From positions 6,947,962 to 7,011,961 of the forward strand of contig OZ024933.1 in NCBI GenBank assembly GCA_964017235.1: a DNA stretch of 64,000 nucleotides. The letters run 5' to 3'. Shown here in pieces: positions 1 through 64,000 of the stretch. Source of the DNA: Sabellastarte sp. h YS-2021 (taxonomy: Eukaryota; Annelida; Polychaeta; Sabellida; Sabellidae). The notes below the pieces were generated by a model. The model worked only from the letters and a program-made list of their open reading frames with translations. It made no database searches and was not told the origin of the DNA. The translations under genes were made by a program, and so were the position numbers. Position 1 is the first letter of the stretch. The number at the start of each line of letters is the position of its first letter.

Positions 1-2490
1 CAATCCATGACAACTTTTGGACGGGCTCTCAGAGAAACTGTGCTGTACATTTGGTTGCAGAAGACTACAGACATACATCATTCAGACACTGCATGAACCT
101 AAAAACAAAATACACACATATCTAAAACACATATCTTCGTGTATTTGTAATAGTGATCTACCTTTCAATCTGTTAAGGTTTCCGCATTTACAAAAGTAGG
201 TCACACCAGGGAACATTATATAAGGAAACTGTGATCTGAAACTTACTAATAATTACTAAGTCTGAATGATTAGGATATTCACATTTACTCATATTTTCTA
301 GATCCTACATCTCTAAGATTCATCAAACTAGTACATTTCATTATTAATTTTTTAACAGTAGTTTCAAAATAGTATATCACAAAAAATGTGAATCTACAAT
401 AGTTTTTTTTTTAAAAATTCTCTCATCTAAAAGTGATTACAAATAAACAAAAAAAAACTTCTCTCATTATAATTTCTTCATGTCTGTAAATGTGGGAGAA
501 TCCATCAATGAATGAAAAAAGGCCTCCAATGGTCAACAGCTGTGCTCACCTGGAAGAAAAAAAGAAACAGTTGACAGCTGAACACACAAAACACAATACA
601 CACAAAGACACATGAAAAACAGTCAGTCTTGTAAATATTGATCAAAATGATATTTTGAATGGAAGTCAAATGCTGTGCTCAGAAGGAGGTTCCACACTAA
701 ACATCAGTACACAAACTACAGAATCAACACCAACACACACATACAAGGTCTAGAAATATTGATCAAACAATGATATTTCAGTGGAACTGGAATGTAAGAT
801 CAATTTGCAATCAATGTTAGCTTTGTCATTACCACCCTTTTCAAAACAGACTATAGAAATTTTAAAATATATTTCCCTTTCTAACTAAATGTTTCATAAC
901 AAACCTATCAGTTTATTAAACTAAAAAAATACATTTTCAAAATTTTCACCACCAACCTTCTACCTCCCTATGTCAAATTGAAAGTGATATTTTCCCCCTC
1001 TACTCCCAGTACATGTATATACAATGCAAAGGCATTGTGTATTTTTCTTGTATAAACAATCCAATTGTTCAAAAGCACAACAAAAAAAAACAATGTCAAT
1101 TTGTTTGTCTATAACAAACATAAAAGAAAAAAAAAGCAATTACACCTCCATAGAAAAAGCAAATTGTTTTGATTAAGATAATTACAAAAAGCTATTATTG
1201 TGGTTAGAATAGGTGAAACAATACAAACAGATGCTAAGGAATATAAAAAACAAGGATAGAAATTTTGATCTTTCACCAATGTATCAAAACAAAGACATCT
1301 AAGACAAACAGTTTATATAACAAAAAATGAAAATAAAATAAACTTATATCTAATTATAAGGCAGATGTATCTAGTATTTACATTATAACTATTATCTTTT
1401 ATATACATTCCACCAACATACATTATAAAGCAGCCACTTACCAAACACATGCATGTGATGTATTCCTTAGGATTCTGTACTGTATCCATTCCAGTTATAC
1501 TGACACCAAATTTTACAAATTGCTGCGAATAAACTAAATAGATGTAACTAATAAGAGGAGAAATTGATTTTTTCTCTCTCTCAATTCCACACTGATATTG
1601 ATTCATTTACCTCTTCAAATGTGTATTGAACAACACTGAAAGGTCATACCATTAACTATGCCTACAAGATTGATTTTCTCTTTCTTTCTTTTCAATTGAT
1701 AGATGACGTAAAAAATTACATCTTGCATATATATATATATATAGAATACACAAGTTTGTACTATTTTTAATGTAACTGCATACATCTTATACTCAATTAT
1801 GTGACATTTCATAAGATTTGTTCACTGCATAACAAAAAAGACCAGTATGAATACTAGCTGTTGCTTCTCAAAAAAATTCAATGAAGTATTGAGACAATTT
1901 AACCATCAATATAAGATCTTACTGGTACTTTAATGACCGTGTGTGTGCGTCCATCTGACTGTGTGTCTTCCTTCTTTGTGTATGCACATGTGCTTTACAT
2001 TGGAACAAATGCCTACAATGGAAAATACATTACAATAGCATTTAAAAAGGTCAAAGCAAGAGCATCATTCTGTTCATTTGCTCATGGGGTTATGCAAGCT
2101 ACAAAAAAAACATACATTTGGAGTTTATAGTCAAAAAAACTTTTATTAGAATCTATTACCTTGAAGTACAAATTAATCAACATACAAACCTACACAATGA
2201 ACTACATTAACCAACATGCTTACACACAAAATTCTAAACAAAAAACAACTCCCCATTCCCATGTATTTAATCTACTTTGCTAGGTCACAGATTTTTCAAA
2301 GTACAAATACCTTGCAAACATTTGTATTTTATTTTAACATTTCCAGCAAAACTATTTTCAAAGTGAATGGAACAAATACACAAAAAAGTTTTCAAAATAT
2401 AAAACCATAACTGAAATATGAACATTTTATTTTCTGGTGGCGATATTTGGTACCCACTGATAATTTGTAGCAAAGTATTTTACAAAGAAT
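1..2490. other. AT-rich stretch without recognisable gene
   Basis: No reading frame here exceeds 100 codons and none resembles a known protein. The sequence is AT-rich with many homopolymer A/T runs and a short TA-dinucleotide run near 1729-1742. I see no splice-flanked open exon, tRNA or rRNA. It is probably intergenic or intronic host DNA. Confidence 0.6.
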
Positions 2491-3260
2491 TGTAAAACTC
2501 ATCATCTCTGTCTCCCTTCCAAATAACTCTGCAAATATATATATATTTTATTTAATATCCATCTACACTGCTAGCTCATGATACAGTACCATTCAAAGAG
2601 CAAACAAATGTGAAAAATATTTTAAACTACAACCAGTCCACGATCTTCCTACAAACTAACTGGGTACATATTTTACTAATATATAATCCCACCCATCGTC
2701 GTTTCCAAATACCTTTGCAAAATAAAATATATTTTATTTAACCTTTATTTAATATCCATTTACATTGCTAGTTCACGATACCCTTCCAAAGAGTAAACAA
2801 ATATGAAAATATTGTAAACAGTCCACGATCTTTCTACAAACTAACTGGCTACATATTTTACAAAGAATTGAACCCACCATCGTTGTTTCCAAATACCTTT
2901 GCAAATAAAATATATTTTATTTAATATCCATCTCTACATTGCTAGTTCACGATACCCTTCCAAAGACAGTAAACAATGAAATATTTTAAACTAAACAAGC
3001 GAGTTCCGGGATGCGAGTGCGCATGCTCGAGGCGTGGGATTTTCTCAAAAGTAAAATAACAAACGAGTTTCTATCGAAATATATATATTTTATAATAAAA
3101 AACAATCCATGATCTTTTCTTTGCAAAATAACTGGCTACATATTTTACAAAGAATTGAACCCACTACCGTCGTTTCCAAATGCCTTTTGCAAAATATATT
3201 TTATTTAATATCCATCTACATTGCTAGTTCACGATAATAGTAGTAGCAGGATCTCGCAGA

Positions 3261-4781
3261 TTAATCTGCCTGTCCAGCAATCAGTTTTCTCCAAGTATCT
3301 CTGTCTTGTGCTATCTTTATTGCTTCTGAAAAACAATTAATGTTTAATTCTTTTAGCTGTTTTTGTAAAACATTTATAAGGATTGTTTGTAATTTTCCTT
3401 TTGGTTTCTTTGTTTTTCTCAGTGATTTGTATAGTGCTAGTTTAGCAGGTGCATTACTTGGTAATCTTGCTACATGTCCAAAAAATCTGAGTCTTCTGTG
3501 TGCTATCTTAGTTGACCATTCTTTTTGTTGAGTCTTTTCATATAATTTTTCATTAGATATCCAGTTGTTTTTGTGCCATCTTATTCCAAGGATGTTGCGA
3601 AGAAATTTTCTTTGCGTGATGTTTATTCTTTCTTCTTGTTTTTTGTTCAGGCCCCAACATTCACTGTTGTATAGAAATATACTTTCTATCAGTGCTTGAA
3701 AAATTCTCAATTTCAGTTTTAAATTCAAGGTTTTGTTCTTGAAAATGCTGTGAAGACAGTTGAAAGCTCTGTGAGCAAGACTTGTTCTCCTGTTTATATC
3801 TTCATTTGTTCCTAACAGACTTCCAACATATTTGCATTTTTTCCATTCTGTATCTCCATTTCTGGTTATTCTGTATTTTTCTGTTTTCTCTGGATTGATT
3901 TTTAGATTTCTTTTCTTGAGTGCATGTGGAACTTCTTTTTCTATGTTTTCAATAATATGTTGTCCTGTCGATGCCCATCCTATGTCATCAGCATATTGTT
4001 GGTCTATTGTAAGGAAGTTGTTGTTGTCAATCTTCTGATATGTGTGGTCTTTCAAAAAATCTGGAAGCTGACTGTCATTTCCTGTTTCTTTGTATTTCTT
4101 TAATGATATTGCTAAATATATAATGAAAAGTAAAGCGCTTGCACCATCACCTTGTGGTGAACCAATGTTTGTCATAAATGATTCTCCAATTTTCTCTTCT
4201 AATCTTACTTTATATTCAACGTCTTTTAGTAATATTTTAATTAGATGTAGTTCGTCATTTTCTAGTATTTCTTTTAGATCTTCAATTAAGGTACTTCTCT
4301 CAATGGTATCGAAGGCTTTGCTCATGTCAAGTAAAAGTAAATTTGTTTCATATCCGCAGGATGTGATTGCCTTTTCTGCTAGTGTTTTGAAAGTAAAGAC
4401 CAGTTCTGTAGCACTTCTGCCAGGTAGATAGGCACATTGTGAAATTGGTATTATTTTGTCACATACTTTTCCTCTGATTCGATTTATTATACAAATGGCT
4501 AGGATTTTTCTTAAAGTAGAGAGAAGTACTACTGGTCTTAAATTTTGTGGTGGTCCTTTTGGTTTGTTCGCTTTCTGTAGAGGTGTTAAAAGGCCAGTTT
4601 TTAATTCTTGTGGATATTTCCCAGTTTCTGCTGCAGTATTTAATATTTTTGCAATGTGTTGATGACAAGATGGCACATATTTGATATTTTCTGCTTTAAT
4701 AAAATCACATCCTGCACTTTTATTGTTTTTCAATGATTTAACTGCTTTGCCTATTTCTTCTTCAGTAAATGGTTCTTTCAA
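3261..4781 (-). pseudogene. LINE reverse transcriptase domain and C-terminus
   Basis: The 506-residue frame contains the ordered RT blocks: LTPLQKANKPKGPPQNLRPV, LLLDMSKAFDTI, GSPQGDGASALLF and the catalytic QQYADDIGWA (YADD box). The C-terminus carries RKFLRNILGIRWH and RRLRFFGHVARLP, typical of animal endonuclease-reverse transcriptase LINEs. The frame ends 24 bp from the element's 3' boundary, so the 3'UTR is very short. The start is arbitrary because the true N-terminus is upstream in another frame. Confidence 0.9.
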
Positions 4782-4879
4782 TTTTTCTGGTCTTATGTTT
4801 TCTATTTCTTTTGCATTTTGTGTTTGGAAGCATCCTTTGAAATATTCACTAATTTCTTTGATTTTTTCATCTGTACTGT

Positions 4880-5584
4880 TTATAGCTTTGTCATTCTTTT
4901 GATTACAATGATATTTAAGGCTTTAAACATCCTATGAGAATCTTCTTTTGCATTTTCGATTTCTTCTATTAAATTTTCCAGATGCTTTTCTTTTAGATCT
5001 TTATTTAATTTCTGTTTCTTTCTTGTAATTTCATTTTTTTTCTTTTTCAGTCTTTGTCTTTCTTCTCTGTTGTTGCATTCATCTATTTCTTTATTTAATT
5101 CTCTTTGTTTTTCATTTAATTCCTCCAAGTCACTATTCTTTTGTTTTGTATTTGCTCCATGCTTTTTATCTTCTATTTCTTTGGTTGACTTTATCAATAT
5201 ATCTGATAGTTTATTCCAATATTCTTGCGGTTCTTCATTTTGTATATTTGCATTTTTCAATTCTTTCTCTACTGTTGCATTGTATATTTCTTTTCTTTCT
5301 TTTAGATGTTCTACATTTAATTGGTTTCTTGAAGTTTGTAAATTTTGTGCATAGATTTTTCTTCGGCTGCTGGTTACAATTTTAAATTTACTTAGAATCA
5401 GTTTGTGGTCAGTGTCAATGGAAAGTCTGTTTATAGCTTTGGAGTCAAAATTTAGGTTTCTTAAATTCTTGCTGGCAATTATGTAGTCAATTTGACATCT
5501 GTATGGATTTCTTCTTCTATATGGGATGAAACTGCTGGTCCAGGTATTTATCTGTTCTAATTTGTGCTTAAAAAGGTATTGCAT
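4880..5584 (-). pseudogene. LINE pol, linker between endonuclease and RT
   Basis: This 234-residue frame continues the endonuclease C-terminus (CQIDYIIASKNLRN, SIDTDHKLILSKFK, with the conserved late Asp-His pair). It then runs into a lysine/glutamate-rich coiled-coil-like linker. It is separated by a frame change from the RT part at 4781. It is not an independent gene. Confidence 0.75.
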
Positions 5585-6270
5585 GCATAAAGGTTATTTT
5601 TGAGTAACAACTCTACTAGAAAATAGCTGTTATTAGACTTCTTTTGATTTGAGTAAAGTCCAATTATATCCGGATATTCTTCATGATATTTTCCAATTTG
5701 AGTATTAAAATCTCCACACAAAATTACTTCTTTCTTGTTTACTTTGTTGATGATACTTTCTAAGGTGGTATAGAAATGTTCAATTTCTGTTATAGATGAA
5801 TTCGAGGTTGGTGCATAGGCGTTAATGATATACAATGGATGCGTTCTACCATTATTATATTCAATATAAACTGTTAGAAGTGCAAGCCTGTTTGAAAAGC
5901 TTTCAAATTTACAGTCTAAATTGCTCTTGGTAATGAACCCAACACCATGAAATGAATTGTTACATTTACCTTTGAAAAAAGTGTATCTTTTTGTAGATTC
6001 ACTTCCTAGTATTGTATTCCATGTATTTTCCGTCCAAATTCCATTTTCTGGTTGTATTTGATCTGTTTTTTCTTCTCCTTTTATCTTGGTTTCCTTGACA
6101 GCTAAAATGTTTATTTTGAAATGTTCTATATCTTGGCACAGTTGTTGTACTTTTTCTTTTTTTGCAAGACTACGACAATTCAGGGATCCAATAAACAGAT
6201 TTCTTGGTTCTTTAGATAGCACAGTATGTTGTTGAAGAGATACTTGGGAATTCTGATGCCTGCTGAGCAT
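5557..6270 (-). pseudogene. LINE endonuclease domain (N-terminal part of pol)
   Basis: The 237-residue frame has the endonuclease/exonuclease/phosphatase fold signatures: SLNCRSLAKKEKVQ near the start, a catalytic glutamate in AVKETKIK, and VILCGDFNTQIG (catalytic Asp/Asn). In LINEs this domain nicks the target DNA to prime reverse transcription. The frame runs out at 5557, and the continuation lies in another frame from 5584, so there is a frameshift at about 5560-5580. The ATG at 6270 is about 65 bp inside the element's 5' end. Confidence 0.85.
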
Positions 6271-7251
6271 TTAAAACGAAAATAAAGTTTAAATTTTCGT
6301 TGTTGACGAGCCACCGTCAACTTCCGTTACTTCGTTAGTTCACGATACCTATCCAAAGAGTAAACAAATATGAAAATATTGTAAACAATCCACGATCTTT
6401 CTACAAACTAACTGGCTACATATTTTACAAAGAATTGAACCCACCATCGTTGTTTCCAAATACCTTTGCAAATAAAATATATTTTATTTAATATCCATCT
6501 CTACATTGCTAGTTCACGATACCCTTCCAAAGACAGTAAACAATGAAATATTTTAAACTAAACAAGCGAGTTCCGGGATTCGAGTGCAGATGCTCGAGGC
6601 GGGGGATTTTCTCAAAAGTAAAATAACAAACGAGTTTCTATCTATTTTATAATAAAACCCAGCATCCACGATCTTTTCTTTGCAAACTAACTCGCTACAT
6701 ATTTTACAAAGAATTAAACCTTCCGTCGTTTCCAAATACCTTTGCAAATATATTTTATTTAATATCCATCTACTGTACATTGCTAGTTCACGATACCCAT
6801 TCAAAGAGTAAACAAATATGAAAAATATTTCAAACTACAAGCAATCCACGATCTTTCTACAAACTAACTGGCTACATATTTTACAAAGAATTGAACCCAT
6901 CATCCTTGTTTCCAAATACCTTTGCAAATAAAATATATTTTATTTAATATCCATCACTACACTGCTAGTTCACGATACCAAAGACAGTAAACAATGAAAT
7001 ATTTTAAACTAAACAAGCGAGTTCCGGGATTCGAGTGCGCATGCTCGAGGCGGGGGATTTTCTCAAAAGTTTAATAACAAACAAGTTTCTATCGAAAATA
7101 TCTATTTTATAATAAAAAGCAATCCACGATCTTTTCTTTGCAAACTAACTGGCTACATATTTTAGAAAGAATTAAACCTACCGTCATTGTTTCCAAATAC
7201 CTTTGCAAATAAAATATATTTTATTTAATATCCATCTACATTGCTAGTTCA

Positions 7252-7484
7252 GGGGGCCACGGTGGCAGAGTGGTAACACTCTCGCCTCCCACCTCTGAGG
7301 CCGGGGATCGATCCCCGTATGGGCTCAAGTGGGAAAGCTGGTAGTTGCTTACCGTTGGTCGGCAGTTTACAGTACACAACCCTAGCGAACTCTATGTACT
7401 GGTTTCCTCTGCCCTTCCAACTACCCGTCGTGATATGACCTGTACAGTGTTGAAAGCAACGTTAAACCCCAAATAAACAAATAA
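7252..7484 (+). mobile_element. tRNA-derived SINE with 14-bp target-site duplication
   Basis: The head has a polymerase III A box (tggcagagtgg) and a B box (ggatcgatccc). The body ends in a 'gttaaaccccaaataaa' tail. It is flanked by the direct repeat acattgctagttca at 7238-7251 and 7485-7498. The same family occurs inverted at 18891-19122 and truncated at 21426-21605. Confidence 0.92.
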
Positions 7485-7769
7485 ACATTGCTAGTTCATG
7501 ATAAAAAACAAAGCACAGACTGGTTCCTGTAGTCTTTTTTTTTTAAAAAAATGGTCTGGTAACCTTGCATTTTTGGCTAGTACTCAAAGAGTTAAAATAT
7601 TTTTTTTATTTCATTATTCCAGTTCATACTATAAATATGTGTGTCTTTTTGTGCAAATATGAGTACATACATTTAGGCTATGGTCAACAGACAAAAAAAA
7701 ACCTTTAAAGTATGGTTATCATACCACATTTCCCTATTGGAATGAATATGGAGATTGGTAATCTGATTA

Positions 7770-8270
7770 AGTTGTAATCTATATCAAAGAAATAAATATT
7801 CTGTATATTGTCCATGAAAGACTGTAGCTAGTATCTGTTCATTAATTGGCAAAAAAACAGGTTTTTTCTGAATATATATACAAAAGGTTTTTTTTCCTCT
7901 GTGTAAGTCCATTGTCCATATGATAAACAGCTGATTCAAAGTTCACCCAGGAAAATACATGAAATGGCAAAAAAAACATACTAAAACATACTGTCTATTA
8001 AACACAAAAAATTTGGTTAAAAAGCAAAGAAATAAACATTCTCTATATTCTCCATGAAAAACTGTAGCTAGTATCTATTCATCAAATGGCAAAAAAAACA
8101 CAGTCTGAATGTATACAAAAGCTTTTTTCCTGTGTGTAAGTCCATTGTCCATATGATAAACAGCTGATTCAAAGTTCACCCAGGAAAATACATTAAATGG
8201 CAAAAAAAACATACTAAAACATACTGTCTAATAAACAAACCAAAAATTTGGTTAAAAAGTTGGGTGATAT
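7770..8270. repeat. Direct duplication of ~240 bp
   Basis: Two adjacent diverged copies share 'aaagaaataaa', 'ccatgaaa.actgtagctag', 'gtgtaagtccattgtcc' and 'aaagttcacccagg', offset by about 240-250 bp. No protein frame is conserved between copies. Confidence 0.7.
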
Positions 8271-8399
8271 AAGCCTTACTCCTGCTCCCAGGTTCGTGGT
8301 GGGGGTCAAAGTTAATTAATGGGGTTAAAGTTACCTGGGGGCAGGAGTAAGCTTTTATACTACTACTAATCTTTTTCCATTGTCTGTCCATCTGGACGC

Positions 8400-9400
8400 C
8401 ATGAATGAAAACAATACCCCAACAGCCCTTGAGGGATGTGGGGTAAAAATGAAAGAAGATGTATAACAGTGCCTAATGATAGCCCCCATCCACAAAAAGA
8501 AAGTGAAATTGCCCAGAGTTCAAACCCTTCCCCATTTATGTCAAAGTGTGTTCTCCCATTTTGATATTCATTTGCATGATTGAATTATGGTTTGAATGTT
8601 TTGAATATTACCATATGTGGCTCACTTGGTGCAATACCATCTGTTACAATGGGAAGTTGCAAAAGTAAAATGGTTAATGAATTCTATTATGACTTTAACA
8701 GTGCTTAATCTAAGTCAAAAGAAACCCTAAGGTGCAACAACCAAGATTCAAGTAAAAAGATATGAGAGATATAAGAGAGATAAAATAGTATCAGATATCC
8801 CCGTAGATAACACCTATATCCCCCGACTAATATCCCTACCAAATGTCAACTTCCTACACCTTATGGTTTCTGAAATATAGCCCAGACAAGGCATTATAGG
8901 TCAAGGTCACTATGGCAAGGTCAAAGATCAAATCAAGGTCATGCCACAACATTGCACACCTCATTCCCCTGGGGGACAGGACCAAAAAAACACCAGAAAA
9001 TTGGGATAAATATCATTTTAATTCTACTAAAGGTCATTGTAAAATAAACATTTGCATCTAGAATTAATCATAGAAAAGTATAGTAACACAGATAACTATT
9101 AAGAAATTACTAAGAAGGTTTAAGAAATGAACATTTAAACTGACCTTGACAAGTAACATGAGCAAGGTCATGACATTGACCTCAGCTGACACCATTTATC
9201 GTGAAATCTGGTAAAGTACAGAATGCATGATTGATATGACCTTAACCATTCGCACAAACCAAGAACACTAGTCATATTCATGAAAGCTAAAAGACCACCC
9301 CCCCAAAGCAATAGTCCCAATAATTAGATGCAAACACATGATGATAAATACATACTACAAATCCAAGAGGGGGAAAAGCGACCAGTGACCCTGGATGTTA
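8400..9400. other. No recognisable gene
   Basis: The stretch has scattered 'ggtcaaggtca'-type motifs near 8890-8950 and 9140-9190, but no long frame, splice-flanked exon or RNA gene that I can support. Confidence 0.5.
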
Positions 9401-11835
9401 AGCCATTCCAGATAGCAAGACGCTAGTGGGCCACTGTTGGCTATGGGTGGCAAAATATGGCTAGTGGGCCACCACTGAACCACTGCTGGCCCACTGACTG
9501 CATTTTTTCAAAATTTTTAAAGCATTATAAACAGCTTCAAAAGCAACCTCAAATACTGTTTTCTGACATATTATTTAACAATATTCAATGTTAAAAACAT
9601 ATTATTTCAATAATTTAAATATATTGCGTGACCTACTGTTGGCCCACCAACTACCAGAGTCAGTGGCTGTAGCTGAGGGACCAGCCTACGCCAACTGGTG
9701 TACAATCCTGGGAAAAATTAGATAAAATGTGCATTTTCTTTCACTTAGCATAAGTTAGTCTCATTTATATAGCAAACTTATTCAGTACTCCTTCACTTTG
9801 CTCAGTCAGTCTTTTCCCCACTTTTTTACTTTATATATTACTTGCTCATATATTTGCCACCAGTGATGGTTACAGAAAACTATCTTCATTTTTTTCATGT
9901 GATCTAATTTTGTGTTTTGATGAAACCTAAAACTATCCCAGATTTTTTTTTTATCTGACATATGCAACTATGATCTGTAAGAGCTATACTTAGTTGGTGG
10001 ACCAATGGTGGTCCTCTGGTGGCTACACCTCAACCTCTGCTGAATGGCATTTGTTTTTACAGATCTTGAAGAGAGACTGTCGGCTTCAATTCATTTGTTT
10101 TAAGTGAATTACTTTCCAAAACTAGAATTTATTACACAAAATAATTGTACGATTTGCCTGAATGGTACACATAATGCTTTTTTTATTATTATTAATTCCT
10201 CTTTATACATATAATAACAAAGTTTGGTACAGATTTGAAAGATGACATCCTTTATGCAACAATAATAAACGTAATCATAGAACCATCATGACCTAGTAGA
10301 AGTCGATTATCAATACTACTGAAACCTAACCAATTCCTTTTAAAATCTTCTGCTTTACCTCTTTCATAGCTCAAGGATAGTTGTTCTTGGTAACGTCTCA
10401 TGAGTTTCATTCGCAAAATATTGAAAACTGGGACATTCTGTTTTACCGCACATGTAAAGATGTAGTATTTGGTGGCCAATATTAATGTATTGGTTGGGAG
10501 GAAAAGATTATCAGTCATTACATAGCCAAGGAGAATATCAAGTGGTGCTTGACTAAACCCCTTATTTAGTGAAAGCCCTACCCAATTATTTAAATATGTC
10601 CACAATTGTCTCACTGTCTCACAAGTAACGAATAGGTGAACTAAAGTTTCGGTATCTGATTTACAGATTCGGCACACATTATCTTTGGATCTGCCAATCT
10701 GATACAACTTGTTTGTTCCCAATATATGGTACAATAATTTATACCGGAACCAAATTATTTTATTATCTAATATGGTATTGAAGCATAGATAAAATACCCT
10801 TCTCCAGGTCACTTCATCTATTAATATATTCAAGTCATGGTTCCAGTGGTTTCTATATTTGTTTTCACAGTTGGTATTATTTAAGATATTATATATATTT
10901 TTACAACCCTGTTCCTGCCTTAGCAAGAAGGATAAATGATTAGGAATACTTGGTTTCTCTGGGGTTTTATTTTCCTGACCAGACACGTGAAGAAATTTGT
11001 TTATAACATCCCTTACTTCAAAATAATCAAGGAAGTTCTTGATCTGGAAGCTATATGTTCTTTCTATTTCAGTCTTAGATTTCACCTTTCCAGTTTCAAA
11101 ATTTATAAGGTCACCAACCACAGAAATGCCTTTATTATACCATTCATGCTTGAAAAGCCCTTTCTTTACCATGGGGTTATGCGACACAGGAGACAAAAAG
11201 ATATCCATAGTCTTTTTTGGGATGGTATTATAAAGTCCCAAGTTTCAATGACTTCGTTCCAAAAATCATTTTTAGCTCTGGCTATTATTAAACGTGTCCC
11301 GTGTGGTGCTAAGTTAAACAATGACTCATCCGGGCAAACACTGTTTCCAAATAGTGTTGCCCAGGGAGAATCTGGTGACTTCACTGGTACACATAATGTT
11401 GGTATATAAGCTATGATTGATGGGCGACTGATGGGAATTTTCTAATTTTCACCCGGATTTTAGATCAATAAAATTATCTGAGAATTACACAGAAAAGGTA
11501 ACAGAAGTGAACGTTTCCCCTGTAAACAAATCATAAAACATGTACAGGAGAAAAATATGCTATTAAATCAGAACCCTATTAATTGGGGTTGAGGTGTAGC
11601 CACCACTGGACTACCCTTGGTCCACTAGCTCCAATATCTATGTGTCCGATAAAATATAAAGTTTCTTAAGTTGAAAGGAATAATTACACTTGAAACATCT
11701 TCCAATCAGTGGCTGAATTACCCTTGAAACATATTCCTATCAGTGGCCGAATTATTCATGCCAACATTGGTCCAATGAAGGCTTGCCAACCAAAATTCAG
11801 GCTGCCGAGGTTGGGCCAACGGTGGGCCAATGGGG
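9400..11835. mobile_element. Relic element with inverted flanks around a LINE fragment
   Basis: The segment at 10003-10036 (ending ggctacacctcaacc) recurs inverted at 11588-11625 (starting ggttgaggtgtagcc). Outside both lie 'gtgggccac'/'ggcccact'-rich arms (9420-9660 and 11760-11835). This looks like a palindromic DNA element whose interior received a truncated LINE. Boundaries are approximate, and no transposase is visible. Confidence 0.45.
10252..11400 (-). pseudogene. 3' fragment of a LINE ORF2 (L1/Tx1-like C-terminus)
   Basis: A 329-residue frame (10252-11241) has the C-terminal signature of L1-type ORF2 proteins: WRRVFYLCF, WFRYKLLYHILGTNKL, and the Cys-His box CRICKSDTETLVHLFVTCE. A preceding frame (11166-11384; SPWATLFGNSVCPDES) extends it upstream after a frameshift near 11200. 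Endonuclease and RT domains are absent, so the copy is 5'-truncated. The start codon near 11241 has no significance. Confidence 0.7.
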
Positions 11836-11839
11836 GCTT

Positions 11840-12540
11840 TTTATTCGAGATGGCGGCAAGCAATCATAGGGGGTTTTGAGTCACTTAGTAAAAAATTCTT
11901 TATTATGGTATGTCTAAAAATCATATTTCAGTGAGCCCACAATTTTTAACTAACTATTCAACAATTTTAGACATAAAAATAATATTCTCATAATAAATTC
12001 ACAGTAAAAAAGGTTGTTTCTGAACATTATAATTTTATTATTTGACTATGGAACATATCATCCTAAGATATTGTTCCACCATTGTTTATGTTTGGTCATG
12101 TGAATTATCAGGGACTCCCTTAACTAAAATCCACCCAGAATCTGTCAATTGTTTGCTTTCTGTTAAACAATGGCCACATAACTTCATGCTGCAATATGAC
12201 TGGCTGATGCTAAAATATGAAATATGGCTGAAGCCAAGCAGCACGTAACCGGTCACAGACTGATCCAACATACTCAGGTAAGTGGAGGGTTTTCATCTGG
12301 GGTTACATCACCCTGGCATCCACTCTCTGCAAGCTTTCTTGGTTCCATAACTCTTCTAGCAAAAATAAAACTAAAAATAAAAGTGTAAAACCTAACATTA
12401 ATCTTAAAATCACACACACTAAAATCCAATAGTTAAAACATATTAAAATAATTCTCACTTTAACTAATATATTTTATTTATACATTTAACCCCAGTACTG
12501 GTTTCCATGATGTCTGCTATGATTCCATCCCACCGCTGCC
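11840..12540 (+). other. Mostly non-coding; possible short first exon at 12223-12276
   Basis: An ATG at 12223 opens 18 codons (beginning MAEAKQHV) that end exactly at a consensus splice donor, CAG followed by gtaagt, at 12277. No downstream partner exon was recognised. A chance donor is possible, so this is only a hint of a host gene. Confidence 0.25.
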
Positions 12541-12770
12541 ACCAAATATTTCTGTGGCGAGATGGGACCCCCCCGGCCTCGGTTCACCTTCGTCGCATTG
12601 GATTGGGGAAGGGCTCAGGTTTCCAGGGACGGGAATTTTGGCCCCGGTCGTGGAAACATCCGGAGCCGGTGACACATCCGCACTCTACAAAGTGGGGACC
12701 CCCCGGAGTTGTCACTCTAACAGGGCTCCCATCGGAGCAGATCCCTCCCTGCATCAAAATCTGATTACCT
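12540..12770. other. GC-rich islet
   Basis: About 230 bp with clearly higher GC than the surrounding DNA, several C6-7 runs and CpGs. Short frames are open on both strands only because of the composition. It could be a fragment of a GC-rich repeat or a small CpG promoter; nothing decides between them. Confidence 0.4.
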
Positions 12771-15158
12771 CGCAATTTGTTCAAATCTTATTACGTCCAT
12801 ATTTTAAATATTTTGACCAGAAGGCTCAGACCATTTATCACCAGATAGGCTGCCACCAGGTTGAATTATGGCTCAACCAAACCATTAAAACAACTTAACC
12901 CTGACAATGTAAAGGTTAAACTATTGTCAGTATTCTGGACTTCACCCGAGATTCAATTCATAGCCCAGATGAATGTGAATCTCAACACAAGTAGCATGAC
13001 ACAAATAATGTAGAGTAGGAGAATGTGAGCAAGATGGAACCTTTGCAGCGCAAGTATTGAGATCTGACCCTAACCTGAAACTTAAATAACTATGACTCAT
13101 AACACATGTAATGAAACACAACATATAAAATTATTGACATTTATTCAAAATAATATGTATATAGCAATTAAATGAAGAAAAACACACACTCAACAAATTC
13201 AACATAGATTTCATAAATAATAGAGCAACACCCAGAAATAGCAAATACAAATGAGATAGTTAGATAATCAAATTATAGGAAATAGAATAACTAAGAATGG
13301 GTAATGCATTAACCAATGATTCAAAAGTATAAGTAAAACCCAAAACCACAATATGAATTAAGATATGTCAAACTGGAAACAGAAAGTAGTTACGAGTGTG
13401 TGTGAAAACAATGAATTAATAATAAAATAAAGACACCAACACCAATATTAGGAAATAGATCACATTATTAATTATTATTACAACTTGAAAATGTTAAAGG
13501 TACATAATTATAAAATATGGAACAAGTTCAAGCAGAATGAATTATAAATTAGCCAGAGTCAAGTCTGAACTTGATCTGAACTGACAAGTTTTGCCAGCAA
13601 ATTTGTCACTCCCTTCAACTAACTGTCACTAACTTCTTCAAGAAATAATTATTTTATCAAGTCAACTAATTAATTGATAAATCCATTTCTTTAATATTTT
13701 ACCTTCCAAGATTATTTAATCATCTGAATAGTATTTTCATTACTGAATACTTAAATTACATTTCATGAGCAGTAATATAATATATAAAATAAAATATATA
13801 GCAAACATTTAGATCACACAGAAGTTTAAATTAATTAAACATTTATCAAACTGACCTGACATGGCTAAAAATTATTCAAAACTATAAATACAAAAATATA
13901 AACCTGGGACCTGTCACTGAATTTCAATATTAATACATGGAACAACTAATAAAACTTCATGTAACTATACCCAAAACATACCTGAACCTTCCAAAAACCC
14001 ACCATGTATTAAAACCCCATCAGCTAAGGTGGGGAAATTTCAACTGACTCAGTCGGCGGACAAACCGGGACTCAGTCATCCAAAATCTCACCACCCAAAT
14101 CTGAACCTGAAACCCCAACCTATGAATTTTGCCCCATGTACTTGAGGGAATCTAACTCAATGAAATGAATGAATGAGATGAATGAAAGTTGACCTTTTGA
14201 ATGGGTGCAGGGTTTTCAAAGACTTGCAGAACTCCAAACCCTTCAGTGGTCTACTTTAAAAGTCAGGACTCTCCATGGGTTCCTGGCCAATAATTCTGTG
14301 ACTGTTCCAGGCATCTACGCCACAGTCCAAGTCCCAGTGCACCCATCCCCTGGGAGTCAAAATACCCAACAGGTGTACAGCACCCTGATAACAATGATAA
14401 TTAAATACCATGTTTGTCCACCTGCATATGAACAAAAGTCCCTCCCCAGGTCAAAATAGGGAAAATACAAAAACAAACAGACCAAACTTGTCCCATGGTA
14501 TTTCTTTAGTGAAAGATGATAATGAATGAAATCAAAAGCCATTTTTCTGACATGCTGGTCAAAATGATTGTAAATTTCTAAAGAGGATCAAAATATCACA
14601 CAGACTGGCCAATCCATGTGACACATGGCCCCACACCAATTGGTTCAAACTATAAATTTAAAAGTACTTACCAAATAAGGAAACTATTACAATAAATGCC
14701 TAAAATTGATGAGATTAATCCTTATTATCCTTATAATTTTCATAACTTTATCAAACTTGACATGATTGCTATTATAACTGGGTGATATTTCAAGATTTCA
14801 TACCTAGCACTAAAATCAGTCCTTCTCTCTCAAAGTCCAGATCCAAAGAGAAAGCCTAACATGTGTCAACCCACATCCTGCAATCCCTGGACTACTCACC
14901 TCTTTGTATGGTCAAAAACATCCCTCATTGGATAATTTTTGACCACAACTTCCTACCTTCAAATCCATGTTGTTTACAAACACCCTGTGTAAAACCAGAT
15001 GGGCATTTCCGGCCCATACTAAACCCTGGAAACCTGAGAGATTTTCTAATGACCCCTGAAATCGCAGAAAATTGCCGAATTTTACCGCAAATCCGGTTCG
15101 CCACAGTAATATAGAAACCACTCATTTGAAGAAGCACATTATTGGCAGACATCTTCCC
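12770..15158. other. AT-rich stretch without recognisable gene
   Basis: Frames of up to ~86 codons have no protein-like composition or motif. No RNA gene was seen. The strand is A-rich from 13120 to 13990. Confidence 0.5.
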
Positions 15159-16962
15159 AGGGGCCGGATTCACGAAAGGTCTCAAGTTTCAAATCTGCGA
15201 TTTTGGTCTCAAATCTAAGATTTTTCTTAGATTTTTCTCAGATTTGAGACCTATTGCTCAGCTGGGATTCACAAAAGATCTCAACCTAAGATTTTTCTCA
15301 GATTTGGTCTTAAATCTAAGACTGCTTAGGGGGTGACTTAAGTTTTCATAAAAAAGAGTATATATAATCAAAAGTCACAAAACGAAATGAAAATAGTGAA
15401 GTATAACATATTATTAACACTCAACGATAGGAGAGGGTTATTGTGATTAGTTTGTTTCTGTCTGTCCATCTGTCTGTCTGTCTGTGCACCATTTCGCCCT
15501 TATAACTCAAAAACTATAACACCAATCAAGCTCAAATTTGGTGGGCAGATATTTCATGGGGTACAGACACATTTTTGAAAATTTGGTGTAATTTATGTGA
15601 AAATTAAAGCCAGGAGAGAGTTTTTCTTATTTGTAATTGGGCTTTTACAGTGAAATCTGCTTCCCTGTCTGTGCACCGTTTTTCCCTTATAACTCAAAAA
15701 TTATAACATCAATCAATCTCAAATTTGGTGGGAAGGTATTTCATGGGGCACAGACAGATTTTGCCAAATTTGGTGTAATTTGTTTGAAAATTAAAGCCAG
15801 GAGAGAGTTTTTCTTATTTTTAATAGGGAATTCACAGTGAAACTGCTTCTCTTCATCACATACGTAAAAAAATCAATATTTTACTTTCTGATGATGTCAT
15901 TACTCAGTGATGTCATAATGCAACTGTCATTGTGAGGTCACAAACCTAGCTTGTGATACTTGCTGACTTTAAGTAAAAATATTTCTTCTCATTTTATGGC
16001 TTGAAATTGATATAAACATAATAAAGATGGAGGTGATATATTCATTATTTTTATTAATTATTATTTCTGTTTTATTTTCTCTTTTTTCTTTCAATACCTT
16101 GACAGTCCATCACAAAAAATTACCATGCATGATTTTCACCAAGAAGTGATCTTTAAGCAATATTTTTACCTCCACCAGCAGTTTATTTTTTTGTGTGCTA
16201 ATTGTTTGTCTCTTTGTTTTTTATTTTTTTTGTGTGTGGTGTGTTTAGGTTACTCTAGAAAGATCGTTGTTTAAAAATTTGTGGGTAGGACCTGACTGAA
16301 GGAAGAAGTTACTAAAAGAAAGATCTGAATCTTATTTTGGATACAAAAAAATCATGATTTTTCAGAGGTCCCATTTCAATGTATTTTTAATGACTTTAGC
16401 TTTCTACTTGGTATTTCTATGAAGATTAATTTACATGTTTGGTTTTATTTTATTGTCTTCCTTACAATACTTTATATCACTTGAGAGACTGGTCACACAG
16501 AGTCAAGCGTTTTTCTCTCTCTGAGTGCATCTTGTTTATTTTGTAACACAAAATATGAATATATATTAAGAGCTTGTACAAAAAAGGCAAAGTACATTTA
16601 CATTACAAATTTACATGAGTGGCTTGTTTTGTTGTTATAATAAGTTCTTTTGAATGTCAGTACAAATTATAGTAAAAAGACAATGTTTTGCTTGATTGAA
16701 AATATTCTGAAATGTGAGTGTATATATATGGTGGAGTGGTAAAATATAAATGTGTATACTTTCCACTAATCTCAACAAAATGTTACATCAGTTTTGATTG
16801 GTCCAGACTCAAAACTTGGCTGAGGTTTTGGTCTCAGCTGAGATTCCTTTCGTGAATCTCAACTGAAGCAGAATCTCAGCTGAGCCAAAAATCTCAGATT
16901 TGAGAAAAATCTTAGCTGAGATTTGGCTAAGACTTGAGACCTTTCGTGAATCCGGCCCCAGA
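15159..16962. mobile_element. Non-autonomous TIR DNA element (~1.8 kb)
   Basis: The left end (ggggccggattcacgaaagg, 15159 onward) is repeated in perfect inverted form at the right end (16935-16962), giving terminal inverted repeats of about 27 bp. Sub-terminal A/T-rich palindromic blocks with 'ctcaaatctaagatttt' (left) and 'ctcagctgagatt' (right) add further inverted structure. No transposase frame exists inside. The flanks read cag on both sides, a possible 3-bp target duplication. Confidence 0.8.
15460..15845. repeat. Tandem duplication (~190 bp) inside the TIR element
   Basis: Two copies share 'cttataactcaaaaa', 'aatttggtggg', 'atttcatgggg' and 'gccaggagagagttttt'. The first is preceded by a short (gtct)n microsatellite at 15470-15484. 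Confidence 0.8.
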
Positions 16963-17194
16963 TTTGTTTCCATAAAGTCGGACCTAACATTAGAAGAACA
17001 GATGAAACATTATGAAAGTCTTTTTATGTCAGTTGCTCATGACTTTGGATTTTTGTCTTTACAAGGACTGTTGAGGCTAGTTATGAAGAGGAAGTGGTAT
17101 CATTTTGGTGATAGCTGTGCAATTTCAAAAGATGACCAGAAACTGATGACAAACTTCCAGTACTGGATTTCTGACCAAGAAGATAGCGTCAGGT
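16963..17194 (+). CDS. Possible protein-coding exon, unknown product
   Basis: An open segment of about 77 codons with ordinary protein composition (SDLTLEEQMKHYESLF, ending WISDQEDSVR) stops exactly at a splice-donor-like AG/gtaatt at 17195. Its upstream edge coincides with the terminal CCCCAG of the TIR element, which could serve as acceptor. I do not recognise the product. It may be a host exon or a chance open stretch. Confidence 0.3.
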
Positions 17195-17271
17195 AATTTA
17201 TAAATTCAACAACACAACTATATCCACAACTACACTCAAAATTCATTTGACAAATAGATGACAAAAAAAAA

Positions 17272-17456
17272 TTTGTCAAAATGGTGCCTAAAACAACAAA
17301 TAAATTCTAGTCAATAATTGGTCAAAAATTTGTCATAGCATTCAACATTATAATGACTAAAAAATGACAAATCCTTGACAATTTTTCTGACTAAAAAGTG
17401 ACAAATTAAAATTTGTCAGTTAAATAATTTGTCGTTTTAGGCACCATTTTGACAAA
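17272..17456. mobile_element. Small hairpin MITE
   Basis: A 23-bp arm at 17272-17294 (tttgtcaaaatggtg...) is perfectly inverted at 17434-17456. The interior is filled with short 'tgacaaat'/'atttgtca' motifs. The whole unit folds into a long hairpin and has no coding capacity. Confidence 0.8.
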
Positions 17457-17639
17457 TTAAATATTTGTCAAAGAATTGTCGCATACTTGTCAAAAGGTTG
17501 TGGTATATTGTTCAAAAGGTAATAAAATCATTGTCATAAATCTGTCAAATTCTGGTCAAATACTTGTCTCCAGTCCCACTTGTCAACAGTTTGTCAACCA
17601 TGTTTTCAGGCTCAAAAGATCTGCTGAAAGTTTTACAAG

Positions 17640-18876
17640 AAGTCTGATAATAGAATATGCATTCTAAACAAGCACATCTATATACCAAAACATAATGTTA
17701 CCTGGAAAGCTAAAAAAATGCACAGGTCACACCAACAGTCTTTTATTTAACTATTATAAATGCAGAGAATGTAAAAAAACAAAAAGATGTAATTACTGGA
17801 TTACAACAAATGCTATTAAAATATCAAATAAAACTTAAACAAAAACAACGTATTTGCTGCATTTAAAATGTGTTAAAATAAACAGAATATGTCAATTGTG
17901 AAGTCATAGCAAGAACTATAGCATAACTGGATTACATACAGATGTGTAAATACTAATACTCTTTAACAACATAATTACACACTGAATTACAACAAATGCT
18001 CATGATATATTGGATACCATTCAAACAAGGGACACAAATATATTTGCTGTGTTTAAAACATGTTCAATATACAATATATACCAGTTTTGTGGTCATCATA
18101 AAACTATATAACTGGACAAAAATACATTGACCTTGCTGTGTTAGTATCTCAGAACAAGTGCATACATATGTGCAATTAAATAGTCCTAAACATAGCTCCT
18201 TTATATTGTCATTGACACACCTATATTTTTTTACATTATACTGCAAATTAAAATGCATACAAATTTGCAATTTTTTCAAAGTCAAGTTAGGGGGAAAAAC
18301 TGTACATATTCTTGCAAAATTACCCCCCCCCCCCCCAAAAAAAAAAAAAAAAAATACAACACACTATTAATAATGACACAAATATGCTTATGTTATGTAT
18401 CTCAAGAAAAAAATTTTCAGTCACAGTTTTCACCGTCAATAAGATTTTACAATTTTAATATTTTTGTATTTCACAAAACCAGATGATTACTTACTCGTGA
18501 TATGGTGGAAACCTAGTCAAGATTGAAACTGTAGAATAACAGACTTACCAAACATGTGAATGTTTATGTGTAGCATCACACAAAAGATATACATCTGCAT
18601 GTGAATAAGACCGTGTCATACTGACATTGACACCTTGCATTGAGATTATTACCACCAATACTGTAAGTACACAGACTTTCCATATTTCCATATTAATACT
18701 GTTATATAGAATACAATCACAAGAAACTAGTTTAATAGCTCAAAGCATTGCAGATTAAACTTAGATAAAATTACACATCAAAACATTTGGTTCATTATTA
18801 AATGATATCATGTGGTATAAACTAATCAACAAAAGAAAGCTTATAAAATATGTAATATTATGTAATTATACACTCA
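17640..18876. other. AT-rich, no gene; C/A homopolymer at 18324-18354
   Basis: The only notable feature is a run of about fourteen C followed by about eighteen A. No frame or RNA gene is supportable. Confidence 0.5.
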
Positions 18877-18890
18877 TAAACATCGGTCAT

Positions 18891-19122
18891 TTATTTATTT
18901 ATTTGGGGTTTAACGTCGCTTTCAACACTGTACAGGTCATATCACGACGGGTAGTTGGAAGGGCAGAGGAAACCAGTACATAGAGTTCGCTAGGGTTGTG
19001 TACTGTAAACTGCCGACTAACGGCAAGCAACTACCAGCTTTCCCACTTGAGCCCGTACGGGGATCGATCCCCGGCCTCAGAGGTGGGAGGCGAGAGTGTT
19101 ACCACTCTGCCACTGTGGCCCC
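18891..19122 (-). mobile_element. tRNA-derived SINE with 14-bp target-site duplication
   Basis: Same family as the SINE at 7252-7484, inverted and full length, with A and B boxes near 19100 and 19065. It is flanked by taaacatcggtcat at 18877-18890 and 19123-19136. The tail is a (ttta)n run. Confidence 0.92.
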
Positions 19123-19136
19123 TAAACATCGGTCAT

Positions 19137-20005
19137 ATGCAACAGAAACACTTTAACCACAGTGGTATGCCATACCTGGATGTTAGAACTGCATGACTGC
19201 ATGAGGAAATTTAGTCAAGGACTTGCAGTAAAACAGGTTAAGAAATAAATCATGTCTTAAATTATTTTCCATGCAAAGTATTAAGACTAAAAGATCAATT
19301 ATAAGTTATGGTTTGAGAAATACATGGAAAAAATGTCTTCAAGAAGTACAATAACTTTACAGTCTGTAAGTTTAAGAAAACTACCACAGTCAGTATGTTT
19401 GTGTTATTCATATAATTTCTAAGTGGAAATTGGGATGAGACCAAAATGCCAGACTCTGAGACTTTGAGTTTAGCATTACGTTCTTATTCAAAACTCATCC
19501 CAAAAGAAATTTCTGATGTCTTCTGACTTGCAAAACTCTTCTGAACTGTGACGTAAAAACATTCACAATTGTGATAAAAGTCTTACCAATTTCTTGGGTG
19601 TTTTTGTTTCATCTTGAATACCAATATACCAATACCGATAAAAATCCAAGTGGATCGAAATTCATCATTGTACTGTAAATTGAAGGCATAAATGCCAGCC
19701 AACAAGATGGCCACAGCTTTTATGAAATTTGTTGTACCGTACTGGTAATGCTCAATATTAATAACAAAGTCATTTGAATCAATGAAATCTCCTCAGCATT
19801 CAATAAAAATGCAGGCTGTGTCTATGATCCATTCTAAAATATAAAAACAAATAAGCTATAATTTATCTTGATACAATTTACCTTTACATAGCTATATGCT
19901 TGTACTTCTGATTTGACTATCAGCTTATCAGATGGAGAATTTGGTGTAAAATCATTCCAAACAAAAACACAAAAAAATGTATGAATTATACAAACATAAC
20001 CTAAA
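19137..20005. other. No recognisable gene
   Basis: AT-rich sequence without a long frame, repeat or RNA gene that I can support. Confidence 0.5.
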
Positions 20006-20880
20006 CTAGAGGATCACTCGCAAAAAAAAAAAAGAAATAATGTTTTTGCTATGCAAAAACAAAGCGTCCCGAAAAGGATATAAAGGTGAGCACTAAAGTA
20101 TTAAGAAAATGCTATGTTTCTAGCCTTATACTGTTTTGGCAACCAAAGTCAGCGCAGTCTGCTCTATGTAGCACGGTTTTCTAGATATATGCATTTTTGT
20201 AACAAATTTGAAAGTTCCAAATGGCCGCAAAATTTGGCGAGACAAAAATATTTTGAAAATTGGCATGGCTACTCTGCAGAGATACCCAGCGGGTCAAAAA
20301 ATTTGTTGAATTCGCTCCATCTAGCACGGTTTTCAAGATATAAGCATTTTTGTGTTTTGCAAAAACTTCAAAAATTTAAAATGGCCACCATTTTTGGCGA
20401 GACAAAAATTATGAAAATTATGATAGCTTCTCTGCAGAGATCACCTGCAGTTCAAAAATTTTGTCGAAATCTCTGTATCTAGCACGGTTTTCAAGATAGA
20501 AGCATTTTTGTGTTTTCCTTATTTGGAAAATTCGTAATGATTAATTAATATAAATCTAATGATTTCCAGATTTTAATAGAATGAATGTATTTGCCAAGTT
20601 TTAGGTGAATTGATAAAATCCCTTTCAAGTTATCATCCAATCAAGCTTACCCATCAAAAAAAGACATTTTTGGTCATGTGACCTCTCTGATTGGTTGAAA
20701 TATCAATGCAGCATATTCAAAAAAATTCCCCAAGGCTACTGCATAAAACTGCCAAATTTGAAAAGAATCCGCCTAACAGTTACAGAGTTACAAGGAAAAC
20801 AAAACGCGGAGCCGGTGGAGCTGGCGGAGCCTGAAGGTCTCCCATACACAAACAAGCGTCCCTTGTGGGGCGCTTAATTA
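20006..20880 (-). mobile_element. Helentron-like non-autonomous element
   Basis: On the minus strand the element ends in CTAG followed by T (20006-20009). A perfect 8-bp-stem hairpin (gtttttgc/gcaaaaac, 20042-20060) precedes that end. This fits Helitron/Helentron 3' ends (hairpin, then CTRR). The other end has an 'aagcgtcccttgtggggcgctt' block similar to the one closing the element at 24905-26344. The interior repeats 'agcacggtttt' and 'aaaatggcc' motifs related to the 169-bp array at 28 kb. No Rep/helicase is present. Confidence 0.6.
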
Positions 20881-20975
20881 CTTAGATTGATAAGACATCA
20901 CATGATACATATTCACTTCTACATATCTACCATGTATATTTTACCCAGGTTTTATGTGTGTAAAATGTACTAATA

Positions 20976-21185
20976 TTTATTCATTGCTTTACGCCATGTT
21001 CAACAGCTATGGTTATATTACGACGGGTAGTTTACAAGTGGAGGACATGTGCATTCTGCACTGAAAACCACTGGGTATCAGCAAGTAATTACCAACTTTC
21101 CAACATGAAGCACCTGGCTCGAGATTTGAACCCGCGGCTTCAGAGGTTGGAGGTGACTACTCTAGCCACAACACCACCAAGCCCC
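20976..21185 (-). mobile_element. Second tRNA-derived SINE family, 15-bp target-site duplication
   Basis: Minus-strand SINE with A-box-like (tggctagagtag) and B-box (gggttcaaatc) sequences and a tail related to the other SINEs. It is flanked by taaaatgtactaata at 20961-20975 and 21186-21200. It is diverged from the 7252 family in the body. Confidence 0.85.
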
Positions 21186-21425
21186 TAAAATGTACTAATA
21201 ATTTATTCTTATTTGTTACAAACTTTTAAATCAATAACCAAAACTGCTATACCTTTTTTCATAGATTCTCATTGATAGAAATATTAACTTTCAGGAAGTG
21301 AACTTTTCAAATGTTGAAACATTTATTAAAAACATCTTCTGTAACAACTTATATTTCTACTATACTAATTTATAATACCTTTATGCTAATCTCAGTATCT
21401 AAGCAGATTTATCAGGAGTAGTTAA

Positions 21426-21605
21426 TTTATTTTTATTTGGGGTTTTACGTCGCTTTCAACACTGTACAGGTCATATCACGACGGGTAGTTGGAAGGGCAG
21501 AGGAAACCAGTACATATAGTTCGCTAGGGTTCTGTACTGTAAACTGCCGACCAAGGGCAAGCAACTACCAGCTTTCCCACTTACGGCCATGACGGGGATC
21601 GAACC
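21426..21605 (-). mobile_element. 5'-truncated SINE with 15-bp target-site duplication
   Basis: Same family as 7252-7484 but lacking the head upstream of the B box. Flanking atcaggagtagttaa at 21411-21425 and 21606-21620 proves insertion in the truncated state. Confidence 0.9.
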
Positions 21606-21689
21606 ATCAGGAGTAGTTAAGAAATGCAAAATCTTTAAATTGGAAAGTAAGTCATATACCAGTCTTGCTAAGAGATATAATTTGCAAAA

Positions 21690-24600
21690 CAAGAGTAGAG
21701 TGCCTGTGAACGGGCACTGTGTCAGCTGACTGAGTGTTTTTGATTTGTGAAGGTGATAATGAGAGGAAAGCATAATTATCAGGGAAAGTGCTGTACAGAA
21801 GTACAGTAAATGATAATTGAACAGCATGATTGAAAGATATTCCGAAGCTGACAGAAGGACAAAAAAGTTGTGCCCTGCAAATGGTATTATAAAGGAAAGT
21901 AACAAGGTAACTGTTTAAGTGGGAAAAGTCGGTTAAAACATTTAAAGAATTACTGTAAATGCAATATCCTCGTTCAACCTTGAAGAAGGGATCCAAGGTC
22001 AAATCCAACCACAGAAAAACATTCCCAGCCCATGAATTCCTATAGGTTGGTTTAGCATCCCAAACCTCTAGGACCAATAATAAGCGAGTTATAAGCTTTT
22101 AAGTTTGGCTGTCCTCATTTGATCTTGAAGGAGGGGTCCAAAGGTCAAATCTGACCACACCAATAGAGTCCCAGCCAATGATTTCCTATAGGTTTGTTTA
22201 CCATCCCAAACTTCTAGGACCATAATAAGCGAGTTATAAGCACTTTTAAGTTTGGCTATCCTCATTTGACCTTGAAGGCAGGGTCCAAGGTCAAATCTGA
22301 CCACACCAAAAGATTCCCAGCCCATGATTTTCTATAGGTTGGTTTTCCATTCCAAACCTCTAGGACAAATAATGAACAAGTTATAAACACTTTTAAGTTT
22401 GGCTTTCCTCGTTTGACCTTGAAGGAGGGGTCCAACGTCAAATCGAACCATATCAACAGATTCCCAGCCCATGATTTCCTATATGTCTGTTTACCATCCC
22501 AAACCTCTAGGACTAATAATAAGGGAGATATAAGCACTTTTCATGACTGACAAAGAAATGCCCTTGGTGGCCATCTTGTTTTCAAAATGAGAACAAAAAT
22601 ATTCCCATTCAAGATTTTATGAGGAACATATCCTGCGAATTTGAGATCTCTACCCATAATACCCTTTGCTCTAGAGGGCCAACAAAAGTCCTTGTTTAAA
22701 GTCGAATAAACGTCCCTGGCAGCCATCTTGTTTTTCAAAATGAGGCCAAAAACATTCCCAGGCAACATTTTATGGTTACTAATATGTCCTGCAAATTTGA
22801 GAAGGCTAGCTATAATATTTTTTCGTTAGAGCGGTAATGGTGAAATCTCTCTACACACTGCAGCTATCCAGTGGATACAATGACTTACTCAACAGTGAGA
22901 ACCTGAAAGTAGCTATTGCTCAGCTATGCCATGATATACAGGTCTGCAATTTCACTATATTATAGCTGACCAAAAATTATGTGAATAACATATTTAAACA
23001 AATTACTCTAAATGCAATAGTTTTCAAGTTATAACTGACTTACTCAACAGTGAAAACCTCAAAGTAGCTATTACTCAGGTATGCAATGAGCTACATGTCT
23101 GAATTTTTACTATGTTATAGTTGACCCAAAAGTAGGTGAACAACATATTTAAGCAAAACACTGTAAATGCAATAGTTTTCAAGTTACAACTGATTTACTC
23201 AATAGTGAGAACCTGAAAATAGCTATTGCTCAGCTATGCCATGAGCTATAGGTCTGCAATTTCACTATGTCATAGCTGACCCAAAAGTAGGTGAACAACA
23301 TATTTTAACAAAATACGCCAAATGCAATATTTTTCAAGTTACAGCTGATTTACTCAACAGTCAGTACCTGAAAATAGCTATTGCTCAGTTGTGCTATGAG
23401 CTACAGGTCTGTAATTTCACTATGTTATAGCTGACCCAAAAGTAGCTCAATAACATATTTGCACAAATTTCTGTAAATGCAATAGTTTTCCAATTACAAC
23501 TGATTTACTCAACAGTGAGAACTTCAAAGTAGCTATTACTCAGCTATGCAATGAGCCACTGGTCTGGAACTTCACTAAGTTATAGCTGACCCCAAAATAG
23601 GTGAATAACACATTGAAACAAATTCCTCAAAATGCAATAATTTTCAAGTTATAAGTGATCTACTCAACAGTGATAACCTCAAAGTACCTATTACTCAGCT
23701 ATGCAATGAGCTACAAGTCTGAAATTTTACTATGTTATAGTTGACCCAAAAGTAGGTGAACAACATATTTATACAAAATTCTCTAAATGCAATAGTTTTC
23801 AAGTTACAACTGATTTACTCAATAGTGAGAACCTGAAAATAGCTATTGCTCAGCTATGCCATGAGCTATAGGTCTGTAATTTCACTATGTTATAGCTGAC
23901 CCAAAAGTAGCTGAATAACATATTTACACAAATTTCTGTAAATGCAATAGTTTTCCAATTACAACTGATTTACTCAACACTGAGAACTTCAAAGTAGCTA
24001 TTACTCAGCTATGCAATGAGCCACAGGTCTGGAACTTCACTATGTTATAGCTGACCCCAAAATAGGTGAATAACATATTGAAACTAATTACTCTAAATGC
24101 AATAATTTTCAAGTTATAAGTGATTTACTCAAGAGTGATAACCTAAACGTAGCTATTACTCAGCTATGGCATGAGCTACAGGTCTGAAATTTACTATGTT
24201 ATAGCTGACCCAAAAGTAGCTGAATAACATATTTATACAAAATTCTCTAAATGCAATAGTTTTCAAGTTACAAGTGAGTTTACTCATGATGGAAGTTACT
24301 GAAAAGCCCAAAAGTAGCTATTACTCACTTAGCTATTGAGACAGACACCCAAGTTACTCACCATGTTGTAGCTATGGAAAAAGTAGCTGAACAACATATT
24401 TAAAAAAATGCTCTAAATGCAACACTTTTCAAGTTATAAGTGATTTAATGCATGATTTCATGAATTTTAATGCATTAAAAAATATTAAAAAAATTTATTA
24501 AAAAAAAAAATAAGACAGATCCAGGTCTCATACTCACACAAGAGAATCTACCTCTGGCCTAGTACATATATGCAAGATATGAGAGAAATCCTTCAAATAG

Positions 24601-24845
24601 TCACTGAGAAAATTGTGATAAAGTGTTGAAATGTTCACACTTTTGGGGATACCTCACTTATAATGTCTCTAGCAAACAGACGAACAGACAGATTTGCATG
24701 CCTTGAACAGTTTTTCATCCTTGATAGATAAGGTATCTTTTAAAAAAAACAGCATGTCTCTAGGCCTTGTAGTTTTGGAGAAGAAGTTGTTCACGCGGAC
24801 GTGGACGCGTATGCGTACGTACATGCCGCAGAGTGACGACATAAA
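21690..24845. repeat. Segmental duplication, copy A
   Basis: Co-linear with 26939-31345. Shared landmarks are 'gaacgggcactgtgt', four 'cccatgatttcctata'-type ~140-bp repeats (22020-22540), 'gccatcttgtttt', the ~155-bp array and the closing 'gcagagtgacgacat'. Copy A lacks the 1.86-kb insertion seen in copy B; the corresponding uninterrupted site is at about 22750. Confidence 0.88.
22870..24300. repeat. ~155-bp tandem array (about nine copies)
   Basis: Each unit contains 'tgatttactcaacagtga', 'gtagctattgctcagctat', 'tatgttatagctgaccc' and 'ctctaaatgcaatag'. The period is close to 155 bp with small indels. The unit has stops in all frames, so it is non-coding. Confidence 0.9.
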
Positions 24846-24904
24846 AAAGGAATAGCATTTAATCTGAGACATTCCCACCATTGGTCCAATTGTAGTCAAC
24901 CAAA

Positions 24905-26344
24905 CTAGAAAAAGGTTTTTGCTGACAAAAACGAAGCGGCCCTGATGAAAAAGAAGTCATCCATAAAAGATGTCAACATATGCATCATAAACAGTAGAAA
25001 CTGTGAAGTTTATTGCATTGTGTATGTTGCTTGTCCCTATTTTCATCTTTAATAAGAGCGCACAATTAAACTGAGGTCAGCTGGACAATACAATAGCTGG
25101 AGATTAAAAGGTCCATAATTTCACTGCAAGGTAGCCTTAACTTCATTCATATCCGGACTTTAAGGTGACCATAAAATAAGAATGTCCCATTTGTCATCCT
25201 TTGTAAGTGCATAAAGTTTAGCTCAGGTCAGTCGAACAATAAGATAGCTGGAGGCTGAAACTTCCTTTTTTCACTGTAAGGTGACCATAACTTCATTTAT
25301 ATTTCGACTTTAAGGTGACCATTATATGAGAATATCTCTTCAATATCAATAAATGTTAGATATAGAAAAAGAAAGGGGCCAGACGGCTTTATTCAAATGT
25401 GATGACTTTAGGGGGGGCCAAAATTATATTAACAGTTTAAGGTCACCATAAAGTCAGGATAGCCCTTTGGTTTGCCATCCTTTATAGGTGTGCAAAGTTT
25501 AACTGAGGTCAGTCGAAGAATAAGATACTTGGAGGCTGAAAACCCCCTTATTTCACTTTAAGGTGGCTACAACTCCATTCATACTGAGAGTTTAAGGTGA
25601 CCATAGTATTATTTTATCTAGTTTAATACCAGTGATAATTTAAATATAAAAAATGGAAAAAGAAAGGAGCCAGAGGATTTTATTCTAATTTGATGACTTT
25701 AAGCAGGCCATAGGTCCATTAACATTTTGAGTTTAAAGTCATCATAAAGTCAGGATATTCCTTTGGCAAATCTTAATATATGTGCCAAGTTTGGTTGAAA
25801 AAAGTGAAAAACCAAGTGAACTGGGGGCTAAAACCCCATTTTTGACATCAAGGTGACCTTAAGATTGTAGATACAGGGCTAAAATTTTGGCATGTGAAAG
25901 ATTATCAAAAAGTAATTGAATAAGTTATCCCAACAAAACACTGAAATCCTGACCATTTTTGAGATACAGACCAAGTACCCATTTTTAAAAAATTTACAAA
26001 AATAAAATGCCTCCCATTCAGGCATCTATGGTCTGATTGATGAAAAAATCCTTTCCGACCTTGGAAATTTGGTCTAGTATGTACCTGATAAATTTTATAG
26101 CACAGGTATGTTTTTTTCTGAAACTCGATGACGGGGTGTTTTAGAGTGATGCTTAAGGATACCCTAAGTAAAGCTTAAGGTCTGCGCAGATTATCCAAAA
26201 TATTTTTCCCGCCCCTATAGTTTTAAAGAAAGATAAGAAGGAAAGAAAAATTTGAAAGCCTAAGAAGGTATTTAAGGGAGACCATAATCCTGCAGTCGAA
26301 CTTTGGTGAAAACAAATAAGCGTCCATGATGGGCCGCTTAATTA
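24905..26344 (-). mobile_element. Helentron-like non-autonomous element
   Basis: The minus-strand 3' end is CTAG/T at 24905-24908, preceded by a perfect 7-bp hairpin (gtttttg/caaaaac, 24915-24932). The 5' side at about 26320-26344 has 'gcgtccatgatgggccgctta', matching inverted 'gaagcggccctgatg' next to the 3' end (sub-terminal inverted repeat). The interior has diverged repeats of 'aaggtgaccataa' and 'ttaactgaggtcag'. No coding capacity. Confidence 0.62.
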
Positions 26345-26938
26345 TGTAATAGTATCCCTCGTATTAGTATAGTTGGTACCTCTATACTTCCCCTTCTTTG
26401 TGAAAAAAAGCTTTGAACAGAACTTAAAAATAAGAACGCACTTCAAAGTTATCAATATGGAAAAATGGCAATGTTTTCCTAAATTGTGATGTAAATCTAG
26501 AGCAGTCAAATGTGGTCCCTACATACCTCTTGCAGAAGCCAAAGCAGCTGTCCCATTTCTTCCCCAAGGAGGAATGGGACACCCAATAGTGCTAAACTTG
26601 CCGCAAGATCTGAAACATACAAAACAGTTGTTGCTAGATGCCTCCCAAAATTAGAAAATAGCACCGCAGATACCCGTAGCCCACATCCTGCAGGGATATG
26701 AAAAGGGAGTACTTAAATTACAAAGGGGTATAAATTTTCAACATGTTCTGTCTTTCAGAAGAGACAGAATGTTGTTAAGACAGTTTGAACTTCTTCCACC
26801 TTCTAGCTTTAAAGATATGGGACAAATGAGGCTTCATGATAAGCTCCACATCCAAACGCAATAAATACATCTTGCTAATTTGGAGAAACTCCAACTGGTT
26901 TGGATTATGGAAAAACACTAGAAGACTCCAGTATCTTA
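26345..26938. other. Unclassified; weak exon-like segment on minus strand
   Basis: On the minus strand, 26610-26524 is bounded by TTTCAG and AG/gtatgt and is open in two of three frames (87 bp). No homology was recognised and neighbouring frames are interrupted, so I do not call a gene. Confidence 0.2.
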
Positions 26939-27865
26939 ACAAGAGGAGAGTGCCCGTGAACGGGCACTGTGTAGGCTGACTGAGTGTTTTTGATTTGTGA
27001 AGGTGATAATTAGAGGAAAGCATAATTATCAGGGAAAGTGCTGTACAGGAATACAGTAAATGGTGATTGAAGAGCATATTCGAAAGAAATTCCGAAGTTG
27101 ACAGAAGAAAAGGACAAAAATGTTGTTCCCTGCAAATGGTATTATGAAGGAAAGTAACAAGGTAATTGTTTAAGTGTAAAGAGTAGGTTAAACCATAGTT
27201 AAAGAAATACTGTAAATGCAATACCCTCGGTCGACCTTGAAGAAGTCCAAGGTCAAATTCAACCACACAAAAACATTCCCAGCCCATGATTTCCTATAGG
27301 TTGGTTTACCATCCCAAACCTCTAGGACCAATAATAAGCGAGTTATAAGCACTTTTAAGTTTGGCTATCCTCATTTGACCTTGAAGGAGGGGTCCAAAGG
27401 TCAAATCGGAACACATCAAAAGATTCCCAGCCCATCATTTCCAATATGTCTGTTTACCATCCCAAACCTCTAGGACCAATAATAAGCAGCTTATAAGCAC
27501 ATTTAAGTCTGGCTATCCTTGTTTGACCTTGAAGGAGGGGCCAAAGGTCAAATCTGACCACACCAAAAGATTTGCAGCCCATGATATCCTACAGGTTTAC
27601 CATCCCAAACCTCTAGGACCAATAATAAGGGAGATATAAGAACTTTTCATGACTGACAAAGAAACACCTGTGGCGGCAATCTTGTTTTTCAAAATGATGC
27701 CAACGATATTCCCAGTCAAGATTTTATAATGAGGAACATATCCTGCCAATTTGAGATCTCTACCTATAATACCCTTTGCTCTAGGGGGCCAACAAAAGTC
27801 CTTGTTTAAAGTCGAATAAACGTCCGTGGCGGCCATCTTGTTTTTCAAAATGAGGCCAAAAAAAA

Positions 27866-29726
27866 CTAGAAATAGGACGCCCTGTTGATAGTAGATGCGA
27901 ATAGAAACAGGATAGCATAGAAGAACACACATTATCATGTGTAATGTCCACCCCATGAACCTTTTGCCAAAATTGTACAGTAGTCTTACAAAACCCTGTT
28001 TCATTTGTAAAATATATCAATGATGCTTAAATATTTATTAGTGTAGATGTAAATTATTTCAGCTTCATGCCTTTTTGCATTGGTTGTGTCGAAAATTTTG
28101 ATGAAATCACTCTATCTTGCACGGTTAAGAAGATAGAAGCAAATTCCTGTTTTTCTATTTTTGGCAAAAATTTGAAAATTCAAAATGGCTGCCATTTTTG
28201 GGAAAAGGAAAATTTTTTGAAAATTGGCAAGAGTACATTTGTTAGATACCCTATGGGTCGAAAATTTCGACGAAATCGCTCTATCTCGCACGGTTAAGGA
28301 GATAGAAGCAAATTCCTGTTTTTCTATTTTTGGCAAAAATTTGAAAATTTAAAATGGCTGCCATTTTTGGGAAAAGGAAAATTTTTTGAAAATTGGCAAG
28401 AATACATTTGTTAGATACCCTATGGGTCGAAAATTTCGACGAAATCGCTCTATCTCGCACGGTTAAGGAGATAGAAGCAAATTTGAAAATTCAAAATGGC
28501 CGCCATTTTTGGGGAGGGGAAAATTTTTTTGAAAATTGGCAAGAGTACATTTGTTAGATACCCTATGGATCGAAAATTTCGACGAAATCGCTCTATCTCG
28601 CACGGTTAAGGAGATAGAAGCAAATTTGTGTTTTGCCATTTTTGGCAAAAATTCGAAATTTCAAAATGGCTGCCATTTTTGGGGAGGGGAAAATTTTTTG
28701 AAAATTGCAAAGATTACATTCCTTAGATATCCTGTGGGTCGAAAATTTCGACGAAATCGCTCTATCTCGCACGGTTAAGGAGATAGAAGCAAATTTGTGT
28801 TTTGCCATTTTTGGCCAAAATTCGAAAATTCAAAATGGCCGCCATTTTTGGGGAGGGGAAAATTTTTTGAAAATTGCAAAGAGTACATTCCTTAGATACC
28901 CTATGGGTCGAAAATTTCGACGAAATCGCTCTATCTCGCACGGTTAAGGAGATAGAACCAAATTTGTGTTTTGCCATTTTTGGCAAAAATTCGAAAATTC
29001 AAAATGGCCGCCATTTTTGGAGAGGGGAAAATTTTTTGAAAATTGCGAAGAGTACATTCCTTAGATACCCTGTGGGTCGAAAATTTCGACGAAATCGCTC
29101 TATCTCGCATGGTTAAGGAGATAGAAGCAAATTTGTGTTTTGCCATTTTTGGCAAAAATTCGAAAATTCAAAATGGCCGCCATTTTTGGGGAGGGGAAAA
29201 TTTTTTGAAAATTGCAAAGAGTACATTCCTTAGATACCCTGTGGGTCGAAAATTTCGACGAAATCGCTCTATCTCGCACGGTTTAGGAGATATGAGCACA
29301 TTTGCCTTTTTCAGTATTCAAAATAGCTAATTACTCATTTATTTAATTAATTACTCACTCATCTATGAAGCAATTCCCCCCAAAGCAATCCCATACAAGC
29401 TATTAACCCAATGAACCTCCATACCAAATTTCAGAAAGCTAGGCTTAATAGCATTCCTTAAAATGTCTGGAAACCAAAGAGCTACTCAAAAGTAGCAAAG
29501 TAGCTATTACTCAGTTAGCTATAGAGCTATCATCACCAAAAGCAATCCCATACAAGCTATTAACCCAATAAACCTGCATGCCAAATTTGGTAAAGATAGG
29601 ATAAGAACTGTTGCCTAAAATGTCTGGAAACCAAGTGGGACGCCGGACGCCGGACACCGGACGCCGGACGGTGGACGGCGGAAAAAGCAAAAATAATATG
29701 TCCACCCCCCCAGTGGGGTGGACATA
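27866..29726 (-). mobile_element. Helentron-like element carrying a 169-bp satellite core
   Basis: Its limits are defined by comparison with copy A, which reads through the same place uninterrupted near 22750. On the minus strand it ends in CTAG/T (27866-27869). The opposite end carries a perfect hairpin, tgtccacccc/ggggtggaca, at 29699-29724. Flanking arms surround a tandem array. Arms plus a ~160-170-bp repeated core is the layout known for mollusc Helentron-associated elements. A short G/C run (gacgccg repeats, 29640-29680) precedes the hairpin. Confidence 0.65.
28075..29305. repeat. 169-bp tandem array (about seven units)
   Basis: The period is exactly 169 bp between the later copies. 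The unit holds 'aaaatggccgccattttt', 'aaaattttttgaaaatt', 'gtcgaaaatttcgacg' (a palindrome) and 'atctcgcacggttaagg'. One copy near 28463 is shortened. Roughly 75-80-codon frames are open on both strands in each unit, but these follow from the repeat itself. Confidence 0.95.
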
Positions 29727-31345
29727 ATTCCCAGGCAACATTTTATGGTTACTAATATGTCCTGCAAACTTAAGAAGGCTAGCTATAATATTTTTTTCAT
29801 TAGAGCGGTAATGGTGAAATCTGTACACATTGCGGCTATCCAGTGGATACATTGATTTACTCAACAGTGAGAACCTGAAAGTAGCTATTGCTCAGCTATG
29901 CCATGACATAGAGGTCTGAAATTTCACTATGTTATACTTGACCAAAAATTATGTGAATAACATATTTAAACAAAATACTCTAAATGTAATAGTTTTCAAG
30001 TTACAACTGATTTATTCAACAGTGATATAACCTCAAAGTAGCTATTACTCAGTTATGCAATGAGCTACATGTCTGAATTTTTACTATGTTATAGCTGACC
30101 CAAACGTAGGTGAACAACATATTTAAGCAAATTACTGTAAATGCAACATTTTCAAGTTACAACTGATTTACTCAATAGTGAGAACCTGAAAATAGCTATT
30201 GCTCACCTATGTCATGAGCTATAGGTCTGTAACTTCACTATGTTATAGCAGACCCAACAGTAGGCGAACAACATATTTTAACAAAATACTCCAAATGCAA
30301 TATTTTTCAAGTTACAGCTGATTTACTCAACTGTCACTACCTGAAAATAGCTATTGCTCAGTTGTGCCATGAGCTACAGGTCTGTAATTTCACTATGTTA
30401 TAGCTAACCCAAAAGTAGCTGAATAAGATATTTACACAAGTTTCTGTAAATGCAATAGTTTTCCAATTACAACTGATTTACTCAACAGTGAGAACTTCAA
30501 AGTAGCTATTACCCAGCTATGAAATGAGCCACAGGTCTGGAACTTCACTATGTTATAGCTGACCCCAAAATAGGTGAATAACATATGAAACAAGATACTC
30601 TAAATGCAATAGTTTTCAAGTTATAAGTGATTTACTCAACAGTGATAACCTAAAAGCAGGTATTACTCAGCTATACCATGAGCTACATGTCTGAAATTTT
30701 ACTATGTTATAGCTGACCCAAAAATAGCTCAATAACATATTAAATGAAATTCTCTAAATGCAATAGTTTTCAAGTTACAAGTGATTTTACTCATGATGGA
30801 AGTTACTGAAAATCCCAAAAGTAGCTATTACTCACTTAGCTATTGAGACAGACACCCAAGTTACTCACCATGTTGTAGCTATGAAAAAAGTAGCTGAATA
30901 ACATATTTTAACAAAATGCTCTAAATGTAACACTTTTCAAGTTATATCTGATTTGGTGCATGATTTCATGAATTTTAATGCATTAAAAATTATTAAAAAA
31001 ATTTATTTAAAAAAAAATAAGACAGATCCAGGTCTCATACTCACACAAGAGAATCTACCTCTGGTCTAGTACATACATGCAAGAGATGAGAGAAATCCCT
31101 GCAACAGTCACTGAGAAAATTGTGATAAAGTGTTGAAATTTTCACACTTTTGGTGGGGGGTACCCTCCTTGTAATGTGTCTAGCAAACAGACGAACAGAC
31201 AGATTTGCATGCCTTGAATAGTTTTTCATCCTCAATAGATAAGGTATCTTTTAAAAAAAAACAGCTTGTCTCTAGGCCTTGTAGTTTTGAAGAAGTTGTT
31301 CACGCGGATGCGGACACCCACGCCGCAGAGTGACGACATAAAAAT

Positions 31346-32332
31346 TGTGTACCAGAGGAAAGTAAGCTGTTATAAAGCCACAAAAATATTCATACAGTCC
31401 TACATGTTCTTGGTCACTTGACCCCAGATGAGAGACAAACTTAAGCTCAATGCAGAGAGGCAGGTAATTTCATGTTGGATTAGAACTCAAGCCCAGTGGC
31501 CCCAAACTTCACACCTAAACCAAGTGCTTCCAGATTAATATAAGGTCAAGTAATGTACTGACACATAGATGCACATATAGATTAACATAGTATAAAGATC
31601 CCAGCACTATTCTTCAGTGAAGAATCTTGAAACAAAACTTGCCCTTTACAAGGACCACCATATGAAAGGTCAAACACAGGTTAAGGTCAAATTATTAGAA
31701 GTGATATATATTTGAAGATGCCACAGTAACAGACTCATGACAATAAGCATCAGCCAAGCCATAATTTAGATGGAATCCACATATGCTGGACAAAAAACTA
31801 TATTTTATAAAATGTGATATTTTTATCATTTTAAATGTAAATTATTACTTCTAATAGTTCTTAAACGATGCAGTTTTATTGTATATTTGCCAATTTTTGG
31901 ATTGAATGGTGAAGAAAACTTTTGCTAGGTATATTGTTAAAACAACCAGAAGTTAAGGATGTTAGCTATTGTTTACTGCAGTGTCTAGCCATATAAAGGA
32001 CACTTATTACTGGGGACTATCTGCCCCCACACTTTTGCAGCCATGTGTGATTGGAAAGTGATCTCTGAAAATAAATAACCTTTTAAGAAGGTGTGGGGGA
32101 AGATAGCCCCCGTGAAAACAATAACTGCAATCAACTGGGTGTTTGTAAATAGAAATCATAATGCCAGCTTAATATCAGGTTAATAAATTATGTTTATAAT
32201 TCTCTTGTTAAATTGATTATCTTACTCGAGTATTATTATATTCATGATTTTATTTTTATTTTAAATTAAATTTTAGATAAAAATCATTCTACACTATTCT
32301 TTTTGTACTAAACTTTGAATTCATTTACATTC
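31346..32332. other. No recognisable gene
   Basis: AT-rich sequence; no long frame, LTR match or RNA gene. The 3' LTR of the adjacent gypsy element would be expected here but is not recognisable. Confidence 0.5.
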
Positions 32333-35089
32333 TTAAAGAATGCCAATGAGAGGAAAGCATCTATCCGCTATCTTATGAGTACCTTGCAGCCCCACATTAC
32401 GAAGCAGAACCCTGTCCCCGAGTTCCAAAACAGCGCCACGAATTCGCCTGTCATACCTATCCTTCTGATCTGCCTGACTACGCTTCACAGAGGACTCGGC
32501 TAAATCATAAGCCTTCTTCAGGCCCTCTTTAAGATTGTTTATGTAGTCACGAGATGTCACAGGACCAGATGGTTCATGACGGCCAAGAGCAAGATCTACT
32601 GCAATCCTAGGATGGCGACCAAACATTAAGTAATAAGGGGAGAACCCAGTTGTGTCATGTTTGGTACAATTATATGCATGAACAAGAGACCCGACATGAC
32701 TTTTCCAGTCAGCCTTCTTCTTCGGCTACTTCCAAAGTTTCATTGCATCAGGTGAAATATTGCCTTCAGCCATGTTACTAGAGAGTTTCTGTTTAACTTC
32801 TCTGATCGCAGGATCGGCTTCCTGCTCCATTGACCAATCAATGGCAGTATCCAGGGATGACTGACAGTCCCGAACTAGGACATCAGGAATAGCCTGTTGC
32901 CCATAACAGAAACATTCCACAGGAACTGTACCTGGAACATGAGCATGTAACATCTGGCTGACAATGGTAGAACTAACCTCTGGCCATTTAATCCTCGAAA
33001 GTGCATCTGCAGCACGATTTGCCGACCCTGGACAATATGTCAAGGTAAACTGGTAATTTGCCAGCTGTGCAACCCACCTATGCCTGGTGGCATCCAACTT
33101 GGCTGACTTAAGCACATAAGTCAGGGGATTGTTGTCTGTGATCACAGAGAAAGTATTTCCATAAAGGTAATCGTGAAACTTCTCTGTGACCGCCCATTTC
33201 AATGCCAAGAACTCAAGCTTATGAACGGGATAGTTTCGCTCAGCCCTGGAAATTCCACGACTAGCGTAAGCGATCACCCGCTCCAAGCTGTTCTGCTCCT
33301 GTGACAACACAGCACCTAGGCCATCGCCACTTGCATCGGTGCGGAGAATGAATGGCTTTGAGTAATCGGCAAAAAGTAATCATGGCTTTGCAATTTTGGC
33401 AAAATCTTTGATGAATCGCCGATAAAAGCTCATAAATCCAACAAAACTTTGGACTTGATTCACAGAAGTTGGCACAGGCCAAGACTTCACACTGGCTATC
33501 TTATCGGGATCCACTGAAATACCTTTCTCTGAAATTATGTGTCCAAGGTATCTTGTGTCCTTTCGTAAAAACTGACATTTGGACGGGCCCAATTTAAGTC
33601 CAGCTTCCTTCAGCTTCTGGAACACCGCCTCCAAGTGAACAAGATGTTCCTCGTACGTCTTACTAAAGATGACAATATCATCCAAGTAAAGCAAGCAAAA
33701 TGACAGGTGGAGATCACCCATACAACTCTCCATTAGCCTCTGGAAAGTAGCCGAGGCATTGGTTAACCCAAAAGGCATGCGTTCGCATTCCCAAAACCCC
33801 AAGGGACCAACTGTAAAAGCTGTCTTACATTTGTCTCCCTCGGCAAGAGGTACCTGCCAATAACCAGACTTTAAGTCCAGTACACTAAACCACTTGGCCC
33901 CAGACAACACATCCAATGTTGAGTCAATACGTGGCAAACTGTATCTGTCCGGAATAGTTTTGCGGTTGATTGCCCTTAGGTCAATACAAAACCTCAAAGC
34001 ACCAGACTTTTTGCGCACTATCACAACATTTGAAGCATACGGACTTTGAGACTTGCGGATGACACCAAGTGTCTCCATTTCCTTCAAATGAGCCCGAACT
34101 TCCTCGTACATGGATGGAGGAATGGGTCGTGGCTTTTCCTTGAAAGGCACATTGTCTGTAAGACGTATATGGTGTTCCGCCTTAGTTGTCAGACCCAAAT
34201 CCAAGTCATGAAGTGAAAATACCGACTTCCACTTCACCAAAAGTCTTTGTACCTCACCGACTTGCTCATCAGATAAGGTCTCCTTCATATTAGAAAAATT
34301 GTCAAGGAAATCAGCGGACTGACTGAATGACACTTCATCAGCCACACTTCCCTTCTCAAGGCCAACCACATCCTCTGTGCTGTATAACTCACAAATGCGA
34401 GTCTTTGCTGGAATGGTAACAGGCTGTGACAAATGATTCACAAGGTCAATGGGTAACCTGATCTTTGACCTACCTGGGGATACAATGTTCACACTTGGTG
34501 TAACCATAACGCCTTTTGGTAACCCAGACTTTCCTTCCATGCAAACAGTCATTTTTTGGCAAACTGCTGGAGTTTGTGTTCGACCATAAATGATCACATG
34601 ACCATTAGCTGGCACGGTAACTGGTCTGGAAGTCCTTAGATCACCCAGACTATCGGTTCTACCCTGTACTGCCTGTTGCTTGGTAACAGCGTACAACACA
34701 TTCTTCCAGGTGCGGTCAGGGTGAAGGTTGGCATTGGTAAGGCGACCAAGAATATTGGTACCAAGAAGCACCGGAACTCGTTTGTGATATTCTGTATCAG
34801 GTACAACTAGCATCAGCACTGGGAACTCACCTAACAAAATCTCAGGCGACTGAATTGCAACTTCTACCAATCCCAGATAGGGAACTTTATGACCCCCTGC
34901 GCCTTCAATAGACAACACATTGTCCAAAGGCTGAACAGTCAAATTCAAAGAAGTGCAAAGACTCACTGCCATAGTGCTGACCATTGAACCCGTATCCAAC
35001 AATGCTGATACCTCTTGTCCACAAACAATCAATGACACTTCATTAGCCCTGCCAACAATATCCCTCATTAAATCATAGGAGCTTTTCAT
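32333..35089 (-). pseudogene. Gypsy pol: protease, RT, RNase H, truncated integrase
   Basis: Domains in order: retropepsin-like protease (VSALLDTGSMVST), RT (FCIDLRAINRKTI, SVLDLKSGYWQV, LLYLDDIVIFSK), an in-frame TGA at 33380-33382, RNase H in the same frame (TDASGDG, VITDNNPLTYVL, GSANRAADALSR), a stop at 32726, and then only the integrase C-terminus (DWKSHVGSL, MFGRHPRIAV, LELGDRVLLRN). The zinc-binding HHCC module and the DDE catalytic core are missing, so an internal deletion joined RNase H to the integrase tail. All remaining parts stay in one frame. Confidence 0.88.
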
Positions 35090-35841
35090 TGGGATGTCGG
35101 ACCGCTCCCTTTTTCCGACCCCTTGAAGTTTAAACGATAGTTTTTAGCAATATACCCCAGCTTGTTGCACTTAAAACAGCGCACAGTTTTCTTAGAACCT
35201 GTTCCCGACCCCTGTGGTCGTGAATTCCTCTGTGTCTGTAGCGTAGACTGGGACGAGGTGGAATCTAAAGATGTCGTAGATGGTGTCACCTGCGAAAACT
35301 TGGTCTCCAATGCTGTGAGCCGGGCTAGGATTTCATCGAACCCCTTCTTGAACATTGGTGACATTTCCGCATCTGCTTGTTGCACCTTTACTGTCTGTGC
35401 AGAAAACTCAACATCAACCTTCCTTGCCTCCACAATGAAGTTGGGACTGCCAGCCAAAGCATCAAATTTGTGCCTAAGGGCATCCTTGATCTTACCGCTG
35501 CGCAGCTTTGTCCAGAACTGTGTGTTGACCACAATATCGTAATTGTCCGGGCTAATGATGGAAGCATCCTTCCTGGTAATCTTGGAAACTATATCTTCCA
35601 ACCTGGCATACCATTCAGTAATACTCTCATTAGCCCCTTGCTCTGCGGCATAAAACTGGGCCAACAACACATGTGGAGGATTAACATCTCCAAACATCAT
35701 CTCGAAGCGTCGAAGAATGTCGCTGACGGAAGCACTCTCCCCCATATGAAGAACCAACTCCTGCGCCTGGCCTTTAATGGACCTCTTAATAGCGGTCAAC
35801 ACCATACCTTCTGGGCAACCTTGCCTGATCAAGCAGTTCAC
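35086..35841 (-). pseudogene. Gypsy gag, capsid and zinc-knuckle region
   Basis: A 251-residue frame with the retrotransposon-gag stretch LLAQFYAAEQGANESITEWY and a C-terminal CCHC-type knuckle, CFKCNKLGYIAKNYR. In this knuckle the expected His and the last Cys are both Tyr, so two of four zinc ligands are lost. The stop codon overlaps the next frame's start, as usual for gag-pol neighbours. Confidence 0.8.
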
Positions 35842-35857
35842 ATCATGGCGAAATTGT

Positions 35858-36445
35858 TCATAGGAACAATCCTTGGACGAGCCTTGGTCCAGCAGGAAGA
35901 CCAGTTGGCGGTGAGTGAGGTATTTGACCTGGCAAAGTAGGCTTAACTGTCTTCATCTCATGTGGATAAGCAACTCCCTGTGACACTGGAGGGTCCAGGG
36001 AAACTCTAAGGGCCTCACTCAACTGTTTCCTCTGTATCACTGGCAATCCTCCAATTGCCTCCAGGATGTCACTCATCTTGGGTTCAACTTTGGGAGTCGA
36101 CTCAGTGATCCTTGTCTTTCCCATCTGCTCATGCTTGGAATAAGCTCCAAGAACGCTTGGCTTCAGGCTAACCAACAGACTAGTCAGTTTTGGTGTAAGT
36201 ACCTGGACTGTCACAATCTTGCCACAAAGAGGCTGGTTGTGATGTCTCGAAATCACCATCTCAACATATCTGACATCCACAAAAAAAATAAAAAGACCAT
36301 GATCATGTGGAATGCAATCACGGATGACCTTATCCGGACTGATGTCTAGTTTCAAGTTGTTACAAATTTCAACCGGGTCATAATCGGAGTCCAACCCGCT
36401 AATGTACACAATCTGCGATGTCGACATGATGTCACTACAACTCAT
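35858..36445 (-). pseudogene. Gypsy gag, N-terminal part
   Basis: A 195-residue frame starting MSCSDIMSTSQIVYISGL. It lies immediately upstream of the capsid-like part and is shifted relative to it near 35880, so the gag is frameshifted. The position relative to pol and the zinc-knuckle part downstream support the gag assignment; the N-terminal sequence itself is not recognised. Confidence 0.6.
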
Positions 36446-36449
36446 AGGC

Positions 36450-38234
36450 TGTCAGAAAAATACCTCAAGGTTCTACCAGGTCAAAAAAATACAAATTCAA
36501 AGTGTCAATATAAAATGCAAGCTAATCTAAATCAAAAACTCCAAAAAACAATGTTTATGCAAAGAAAAATTAAAGATCCAAGTGCTCAAAAAAATACAAG
36601 TTCACTGTAAAATAGGTCAAGGTAAGCTTATTCACTGCAAAAGCTAATAATAATAAAAACCTATGCAAAAGATAAAACAATAAGTCAATAAATAATTCTG
36701 TATAGCAGATAACTCACATTAACCCAACATGAGTCCCAAAGGTCCCAAAGGTGAAAACAAACGAACAGGTCAACAAACGGAAATGAATACAGCAGACCCC
36801 TTTTTTTCCAACAAGAAAACCGCAAAATGCACTACTGGTTAAAAAATCAGTTATACAGTTGACGGCTATTGAGCGGCAATAAATCCGACAAATATAATGA
36901 TAAAACAAATCCCAATCCGGAATTTAACTGACAAGCTATTGAAAACGGCAATAAATTAAGCAAAACACAATAAAAAGACTCACACTAAATCTCAACTTTC
37001 ACTCAGCACATTCATTCGGTATACTTTCAGTCCAAAATTTAATAAATGCAAGTACATAACATAATAATTATGTACGATAGTAAATATATGATCAATAAAA
37101 TATTTATAATAAAGTTAAATGAAAATATACACCAAAAATATGTGTGAAGAAAAAAACAAACTCCCCTATATATCCAAATATACTAAACGTTAAATGACTG
37201 GATAAATTAGTAATACGTAAAGCATAAGTTTGACCAGCAAAATCAAAAGAATTACTTCATAAATTCATATGTACATAAAACAGTTGAAATACTGATAAAT
37301 TAAACAAAATTAACCCAACATACTTCCACACACCAATCAAAATTATTCTGACTTACTTTCATCAAGAAAACAAAAAACCAAAAAAAACCCACCAAAACCA
37401 CAGTACTTGACTATAGCGGAAAATGAGTAAAAATAAAAAAACAAAGAACTGCACTTGATTACTTAATTAAGTCCAACACAAAGTCAGTACCACAAAATAT
37501 CTCTTGACTAGAAAGTCTCACCAAAATAAATCATAGATATCAAGTAAACAAGCTGCAAATATTCACACAACTGAAGTCAAGGTAAATGCCAACACTGATC
37601 AATAAGCTAAACACAATACTGAGATATCTTGCGAGTTAACCAGTAGAACAAATAAACATCAAATTAACTAATCACAATGCTACAGTATCATGAATCAAAT
37701 AATATAAAGAATTCACATATAACTGATATTCAGTAATGATAAAAGCAATCCGCTGGATAGAAATTTTAAAAACTTGCAGTGAAACAAATAACCAAACAAG
37801 AGCACTTTAGATATGTAAAATATAATGTTCATAAGTTTAATGACACCGAATAAATAACTGGTAAACCACATATGCTAATGAAGTCTGGTTAAGCACACCC
37901 AATGAACTTTACCACTTTCCGTATTCACCACTCTGAATGCCAAAACAGATAAATTAATATCGTATCTCCAATTTAACTGTTCGGATGTTAACCTTTCGGC
38001 AGAGGTCGTTACCGACAAGTCTTTTATGCTCAAAAACACCATCCAACACCCAACAGAAACAAATCAAACACTCGCTTAACTAAGTCGACATCACTCTCCA
38101 GGGGTATTCTTGATGCAGGTGTCAACACTGTGTCGCTGTGAAGACTGAAGAAAACACTTAACTAATGCAAATAGAAGTAGTCACATCTGATGGTCCCGTC
38201 GTCACACCCTCAGGATCTCATTAGGGGCTCCAAA
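36450..38234 (-). other. Gypsy untranslated leader, no gene
   Basis: About 1.8 kb of A-rich sequence between the gag start and the LTR edge, without long frames. A primer-binding-like site occupies about 38218-38232. Confidence 0.6.
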
Positions 38235-38520
38235 TGTTGCCGCACGGTTCCTATCTGGTCGGTAGTTAGTAACTGGGCGGGCTTGACTAGGGTGAATCAA
38301 ACCAAGCAGATGTCTTAACTATGTTTATTGAAAAATACCTCCAGTTTATAGTGATCACTGAGGACTCAACACAGCCGTTCACATATCCTGTCACACTTCT
38401 GACACTGATTGCCTTACAAAAACACCTCCAGTTTATAGTGATCACTGAGGACTCAACACAGCCGTTCACATATCCTGTCACACTTCTGACACTGATCGCC
38501 TTACAAAAACACCTATAAAT
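38235..38520 (-). repeat. Putative 5' LTR segment with an 87-bp tandem duplication
   Basis: The LTR edge is at 38235 (plus-strand tgttgccgc). A minus-strand AATAAA at 38324-38329 fits an LTR polyadenylation signal. Units 38337-38423 and 38424-38510 are almost identical (period 87 bp). The outer LTR boundary is not determined. Confidence 0.55.
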
Positions 38521-38749
38521 AGATAATCGTTGCTAATAGTACTTCGAAAAATAATATAATTATTACCTAGAATTACATAAACAAGAGGGTCAGAGGTGCC
38601 CCAAAAGGCGGGTTGCGCACGCAGGAAACAAGGTTAGCAACTGCTCTCATTAAATTTAGGAACAAGGAAAGAAATGTTAGGTTACCCACTTAAGGTAAAT
38701 GTGTTCGACATGCTAAGAAATGTAATACTTCTAATCTAAAAACGAACAA

Positions 38750-39470
38750 ATGGACAGAAGAACAAGACAAATGAATGGACGGATTTACACCAATTTCGAA
38801 AGGAACCTAGCTATGATGGTGATGTATGTCCCTGTGAAGTTTGAATTAGATTGGAGTAACCGTTTTCGAGTTAGAGTCCGGAAACAAAAATGTGGACGGA
38901 CAGATGGATGGACAGAAAAACGGACAAAAACGAAGAAACGGACGGAAAAACGGACAAACAAACAGACGGAATTTCACCAATTTTGAAAGGAACCTAGCTA
39001 TGATGGTGATCTATCTCCCTGTGAAATTTGAATTTGATTGGTCAAACCGTTCTAAAGTTAGAGTCCGGAAACGAAAATGTGGACAAACAGATGGATGGAC
39101 AGACAAACGGACGAAAAACGGACAAACGAACACACGGAATTTCACCAATTTCGAAAGGAACCTAGCTATGATGGTGATCTATCTCCCTGTGAAGTTTGAA
39201 TTTGATTGGTCAAACCGTTTTAAAGTTAGAGTCCGGAAACGAAAATGTGGACAAACAGATGGATGGACAAACGGACGAAAAACGGACAAACGAACACACG
39301 GAATTTCACCAATTTGGAAAGGAACCTAGCTATGATGGTGATCTATCTCCCTGTGAAGTTTGAATTTGATTGGTCAAACCGTTTTAAAGTTAGAGTCCGG
39401 AAACGAAAAATGTGGACGGACAGACGGACAGACAGACAGACGGACAGACGGATGTCGGACACATCAATCT
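38750..39470. repeat. Minisatellite, four units of ~165-185 bp
   Basis: The phrase 'acctagctatgatggtgat' starts near 38806, 38991, 39160 and 39325. Each unit also contains 'gagtccggaaac' and runs of 'ggacaaacgga'/'ggacagac'. The open frames in it are products of the repeat. Confidence 0.88.
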
Positions 39471-39479
39471 AATAGGCGG

Positions 39480-40305
39480 GTTGGTTACACGCAACCCGCC
39501 AAACAAAAATCTTACAGTGAGCAACAAATATTCAAGTAAAACTGTATTGCTCACAGGTCACACAGATAACCACAAAATAATAAACCTTATTTCATTATTA
39601 AATAAATGTGACTAGATATAATTTTATCACATAACCAAAGCACAGGTTATAAAACTACTTATTCAATTAAATATATGTAATTCAATTAATAATTAAATAC
39701 ATTTCCATCACAACTAAAATGCACAGATAGTAACCTATCATAACCAGTATTTAAATCAAATCTATGTTTACAACTACAAAACTCAAACTGCTAGTTACAA
39801 GCAAACATTCCACTAAATCATAACACACATAACTTAAACACTCACCTGCATCACCAAACAAACTAGCACACTAGCTGCAAAGCCACAATCAAACAATTGT
39901 ATCGGGCCGTTTAGACACCAGCACCGGGTTGAAACGGCTCACTGCGCCGTTTCAACACCACACAATCACCAAAACCGTGACCCCCAACTCCTCTCTTTCA
40001 AAACATACAAAACAATGACATCGCGCTAGCAACTTCCGCTAACTGACAAAAGACAAAATTATTTCGTCTAGCGGCCACGCTACCACATACTCTATATGAA
40101 CAGAAAAAAAAACAATATTTTCAAAATGACTAGCTGCACCATTTCACTCTATAAGTATAGTCAAGTATCCTTGATTCGAGGGTCTTGTTGATTCGAGTAT
40201 TTTCGTTTTTCTTGGATTTTAGAGCATCTACTTTCACTTTGTATAACATAAAAAGGTGCTTTGGAATTTATAGTTTTATAAAACACATCCAAATTGCTGC
40301 CAAAT
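39480..40305. other. No recognisable gene
   Basis: AT-rich sequence; a small inverted pair 'gccgtttagacaccagcacc'/'cggctcactgcgccgttt' near 39905-39955 is the only structure noted. Confidence 0.45.
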
Positions 40306-40348
40306 TTGCAAATTTAATAAGTAAATTAAATTTTTATAAGTTAATACC

Positions 40349-40521
40349 CTATCCAATGGACAATAGCTTATCCGGTCGGCGCGGACCGGCCCGCCAAACG
40401 ACAGAAAAAGTCATTCTGTATGCATGCATACTGGCCGGCCGGCCCTGGTGTGCACTCGCCAGGTGGCGCATAGGTATTGCTTCCTGTCTAGACAGAATGA
40501 CGTCGTGGCATCTTTTTCGTT
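40349..40521 (+). repeat. DIRS inverted terminal repeat, 3' side of element
   Basis: Starts 'ctatccaatggacaatagct', includes a GC-rich segment with 'ggccggccggcc' and ends near 'ctttttcgtt'. It matches 46532-46704 in inverted orientation with a few mismatches. Confidence 0.93.
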
Positions 40522-40580
40522 GTCTAAACTAATTGGACCCCTAGTAAGCTGATAGCGGGGTCGGTGGGAGGGTCTTGTGT

Positions 40581-40676
40581 GTCCATTGGATAGGGTATTA
40601 ACTTATAAAAATTTAATTTACTTATTAAATTTGCAATTTTATTGCGTTAATACATCCTATCCAATGGACAATAGCT
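40581..40676. repeat. DIRS internal complementary region
   Basis: 40581-40636 is the reverse complement of the left outer edge (40306-40365). 40637-40676 is the reverse complement of the right outer edge (46685-46724). The abutment of the two defines the element's two ends to within a few bases. Confidence 0.92.
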
Positions 40677-41015
40677 GAATAACTACCGCTTGGTCGGCGG
40701 GTAAGTTACTAGGGACTAAGGATTGAACTCCAGCTCAGAAATTCAAAACCCTTTATAAGCCTAGGGAGACCTTGAAGTCAATAACCCCTAAGGCTATGGT
40801 CGAATGTCATCATCCGGTTATTTGGAGTAGAACCGTCAGAATCGACCCTGCTCCCCCCCCTTTTTTTCTCTTTTTTTCAGATCTAGTCTGAACTAGAGGA
40901 AGGGAGGGACGAGCGTCGTCCCAAAGAATACACTCCCAAGGAAGCAATTTCCAGATTTTCTTCTTTTTTTTTCTTTTTTTTTTTGATGCTTCTTAACTAT
41001 ATGTACAACAATTAT

Positions 41016-44000
41016 TTACATATGTGCAGTGCTCCCCTTGCTGCTGGTCCGTTGGTGAATCTGCTGTGCAGCTACAACCGGACCCAGATGGTAGAGCTCC
41101 GAGTCAGCCCAAGCCACATCCTTCAAATAGAATTGAGTGAAGGTATTATGTGATTTCCAATGGCAGGCTGCCAAGATCTGGTCTAAGGAAACTCCCGACT
41201 GGAAGGCCTTAGAGGCAGCAAAGGCCCTGACATCATGAGCTTTAACTTGATGTAGAGTATGGGCCTGGTGATCAGAGAGCTCATAGCATAGGATCACAGT
41301 CTGTTTGATCCAAGAGGAGACAGTGGCAGGTGAGATGTCCTTGTCGAAGCCTTTCTTAAAGGAGACAAAAACTAACTCCTTACCCTGCCTAAGGTCTGCA
41401 GTTCTGTCCAAATAGTAGCGCAAAGCTCTGACTGGACAAAGTGATCTGTCAGACCTGAGGGACTTATCCAGAGTTGGTGCCAGGGCTGGTATAACCACTG
41501 GGGCCACACTATATGGACCCTCTTTGGCCAGCTGATTCTTAGCAAGAAAGCTGGGTGAAGGATACAGGGAAACTTTTGACCAGTCAGCCTGGTGCCGTAT
41601 GTTTCTGTTCAACCAAGCATGGATCTCACTTCTTATTTTACCTGACCCTAGGGCTAAAAGGAAGACTGTCTTGAATGTTAAATGTTTCAGAGATGCTTCC
41701 TTAATAGGCTCGAAAGGAGCCTTAGTAAGCTGGTGAAGGACCAAGGAGAGATTCCAAGAGGGAATTCCCCTCCGGCCTTTGGGTCTGTCTCTGTGGAAAC
41801 TATCCAGGAGACGAGTGAGATTTTCATCTTTGCTGACGTTAGTCGGGACATTTCCCAATTTGTCAGCAATGGCCGACCTGTAACCATCAATGGTACTGGG
41901 CTGCAGATTCCTGTCTTGAAATAAGTGCAGAAGGAAATCAGCCACGGAATTTACAGGGGGTGCCCTGAAGTCCACCTTATTAGAGACGCACCATTTTGTA
42001 AAAATGGACCACTTTGCCTCATAGACTGATCTGGTGGATCTCCTTTGAGGAGCCTCAATTCTCTCTGCCACTGCCTTAGAGAACCCTTGTTTCTTGATTG
42101 CGCTGGCTCTAGGAGCCATGCGTGGAGATTCAGGTTCATCAGATTTCTGTGAGGGATCTGATTGAAGGGCTGTGACAGGAGGTTTGGAAGACAAGGTAGG
42201 CTCAGAGGGATTTGACTGGACATGGTTACCAGATCCCAAAACCAGGGCATGTTTGGCCACCCCGGAGCGATCACAATGATCCTCTTGCATGGGGTGTCTA
42301 GCAACTTCTCCACCACTTTGCCCAGAATGGCTGTCGGTGGGAAGGCATAAGCGTCCAGATCCTCCCATGGCATACTGAGTGCATCCACTGCTATAGCCAG
42401 GGAGTCCGGTACCGGTGACACAAATAGAGGCAACTTGTTGTTGAACCTCGTGGCGAACAAGTCCACTTGAGGTCGGTGCCACCTGCTGCATATCATTTGA
42501 AAGACCTTTGGAAGGAGGGACCACTCCGTCTGGATGGTCTGGCCAAGTCTGGACAGCTTGTCCGCTATCATGTTTAGATGGCCTGGGATATGTCAGGCTT
42601 TGAGAGTTACCTGTTTCCTGGTACACCAGGTTAGGATTCTCCAAAGGAGAGCACATAGAGGGCCCGATTTCATTCCCCCTTCCTTGTTTATGTATGCTAC
42701 CACAGTGGTATTGTCTGTTGCTACAAGAACTATCTTGTTTGAGCAAAGATCTTGGAACTCCGTTAAGGCTAAGAGAACCGCTTTGAGCTCCAGATAATTG
42801 ATATGCAGTTTGCTTTCTGGAAGGGACCAGGTTCCTCTTGCGGTACGCTCGTTTAAGTGAGCGCCCCACCCTTCTTTTGACGCGTCTGTAAAGAGTTGCA
42901 GAGCGTGTTTTAATGGGTGTAAAGGCTGACCTGTGAGAACGTTGTCTCCGTCTAGCCACCATCTTAGGTGCGGGTGCAAGGACCTGAGGATGGGAATCGT
43001 CTTTTCCAACGATTCCGGGACCCTCCAGTTGTTTTTGAGGTGCCATTGGATTGGCCGCATGTGAAGACGGCCTAGGTGAACTTGTTTCTCTGTGGCAGTA
43101 AGTAAACCTATTAGGGACATGAATTGCCGGACCGGACAGGTCGGTGCGGCTAAAAGTTCCAGTATCTTGTCCTGAAGGTTCTGCCAGCGATCCGGAGTCG
43201 GTCTGACCCGGCCGGACCGGAGGTCGAACTGGTAGCCTACAAAATCGAAGACTTGTTTGGGCTCCAGTTCCGACTTTTCCAAGTTCAACACCCAACCCAG
43301 TGTTTGGCACATTTTGACTAGGACCTGAGTATGATGGAGACAAACCCGGCGGGAGGAAGCTCTTACCAACCAATCGTCTAGGTATTGGTGGATTCTTATA
43401 CCTTCCTGAATGGCCATCAACTTGACCTCTTTTGCTACCACAGTGAACTCCAAGGGCGCTGTCGACAGACCGAAGGGTAGAGCCTTGAATTGGTATGTCC
43501 GGCCCTTGACATGGAATCTCAGGTATTTCCTGGATTGTTCCTGTATAGGTATGTGGAAGTAGGCATCTCTCAGATCTATTGAGGTAACCCACTCCCCTTG
43601 CTGGAGGGAGGTTCTGATAGTCTCTGGTGTCTCCATTTTGAAAGTTTCTTGCTTGAGGAACAAGTTCAGCTTGCTCAGGTCTAAGATGGGTCTCCATTTG
43701 TTGTTGGGCTTGGGGACTAAAAATAGTCGATTGAAGAACCCTAGAGATGTTTGGTTGTGAACCAGTTCTATAGCATTTTTGCCCAGAAGCTGATGTAATG
43801 CCTCTAACAGGTAGCTGTTCCTGTGAGGATTGACATAACAGCTTGTGACAGTAGGAGACCTTGTGAGTTTTGGTCGGGTCCGAAAGGGGAGGGTGTAGCC
43901 TTCTTTCAGGATTTGAACCACTTTCGGACCAGACCCCATTTCCAGCCAAGTTTGCCAAAAGTTTTGAAGACGAGCCCCTACAGGCAGATTTGTTGCAGCA

Positions 44001-44252
44001 AGTTTGACATTTGTTACAGGATTTACACAACACAATTGAGTGACACAAGAAACACCTTTCACAGATTTTAATTTGTAATTTTTTTTGATATGACAGACTG
44101 GCCACCCGGGACTTACTCCTCTCTTTTGGGAATGCCCGGGTGCAGTACGAACACGATTTACAACATTCAAGTTTACAGTTTTGTCTATCAAATGTTCTTG
44201 TGATAATGTCTGGCTCCCGGCCAGCAGCCCCTCCTGTAATATGTCGACACAA
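41016..44252 (-). CDS. DIRS tyrosine recombinase (C-terminal part of this frame)
   Basis: The frame is 1078 codons long, but only roughly the last 400 codons are recognisable as recombinase. The first part overlaps the RT gene in another frame and may not be translated. Catalytic features are an Arg in GSGKIRSEIHAW, HDVRAFAAS (His-x-x-Arg) and CHWKSHNTFTQFYLKDV, containing the His/Trp and the nucleophilic Tyr. An N-terminal SAM-like core-binding region (VADFLLHLFQDRNLQPSTI) precedes it. The enzyme would integrate the circular DNA intermediate. Overlap with the RT frame is usual for DIRS elements. No stop interrupts the recombinase domain. Confidence 0.85.
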   Translation of the reverse strand: MCRHITGGAAGREPDIITRTFDRQNCKLECCKSCSYCTRAFPKERSKSRVASLSYQKKLQIKICERCFLCHSIVLCKSCNKCQTCCNKSACRGSSSKLLANLAGNGVWSESGSNPERRLHPPLSDPTKTHKVSYCHKLLCQSSQEQLPVRGITSASGQKCYRTGSQPNISRVLQSTIFSPQAQQQMETHLRPEQAELVPQARNFQNGDTRDYQNLPPARGVGYLNRSERCLLPHTYTGTIQEIPEIPCQGPDIPIQGSTLRSVDSALGVHCGSKRGQVDGHSGRYKNPPIPRRLVGKSFLPPGLSPSYSGPSQNVPNTGLGVELGKVGTGAQTSLRFCRLPVRPPVRPGQTDSGSLAEPSGQDTGTFSRTDLSGPAIHVPNRFTYCHRETSSPRPSSHAANPMAPQKQLEGPGIVGKDDSHPQVLAPAPKMVARRRQRSHRSAFTPIKTRSATLYRRVKRRVGRSLKRAYRKRNLVPSRKQTAYQLSGAQSGSLSLNGVPRSLLKQDSSCSNRQYHCGSIHKQGRGNEIGPSMCSPLENPNLVYQETGNSQSLTYPRPSKHDSGQAVQTWPDHPDGVVPPSKGLSNDMQQVAPTSSGLVRHEVQQQVASICVTGTGLPGYSSGCTQYAMGGSGRLCLPTDSHSGQSGGEVARHPMQEDHCDRSGVAKHALVLGSGNHVQSNPSEPTLSSKPPVTALQSDPSQKSDEPESPRMAPRASAIKKQGFSKAVAERIEAPQRRSTRSVYEAKWSIFTKWCVSNKVDFRAPPVNSVADFLLHLFQDRNLQPSTIDGYRSAIADKLGNVPTNVSKDENLTRLLDSFHRDRPKGRRGIPSWNLSLVLHQLTKAPFEPIKEASLKHLTFKTVFLLALGSGKIRSEIHAWLNRNIRHQADWSKVSLYPSPSFLAKNQLAKEGPYSVAPVVIPALAPTLDKSLRSDRSLCPVRALRYYLDRTADLRQGKELVFVSFKKGFDKDISPATVSSWIKQTVILCYELSDHQAHTLHQVKAHDVRAFAASKAFQSGVSLDQILAACHWKSHNTFTQFYLKDVAWADSELYHLGPVVAAQQIHQRTSSKGSTAHM

Positions 44253-44476
44253 TGATTGTCATTTATAGGACTGCTGGCCCTTGGCTGGTCGCGAGGAGTA
44301 ATGTGAACCTTTCCCTCGACTTCTCTTTTGTCCTTTGCCAATATTCTTCCAAGATGGCCTGTCATTCTTGAAGGAAGAAGATTTCCTGTCACCCTTCCTC
44401 TCCGGTCTCTCATAGGGATGGAACCGACCCTTTCCTTTTGCACCTGAGGACTGACCCTTGTTTTCAAACTGTACAA
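41951..44476 (-). pseudogene. DIRS reverse transcriptase-RNase H, with an in-frame stop
   Basis: The RT blocks are FLVPKPNNKWRPILDLSKLN, WVTSIDLRDAYFHIPI, FGLSTAPLEFT and HQYLDDWLVRAS (YLDD). RNase H follows with LFTDASKEGWGAHL and VATDNTTVVAYI. A TGA at 42593-42595 interrupts the frame just before a conserved His-Ile-Pro-Gly segment. The same frame then continues (DKLSRLGQ, VDLFATRFN, VDALSMPWEDLDAYAFPP) to 41951, as in other DIRS pol proteins. No methyltransferase domain was noticed. The start codon is uncertain because of overlap with gag. Confidence 0.88.
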
Positions 44477-46407
44477 TCTCCTCTTCGGCCTTCTTAATCA
44501 GACTGTCCGGAAAGAGAGTAGAGATGTGGATGGGAGCAGTGCGTAAGCCCGCCATAGTGTCTGGTTTAACTCCAGTCCTGACGTGGGTAAGATATGCATC
44601 TCTACGAGCCAAGGTAAGGTTCCCCATGGAAATAAAAACAAATTCTGTGAGGTGTTCCATCGATTTGGCTGCTGCCTGGCAGATGCTAGAGTTAAAGTTC
44701 ATGAGGTGTTGCATTTCGTCCAGAGCAGTTGATACCTTAGCCGAGCCCTTACCCTTGCTTTCAGAGCGTACAGTTTTGAATTGTTCCTGCATATTCTGTT
44801 GCACCTTGAACAGGCACCTGTTAAAACTAGCAGCCTGGTTACAGATGATGGTAGCTTCTCGTGCCGACTTCTCCCAGCGTCTGAGTGTCTCTTGAGAGAT
44901 ACGCCTGGAAGTGGGATGTGAAGTGGAGAGACCAGACTGTCTAGCGATCCGGCTGTAGGAACTGTTCAATTTGCAAGCGTCTGTATACCAGGACGAGACT
45001 GCTATGGGGTCAGCTTTGTGGTCGGATGACAGCCCGTACCACTTGGCCTGTGACTTTGCAGGTCTCAAGAACTGGTCCATCATCAAGCCACCGGCTTCTG
45101 AACTTCGGGAGGGGTAACCCTCAACCAGAGTAACGTTCAATTTACTGAGCTTCTTGCATAGCCACTCTTCTGTGGGCACGTGGACTGAGACCTTTCCTGG
45201 GGTGGAAGACTTGGGTCCTGAGAAGGGGTTGTCATCAGATCCTGTAGTTGCACTGTCTAATTCAGGGATATTCGACCAGCCCATATAGGAGCGGATACCG
45301 CTCATGGTTTCTCTATAGGTCTGTTCTTCACTGATTGTCTGGTCGGGTTCGATAGTCGTGCAGTCCGGATCCTCTGATAATTCACCCTCCTCTGCGTATA
45401 AGTCTACAGGCGGTTGGTCAGAGTAGTCAGAAGCTGAGGCTGAGCTGTCACTAGAGGAGCTATCCCGGCGTTGTCGGTGCAATGGTGGAGAGCCGGAGTC
45501 GGTGGCCAGAGTGGATTTAGGCCGGTCAGAACGGGCCTTAGAAGAAGGGTCGGTACCAGTGTAAGTAACCGGGCGGTGCCGGTCAGAAGAAGGCTGGCTG
45601 GCAGGTCGGTGCTCAGAAGCAGCAGATTCTTTGCCAGTGCGCCCAGATGAAGAGGGTCGGACCGACTTCTGGTCGGTGACAAGCTGGCTGGATGACAGAT
45701 GCTGAGAAGCAGAGATGTCTTTCCCAGTGCGCTTTGAAGATGTAGTTGTCGTCTCCGAACCGGGCTGGCTGGCTGACTGATGTACAAGTACAGAGGAGTC
45801 TGTGCCAGTGCGCCCTGAAGAAACAGGCTGAAAGAAGGGTTCGGAGTCTCTGGTGACAGTGGCTGGTGGAGTGTGAAGGGGGGACTTTGACAGCAGCTGA
45901 GAAAGTCGGCTGATCCACAGGTTGGAGAGACTTAGCCAAGAGAAGAGCCTCCAGTTTGTTAAAACGGTCCGTCCATTTTTTATCAAGTTCATCAAACTTA
46001 GCGTCTTCAACCGCTTTGGTAGGTTTCTTAGCTTTAGAAGAAGATGATGAGGAGGGCTTATCTTTCTTGCTTTTCTTCTCAGGTACTGCAGGGGAGGAAG
46101 AGGTAGTAGGTTCTACGGGACCCAAAACTGCCACTGAAGAAGGGTCAACTAACGTAGAGTCTTTACTGGGAGTAGAATCCATTTTCTTTGCCTCTCGTTT
46201 TTCTTTCTTAAGTCTATAAGAAGGCGTAGAAAGTTGCTGCACTTGTTCAGGGGTGAGAATGTTACAAAAATTACACTCACTCTCTGGATTCTTAATACAT
46301 GGATCCTCTCCCTTCTTTTTATCCCTGCAGCGTGCGCAGAAGGCATGCCCATCAAAGGAGGCCATAGCATGGCCACAACTCCCCCTTTTTTGACCAGGTG
46401 AAGACAT
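44259..46407 (-). pseudogene. DIRS gag-like protein, frameshifted
   Basis: The N-terminal frame (46407 down to about 45880) begins MSSPGQKRGSCGHAMASFDG and has paired Cys motifs (CARCRDK, CNFCNILTPEQVQQL) typical of DIRS gag. The rest lies in another frame (about 45880 to 44259) with Ser/Thr-rich repeats, then LDEMQHLMNFNSSICQA and a basic C-terminus rich in KGK/RS. The switch occurs at or near a run of six G at 45878-45883 (plus strand), suggesting a replication-slippage indel. Confidence 0.82.
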
Positions 46408-46531
46408 AACGAAGTCTATACACTCTCCACTACTTATAAAACAATATATTTAAGGGAAAAAACGAAAACCCTGGCATTAATAATACAAAATCTTGAGAGC
46501 AGAAATTTCCGTGTGAACACACCACGCGCCA

Positions 46532-46704
46532 AACGAAAAAGATGCCATGACGTCATTCTGTCTAGACAGGAAGCAATACCTATGCGCCACCTGGCGAGTG
46601 CACACCAGGGCCGGCCGGCCAGTATGCATGCATATAGAATGACTTTTTCTGTCGTTTGGCGGGCCGGTCCGCGCCGACCGGATAAGCTATTGTCCATTGG
46701 ATAG
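46532..46704 (-). repeat. DIRS inverted terminal repeat, 5' side of element
   Basis: Inverted partner of 40349-40521. The last ~20 bp outside it (to 46724) are represented in the internal complementary region. Confidence 0.93.
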
Positions 46705-46899
46705 GATGTATTAACGCAATAAAAATAATATTTAGACGTGAAAAGGGCTCGTAACTTAAACGTTAAAACTCGCGAATCATCAAGACGTAAGGCTACTTAT
46801 AAAACACTTAATTGACCGGTACTTACAAAACAAAAGGAGAAACCATTGGCTAAATTGCAGAATTCCCCTCCCGGATATAGCTGAAAGTAGTTCCGTCAT

Positions 46900-47410
46900 A
46901 TATCTATATATATATATATCTAGATAAATATATATATATGCAAAAAAAATAAATAAAATGAAATAAAATAATACAAATTAACAAATATGTAGATTAGTAA
47001 GTAGACGTGAAAGCAGGTAGACAGGTAGACAGGTCGGCTGGTAGACAGGTCGGCGGGTTGGCAGGTAGACAGGTCGGCAGGTAGACAGATATTATAAAAA
47101 GTATAAAAGAAAATAATAAAAATAATTGACAAAAAATAATTTTATATTTGGAGATTATAAAATAAAGGAACAATGTAACATAGTTTCTGATTGGTTAATC
47201 AGACAAAAAAAAACATGCATTACAGTGTCATAAAGGTGTGGATATTTGTTCTGGTGACCTGCCGACCCGCCGACCTGCCGACCCGCCGACCTGCCGACCA
47301 GCCGACCTGCCTACCAGCCGACCTGCCTACCAGCCAACCTGTCTACCTGCCTACATGTCTACCTGCCTACATGTCTACCTGCCTACATGTCTACCTGTCC
47401 ACTTATCTTA
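46900..47410. repeat. Minisatellite present in two inverted arms
   Basis: The left arm (about 47010-47095) is made of 'gtagacaggtcggc' units. The right arm (about 47256-47405) is made of complementary 'gccgacctgcctacc' units. An A/T-rich spacer of about 160 bp lies between, and an alternating TA tract sits at 46903-46937. Together they could form a large cruciform. The frames in it are artefacts of the repeat. Confidence 0.8.
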
Positions 47411-47512
47411 TTTTCCATTTAATCAGGAACTATATTATTGCAGAAAATAACTTCACTTATATTCCTACGCCTTTCTACTACTACTATAGGGTCTGTATAG
47501 GGTGCAGATCAA

Positions 47513-48552
47513 TATTTGAGGGGGGGTAAAATGGGGGTGAATTTATAGGTTGCAGATCAATGGGGGAGGGGGGATTTGCGGGTTGAAGTGTGGTGACACG
47601 TGTATTGGTTTATGGGATTAAGGGGTTTTATAATTTATAGGTTGCAGGTAAATGGGGAGGGGGTTTTTTGGGGGGAAGCAAGTGTGGTGGCATGTGTATT
47701 TTGACTGAGGGATTGAGGAGAAGGAAATTGTGAGACTGAGGACATGCTCCCCCCTCCCACAATGGTGCGGAGCACCATTGGGGGTTTGAACTTTGTTGTG
47801 CCTTTTATTTGAAATTATCCCTGTGTATTTTTTTCTGGTTAAAATCTATTTCCAAAGCATATTGTGAATCCTTGTTTTCACTGCTTTTAAATCATTTTAT
47901 CGCTTTAACCATAAAACATCAGAATATTTTTATGAAAACCAAGATATTCTTTTTTTTAATTATTTGTCCAATTTATAACCTTTTTCTTTCTTGAGTCATT
48001 TCATAATTATCAGAATAAGTTATAAAATTCTAATTATTCTTTTTTCAACTGATTCAACCAAATAACTTTTTTTTCCTGAGAAAAAAAAACAGCACATCCT
48101 TACTGGTTGAGTTCCAAGCATGAAATGAAACATCAGACTGGCTTATTGACAGAAATTATTATGAGCCCACCCAATTGATTAACACCCTCACTTATTGATC
48201 TGCAACCTATAAATTTCCACCAGAATCTCAACACCTGTGTCCTCTTTAGTTTTGAATTTCAAAAGCCTCTCACATTAATTGAGGTTTGATCAAGAAAGGG
48301 GTGGGGGGATTTAATATGAGAGGATTATTGAGCATTTAACTCAGATAAAAGACACACTTGTTTAACTTACTGTGTGCTTTGTTTACAGCTAAGGGATCTT
48401 TTTACTGTATTTGAGGAGGGGGTAAAATAGGGGTGAATTTATAGGTTGCAGATCAATGGGGGAGGGGGGATTTGCGGGTTGAAGCATGGTGACACGTGTA
48501 TTGGTTTATGGGATTAAGGGGTTTTATAATTTATAGGTTGCAGATTAATGGG
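47513..48552. repeat. Two ~140-bp direct repeats bracketing 0.75 kb
   Basis: 47513-47655 and 48411-48552 are nearly identical ('ggggtgaatttataggttgc', 'gatttgcgggttgaag', 'gacacgtgtattggtttatg'). Short inverted pieces ('gcaacctataaatt') occur at about 48190 and 48642. They lie just outside the first gene of the Polinton, so they may be part of its left end or of an older repeat there. A perfect 9-bp-stem palindrome sits at 47760-47780. Confidence 0.7.
47800..48400. other. AT-rich, no gene
   Basis: Only short frames, no motifs; lies between the direct repeats. Confidence 0.5.
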
Positions 48553-48700
48553 TCACAGATGTATTGGTTTTTATCTGTGTTGTTGAGGGTTTAAAATTTA
48601 CAGGTTGCAGGAATTGAATTAGTCATTGATTTATTAATGAGCAACCTATAAATTCTAATATTTTACTGGTTGAATCAAATTTAGGTATCGATTTTGCCAG

Positions 48701-48708
48701 TATATAAG
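48701..48708 (+). promoter_or_regulatory. TATA box of the 279-residue orphan gene
   Basis: TATATAAG lies 65 bp ahead of the ATG at 48766. It is the only TATA box of this element on the plus strand. Confidence 0.7.
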
Positions 48709-48765
48709 ATGCCGTTTTGCTTTGGGGAAAGCCAAACATTTTTCTGATCTTCATAGATAGACACT

Positions 48766-49605
48766 ATGGAGAAAAAACAACTTCAGTGTATTTTGGAAGA
48801 CAGTAAATTCGATGGCGGAAAATATTTAAGAATTAAAAAAGGGAGTAGATTCATTTGTCTCCCTATGAAAGCAATAAACATTTTGATTGAAAATATATCC
48901 CAGATAAGTGAAGCTGTGAAGAATGGTTTGCCATACTCAATCAAACTAAGTGACGCAATCGATGTGGAGGTTACTCTGTTCAAAGGAATTGCTTACGTTG
49001 TTTTCAAGAAAGGAACTTTTTACATAAATGCTGCATTTGAGGAATGGCGTATCGTCGAAGAATCTATTCCAGATAGTTTTTTCCCCAGGGTTTGCGGATT
49101 TGTCTATACTCCAAAAGATGCGAGGGTAGAAATCTTCCAAGTCATTTGTGATGGGGCTTTTCCAAAGTCTTTTTACACAGAGGAGGGTGCCAAGTCTTAC
49201 GCGAGTTCCTTGCCAGGTGTCTGTACAGTAGTTAAGAAAACAGTGACTGCTCCGGATGGAATTTCAATGGTTCACAATGCAAAAGCGTACCTGATGCGTA
49301 ATAAACTGAAAAACCTACTGAAAGAAGTCTGCTACGGGTGCCAATACGATCGCCCCAGTCAAATCGAACACTCCTGCTTGGAATCGTTGGAAGACTCTGT
49401 GGATAAGTATTACGGGAAGTTTGAAATTGGCTCCGATGAGTTGAAAGACTTTTTAAATAAAGTGATGGATAAATTGCAGATGTCGCCATTCAGGGGGTTC
49501 ATATTGGATCATAAACCGGATGAGGGAAAAGTTCTTGCAGCTCTAAAGGAAGACAATATACCAGAAATCTGGACAGAGTTATTTAACGAAATTTGTTTTG
49601 CATAA
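48766..49605 (+). CDS. Polinton orphan protein with CCHC motif
   Basis: The 279-residue protein has no function I can name. Its central C-terminal half carries CYGCQYDRPSQIEHSC (residues 189-204), a CX2CX9HXC arrangement able to bind zinc. I have the impression that similar 'GC..D.PSQ..H.C' segments occur in other proteins of invertebrate virus-like elements, but this is recollection, not a search. No signal peptide or membrane segment. It is transcribed opposite to all other genes of the element, from its own TATA box. An AATAAA at 49686-49691 lies 80 bp after the stop. It converges with the 67-residue gene at 49816. Possible roles are early/regulatory or DNA-binding; this is an inference from position only. 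Confidence 0.75.
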   Translation: MEKKQLQCILEDSKFDGGKYLRIKKGSRFICLPMKAINILIENISQISEAVKNGLPYSIKLSDAIDVEVTLFKGIAYVVFKKGTFYINAAFEEWRIVEESIPDSFFPRVCGFVYTPKDARVEIFQVICDGAFPKSFYTEEGAKSYASSLPGVCTVVKKTVTAPDGISMVHNAKAYLMRNKLKNLLKEVCYGCQYDRPSQIEHSCLESLEDSVDKYYGKFEIGSDELKDFLNKVMDKLQMSPFRGFILDHKPDEGKVLAALKEDNIPEIWTELFNEICFA

Positions 49606-49685
49606 AAGCGATATGTAAATTGGAATTTGTACTGGTAATTGTGAAAAATGGTGGTAAAAGTTATTATTATTATTTGTGTAATGAA

Positions 49686-49691
49686 AATAAA
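49686..49691 (+). terminator. Polyadenylation signal AATAAA
   Basis: Canonical hexamer 80 bp downstream of the stop of the plus-strand orphan gene; a second AATAAA follows about 15 bp later. Confidence 0.6.
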
Positions 49692-49764
49692 TCAGATATA
49701 GAAATAAAAAGCCTTTTTTTTCATTCAAAATCTAGACTTTCCTGGTCCCCGGTAGTTTAAACTA

Positions 49765-49822
49765 CCTATTATTCACTCAGCGGTGAGGGTTTCATGAAGG
49801 GAGTCCAACCTTCACTCATTGT
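49765..49822 (-). other. Conserved two-hairpin 3' element, copy 1
   Basis: On the minus strand it starts ACAATGAG, forms a GAAGG/CCTTC hairpin, continues TGAAACCC, forms a CTCA/TGAG hairpin and ends ATAATAGG. The same order with different but complementary stem bases is found at 56168-56226. It overlaps the stop codon of the 67-residue gene. Confidence 0.6.
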
Positions 49823-50019
49823 CGCCAGGATACTATACTCCGTCCATCTTGTAGCACTGTAATGTTGACTAATTTTTCTCCAAATTTAGCCTGACCAAAA
49901 CTTAAACCAGCACTGGCACACTCTTCTATGGAGTTGTAGCTTCTCTTGCTTGGTAAATGGTTTATATGTTCGATGACGAATGTATACTTCTCACATTTGT
50001 CCTTTGTTTGACTATCCAT
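49816..50019 (-). CDS. Small protein of unknown function (67 aa)
   Basis: The frame starts MDSQTKDKCEKYTFV and ends VSWRQ. I recognise no domain, signal peptide or membrane segment. Support for it being real comes from context: a TATA box 58-65 bp upstream (50077-50084), the same spacing as at other genes of the element, and a conserved 3' hairpin element overlapping its stop. It is the last minus-strand gene before the convergent plus-strand orphan. Confidence 0.55.
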   Translation of the reverse strand: MDSQTKDKCEKYTFVIEHINHLPSKRSYNSIEECASAGLSFGQAKFGEKLVNITVLQDGRSIVSWRQ

Positions 50020-50076
50020 TTTTTTCAGTTTTTTTATTTTATAATTTTTTTATGCTTCACCATGGGTTTTAAGCAG

Positions 50077-50084
50077 CCTTTATA
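50077..50084 (-). promoter_or_regulatory. TATA box fused to the TBP-like gene's stop codon
   Basis: TATAAAGG whose TAA is the stop codon (50080-50082) of the upstream TBP-like gene. It lies 58-65 bp ahead of the 67-residue gene. Confidence 0.7.
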
Positions 50085-50574
50085 AAATCTCCAGCTCTAA
50101 CAATGTCGGGTTCACAATATCGTCTATAACACGCTCACTCGTAATGCCAGTTATGACTACCTTACCAGTCCTATAAACTGTAAAGTGTACTCTTTTTCTT
50201 TTTATATTCAGAGCGTGATATATCTCTGGTTCGTATGTGGCCCCTGGCAGTTTCATCATTTTAAAGTAATTTACTTCATTGGTCAAATTGTAGACTGCTG
50301 AATGTGTCGCTATCTTCACTTTGTTTAATGATACAGGATAACCCATTTTAAACAGTATTCTGGCATATTTTCGGATCTGTTTCTTATTCCCATGGCAAAT
50401 CATTTTTCCAGTACTATACAACATACAACTACACCTAATTTTTTTGTGATGCCAATTAATGACATCGAATGGTTTTGTTTTGTACACAACATCTCCACTA
50501 TTTACAGCAATATGTCTCAGATCTAGTGGGCAACCTAGGTCTCCATAAATCACTGTATGAGTTATGCTCGCCAT
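50080..50574 (-). CDS. TATA-box-binding-protein (TBP) homologue encoded by the Polinton
   Basis: The 164-residue protein matches the two-repeat saddle of TBP along its length. It has LDLRHIAVNSGDVVY (residues 17-31), Y-STGKM-ICHG (53-62), IRKYARILFKMGYPV (67-81), then in the second half TYEPEIYHAL (113-122) and Y-RTGKVVITG (134-143). These align in order with TBP segments of the type SGKM, RKYARxxxKxGFP, YEPELFPGL and SGKxxxTG. At three of the four positions where cellular TBP inserts DNA-kinking Phe residues, this protein has Tyr (53, 119, 134). TBP binds the minor groove of TATA boxes and recruits TFIIB and polymerase. The natural N-terminal extension is absent and the length is close to the ~180-residue core. 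The gene has its own TATA box at 50616-50623 and sits between an LRR membrane protein and a small orphan. Similarity is by eye, not by search. Confidence 0.82.
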   Translation of the reverse strand: MASITHTVIYGDLGCPLDLRHIAVNSGDVVYKTKPFDVINWHHKKIRCSCMLYSTGKMICHGNKKQIRKYARILFKMGYPVSLNKVKIATHSAVYNLTNEVNYFKMMKLPGATYEPEIYHALNIKRKRVHFTVYRTGKVVITGITSERVIDDIVNPTLLELEIL

Positions 50575-50615
50575 GGCAGCTTGTGTCTAAATGAATGTTA
50601 ATCGTTCACTACAAG

Positions 50616-50623
50616 TCTTTATA
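50616..50623 (-). promoter_or_regulatory. TATA box of the TBP-like gene
   Basis: TATAAAGA lies 42-49 bp ahead of the ATG at 50574 and 13 bp beyond the stop of the upstream LRR gene. Confidence 0.7.
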
Positions 50624-50635
50624 ACCCATCATACT

Positions 50636-51175
50636 TCACACAGGAAAAATCGATCGTTCCTCGGCTCCATTAAAACTAGATTTTTTATTCGCTTCCTTAA
50701 TGCGTATATTTCTTTTACTTTTTATTATGCAAGCGCATGCGGAAACAAAAGTAAACCCAAAGGGGATAAATATTATAGCGTATATCAGTTTGAATAATTC
50801 TACGTGTTCTGGCATAAAATAATCTGCATCTATACCATAGTACACAGTATTGGGTATGGTATGACAATCTGTGTCCACATAGACGTTTTTATTTTCGATA
50901 CTAAAATTGCAATCTAATTTACTATTTTCCCTGAGAGTAACCCATTCTAAACTTGGCCATTCTTTTAGCGAAGGCATTTCAGTGATATTTGTCGAAAGAA
51001 TGTCCAAAAATAGCGCGTCATTTTTAACTTCATCGGAAAATGTCGGTATTTGATTAATATTCATCCCAGCACATAAAATTATGCCCAAATCCAACTGACA
51101 TAGACACACCGGAGGCGTACCACAGGGTTCGGCTAGAGCTGTACCGAGTACACATATAATGACAAAGATCAACAT
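50636..51175 (-). CDS. LRR-like type I membrane protein
   Basis: A 179-residue protein. Residues 1-15 form a signal peptide (cleavage likely after ALA). A Cys cluster (C18, C24, C26, C35) followed by INQIPTF, FLDILSTNITEMPSL and SLEWVTL (about 40-80) resembles an LRR N-terminal cap with one or two leucine-rich repeats. C89 and C104 could pair in a C-terminal cap. A hydrophobic segment at about 127-151 is the membrane anchor, followed by a short basic cytosolic tail. Such a protein would sit at the cell surface or on an envelope. A role in host binding or in mimicking an LRR receptor is an inference. The TATA box at 51210-51217 overlaps the end of the major capsid gene. Confidence 0.7.
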   Translation of the reverse strand: MLIFVIICVLGTALAEPCGTPPVCLCQLDLGIILCAGMNINQIPTFSDEVKNDALFLDILSTNITEMPSLKEWPSLEWVTLRENSKLDCNFSIENKNVYVDTDCHTIPNTVYYGIDADYFMPEHVELFKLIYAIIFIPFGFTFVSACACIIKSKRNIRIKEANKKSSFNGAEERSIFPV

Positions 51176-51205
51176 TTTGTTTTGTTATTTTTTGGTCAAA
51201 CTAGT

Positions 51206-52480
51206 CTAGCTTTTATAATCTAATATCACATTTCTACTGGCATTAATGGTTGCCATTGCCGGAAATTTTGCATATACTATTGCTGTGACATTCTCTTGCA
51301 ATGGCTTGGCAAATTTGACTTTGACCCTAACATTACCGTGTTTTTCTCTAGAATACAGATCGCCACCAGTTTGGCTTTGCAAGTTAAAAAGAAACAGACA
51401 GTACCCACTCGGAAAATCTTTCATGGAAATGATACAAGACTTTTTATATCAACCACCGAATAAGTTCAAATAGGAACTAGTATACTCCCCTTCTTGAAAA
51501 TTTGGCTGAAGGGCCTCCGACGGAGCTGACATTCCATCAATAGTAACTTCTAAGAAATTAATGTGGTAATGTTGGAAATTAAATGGGTTTTTATTGTAAT
51601 TACCATTAAAAGCTTCAGTGCTGCAGAGCGCCAATACAATAACATTTGGCACACTACCGCGATACACATCCTCAACACACCAATCATAATTGCCTTTTGA
51701 TACGCTGTAGGTTTTAATATCCGACCGCCAAAAAGGGTACAAAGCTGGTTGCGTCTTCAGGATTTCATTCTGAGCAATGAGAACTTCTGGCTTAACCTTA
51801 ACTCTACACACTTTAAGAACCGCATCCTCAATATGAAGCTTGTATTCCTTATTTCCATCAGCTGTTAACCGGAAGCAGTTTTCGTTTTGAATCATCTTTA
51901 TGCGTATCGCAACTCCATTCACAATTAGTCTGTCTTGTTGGCAAATGTCCACTCTTATACCTCCTTCTAAGGTTAGTATCTGACTTTGGTTTGTGTGTAA
52001 CATTCTGTTGTAATGGCCCAAATTGCCTCCGTTGAGTCCGGCTTCATCCATTGCACCAGCAGTATCTTTGTAAAATAATTCGCTTTGGAGTCTCGATGCG
52101 CATTCATCATCTGTACTGTTCAGTAGTACATCTATGTAAGCTTTGTAAGGGTGATTCGATCCAACGCTAGTCGTTATCAATTTCTGATTCAAAGATACAT
52201 CCATCTGGGAAAAGAGAGAGCTCAGCCCTAAATTAACTAGCGCTACTTGATCATCCTCAGTTAGATCGCTCCCATCCTTATGAGTTACTCTCACTTTAAC
52301 TTGTAGCAAAGTTTTCCGGAGGTCTGTGTAGATAGTGGCATTACTAGGTATATCAAAAGATAAAGGAGAATCTTTCTTGGGAATAACATCTGGTGCAAAA
52401 TGCACCCAATCAATGCTTTCAACTGCAGTCTCTACCAGAGGCTTCTCGAAAAGAGCTAGATTAGAACAATGCACATCCAT
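51206..52480 (-). pseudogene. Polinton major capsid protein (double jelly-roll), one nonsense codon
   Basis: The first 343 codons (52480-51449) have the features of the animal Polinton capsid family that gene catalogues label 'F54H12.2-like': IPSNATIYTDLRKTLLQVK, LGLSSLFSQMDVSLNQKL and ELFYKDTAGAMDEA. A TGA at 51449-51451 ends the frame. The same frame then remains open to the TAG at 51206, and this tail (VRVKVKFAKPLQEN, then IVYAKF) is the family's usual C-terminus. So the gene is broken by a single in-frame stop and otherwise intact. The start ATG overlaps the upstream gene's stop as TAATG. A TATA-like TATAAAAA directly follows the TGA (51441-51448) but lies too close to the next ATG to serve it. 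Alternatives to true inactivation are a sequencing error or stop readthrough. Confidence 0.88.
51210..51217 (-). promoter_or_regulatory. TATA box inside the last codons of the major capsid gene
   Basis: TATAAAAG is read as the final Tyr-Lys-Ser codons of the capsid frame, directly followed by its TAG stop (51206-51208). It lies 35-42 bp ahead of the LRR gene's ATG. Confidence 0.75.
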
Positions 52481-52758
52481 TATGAAAAAAAATCTGGTTT
52501 TCTTCCTTTCTTCAGAGCAAAGGAGGCCTTCTTTTTCTTCTGTGTAGGTTTTCTTTTACTATTTTTCCTATTCAGTTTCCTTTTAACTGTGGCCTTTTTT
52601 CTAACAGCCTTTCGCCTTTTTTGTCCAGTCCGCCTTTTTACTGCTTTTATAACTTTCACCTGGTCTTTTGCCATTTCTACAGCCTGTTCGGTAGGGGCCA
52701 CCATTTTTAGAGTATAATACTTCCTTCTCTTTGAAACCTTACCTTCGGACATGTTCAT
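52480..52758 (-). CDS. Small very basic protein, core/DNA-packaging-like
   Basis: I take the ATG at 52758, which overlaps the minor capsid stop as ATGA, giving about 92 residues. An in-frame ATG further upstream at 52833 would overlap the minor capsid gene by 79 bp. The protein is dominated by Lys/Arg clusters (KRRTGQKRRKAVRKK, RKNSKRKPTQKKKK). Its composition and its place between the two capsid genes suggest a histone/protamine-like core protein that condenses the genome in the particle. No specific family is claimed. The stop overlaps the capsid start (TAATG). Confidence 0.7.
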   Translation of the reverse strand: MNMSEGKVSKRRKYYTLKMVAPTEQAVEMAKDQVKVIKAVKRRTGQKRRKAVRKKATVKRKLNRKNSKRKPTQKKKKASFALKKGRKPDFFS

Positions 52759-53150
52759 GAAATGTTGTTTCCAGCCCGTCTCAGACATAAAGTACAGTAA
52801 AAGTCTTGAACTACTTGCTCTTTCATAAAACAATCCTTCAAGTATATTCTAATAGTGGAAAACTCTAGTTTAGCCACCTTTATAAAGTTAGGATGGGATA
52901 AAGTGTCAACTTTTGTATCTAGCCTCCTTAAAACTGGTGATAAAGCCCCAAATACATAACTTTCCTCACAAATATCGCTAAATACGTATATCGGATCCTT
53001 ACTAGAAGTTTTAATTCTATGTTCTGTCAGGGCCACCTCCCAGCATCCTTCTAATGAGACCGGTTTCGGAAGATTAATAATAAAATTATTTGGTTTATTC
53101 TGACTATTTAAATGGACAGAGTCACGCCAATTGAGATAATAGTAAGTCAT
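52755..53150 (-). CDS. Polinton minor capsid protein (penton-type single jelly-roll)
   Basis: The 131-residue protein has the family pattern: NNFIINLPKPVSLEGCWEVA near the N-terminus, then DPIYVFSDICEESYVFG, FSTIRIYLKD and FYCTLCLRR as successive strands. Minor capsid (penton) proteins occupy the vertices of the icosahedral particle. It begins three bases after the integrase stop (TGA AAG ATG), without an obvious TATA box, consistent with translation from the same mRNA. Confidence 0.82.
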   Translation of the reverse strand: MTYYYLNWRDSVHLNSQNKPNNFIINLPKPVSLEGCWEVALTEHRIKTSSKDPIYVFSDICEESYVFGALSPVLRRLDTKVDTLSHPNFIKVAKLEFSTIRIYLKDCFMKEQVVQDFYCTLCLRRAGNNIS

Positions 53151-53153
53151 CTT

Positions 53154-54269
53154 TCATATGTTTTCTATATCGCTAGCTTTGACCCAAGAATCAAACTTTT
53201 TGGGCCAGTGTAACCACCTCACGAGATATTCTTTAGGTTTGCCTTTGGGCCTTTTAGTTCTTAGAATTTTCTCAATCTTCCACAACTTGTCTTCTTTCAG
53301 GGAAACCTTTTGCAGCTCCGAGTGGTAAAAACTTCCTTTTATATCTTCGGACAGGAAGTCAACTAGTTTGTATATGGGAATACCGTCCCTCCTAGCTCTC
53401 TTACTTATCTTGAATATTTCCGAAGACCATTTTTGGTGAAATTCCTTAGTAAAGGGGTTTTTGAGGTCAGTAATTCTTACCGTGTCACCCGCTTTAAATT
53501 TAAACCTGGTAGACTTTGGCTCAGATATTTTATGAGGTTTTACATTTTTAGTCTTTGGCCAATACATGTACCACCAAAGACCTCTTTCGTTCGATTTATT
53601 AACTTCGCTTGGGGCCATACAAATTGTGCTGTGAAAACTTTGGTTGTAGCTGGAAACTAGATCTGGTAACTTTTCGATATACCTTTCTTTTTGAGTGTGA
53701 CTTAGGTAGCGGTAGATCGAGTTTTTTAGTGTTCTGATACACCTCTCAGCATAATTAGCCTTTCCTTCATTTTGAGTGACAAAATGGTGTATACCTAGAT
53801 CTTTAAACAGTTTTAAAAGCTGTCCTTTAAATTCTGAGCCTTTGTCCGAGCGGGCCAGTTTTGGCCGTCTGCCTTCAGCGAATATACTTTTGAATGCTTT
53901 TACTACTTCGGACACTGTTTTGTTCTTTAGAGGACGCACAAAAATGTATTTTGAAAATATATCAATGACTAACAGCAGATACTTTACACCGTCATTCTTT
54001 TTGGCCAATGCAGACACATCCATCAAATCAAAGTCCCACTGATCATCGATGCCATTAACTACGACCCTGTTTCTTGCAAATTTTCTACGCAAAGGTCTAT
54101 GTATACTGTAGACTTCTTGATTTTGTAGCCATTTTCGAATGCGATTTAAACTTATGTTAAACCTCCCTTCATTTTTTACTTCTTGAAATAGTTTGTTGGG
54201 TCCGGCAAAACTGGCTGGGTGGGCGGGGTCGTAATAAATGGTTGACAAGTATTCTTCCCACTCAGTCAT
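53154..54269 (-). CDS. Polinton integrase (rve fold) with C-terminal chromodomain
   Basis: The 371-residue protein has a helical N-terminal region and then the retroviral integrase catalytic core: QWDFDLMDV (catalytic Asp about residue 81), ARSDKGSEFKG (Asp 142) and KANYAERCIRT (Glu 175), a DDE triad. An SH3-like region follows (FKAGDTVRITDL). The last ~43 residues form a chromodomain (LWKIEKILRTKRP, EYLVRWLHWPKKFDSW, with the aromatic cage residues). It would insert the viral DNA into host chromosomes, the chromodomain guiding it to modified histones. The start overlaps the preceding stop as ATGA (54266-54269). Confidence 0.95.
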   Translation of the reverse strand: MTEWEEYLSTIYYDPAHPASFAGPNKLFQEVKNEGRFNISLNRIRKWLQNQEVYSIHRPLRRKFARNRVVVNGIDDQWDFDLMDVSALAKKNDGVKYLLLVIDIFSKYIFVRPLKNKTVSEVVKAFKSIFAEGRRPKLARSDKGSEFKGQLLKLFKDLGIHHFVTQNEGKANYAERCIRTLKNSIYRYLSHTQKERYIEKLPDLVSSYNQSFHSTICMAPSEVNKSNERGLWWYMYWPKTKNVKPHKISEPKSTRFKFKAGDTVRITDLKNPFTKEFHQKWSSEIFKISKRARRDGIPIYKLVDFLSEDIKGSFYHSELQKVSLKEDKLWKIEKILRTKRPKGKPKEYLVRWLHWPKKFDSWVKASDIENI

Positions 54270-54649
54270 AATTTCAACCAGTCTTTTGTTGTATTAATAG
54301 GTAAATTTGTCTTTTGCTGCTGAATTAATCCTTTAGGCGCATTGAGCTCTTTCAAGAAGTCTTGAAATATTTCATAGTCTTTTGGTGGATATTTTCCATA
54401 TTCCCTCACACTATATCGTACTAAATCGGCAATATGAGTTTCTGGGTAAATTTCACCCCGAATCACCATTTCACCTTTATCGGTCCACGAAATACTATCC
54501 TTTATATATTCCAATATCATTTTTGCCTTACTTCTAAATTTCTTTGGAATAGTCTGAATTATCATGTCATCATTTATTTGTTTTGTTTGCCCGGCATTAC
54601 AGTTTTCTGGCGTATAGGGTACCAACACCATTTTGTTTACCGAATTCAT
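54266..54649 (-). CDS. Conserved Polinton protein of unknown function (127 aa)
   Basis: The protein contains KKFRSKAKMILEYIKDS, ISWTDKGEMVIRGEIYPETH and IADLVRYSVREYG. In my recollection, a pattern of short helices around W-x-x-x-G-E-x-x-x-x-G and D-L-V recurs in small Polinton proteins next to the integrase and capsid genes. No enzymatic motif is visible. It overlaps its neighbours by 4 bp on both sides (ATGA at 54646-54649 and 54266-54269). Confidence 0.65.
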   Translation of the reverse strand: MNSVNKMVLVPYTPENCNAGQTKQINDDMIIQTIPKKFRSKAKMILEYIKDSISWTDKGEMVIRGEIYPETHIADLVRYSVREYGKYPPKDYEIFQDFLKELNAPKGLIQQQKTNLPINTTKDWLKL

Positions 54650-54942
54650 AGTCTTATTATGACTGATTTGGCGGATGAAAGCAATAACTTGATTGAATTG
54701 CTATTTCGTCCCAATTTACACCTGCTAATTCTATTGGCAACCAACTCCCTGTAAAAAACTTTGTAGCGTCTTAATTTGTTTTTCAGTGCCTTGTCCACTG
54801 GTACATTACCCTGTAACAAATTTGTTGTGACCTCTCTTAGACCCAAAACCTGTGCTTTAGACGCGTGCTGCAACAAAAACTTACGCTGTTTCTTATTGGC
54901 CTCGCTCAGAAAAAGTAGGAAATATTTACTCTTCTCAGCCAT
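54646..54942 (-). CDS. Conserved small helical Polinton protein (98 aa)
   Basis: A basic, helical protein (NKKQRKFLLQHASKAQVLGL, EVTTNLLQGNVPVDKALKNK). Small proteins of this pattern commonly accompany Polinton capsid genes; the function is not known to me. It is the first gene after the TATA box at 54971-54978 and thus heads the six-gene chain that ends with the major capsid gene. Its TGA overlaps the next ATG. Confidence 0.65.
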   Translation of the reverse strand: MAEKSKYFLLFLSEANKKQRKFLLQHASKAQVLGLREVTTNLLQGNVPVDKALKNKLRRYKVFYRELVANRISRCKLGRNSNSIKLLLSSAKSVIIRL

Positions 54943-54970
54943 TATTATTATAAGCTAGTGGAGGTTACCC

Positions 54971-54978
54971 CTTTTATA
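54971..54978 (-). promoter_or_regulatory. TATA box fused to the ATPase stop codon
   Basis: TATAAAAG whose TAA is the stop (54974-54976) of the packaging ATPase. It lies 29-36 bp ahead of the 98-residue gene and is the only clear promoter of the six-gene block 54942-51206. Confidence 0.78.
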
Positions 54979-55621
54979 AATTCTTTGGGATATACACCCA
55001 AGGATCTTCCCCTGGGAATATTCTACTTCTCATTCGATAGGTATTATCTCCGTGTGCTGTAAGATCTAAAACTAGGTATCCATAAGCTTGTTTTGTAGCA
55101 TCTTTATACGATTCGACCAATGCCATACCATTACCCGGGAAAAGTTGCTTACCAAGTGACACTATCTGTTGTCCGTCTCTCATATTTCGAAACAAAATTA
55201 AATAATGCGTATTTAGTGCAATTGTTCTGGCACACTTTCCCTGCTGAAAACAGTTGTGAGTCAAAAATAAGACGCTCAATTTTAAATGATGTGCCCCTTG
55301 GGTAAACAGTCTCTGCATTTCTACGTCTTTCACTACCGAATCCATTAAGTCGTCCAAAACTATGGCACAGTGGTTATAACCTCTACTAAAACTTTCAAGA
55401 TTATCCGGTAAACCCTTATGAAATGTGATATTAGGAATTTGGTTTTTCATTTCATTAAAAAGCTCTTGCTCAGCCCCATAGCAGTAGAGAACCTTTTCCA
55501 CTGGAGAGGAAAACATGACGTCTTTGTTTTTAAGCAAGCGAAATACAAAAGTTGTTTTCCCAGATTTTGTGGCCCCAGCAATCGTAAAAGTAGAACAAGC
55601 CTCAAAAGGTAGTGGCACCAT
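54974..55621 (-). CDS. Genome-packaging ATPase (FtsK/HerA, A32-like)
   Basis: The 215-residue protein has Walker A GATKSGKT (residues 16-23), Walker B CAIVLDDLMD (85-94), the sensor-like LFLTHN (118-123) and an arginine-finger-type LFRNMRDGQ (143-151). Proteins of this family pump the viral genome into preformed capsids and are one of the Polinton hallmark genes. It is transcribed from its own TATA box at 55649-55656. The frame is intact and the length is usual for the family. Confidence 0.93.
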   Translation of the reverse strand: MVPLPFEACSTFTIAGATKSGKTTFVFRLLKNKDVMFSSPVEKVLYCYGAEQELFNEMKNQIPNITFHKGLPDNLESFSRGYNHCAIVLDDLMDSVVKDVEMQRLFTQGAHHLKLSVLFLTHNCFQQGKCARTIALNTHYLILFRNMRDGQQIVSLGKQLFPGNGMALVESYKDATKQAYGYLVLDLTAHGDNTYRMRSRIFPGEDPWVYIPKNL

Positions 55622-55648
55622 GGTTGTAAAGACATTACTTTTTAATTG

Positions 55649-55656
55649 CTTTTATA
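55649..55656 (-). promoter_or_regulatory. TATA box of the packaging ATPase
   Basis: TATAAAAG lies 28-35 bp ahead of the ATG at 55621, implying a very short 5' leader. Confidence 0.72.
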
Positions 55657-55659
55657 AAG

Positions 55660-56146
55660 AATTCGGGTTTTCCAGTCCCCTAGAGATACCAAAGTGGGGA
55701 ATAAATTCAATTTGTTGTACATTATTTTCACATGAACTAAAAACATCCAATGCAAATGGGTAGTTTGAGATGGAAAAAAGAGTGTTCAAGTGTCATGTAG
55801 GCACTATTTTATGGAAAATATGAAAATATGAAACTATATGGCAAAAGAAAGCAGCATTGAGAAATTGTTTTGCTTTTTAAACAGATAAAATGCATATTTT
55901 AAAAAAATAATTGGTGCAGAACTAATGCATGTAGTTTTGAACATGCCCCAAGTTTAAACATTCTTCAATAACTGGTATGCATATGACAAATATGTCAGAA
56001 TAATTAGCTTTAAATATTGATGCCCAAATTATTGGTAGAATTTACTTGCCATCTGCAAAAAAAAAATATGTGTAAATTGTTACAATAAGTGTTTCTGACA
56101 ACATTGGATATCTTGGTTCTTATGTAAATAATGACAATCAAAGGAA
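55660..56146. other. Spacer between ATPase promoter and polymerase 3' end
   Basis: AT-rich, no long frame. I looked here for the missing protease and found nothing. Confidence 0.55.
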
Positions 56147-56152
56147 TTTATT
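56147..56152 (-). terminator. Polyadenylation signal of the polymerase gene
   Basis: AATAAA on the minus strand, about 85 bp beyond the polymerase stop and just after the two-hairpin element. Confidence 0.6.
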
Positions 56153-56167
56153 CACTACAATGTTATC

Positions 56168-56226
56168 CCTATATTATCCGCTCTAAAGGCGGGGGTTTCA
56201 TCGAGGGACCCACCTCTACTCATTGT
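56168..56226 (-). other. Conserved two-hairpin 3' element, copy 2
   Basis: On the minus strand: ACAATGAG, hairpin GAGG/CCTC, ATGAAACCC, hairpin CCGC/GCGG, then ATAATATAGG. It lies 11 bp after the polymerase stop. Stem bases differ from copy 1 (49765-49822) in a compensating way, while the single-stranded parts agree. Confidence 0.6.
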
Positions 56227-56236
56227 AGCTGGAAGT

Positions 56237-59200
56237 TTAGTAGCCATAAGGTCTGGTGTCAAAATTTTCACTCAGCGCTCTTTTGGTATATACAACCCTG
56301 TACTTTTTTCTGACATCTTTATTGTAGATTTTTTGCTTAAGTAAATCTCTTCTGATTTGATTAGGATACAATGCACATGTATTCGTGGTGCCGCCATGCA
56401 AGTACCAGGCAAACACCTCTTCTTTCATCTTTTCAAAATTCAATTCTTTTGAAATTTCATGATTCAGGGTGAATCCCTTTATTGTGCACTTTGTTTCTCC
56501 ATTATCGAGTTTGAAGGAATAATTTTTTGGACCAGCTGAGAGGAATTCAACAATATGATGGCCTTGTAATTCATCGGTCAATTCACCCAAATAATCACCG
56601 GTTTTAATTGTGTCCTGGTTTTCATCTGTTTTATATATGACCGAATCCGTATCAAAATATAATACCGACTGACCCAAATGCTGCAAGACATCGTAGAGCC
56701 TCAATCTGGCATGGGCAGTGGTGAAAGATGCAAGAATTACATTCGTTTGCATGTTTGTTGGCACAAATTCTTCCACATTCTCGAACTCTAACTGCACCAT
56801 GTCATCATTCAAAATGTGCCAGTCAGCAATTTTTAGGGTAGGGTTTGCCAGCTTGTGGAAAAATTCTGCTTCATCGGTGGTGATCACAATTTTTTTCATG
56901 TTTGATCTCTGCGCTAGCTTTCCCCAAAAACTGAAAACAAAAAAAACAAAAAAAAAAAATTACGACTAAAAGAAAATAACTGACCATTAGGAGTATTACT
57001 ATTACTAAATATGCGTACTTTAATGGTATAGCAATTAAATCATTACCTGTTGAGGCATAATTTGGCGAGGGATCTCAGGCCTGGATTTTTCTCCACCAGA
57101 TGACCCTCTAGCTCAACCCCTTCTTTTTCTTTGTAGTTGGCGAGATATTGGGCTTGTTTCGCCTCATCTCCCTGACACCACTCTGGCCACCCTGAAGCCA
57201 TCTGTTTGATTTTCAGGAACTGGTTCACGTATCCAGAGAAGAGACCAGAAGAACCAGTGCTTGGGTCAAACTTTGAAGTATTCTCCCAGTGGTATACTTC
57301 GTATATTTTTACAATTTGGTACCCCATTTCAAGCGCTTTAACCAGTTCAATGGTTGTCCAGGTTCCTAGAATCATCCTCTTTTCTGGGTGGCATTGACAA
57401 GGCTGTTGGTTTTGTTCATCGGCACAAGTTTTACACAGGGGAAACAGGAGCTTTCCATTGTTGCGATATGGCAGCACCGGGTGATACAATGATCTGGGAG
57501 GTAGCACTTTGACCTTAGCCAGCCCAAAGTACTCTGCTATACCCCGAAAATTCTCCAGGATGACTTCTGGATGCCCGATTGGGTACTCATCGTACTTGTT
57601 CACTGTTGGGTACAGAGAAGTGAAATCAACATACTTGATTTTTTCTCCAGGTCCAACTTTGTGATACAGCTTCACTGCATTTGTGCGTCCACCAAAAAAT
57701 GTGTCCCTGGGTTCTAACCTGGTTTGAACATCCAGTTCTATGGCAAAGGCAATCAAGGCTGGGTTTGTTTTAAGTGCCATGTTAAAGTCATGCTCCCACA
57801 TACACACATATTCGTACCCCATTGAGATTAAGTCAGCTTTTTTCTGCAGTGTCATAGCATATCTCTGACTGAAAGTTTGGTTAAAATGAGGGTGAACAAT
57901 ATCTGCGTTGTAGCACCTAGGACAACCATGGAAGAAACACCCATTAAACTCCATCACAGTTTTTTGCCCGGTACTAGGATCTTCGAAATACCCATCTACT
58001 TTATAAATACCCCCATCTGGTTTCCTAATTTTAAATTCACCACCATTTAAAGCATGCCTGATAGCTACACCCCTCTGCCGACTCTCCCACTCTAACCACT
58101 GGATTGAAGTCTTGCTAATGTTATCGCAAACCCCGTACCCACCAGCCGGTATCACCCCTATATCTGACCCTTTAAACGTTGTGTTTTCAACATCAGAATT
58201 CTCTACTACGCACCAATCAGACCCCTTCTTAACTCTGATTTTGTCATTAAGTCTCTTAGCCTCCCTAACTGTTGTCTCGCCTTTAAGTTTCACTTCGAGA
58301 GTTTCCTCTAAATGTAGGCTTCTGTATACACCCATACACACGGATGCTATGGTGCAAAATGAAAATGGGTCAACACCATTTTTGATTGAATGGACAAGAG
58401 CATTTGTTTCTGGGTCAAGTTTGGTTTCAGCGGTACCCGTTATGGACAATAAAAGATGCCTGAATTTCATACAGGCTCTGCGCAAAATGTCAACATCCGA
58501 CACGCAATATTCTTTTATTTCCTTTTGAAAGTCAAAAGCCCCCTCCAAATTTGAATACCATTCGAGAAAATTGTTTCTGTCTTTCTCACTCATTCCTTGA
58601 ATCCCATACATTTCTGGGGAAGGATATTGCCCGACATAGTTTTGATTTTCCAGAGTATTAAAATAGTGTGGAAAATAACCTTTTTTCAATTCAGTTAAGC
58701 CAAAAGCTTTTGGGAGACAAGACAGACGCATCGGCATAAAGTTCAATGAATCCAACACTCGTATATCGAGGCCCCTCTCGATGTGCATATACATAATTTT
58801 TGATCCATTAAAGATCACTTTTGGAGTAATGCTATTTTCTGTGAGATATGACAACAAAAAGTACCCATCGTATCCCCTAGCATTGTGGGCCAGAACAGTA
58901 GATCCCTTTCTTTGCTTTTGAAAAAGCCACTTTCCCACAAGATGAGAAGTATTTTCCCCTTTAAATACAATTTGTCTTTTACCACAACCGTTACAGGCTT
59001 TCTTGGCAAATTCCCCGCTTTTAGAGTCCCACTTATCGCATTTGAGACACCGATCTCCGCAGGATTGACATACCGAATCATCGGTCAGATCTTGATTTTC
59101 ACACACCTGACATACTGTCTGAATGACTGCAAAGTTTGGGACATGAACCCCCGTATTTTGGATGCACTCAAAATCTAAAAATACGAACTTATTTTTCTGT

Positions 59201-61685
59201 GGCTTTGGAGGTAGAGCTGGTAGGTGACAAAAGTGATTGCCCATAAAATTTTGAAGGCAGAATTTACACTTCCACTCACCGCAAATATGGGCTTCCTTCG
59301 TGTCTTTTGTCAAATCGATGACTTTTTTACAAATCTTGCACACCCATCTGGTATTGCAAGGCGAAGGAATTACTTTATGCAGAGATTTTTTCTTCTCTTG
59401 TTTGTGTCGGACAAAACATTCTAACGAACGGCAAACGGATTGACAAGAACGACAAGTCATTGGTGTTGATTCTACACAAGATATAGATTGACAAGTCTGA
59501 CAAGTATGGGTACAATGGTGATTGCTAATGGAATTAAAACCCTGAAAACATTTTGAACAGAAGTAGGACATGGCAAGCATACCCTTAATGTTTACGATAC
59601 AATCAAAGTGACCGTTGTCCCCAGACCTGGTATAATACAGGTAAACCCGCTTATCACCAACTGGTCGCGAAGTATCCGGGTACATGACTTTGTTGTTTAA
59701 ATGGGCCGTAAAAACAACAACATGAATGTTTAATACTTGTTCAAACATGGGTATATCTAAAATACTACAGGGCCTATTCGTAGGTACCCCAGCAAGATTG
59801 TGATAACGCAAGGCAGTTTTTTTCTGTAGACTATTTCTATTTCTGTCCCCCTTTCTCATGTTATTATAATGCTTAAGCATCGAAGGCCTATCTTTTTCAG
59901 AAGCTCCTTGTAAAAGATTAAAGGCGATACCAACGGCTATGGACCTAGCTAAGCACAAGTAATCTTCATTATTGATTGACACCAATGACCGCTTCGAAAT
60001 CCTATTAGAAGAAACATTTGTGATTGGTACACCTTTACCCCCATGCATCATTTTGGCAACCCCCAAGTTAACTTCAAACCCCTCTGCTACATTAAGATTT
60101 TCTTTGCTTTGAAGCACATTTTGTACTGCATCCATAACAGCTTCTGGGTTCAGTTTTTCCAGGGGTTGAGGAGGTACTATTATTGGTTTATGCAGATCTG
60201 GATGGTTGATGTGTACCCTGCCCACTGCCTCTTCTTTGGCAAAGTCCTGCATCCCCTGCTCGAGTAAATCTTTGAATGCCTGGTGCAGTTCCACTTTCAA
60301 GTCTTTAATTTCTTTCCCTTGGTGCGTATCGTCAAACTTAACTTGGTAGCTAACCTCTTTGACAACGCCTCCTATAATGAACAAATACCGGTCTAACCAT
60401 TAAAATTTAGAATAACTGGGGACTTCACCATTATCAGTAATTTGTTTCTTAACTTTTTTTTTGTTTCTTATTTTTTAAGTTTTCCATTTCAATCCCAAAG
60501 TATATTTATCAAAAAAAACTTCTATCAAGCCAACATTAGCCATCCCGGTATTGTTTACAAAAATATATGGAGCTCAAAGATATTCTGTACTCACCTTTGA
60601 AACTCTTGCTGTCCCTGCAGGATATGCTGTAACTCTTTTCCTCATCTTGCTCGATGTCGTATCCATCTTGATCCTGATCCGGCCTCATCCTTTTTGCTGG
60701 GGGTTGTTCTACCAGATCAGATAGTCCAGATGGTCCCGCTTCTCCTATTAATGGGATTCCATTTATGGTTTCGGGTTCATCTACAATATAAATCCATTAT
60801 TCTTACACACCCAAAGATTTAAAATCATTTTTTCAGTGGCTTAATCTGACACACTAATCTTTTACTCCATCATGAGGTGAGTTCGAACCCACAACCTCAG
60901 GCATGGGAGATCAGCAATTCAAAATCAAGTTTGTTAATCAGAGAGCCTGCATGTAATACGCATAAAGTTTATACTTTTCAAAAATAACAAGAGAAAATGA
61001 ATTCTATTTTAACAGATAACCATTTTAAAACTAACCACTATAGAAAAGGTTTTCATCGAATGTGTCTACAGCATGTTTCAGATCTTCCAAATTGGGAATG
61101 TTTCCATTCTCAAAATCAGCCACAAAGCAATTGTCTGGGGTTGCTGAAAAAACATAATTAGGAACACTTTAATGATGGTAAATGTGTTTGAGGTTATATT
61201 TTATGAAAATAAAACATTCTTTTTTTTTACAATACAGTAAAAGCTCTATTATCCGAATTTCAATTATCCAGCCTCAAACTCACTCTCCAAAATCATTTTA
61301 AGCCTGTTATTTTAGCATTCCTATTATCCAACCTTTCTATTATTTGACCGTATTTGACCGTATTCTTACTCTCCCAAGAGTGTCAGATAATAGAGGTTCT
61401 ACTGCAGTAGTATGCTATACCATTTATGGGGTTTTGTTCCATATCTTCAACAGCTTCTATCAGTTGGAAGTTGCTATCATTCAGTTGAGAACCCTCCTCA
61501 GCCTGTGCCCCATCCAAAGCCTCCAGCAGAATGGGGTCACTCACAGCATCGAACCATGAATCTTCTTCCAAGGCGGTGATCCGTTGGACCACACTTGGAT
61601 CGAACTCTAGGCCAGCTGACACAGCCCATTGTCTCAACTCATCTCTTGAGGTAAATGAGTTTACTTTTTCTAAAAAGGAAGCCAT
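56237..61685 (-). CDS. Protein-primed-type DNA polymerase B, five coding exons
   Basis: Coding exons are 61685-61421, 61143-61036, 60780-60595, 60371-57047 and 56930-56237. All four introns are GT-AG, phases agree at every junction (1,1,1,2), and the total is divisible by three (about 1525 residues). Exons 1-3 are acidic and unrecognised. Exon 4 has an OTU/papain-like stretch (NNEDYLCLARSIAV, later GHFDCIV) and zinc-finger-like Cys/His pairs. It also has exonuclease motifs (FVFLDFECI, AHNARGYDGYF, YCVSDVDILR), a VSR-endonuclease-like insert (MEFNGCFFHGCPRC) and palm motif A (YVDFTSLYPTV). The next polymerase motif is split by the last intron. Exon 5 has motif C (LYFDTDSVIYK) and ends TRPYGY. 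It replicates the element's linear genome. No stop or frameshift is seen. Confidence 0.9.
60850..60960 (-). repeat. Possible SINE fragment in polymerase intron 2
   Basis: A B-box-like gggttcgaactc on the minus strand with a tRNA-like context ('gaggttgtgggttcg'). No tail or target duplication was found, so it is only a fragment or chance match. Confidence 0.3.
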
Positions 61686-61689
61686 TCCT

Positions 61690-63142
61690 AGAAAATAATA
61701 AACAATATAATTAATTGAGGACTAAAAAATCTCATCCACAGTCTAAAACTCAAACTTATCCCTGTATTATTATAAAACAGACATTTTCTAAACAGTACAC
61801 CTACCTCATATGTTCAAAACCAAATTTAAGGAGTGGTTACATAAGGTTTCATCCATGACCAATGTAGCAGAATAGCAAAATAAAGCACAATTACGGTAGT
61901 AAAAACGAAAAAAATGCTCATACTAACAGTTAAAAGTTAAAAAAACCCACGAACTAGTCATCAAAATTTCAAATTTTGCATCAAAATATATATATAAAAA
62001 TGAGTATTTACTGCAATAAATTGAAATAGAATAGCAAAATAATGCACAATTACGGTAGTAAAAACGAAAAAAAAATGCTCAAACTAACAGTTAAAAGTTA
62101 AAAACCCCACGAACTAGTCATCAAAATTTCAAATTTTGCATCAAAATATATATATAAAAATGAGTATTTACTGCAATAAATTGAAATAGAATAGCAAAAT
62201 AATGCACAATTACGGTAGTAAAAACGAAAAAAAAATGCTCAAACTAACAGTTAAAAGTTAAAAACCCCACAAACTAGTCATCAAAATTTCAAATTTTTCA
62301 TCAAAATATATATAAAAATGAGTATTTACTGCCATAAGTTGTAGTAGAATAGCAAAATAATGCACAATTACGGTAGTAAAAATGAAAAAATGCTCAAACT
62401 AACAGTTAAAAGTTAAAAAAATCCACGAACTAGTCATCAAAATTTCAAATTTTGCATCAAAATATATATAAAAATGAGTATTTACTGCAATAAATTGAAA
62501 TAGAATAGCAAAATAATGCACAATTACGGTAGTAAAAACGAAAAAAAATGCTCATACTAACAGTTAAAAGTTAAAAAACCCACGAACTAGTCATCAAAAT
62601 TTCAAATTTTCCATCAAAATATATATAAAAATGAGTATTTACTGCAATAAGTTGTAGTAGAATAGCAAAATAATGCACAATTACGGTAGTAAAAACGAGA
62701 AAATGCTCAAACTAACAGTTAAAAGTTAAAAAAATCCACGAACTAGTCATCAAAATTTCAAATTTTGCATCAAAATATATATAAAAATGAGTATTTACTG
62801 CAATAAATTGAAATAGAATAACAAAATAATGCACAATTACGGTAGTAAAAACGAAAAAAATGCTCATACTAACAGTTAAAAGTTAAAAAAACCCACGAAC
62901 TAGTCATCAAAATTTCAAATTTTCCATCAAAATATATATAAAAATGAGTATTTACTGCAATAAATTGAAATAGAATAGCAAAATAATGCACAATTACGGT
63001 AGTAAAAACGAAAAAAATGCTCATACTAACAGTTAAAAGTTAAAAAAACCCATGAACTAGTCATCAAAATTTCAAATTTTGCATCAAAATATATATAAAA
63101 ATGAGTATTTACATTCAAAATAAATTAAGATGAAAAACTTAC
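61690..63142 (-). other. Putative 5'UTR intron of the polymerase gene
   Basis: A strong donor (CAA/gtaagt) at 63142 and an acceptor (tttctag) ending at 61688, two bases ahead of the start ATG, would remove about 1.45 kb that is mostly tandem repeat. A TATA box 100 bp upstream of the donor supports transcription through it. Confidence 0.55.
61860..63115. repeat. ~157-bp tandem array, about eight units
   Basis: Each unit contains 'aatagcaaaataatgcacaa', 'acggtagtaaaaa', 'ctaacagttaaaagttaaaa', 'gaactagtcatcaaaatttc' and 'atgagtatttactgc'. The units are highly similar, with indels in A runs. The array fills the putative leader intron. Confidence 0.93.
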
Positions 63143-63245
63143 TTGCAATTAAGTACACAGGATGTGAAGATATTTAATTTGAAGTTTATATCCAAAGAGA
63201 TTTGTACTCAAACTGTAACTGTGAAAAAAAATACTGAATATCTGA

Positions 63246-63253
63246 CTTTTATA
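63246..63253 (-). promoter_or_regulatory. TATA box of the polymerase transcription unit
   Basis: TATAAAAG about 100 bp upstream of the leader donor at 63142, with an inverted CCAAT (plus-strand ccaat) about 30 bp further upstream at 63276-63280. This implies a short non-coding first exon of roughly 75 nt. Confidence 0.6.
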
Positions 63254-63259
63254 CTTTGG

Positions 63260-64000
63260 GCTCCCTAGCAAGGACTTCTAGTAACCAATAGAAAGCCTCC
63301 AACTGTGATTTTTTTAAATTTAAAAATAATTCATCAATAACTACACTAATGATGGTTTATTTTAAATTTTGAAAGGGGGAGGGGGGAGGGGAGGGGGTAA
63401 AGACATGCAAAATCAATTCACAGGTGTTCAGAAGGGTATACATCATGTATTTCACAAATCAGATTTTGCAGTAAAGCAGTATCTCTCTTTGTATTTTAGA
63501 AAGTAAACAAATAAATGTATTAAATATGAAGTTTAAATTTTTATCTTGTATTTTGAAACAGGGTAGTTTAAGAGAATTTAATATGGGGTGTAACATATTG
63601 TTCAAAGACCCAAAGATTCTTGAATTCAAAGCACCATGTGGACACTAGAATGTTTTATCTTATATCAATTAGCATTACACATCTTTGCTACTTGAAGTAG
63701 AAGAGCAGGAGATAAGTACTTAATGAAAATTATCCTGTTGCATATGTGGCACATATTGAGCAAAAACCAATTATATGGGACTGGTAGGTCAAAGCCCTCT
63801 CCCATGCTGTTTCACTGAAATTGTCAAATAGACATGGCTGCATAAGTGGTCATAGAAGTTACTGTAAAAAGTAGCCTGGACAATAAAATCTTTTATATAT
63901 GTAGTTCTTTTGTGGTAGCAAATATGCACCTATATACATATAGGGTGAGGTATTGGAGTTCCTGCTCACTGCATTTAGTTCCAAAGTTGGAAGTGGATCA
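63260..64000. other. AT-rich end of window, G-run near 63376
   Basis: A G/A run (ggggga repeats) spans 63375-63399. No frame, no visible terminal inverted repeat matching the 47-48.7 kb side, and no protease gene. Confidence 0.5.

Follow-up and report, generated by a model that had tools for sequence, protein, structure and literature searches.

A Polinton in this genome carries a gene for a member of the TATA-binding protein (TBP) family. The reading that we favour, with a probability of about 0.6, is that it represents a lineage of Polintons whose TBP would bind the TATA promoters of the element, recruit the TFIIB and RNA polymerase II (Pol II) of the host, and drive the expression of the element's genes, an interpretation drawn from sequence comparisons. 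The gene lies in the window, by which we mean the whole 64-kb stretch of DNA that was analysed.

The TBP-family protein is encoded on the minus strand by an intron-free frame of 164 amino acids that runs from 50574 to 50080; read on the plus strand, the same interval (50080..50574) is interrupted by stop codons. The frame matches the Pfam family PF00352 with an E-value of 1.3e-19 (70.3 bits against a cut-off of 22.9), and the match falls into two stretches, in agreement with the original prediction, which had recognised both pseudo-repeats of TBP in a 164-residue frame at coordinates that are correct and by motifs (STGKM, RKYAR, YEPEIY and RTGKVVITG) that are all present. The core of human TBP matches the frame with an E-value of 6e-15, the TBP models of NCBIfam match it with E-values down to 3.2e-13 that lie under those models' own cut-offs, and one protein in the database (P0001) is 98% identical to it. 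The two-repeat saddle for which a structure prediction had been proposed is predicted by a model built from an alignment of 17 sequences, which has a mean pLDDT of 91.7 and for which the first row in the PDB is human TBP in its complex with TFIIB (1c9b_B, TM 0.88, 26% identity). All 44 PDB rows with E <= 0.001 are TBPs, or complexes or fusions with TBP, by their titles (in the case of 3eik, by the molecule name). The frame is a member of the TBP family.

The element that contains the gene is a Polinton, as had been claimed, with a DNA polymerase B (PolB) and an rve integrase with a chromodomain in the window, and with inverted repeats and 6-bp duplications in sister copies. The part of it that lies in the window extends from 47480 to 64000; its left boundary is the same in the window copy and in three sister copies, while its right end lies beyond the window, with the right terminal repeat found within the next 4 kb (L058). 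The left terminal inverted repeat occupies 47480..48660, an extent fixed by homology with the C1 copy. The inverted repeat measures 1184 nt at 99.5% identity in C1 and 913 nt at 99.9% in C5, and in the window copy there is an inverted match of 772 nt at 99.5% that is ended by the edge of the sequence compared; because these repeats are nearly identical, they suggest a recent insertion. Long terminal repeats and 6-bp target duplications are marks of Polintons, and the two complete sister copies, each read at both of its ends, measure 19450 and 20369 bp, start with ACTACTATAGGG and are surrounded by the duplications TTCAAC and GACATG. Within the terminal repeat (47496-48660) the sequence TATAGGTTGCAGATCAATGGGG recurs in direct and inverted orientation and could be a site for replication, packaging or the integrase. 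A tandem repeat of about 157 bp occupies 61863-63146, towards the right side of the Polinton, with eight copies here and a copy number that apparently varies between sister elements. A search of 46000-64000 against Rfam found nothing. The window also holds a DIRS-like retroelement on the minus strand at 41016-46407, which ends about 1 kb before the Polinton and has a reverse transcriptase match with an E-value of 6.6e-24 and weak RNase H and tyrosine-recombinase matches under the cut-offs, as well as remnants of retroelements, recognised by eye, at 33380-35841 and 3261-6270 (a Gypsy-like protease/reverse transcriptase frame and a LINE-like endonuclease/reverse transcriptase set).

The genes of the element other than o279 lie on the minus strand. 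Upstream of the TBP gene are o179 (50636..51175), a small protein of unknown function without a Pfam match, which by eye appears to have an N-terminal signal peptide, a cysteine-rich, LRR-like stretch and then a membrane segment; o343 (51449..52480), a candidate capsid-region protein; o117 (52480..52833), a basic protein; and o131 (52755..53150), of unknown function. The integrase follows at 53154..54269, with an rve core (PF00665, E 1.2e-9) and a chromodomain (PF00385, E 1.6e-7) that both score over their cut-offs, and beyond it are o127 (54266..54649) and o98 (54646..54942), both of unknown function, and an A32-like packaging ATPase (54974..55621), which has a weak match to PF04665 (E 0.0019, 18.1 bits, under the cut-off of 22.8). 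The homologue of o343, which has 343 amino acids in the window, has 424 in seven of the eight same-family copies that were fetched and 332 in the remaining one (L011); it has no match in Pfam and no clear match among PDB sequences, and no capsid gene of the window element was recognised by sequence. PolB is represented by a main frame at 57043..60384 (PF03175, of the DNA_pol_B_2 type, E 8.1e-37) and by a C-terminal frame at 56237..56899, probably a second exon, which matches the C-terminal half of the polymerase frame of a metagenomic contig described below (L031). The gap between the two frames is 143 nt in the window and about 145 to 240 nt in the sister copies in which both could be matched cleanly, and in L031 a single frame spans the place. 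A frameshift or other damage was considered and set aside, and the gap (56900-57042), which recurs in the sister copies of several families and is missing from L031, is read as a probable intron.

The gene recurs elsewhere in the genome. In its 1.79 Gb, 149 PF00352 matches were obtained from 150 scored sequences, out of 288 candidates, although many copies contribute two matches, one for each repeat, and a few rows correspond to exons of the host TBP or TLF. Twenty TBP loci of 10 kb were fetched, comprising eight of the window family, five of another common family and seven divergent ones; these loci were chosen by TBP score, which favours intact frames. The order of the matched genes is identical in all 20, and every one contains matches to both TBP and o279, while the integrase and o343 are each found in 19 (both are absent from L030), as is o179 (absent from L029). 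The identity of their TBPs to that of the window ranges from 49 to 99%. At one site, two copies of the same family lie in opposite orientation (L024, at G000:C7:34621400-34631399, and L004), with their TBP matches about 11 kb apart and, mid-way between them, two ATPase genes that are about 1 kb apart and face outward.

Relatives of the gene also occur outside this genome. A profile search of a protein database found 218 relatives of the TBP at E <= 0.001, of which 120 were listed, and a scan of genome contigs gave 19 loci, 18 of them archaeal by title and the other one L031 (CALIZB010000033.1), a Polinton-like metagenomic contig of 8883 bp that is filed under a Bacteroidia genome, probably through a binning error. 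In L031 the TBP gene lies 5' of the integrase, which is followed by frames resembling o131, o117 and o343, a 147-aa frame and PolB, so that the position of TBP in the gene order differs from that in elements of the window type. The 147-aa frame, for which the possibility of a cysteine protease was considered, finds no counterpart in the window by tblastn at E 0.01 and no identification in Pfam. Indirect evidence of linkage came from a comparison of 120 TBP proteins, of the 218 found, with 120 integrase proteins, of the 1950 found. Seven TBP/integrase pairs match in contig size and source, where controls with shifted lengths average 0.68 pairs and never exceed 5; on contigs over 3000 bases there are five pairs, where the controls average 0.12 and reach 1 at most, and only these five are therefore used. 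Scanning viral contigs with the window TBP and with A1, A4, P0012, A5 and A7 revealed no relative. The organisms named among the relatives of the integrase are Mytilus edulis, Pinctada imbricata, Ruditapes philippinarum and a Solemya velum gill symbiont.

The phylogeny that had been proposed was computed against eukaryotic and archaeal TBPs, and places the element TBPs in a clade of their own. Its rows are the window, eight loci of the same genome, L031, 116 of 125 database proteins (those left out being P0001 and eight proteins shorter than 155 aa), yeast, human and seven archaeal TBPs. In a quick tree of 135 rows, which drew a warning of some long branches, the 126 element-type TBPs form one clade with an SH-aLRT of 99 and a stem of 1.03 changes per column; a more careful tree of 43 rows, which include 34 of the element type, supports the clade at 100/100 with a stem of 1.26. 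Ten of the 126 rows were found directly inside Polintons (nine from this genome, and L031), and the remainder are called element-type by inference, because they fall in the same clade and because of the five linked pairs. A single origin of the element-type TBPs is suggested rather than proved by these trees, since the proteins were collected with a profile of the same group, there are only three eukaryotic rows, and the TBPs of giant viruses, mirusviruses and herpesviruses were left out. Descent from TBPL1 is neither rejected nor established (p-AU 0.40, with a human TBPL1 row included). The host genome contains TBP exons about 11 kb apart and one TLF-like exon; that the gene is the host TBP itself, or a retro-copy of it, is rejected in view of these host exons and of the separate clade of the element TBP.

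If the element TBP acts at promoters, then the element should offer it binding sites, and the expectation that TATA boxes which it could serve are present is supported by the distribution of TATAAAAG, which stands before element genes with a strong strand bias. Five boxes lie on the minus strand of the window element, at 51210..51217 (42 nt before o179), 52644..52651 (about 170 nt before o343), 53336..53343 (about 190 nt before o131), 54971..54978 (36 nt before o98) and 55649..55656 (35 nt before the ATPase), and none lies on the opposite strand (shuffles gave 0.75 and 0.55). Over the whole window there are 10 copies against 5.76 expected, a weak excess equalled by 4 of 100 shuffles, and the signal is for this reason located in the element and on its coding strand. 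In five family segments TATAAAAG occurs 30 times against 1.84 expected, with no copy on the opposite strand, and is second only to T-runs among coding-strand 8-mers with at least 8 copies. In the 5.5 kb before TBP in the 20 loci there are 92 coding-strand copies and two on the opposite strand (both in L011), in related rather than independent sequences, and the 10-kb loci as wholes hold a few more opposite-strand copies. The distance from the box to the gene that follows is 31-42 nt for the ATPase in eight of the nine rows shown (L029 has 82 nt), 36-40 nt for o98 in all nine rows, and 40-42 nt for o179 in all six; in further loci it is 41 nt (L024) or 23 nt (L030) for o179, and L026 has no box there. 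TBP and o279 have boxes of a different kind, TATAAAGA (50616..50623, minus strand) upstream of the TBP start codon and TATATAAG (48701..48708, plus strand) upstream of o279; across the elements, the pattern TATAWAW is found upstream of TBP in two of 10 rows and upstream of o279 in four of eight, and TATAAAAG upstream of TBP in none of 10.

Several observations count against our preferred reading. L031, which has a TBP gene, lacks TATAAAAG on the coding strand, and the 5.5 kb tested holds two copies each in L025 and L030. In other families some copies fall inside the TBP gene or at its end, where no recognised gene follows on that strand. The TBP gene itself is preceded by TATAWAW in only two of 10 rows. 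Moreover, TATAAAAG is a canonical box that is also read by host TBP, and the boxes alone therefore do not require an element TBP.

The residues of the protein that would contact DNA and TFIIB were read in the 126 rows using the numbering of yeast TBP, in which we take F99, F116, F190 and F207 to be the positions that kink the DNA, E186 and E188 to be contacts of TFIIB, and N69, T124, N159 and T215 to be the central quartet of DNA contacts. The kink residues of the window TBP are F36, Y53, Y119 and Y134, so that it lacks the four phenylalanines of canonical cellular TBP and has tyrosine at three of these positions, as the original prediction had said. Its suggestion that the changes from phenylalanine to tyrosine tune the recognised site is not supported, since the pattern FYYY is found in only eight of the 126 rows (FFFF in 55, FFHF in 26) and the boxes of these elements are the canonical TATAAAAG. 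Position F99 is phenylalanine in 123 rows and F116 is phenylalanine or tyrosine in all 126, while F190 is more variable (F in 72, H in 26, Y in 12), as is F207 (F in 99, Y in 21). The acidic TFIIB-side residues are preserved, with E in 106 rows and D in 11 at E186, and E in 119 and D in seven at E188. The quartet is N-T-N-T in yeast TBP and N-T-N-S in that of P. woesei. N-T-N-T is kept in one of the 126 rows, N159 is replaced by T in 122, and N-N-T-T occurs in 67 and H-H-T-T in 14, the latter including all nine rows from this genome and among them the window; H at position 69 is accompanied by H at 124 in all 16 rows that have it, which are related. The changes from phenylalanine to tyrosine are lineage-specific, and the widely shared change is that of the central Asn/Thr contacts, which differ from those of cellular TBP (compared in full for yeast and P. 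woesei, and over the part covered for human). The element TBPs are thus like cellular TBP and TLF/TBPL1 in their two-repeat saddle, YEPE stirrup, kink aromatics and RKYAR helix, and unlike them in forming a separate clade on a stem of 1.03-1.26 and in having the N-T-N-T quartet replaced.

The changed central contacts could mean that TATA binding has been altered or lost, which also counts against our preferred reading. The likeliest of the alternatives is that the protein competes with host TBP, tying up TFIIB or the regulators of TBP and lowering host transcription, and does not drive the genes of the element. The combination of preserved acidic residues on the TFIIB side with changed DNA-contact residues speaks for such a competitor. 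The near-invariance of F99 and the universal presence of an aromatic residue at F116 suggest, however, that bending of DNA is still selected, and the strand-biased TATA boxes provide the protein with an obvious target; we consider this alternative unlikely.

A somewhat less likely alternative again is that the protein has no role at promoters and serves to bend DNA when the element is replicated, packaged or integrated, the terminal repeats being one possible site. The gene convergent with TBP, o279 (48766..49605, plus strand), has a predicted fold in residues 3-109 that resembles the PUR, Whirly and PC4 folds, which bind single strands, and such a neighbour would suit a protein of this kind, as would the repeated motifs within the terminal repeat. 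(An assignment of o279 to the PC4 family of Pfam was rejected, as there is no match; the likeness is at the level of the fold, and the closest rows are PUR-alpha rather than PC4.) A general bender of DNA, however, would have no need of the residues on the TFIIB side, and these are conserved.

In our preferred reading, a TBP of eukaryotic type would have been acquired anciently by a lineage of Polintons, and would now bind the TATA-type core promoters of the element and recruit host TFIIB and Pol II to them. The polymerase is assumed to be that of the host because no RNA polymerase was recognised among the genes of the element. Since the acidic TFIIB-side positions and the aromatic kink residues are kept and the boxes are strand-biased, the formation of initiation complexes is the simplest reading, and these complexes would drive the genes for packaging and those of the capsid region. 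Perhaps at an earlier stage host TBP would transcribe TBP and o279 from their weaker boxes, an order of early and late expression that we infer.

Viral TBPs provide a point of comparison. According to the accessible part of the source, ORF24 of KSHV replaces TBP at late promoters (PMC7498053), and it and the other vTBPs of beta- and gamma-herpesviruses are, like the putative factor described here, viral mimics of TBP that direct host Pol II to distinct viral promoters. They are a working precedent. They differ in that ORF24 has an N-terminal domain that binds Pol II and a central TBP-like domain, whereas the element TBP has 164 amino acids, and in that ORF24 acts on late promoters of TATT type in concert with other viral proteins, of which six are required in total, whereas the boxes of the element are TATAAAAG (PMC7498053). 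Mirusviruses, of whose genomes 59% encode TBP (PMC10132985, from a partial text), megavirus chilensis and CpV-BQ1, whose authors propose that its TBP and TFIIBs redirect the host polymerase (PMC12085832, likewise in part), resemble the element as eukaryotic DNA viruses that encode a TBP and differ from it in their far larger genomes. TBP genes also occur sporadically in endogenous elements of Cymbomonas of putative mirusvirus origin (PMC10675990, in the portion available), which likewise are endogenous viral elements with a TBP gene.

The presence of TBP homologues in large DNA viruses raises the further alternative that the TBP serves the transcription of another virus, in the manner of a virophage, so that the genes of the element would fire only in co-infection. 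The structural matches of the model argue against this: the first-ranked viral match in BFVD has a TM of 0.73 at 16% identity, and the highest TM among the rows shown is 0.77, both weaker than human TBP (0.88, 26%), and the best matches are cellular TBPs. We know of no helper for these elements, and regard this alternative as very improbable. The least credible alternative, that a captured or host TBP copy is hitch-hiking without function, could appeal to the host TBP exons in the same genome and to a further locus in which the TBP frame is broken (L010), but merits almost no credence in view of the low Ka/Ks between families, the full-length 164-aa frames in all 20 of the 10-kb loci (which were picked by TBP score), the single long-stemmed clade and the lack of introns in the frame. 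Ka/Ks is 0.13-0.23 for the six diverged pairs between families with finite Ks, and 0.19-0.86 for six close pairs with few changes. Synonymous changes are lacking in one pair, and Ks is saturated in another. These values support the conclusion that the element TBP is under purifying selection.

Polintons (Mavericks) and adintoviruses, the latter defined by a PolB with an OTU-like N-terminus and a recognisable hexon (PMC11071296, in the part available), share with the present element PolB, an rve integrase with a chromodomain, long terminal repeats and 6-bp duplications, and differ from it in that no TBP gene was found described for them in the literature searched. By title and the start of the abstract, no report of a TBP in a Polinton was found in that literature, and the novelty of the finding is provisional because the founding adintovirus paper and subscription papers were outside the scope of the search. 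Papers that contain both "polinton" and "TBP" concern, in their accessible portions, giant-virus TBP, the TBP of CpV-BQ1 or host TBP, and a search for TATA-type terms found nothing relevant in the available text of PMC11071308, PMC4028283, PMC10120064, PMC11071296, PMC12220804 and PMC4642659.

The occurrence of the same gene in close and distant relatives suggests that the elements govern the expression of their genes themselves. A bolder proposal, which we hold tentatively and at rather less than even odds, is that Polintons from animals and from the environment form an ancient, widely distributed lineage with a private initiation module, consisting of a TBP with a rewired quartet and a PUR/PC4-like partner that binds single strands. 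This module would recognise the TATA boxes of the element, would provide it with a temporal programme like that of a virus, run on host Pol II, and would have arisen independently of the herpesvirus vTBPs. To our knowledge, the control by Polintons of their own genes has been little studied. The retention of TBP throughout the lineage points to initiation that is controlled by the element on host Pol II, for which a concrete protein and concrete promoters are now available to test, and a separate, long-stemmed branch of TBPs in which the DNA-contact surface has changed in a pattern is useful for the study of how the specificity of TBP evolves.
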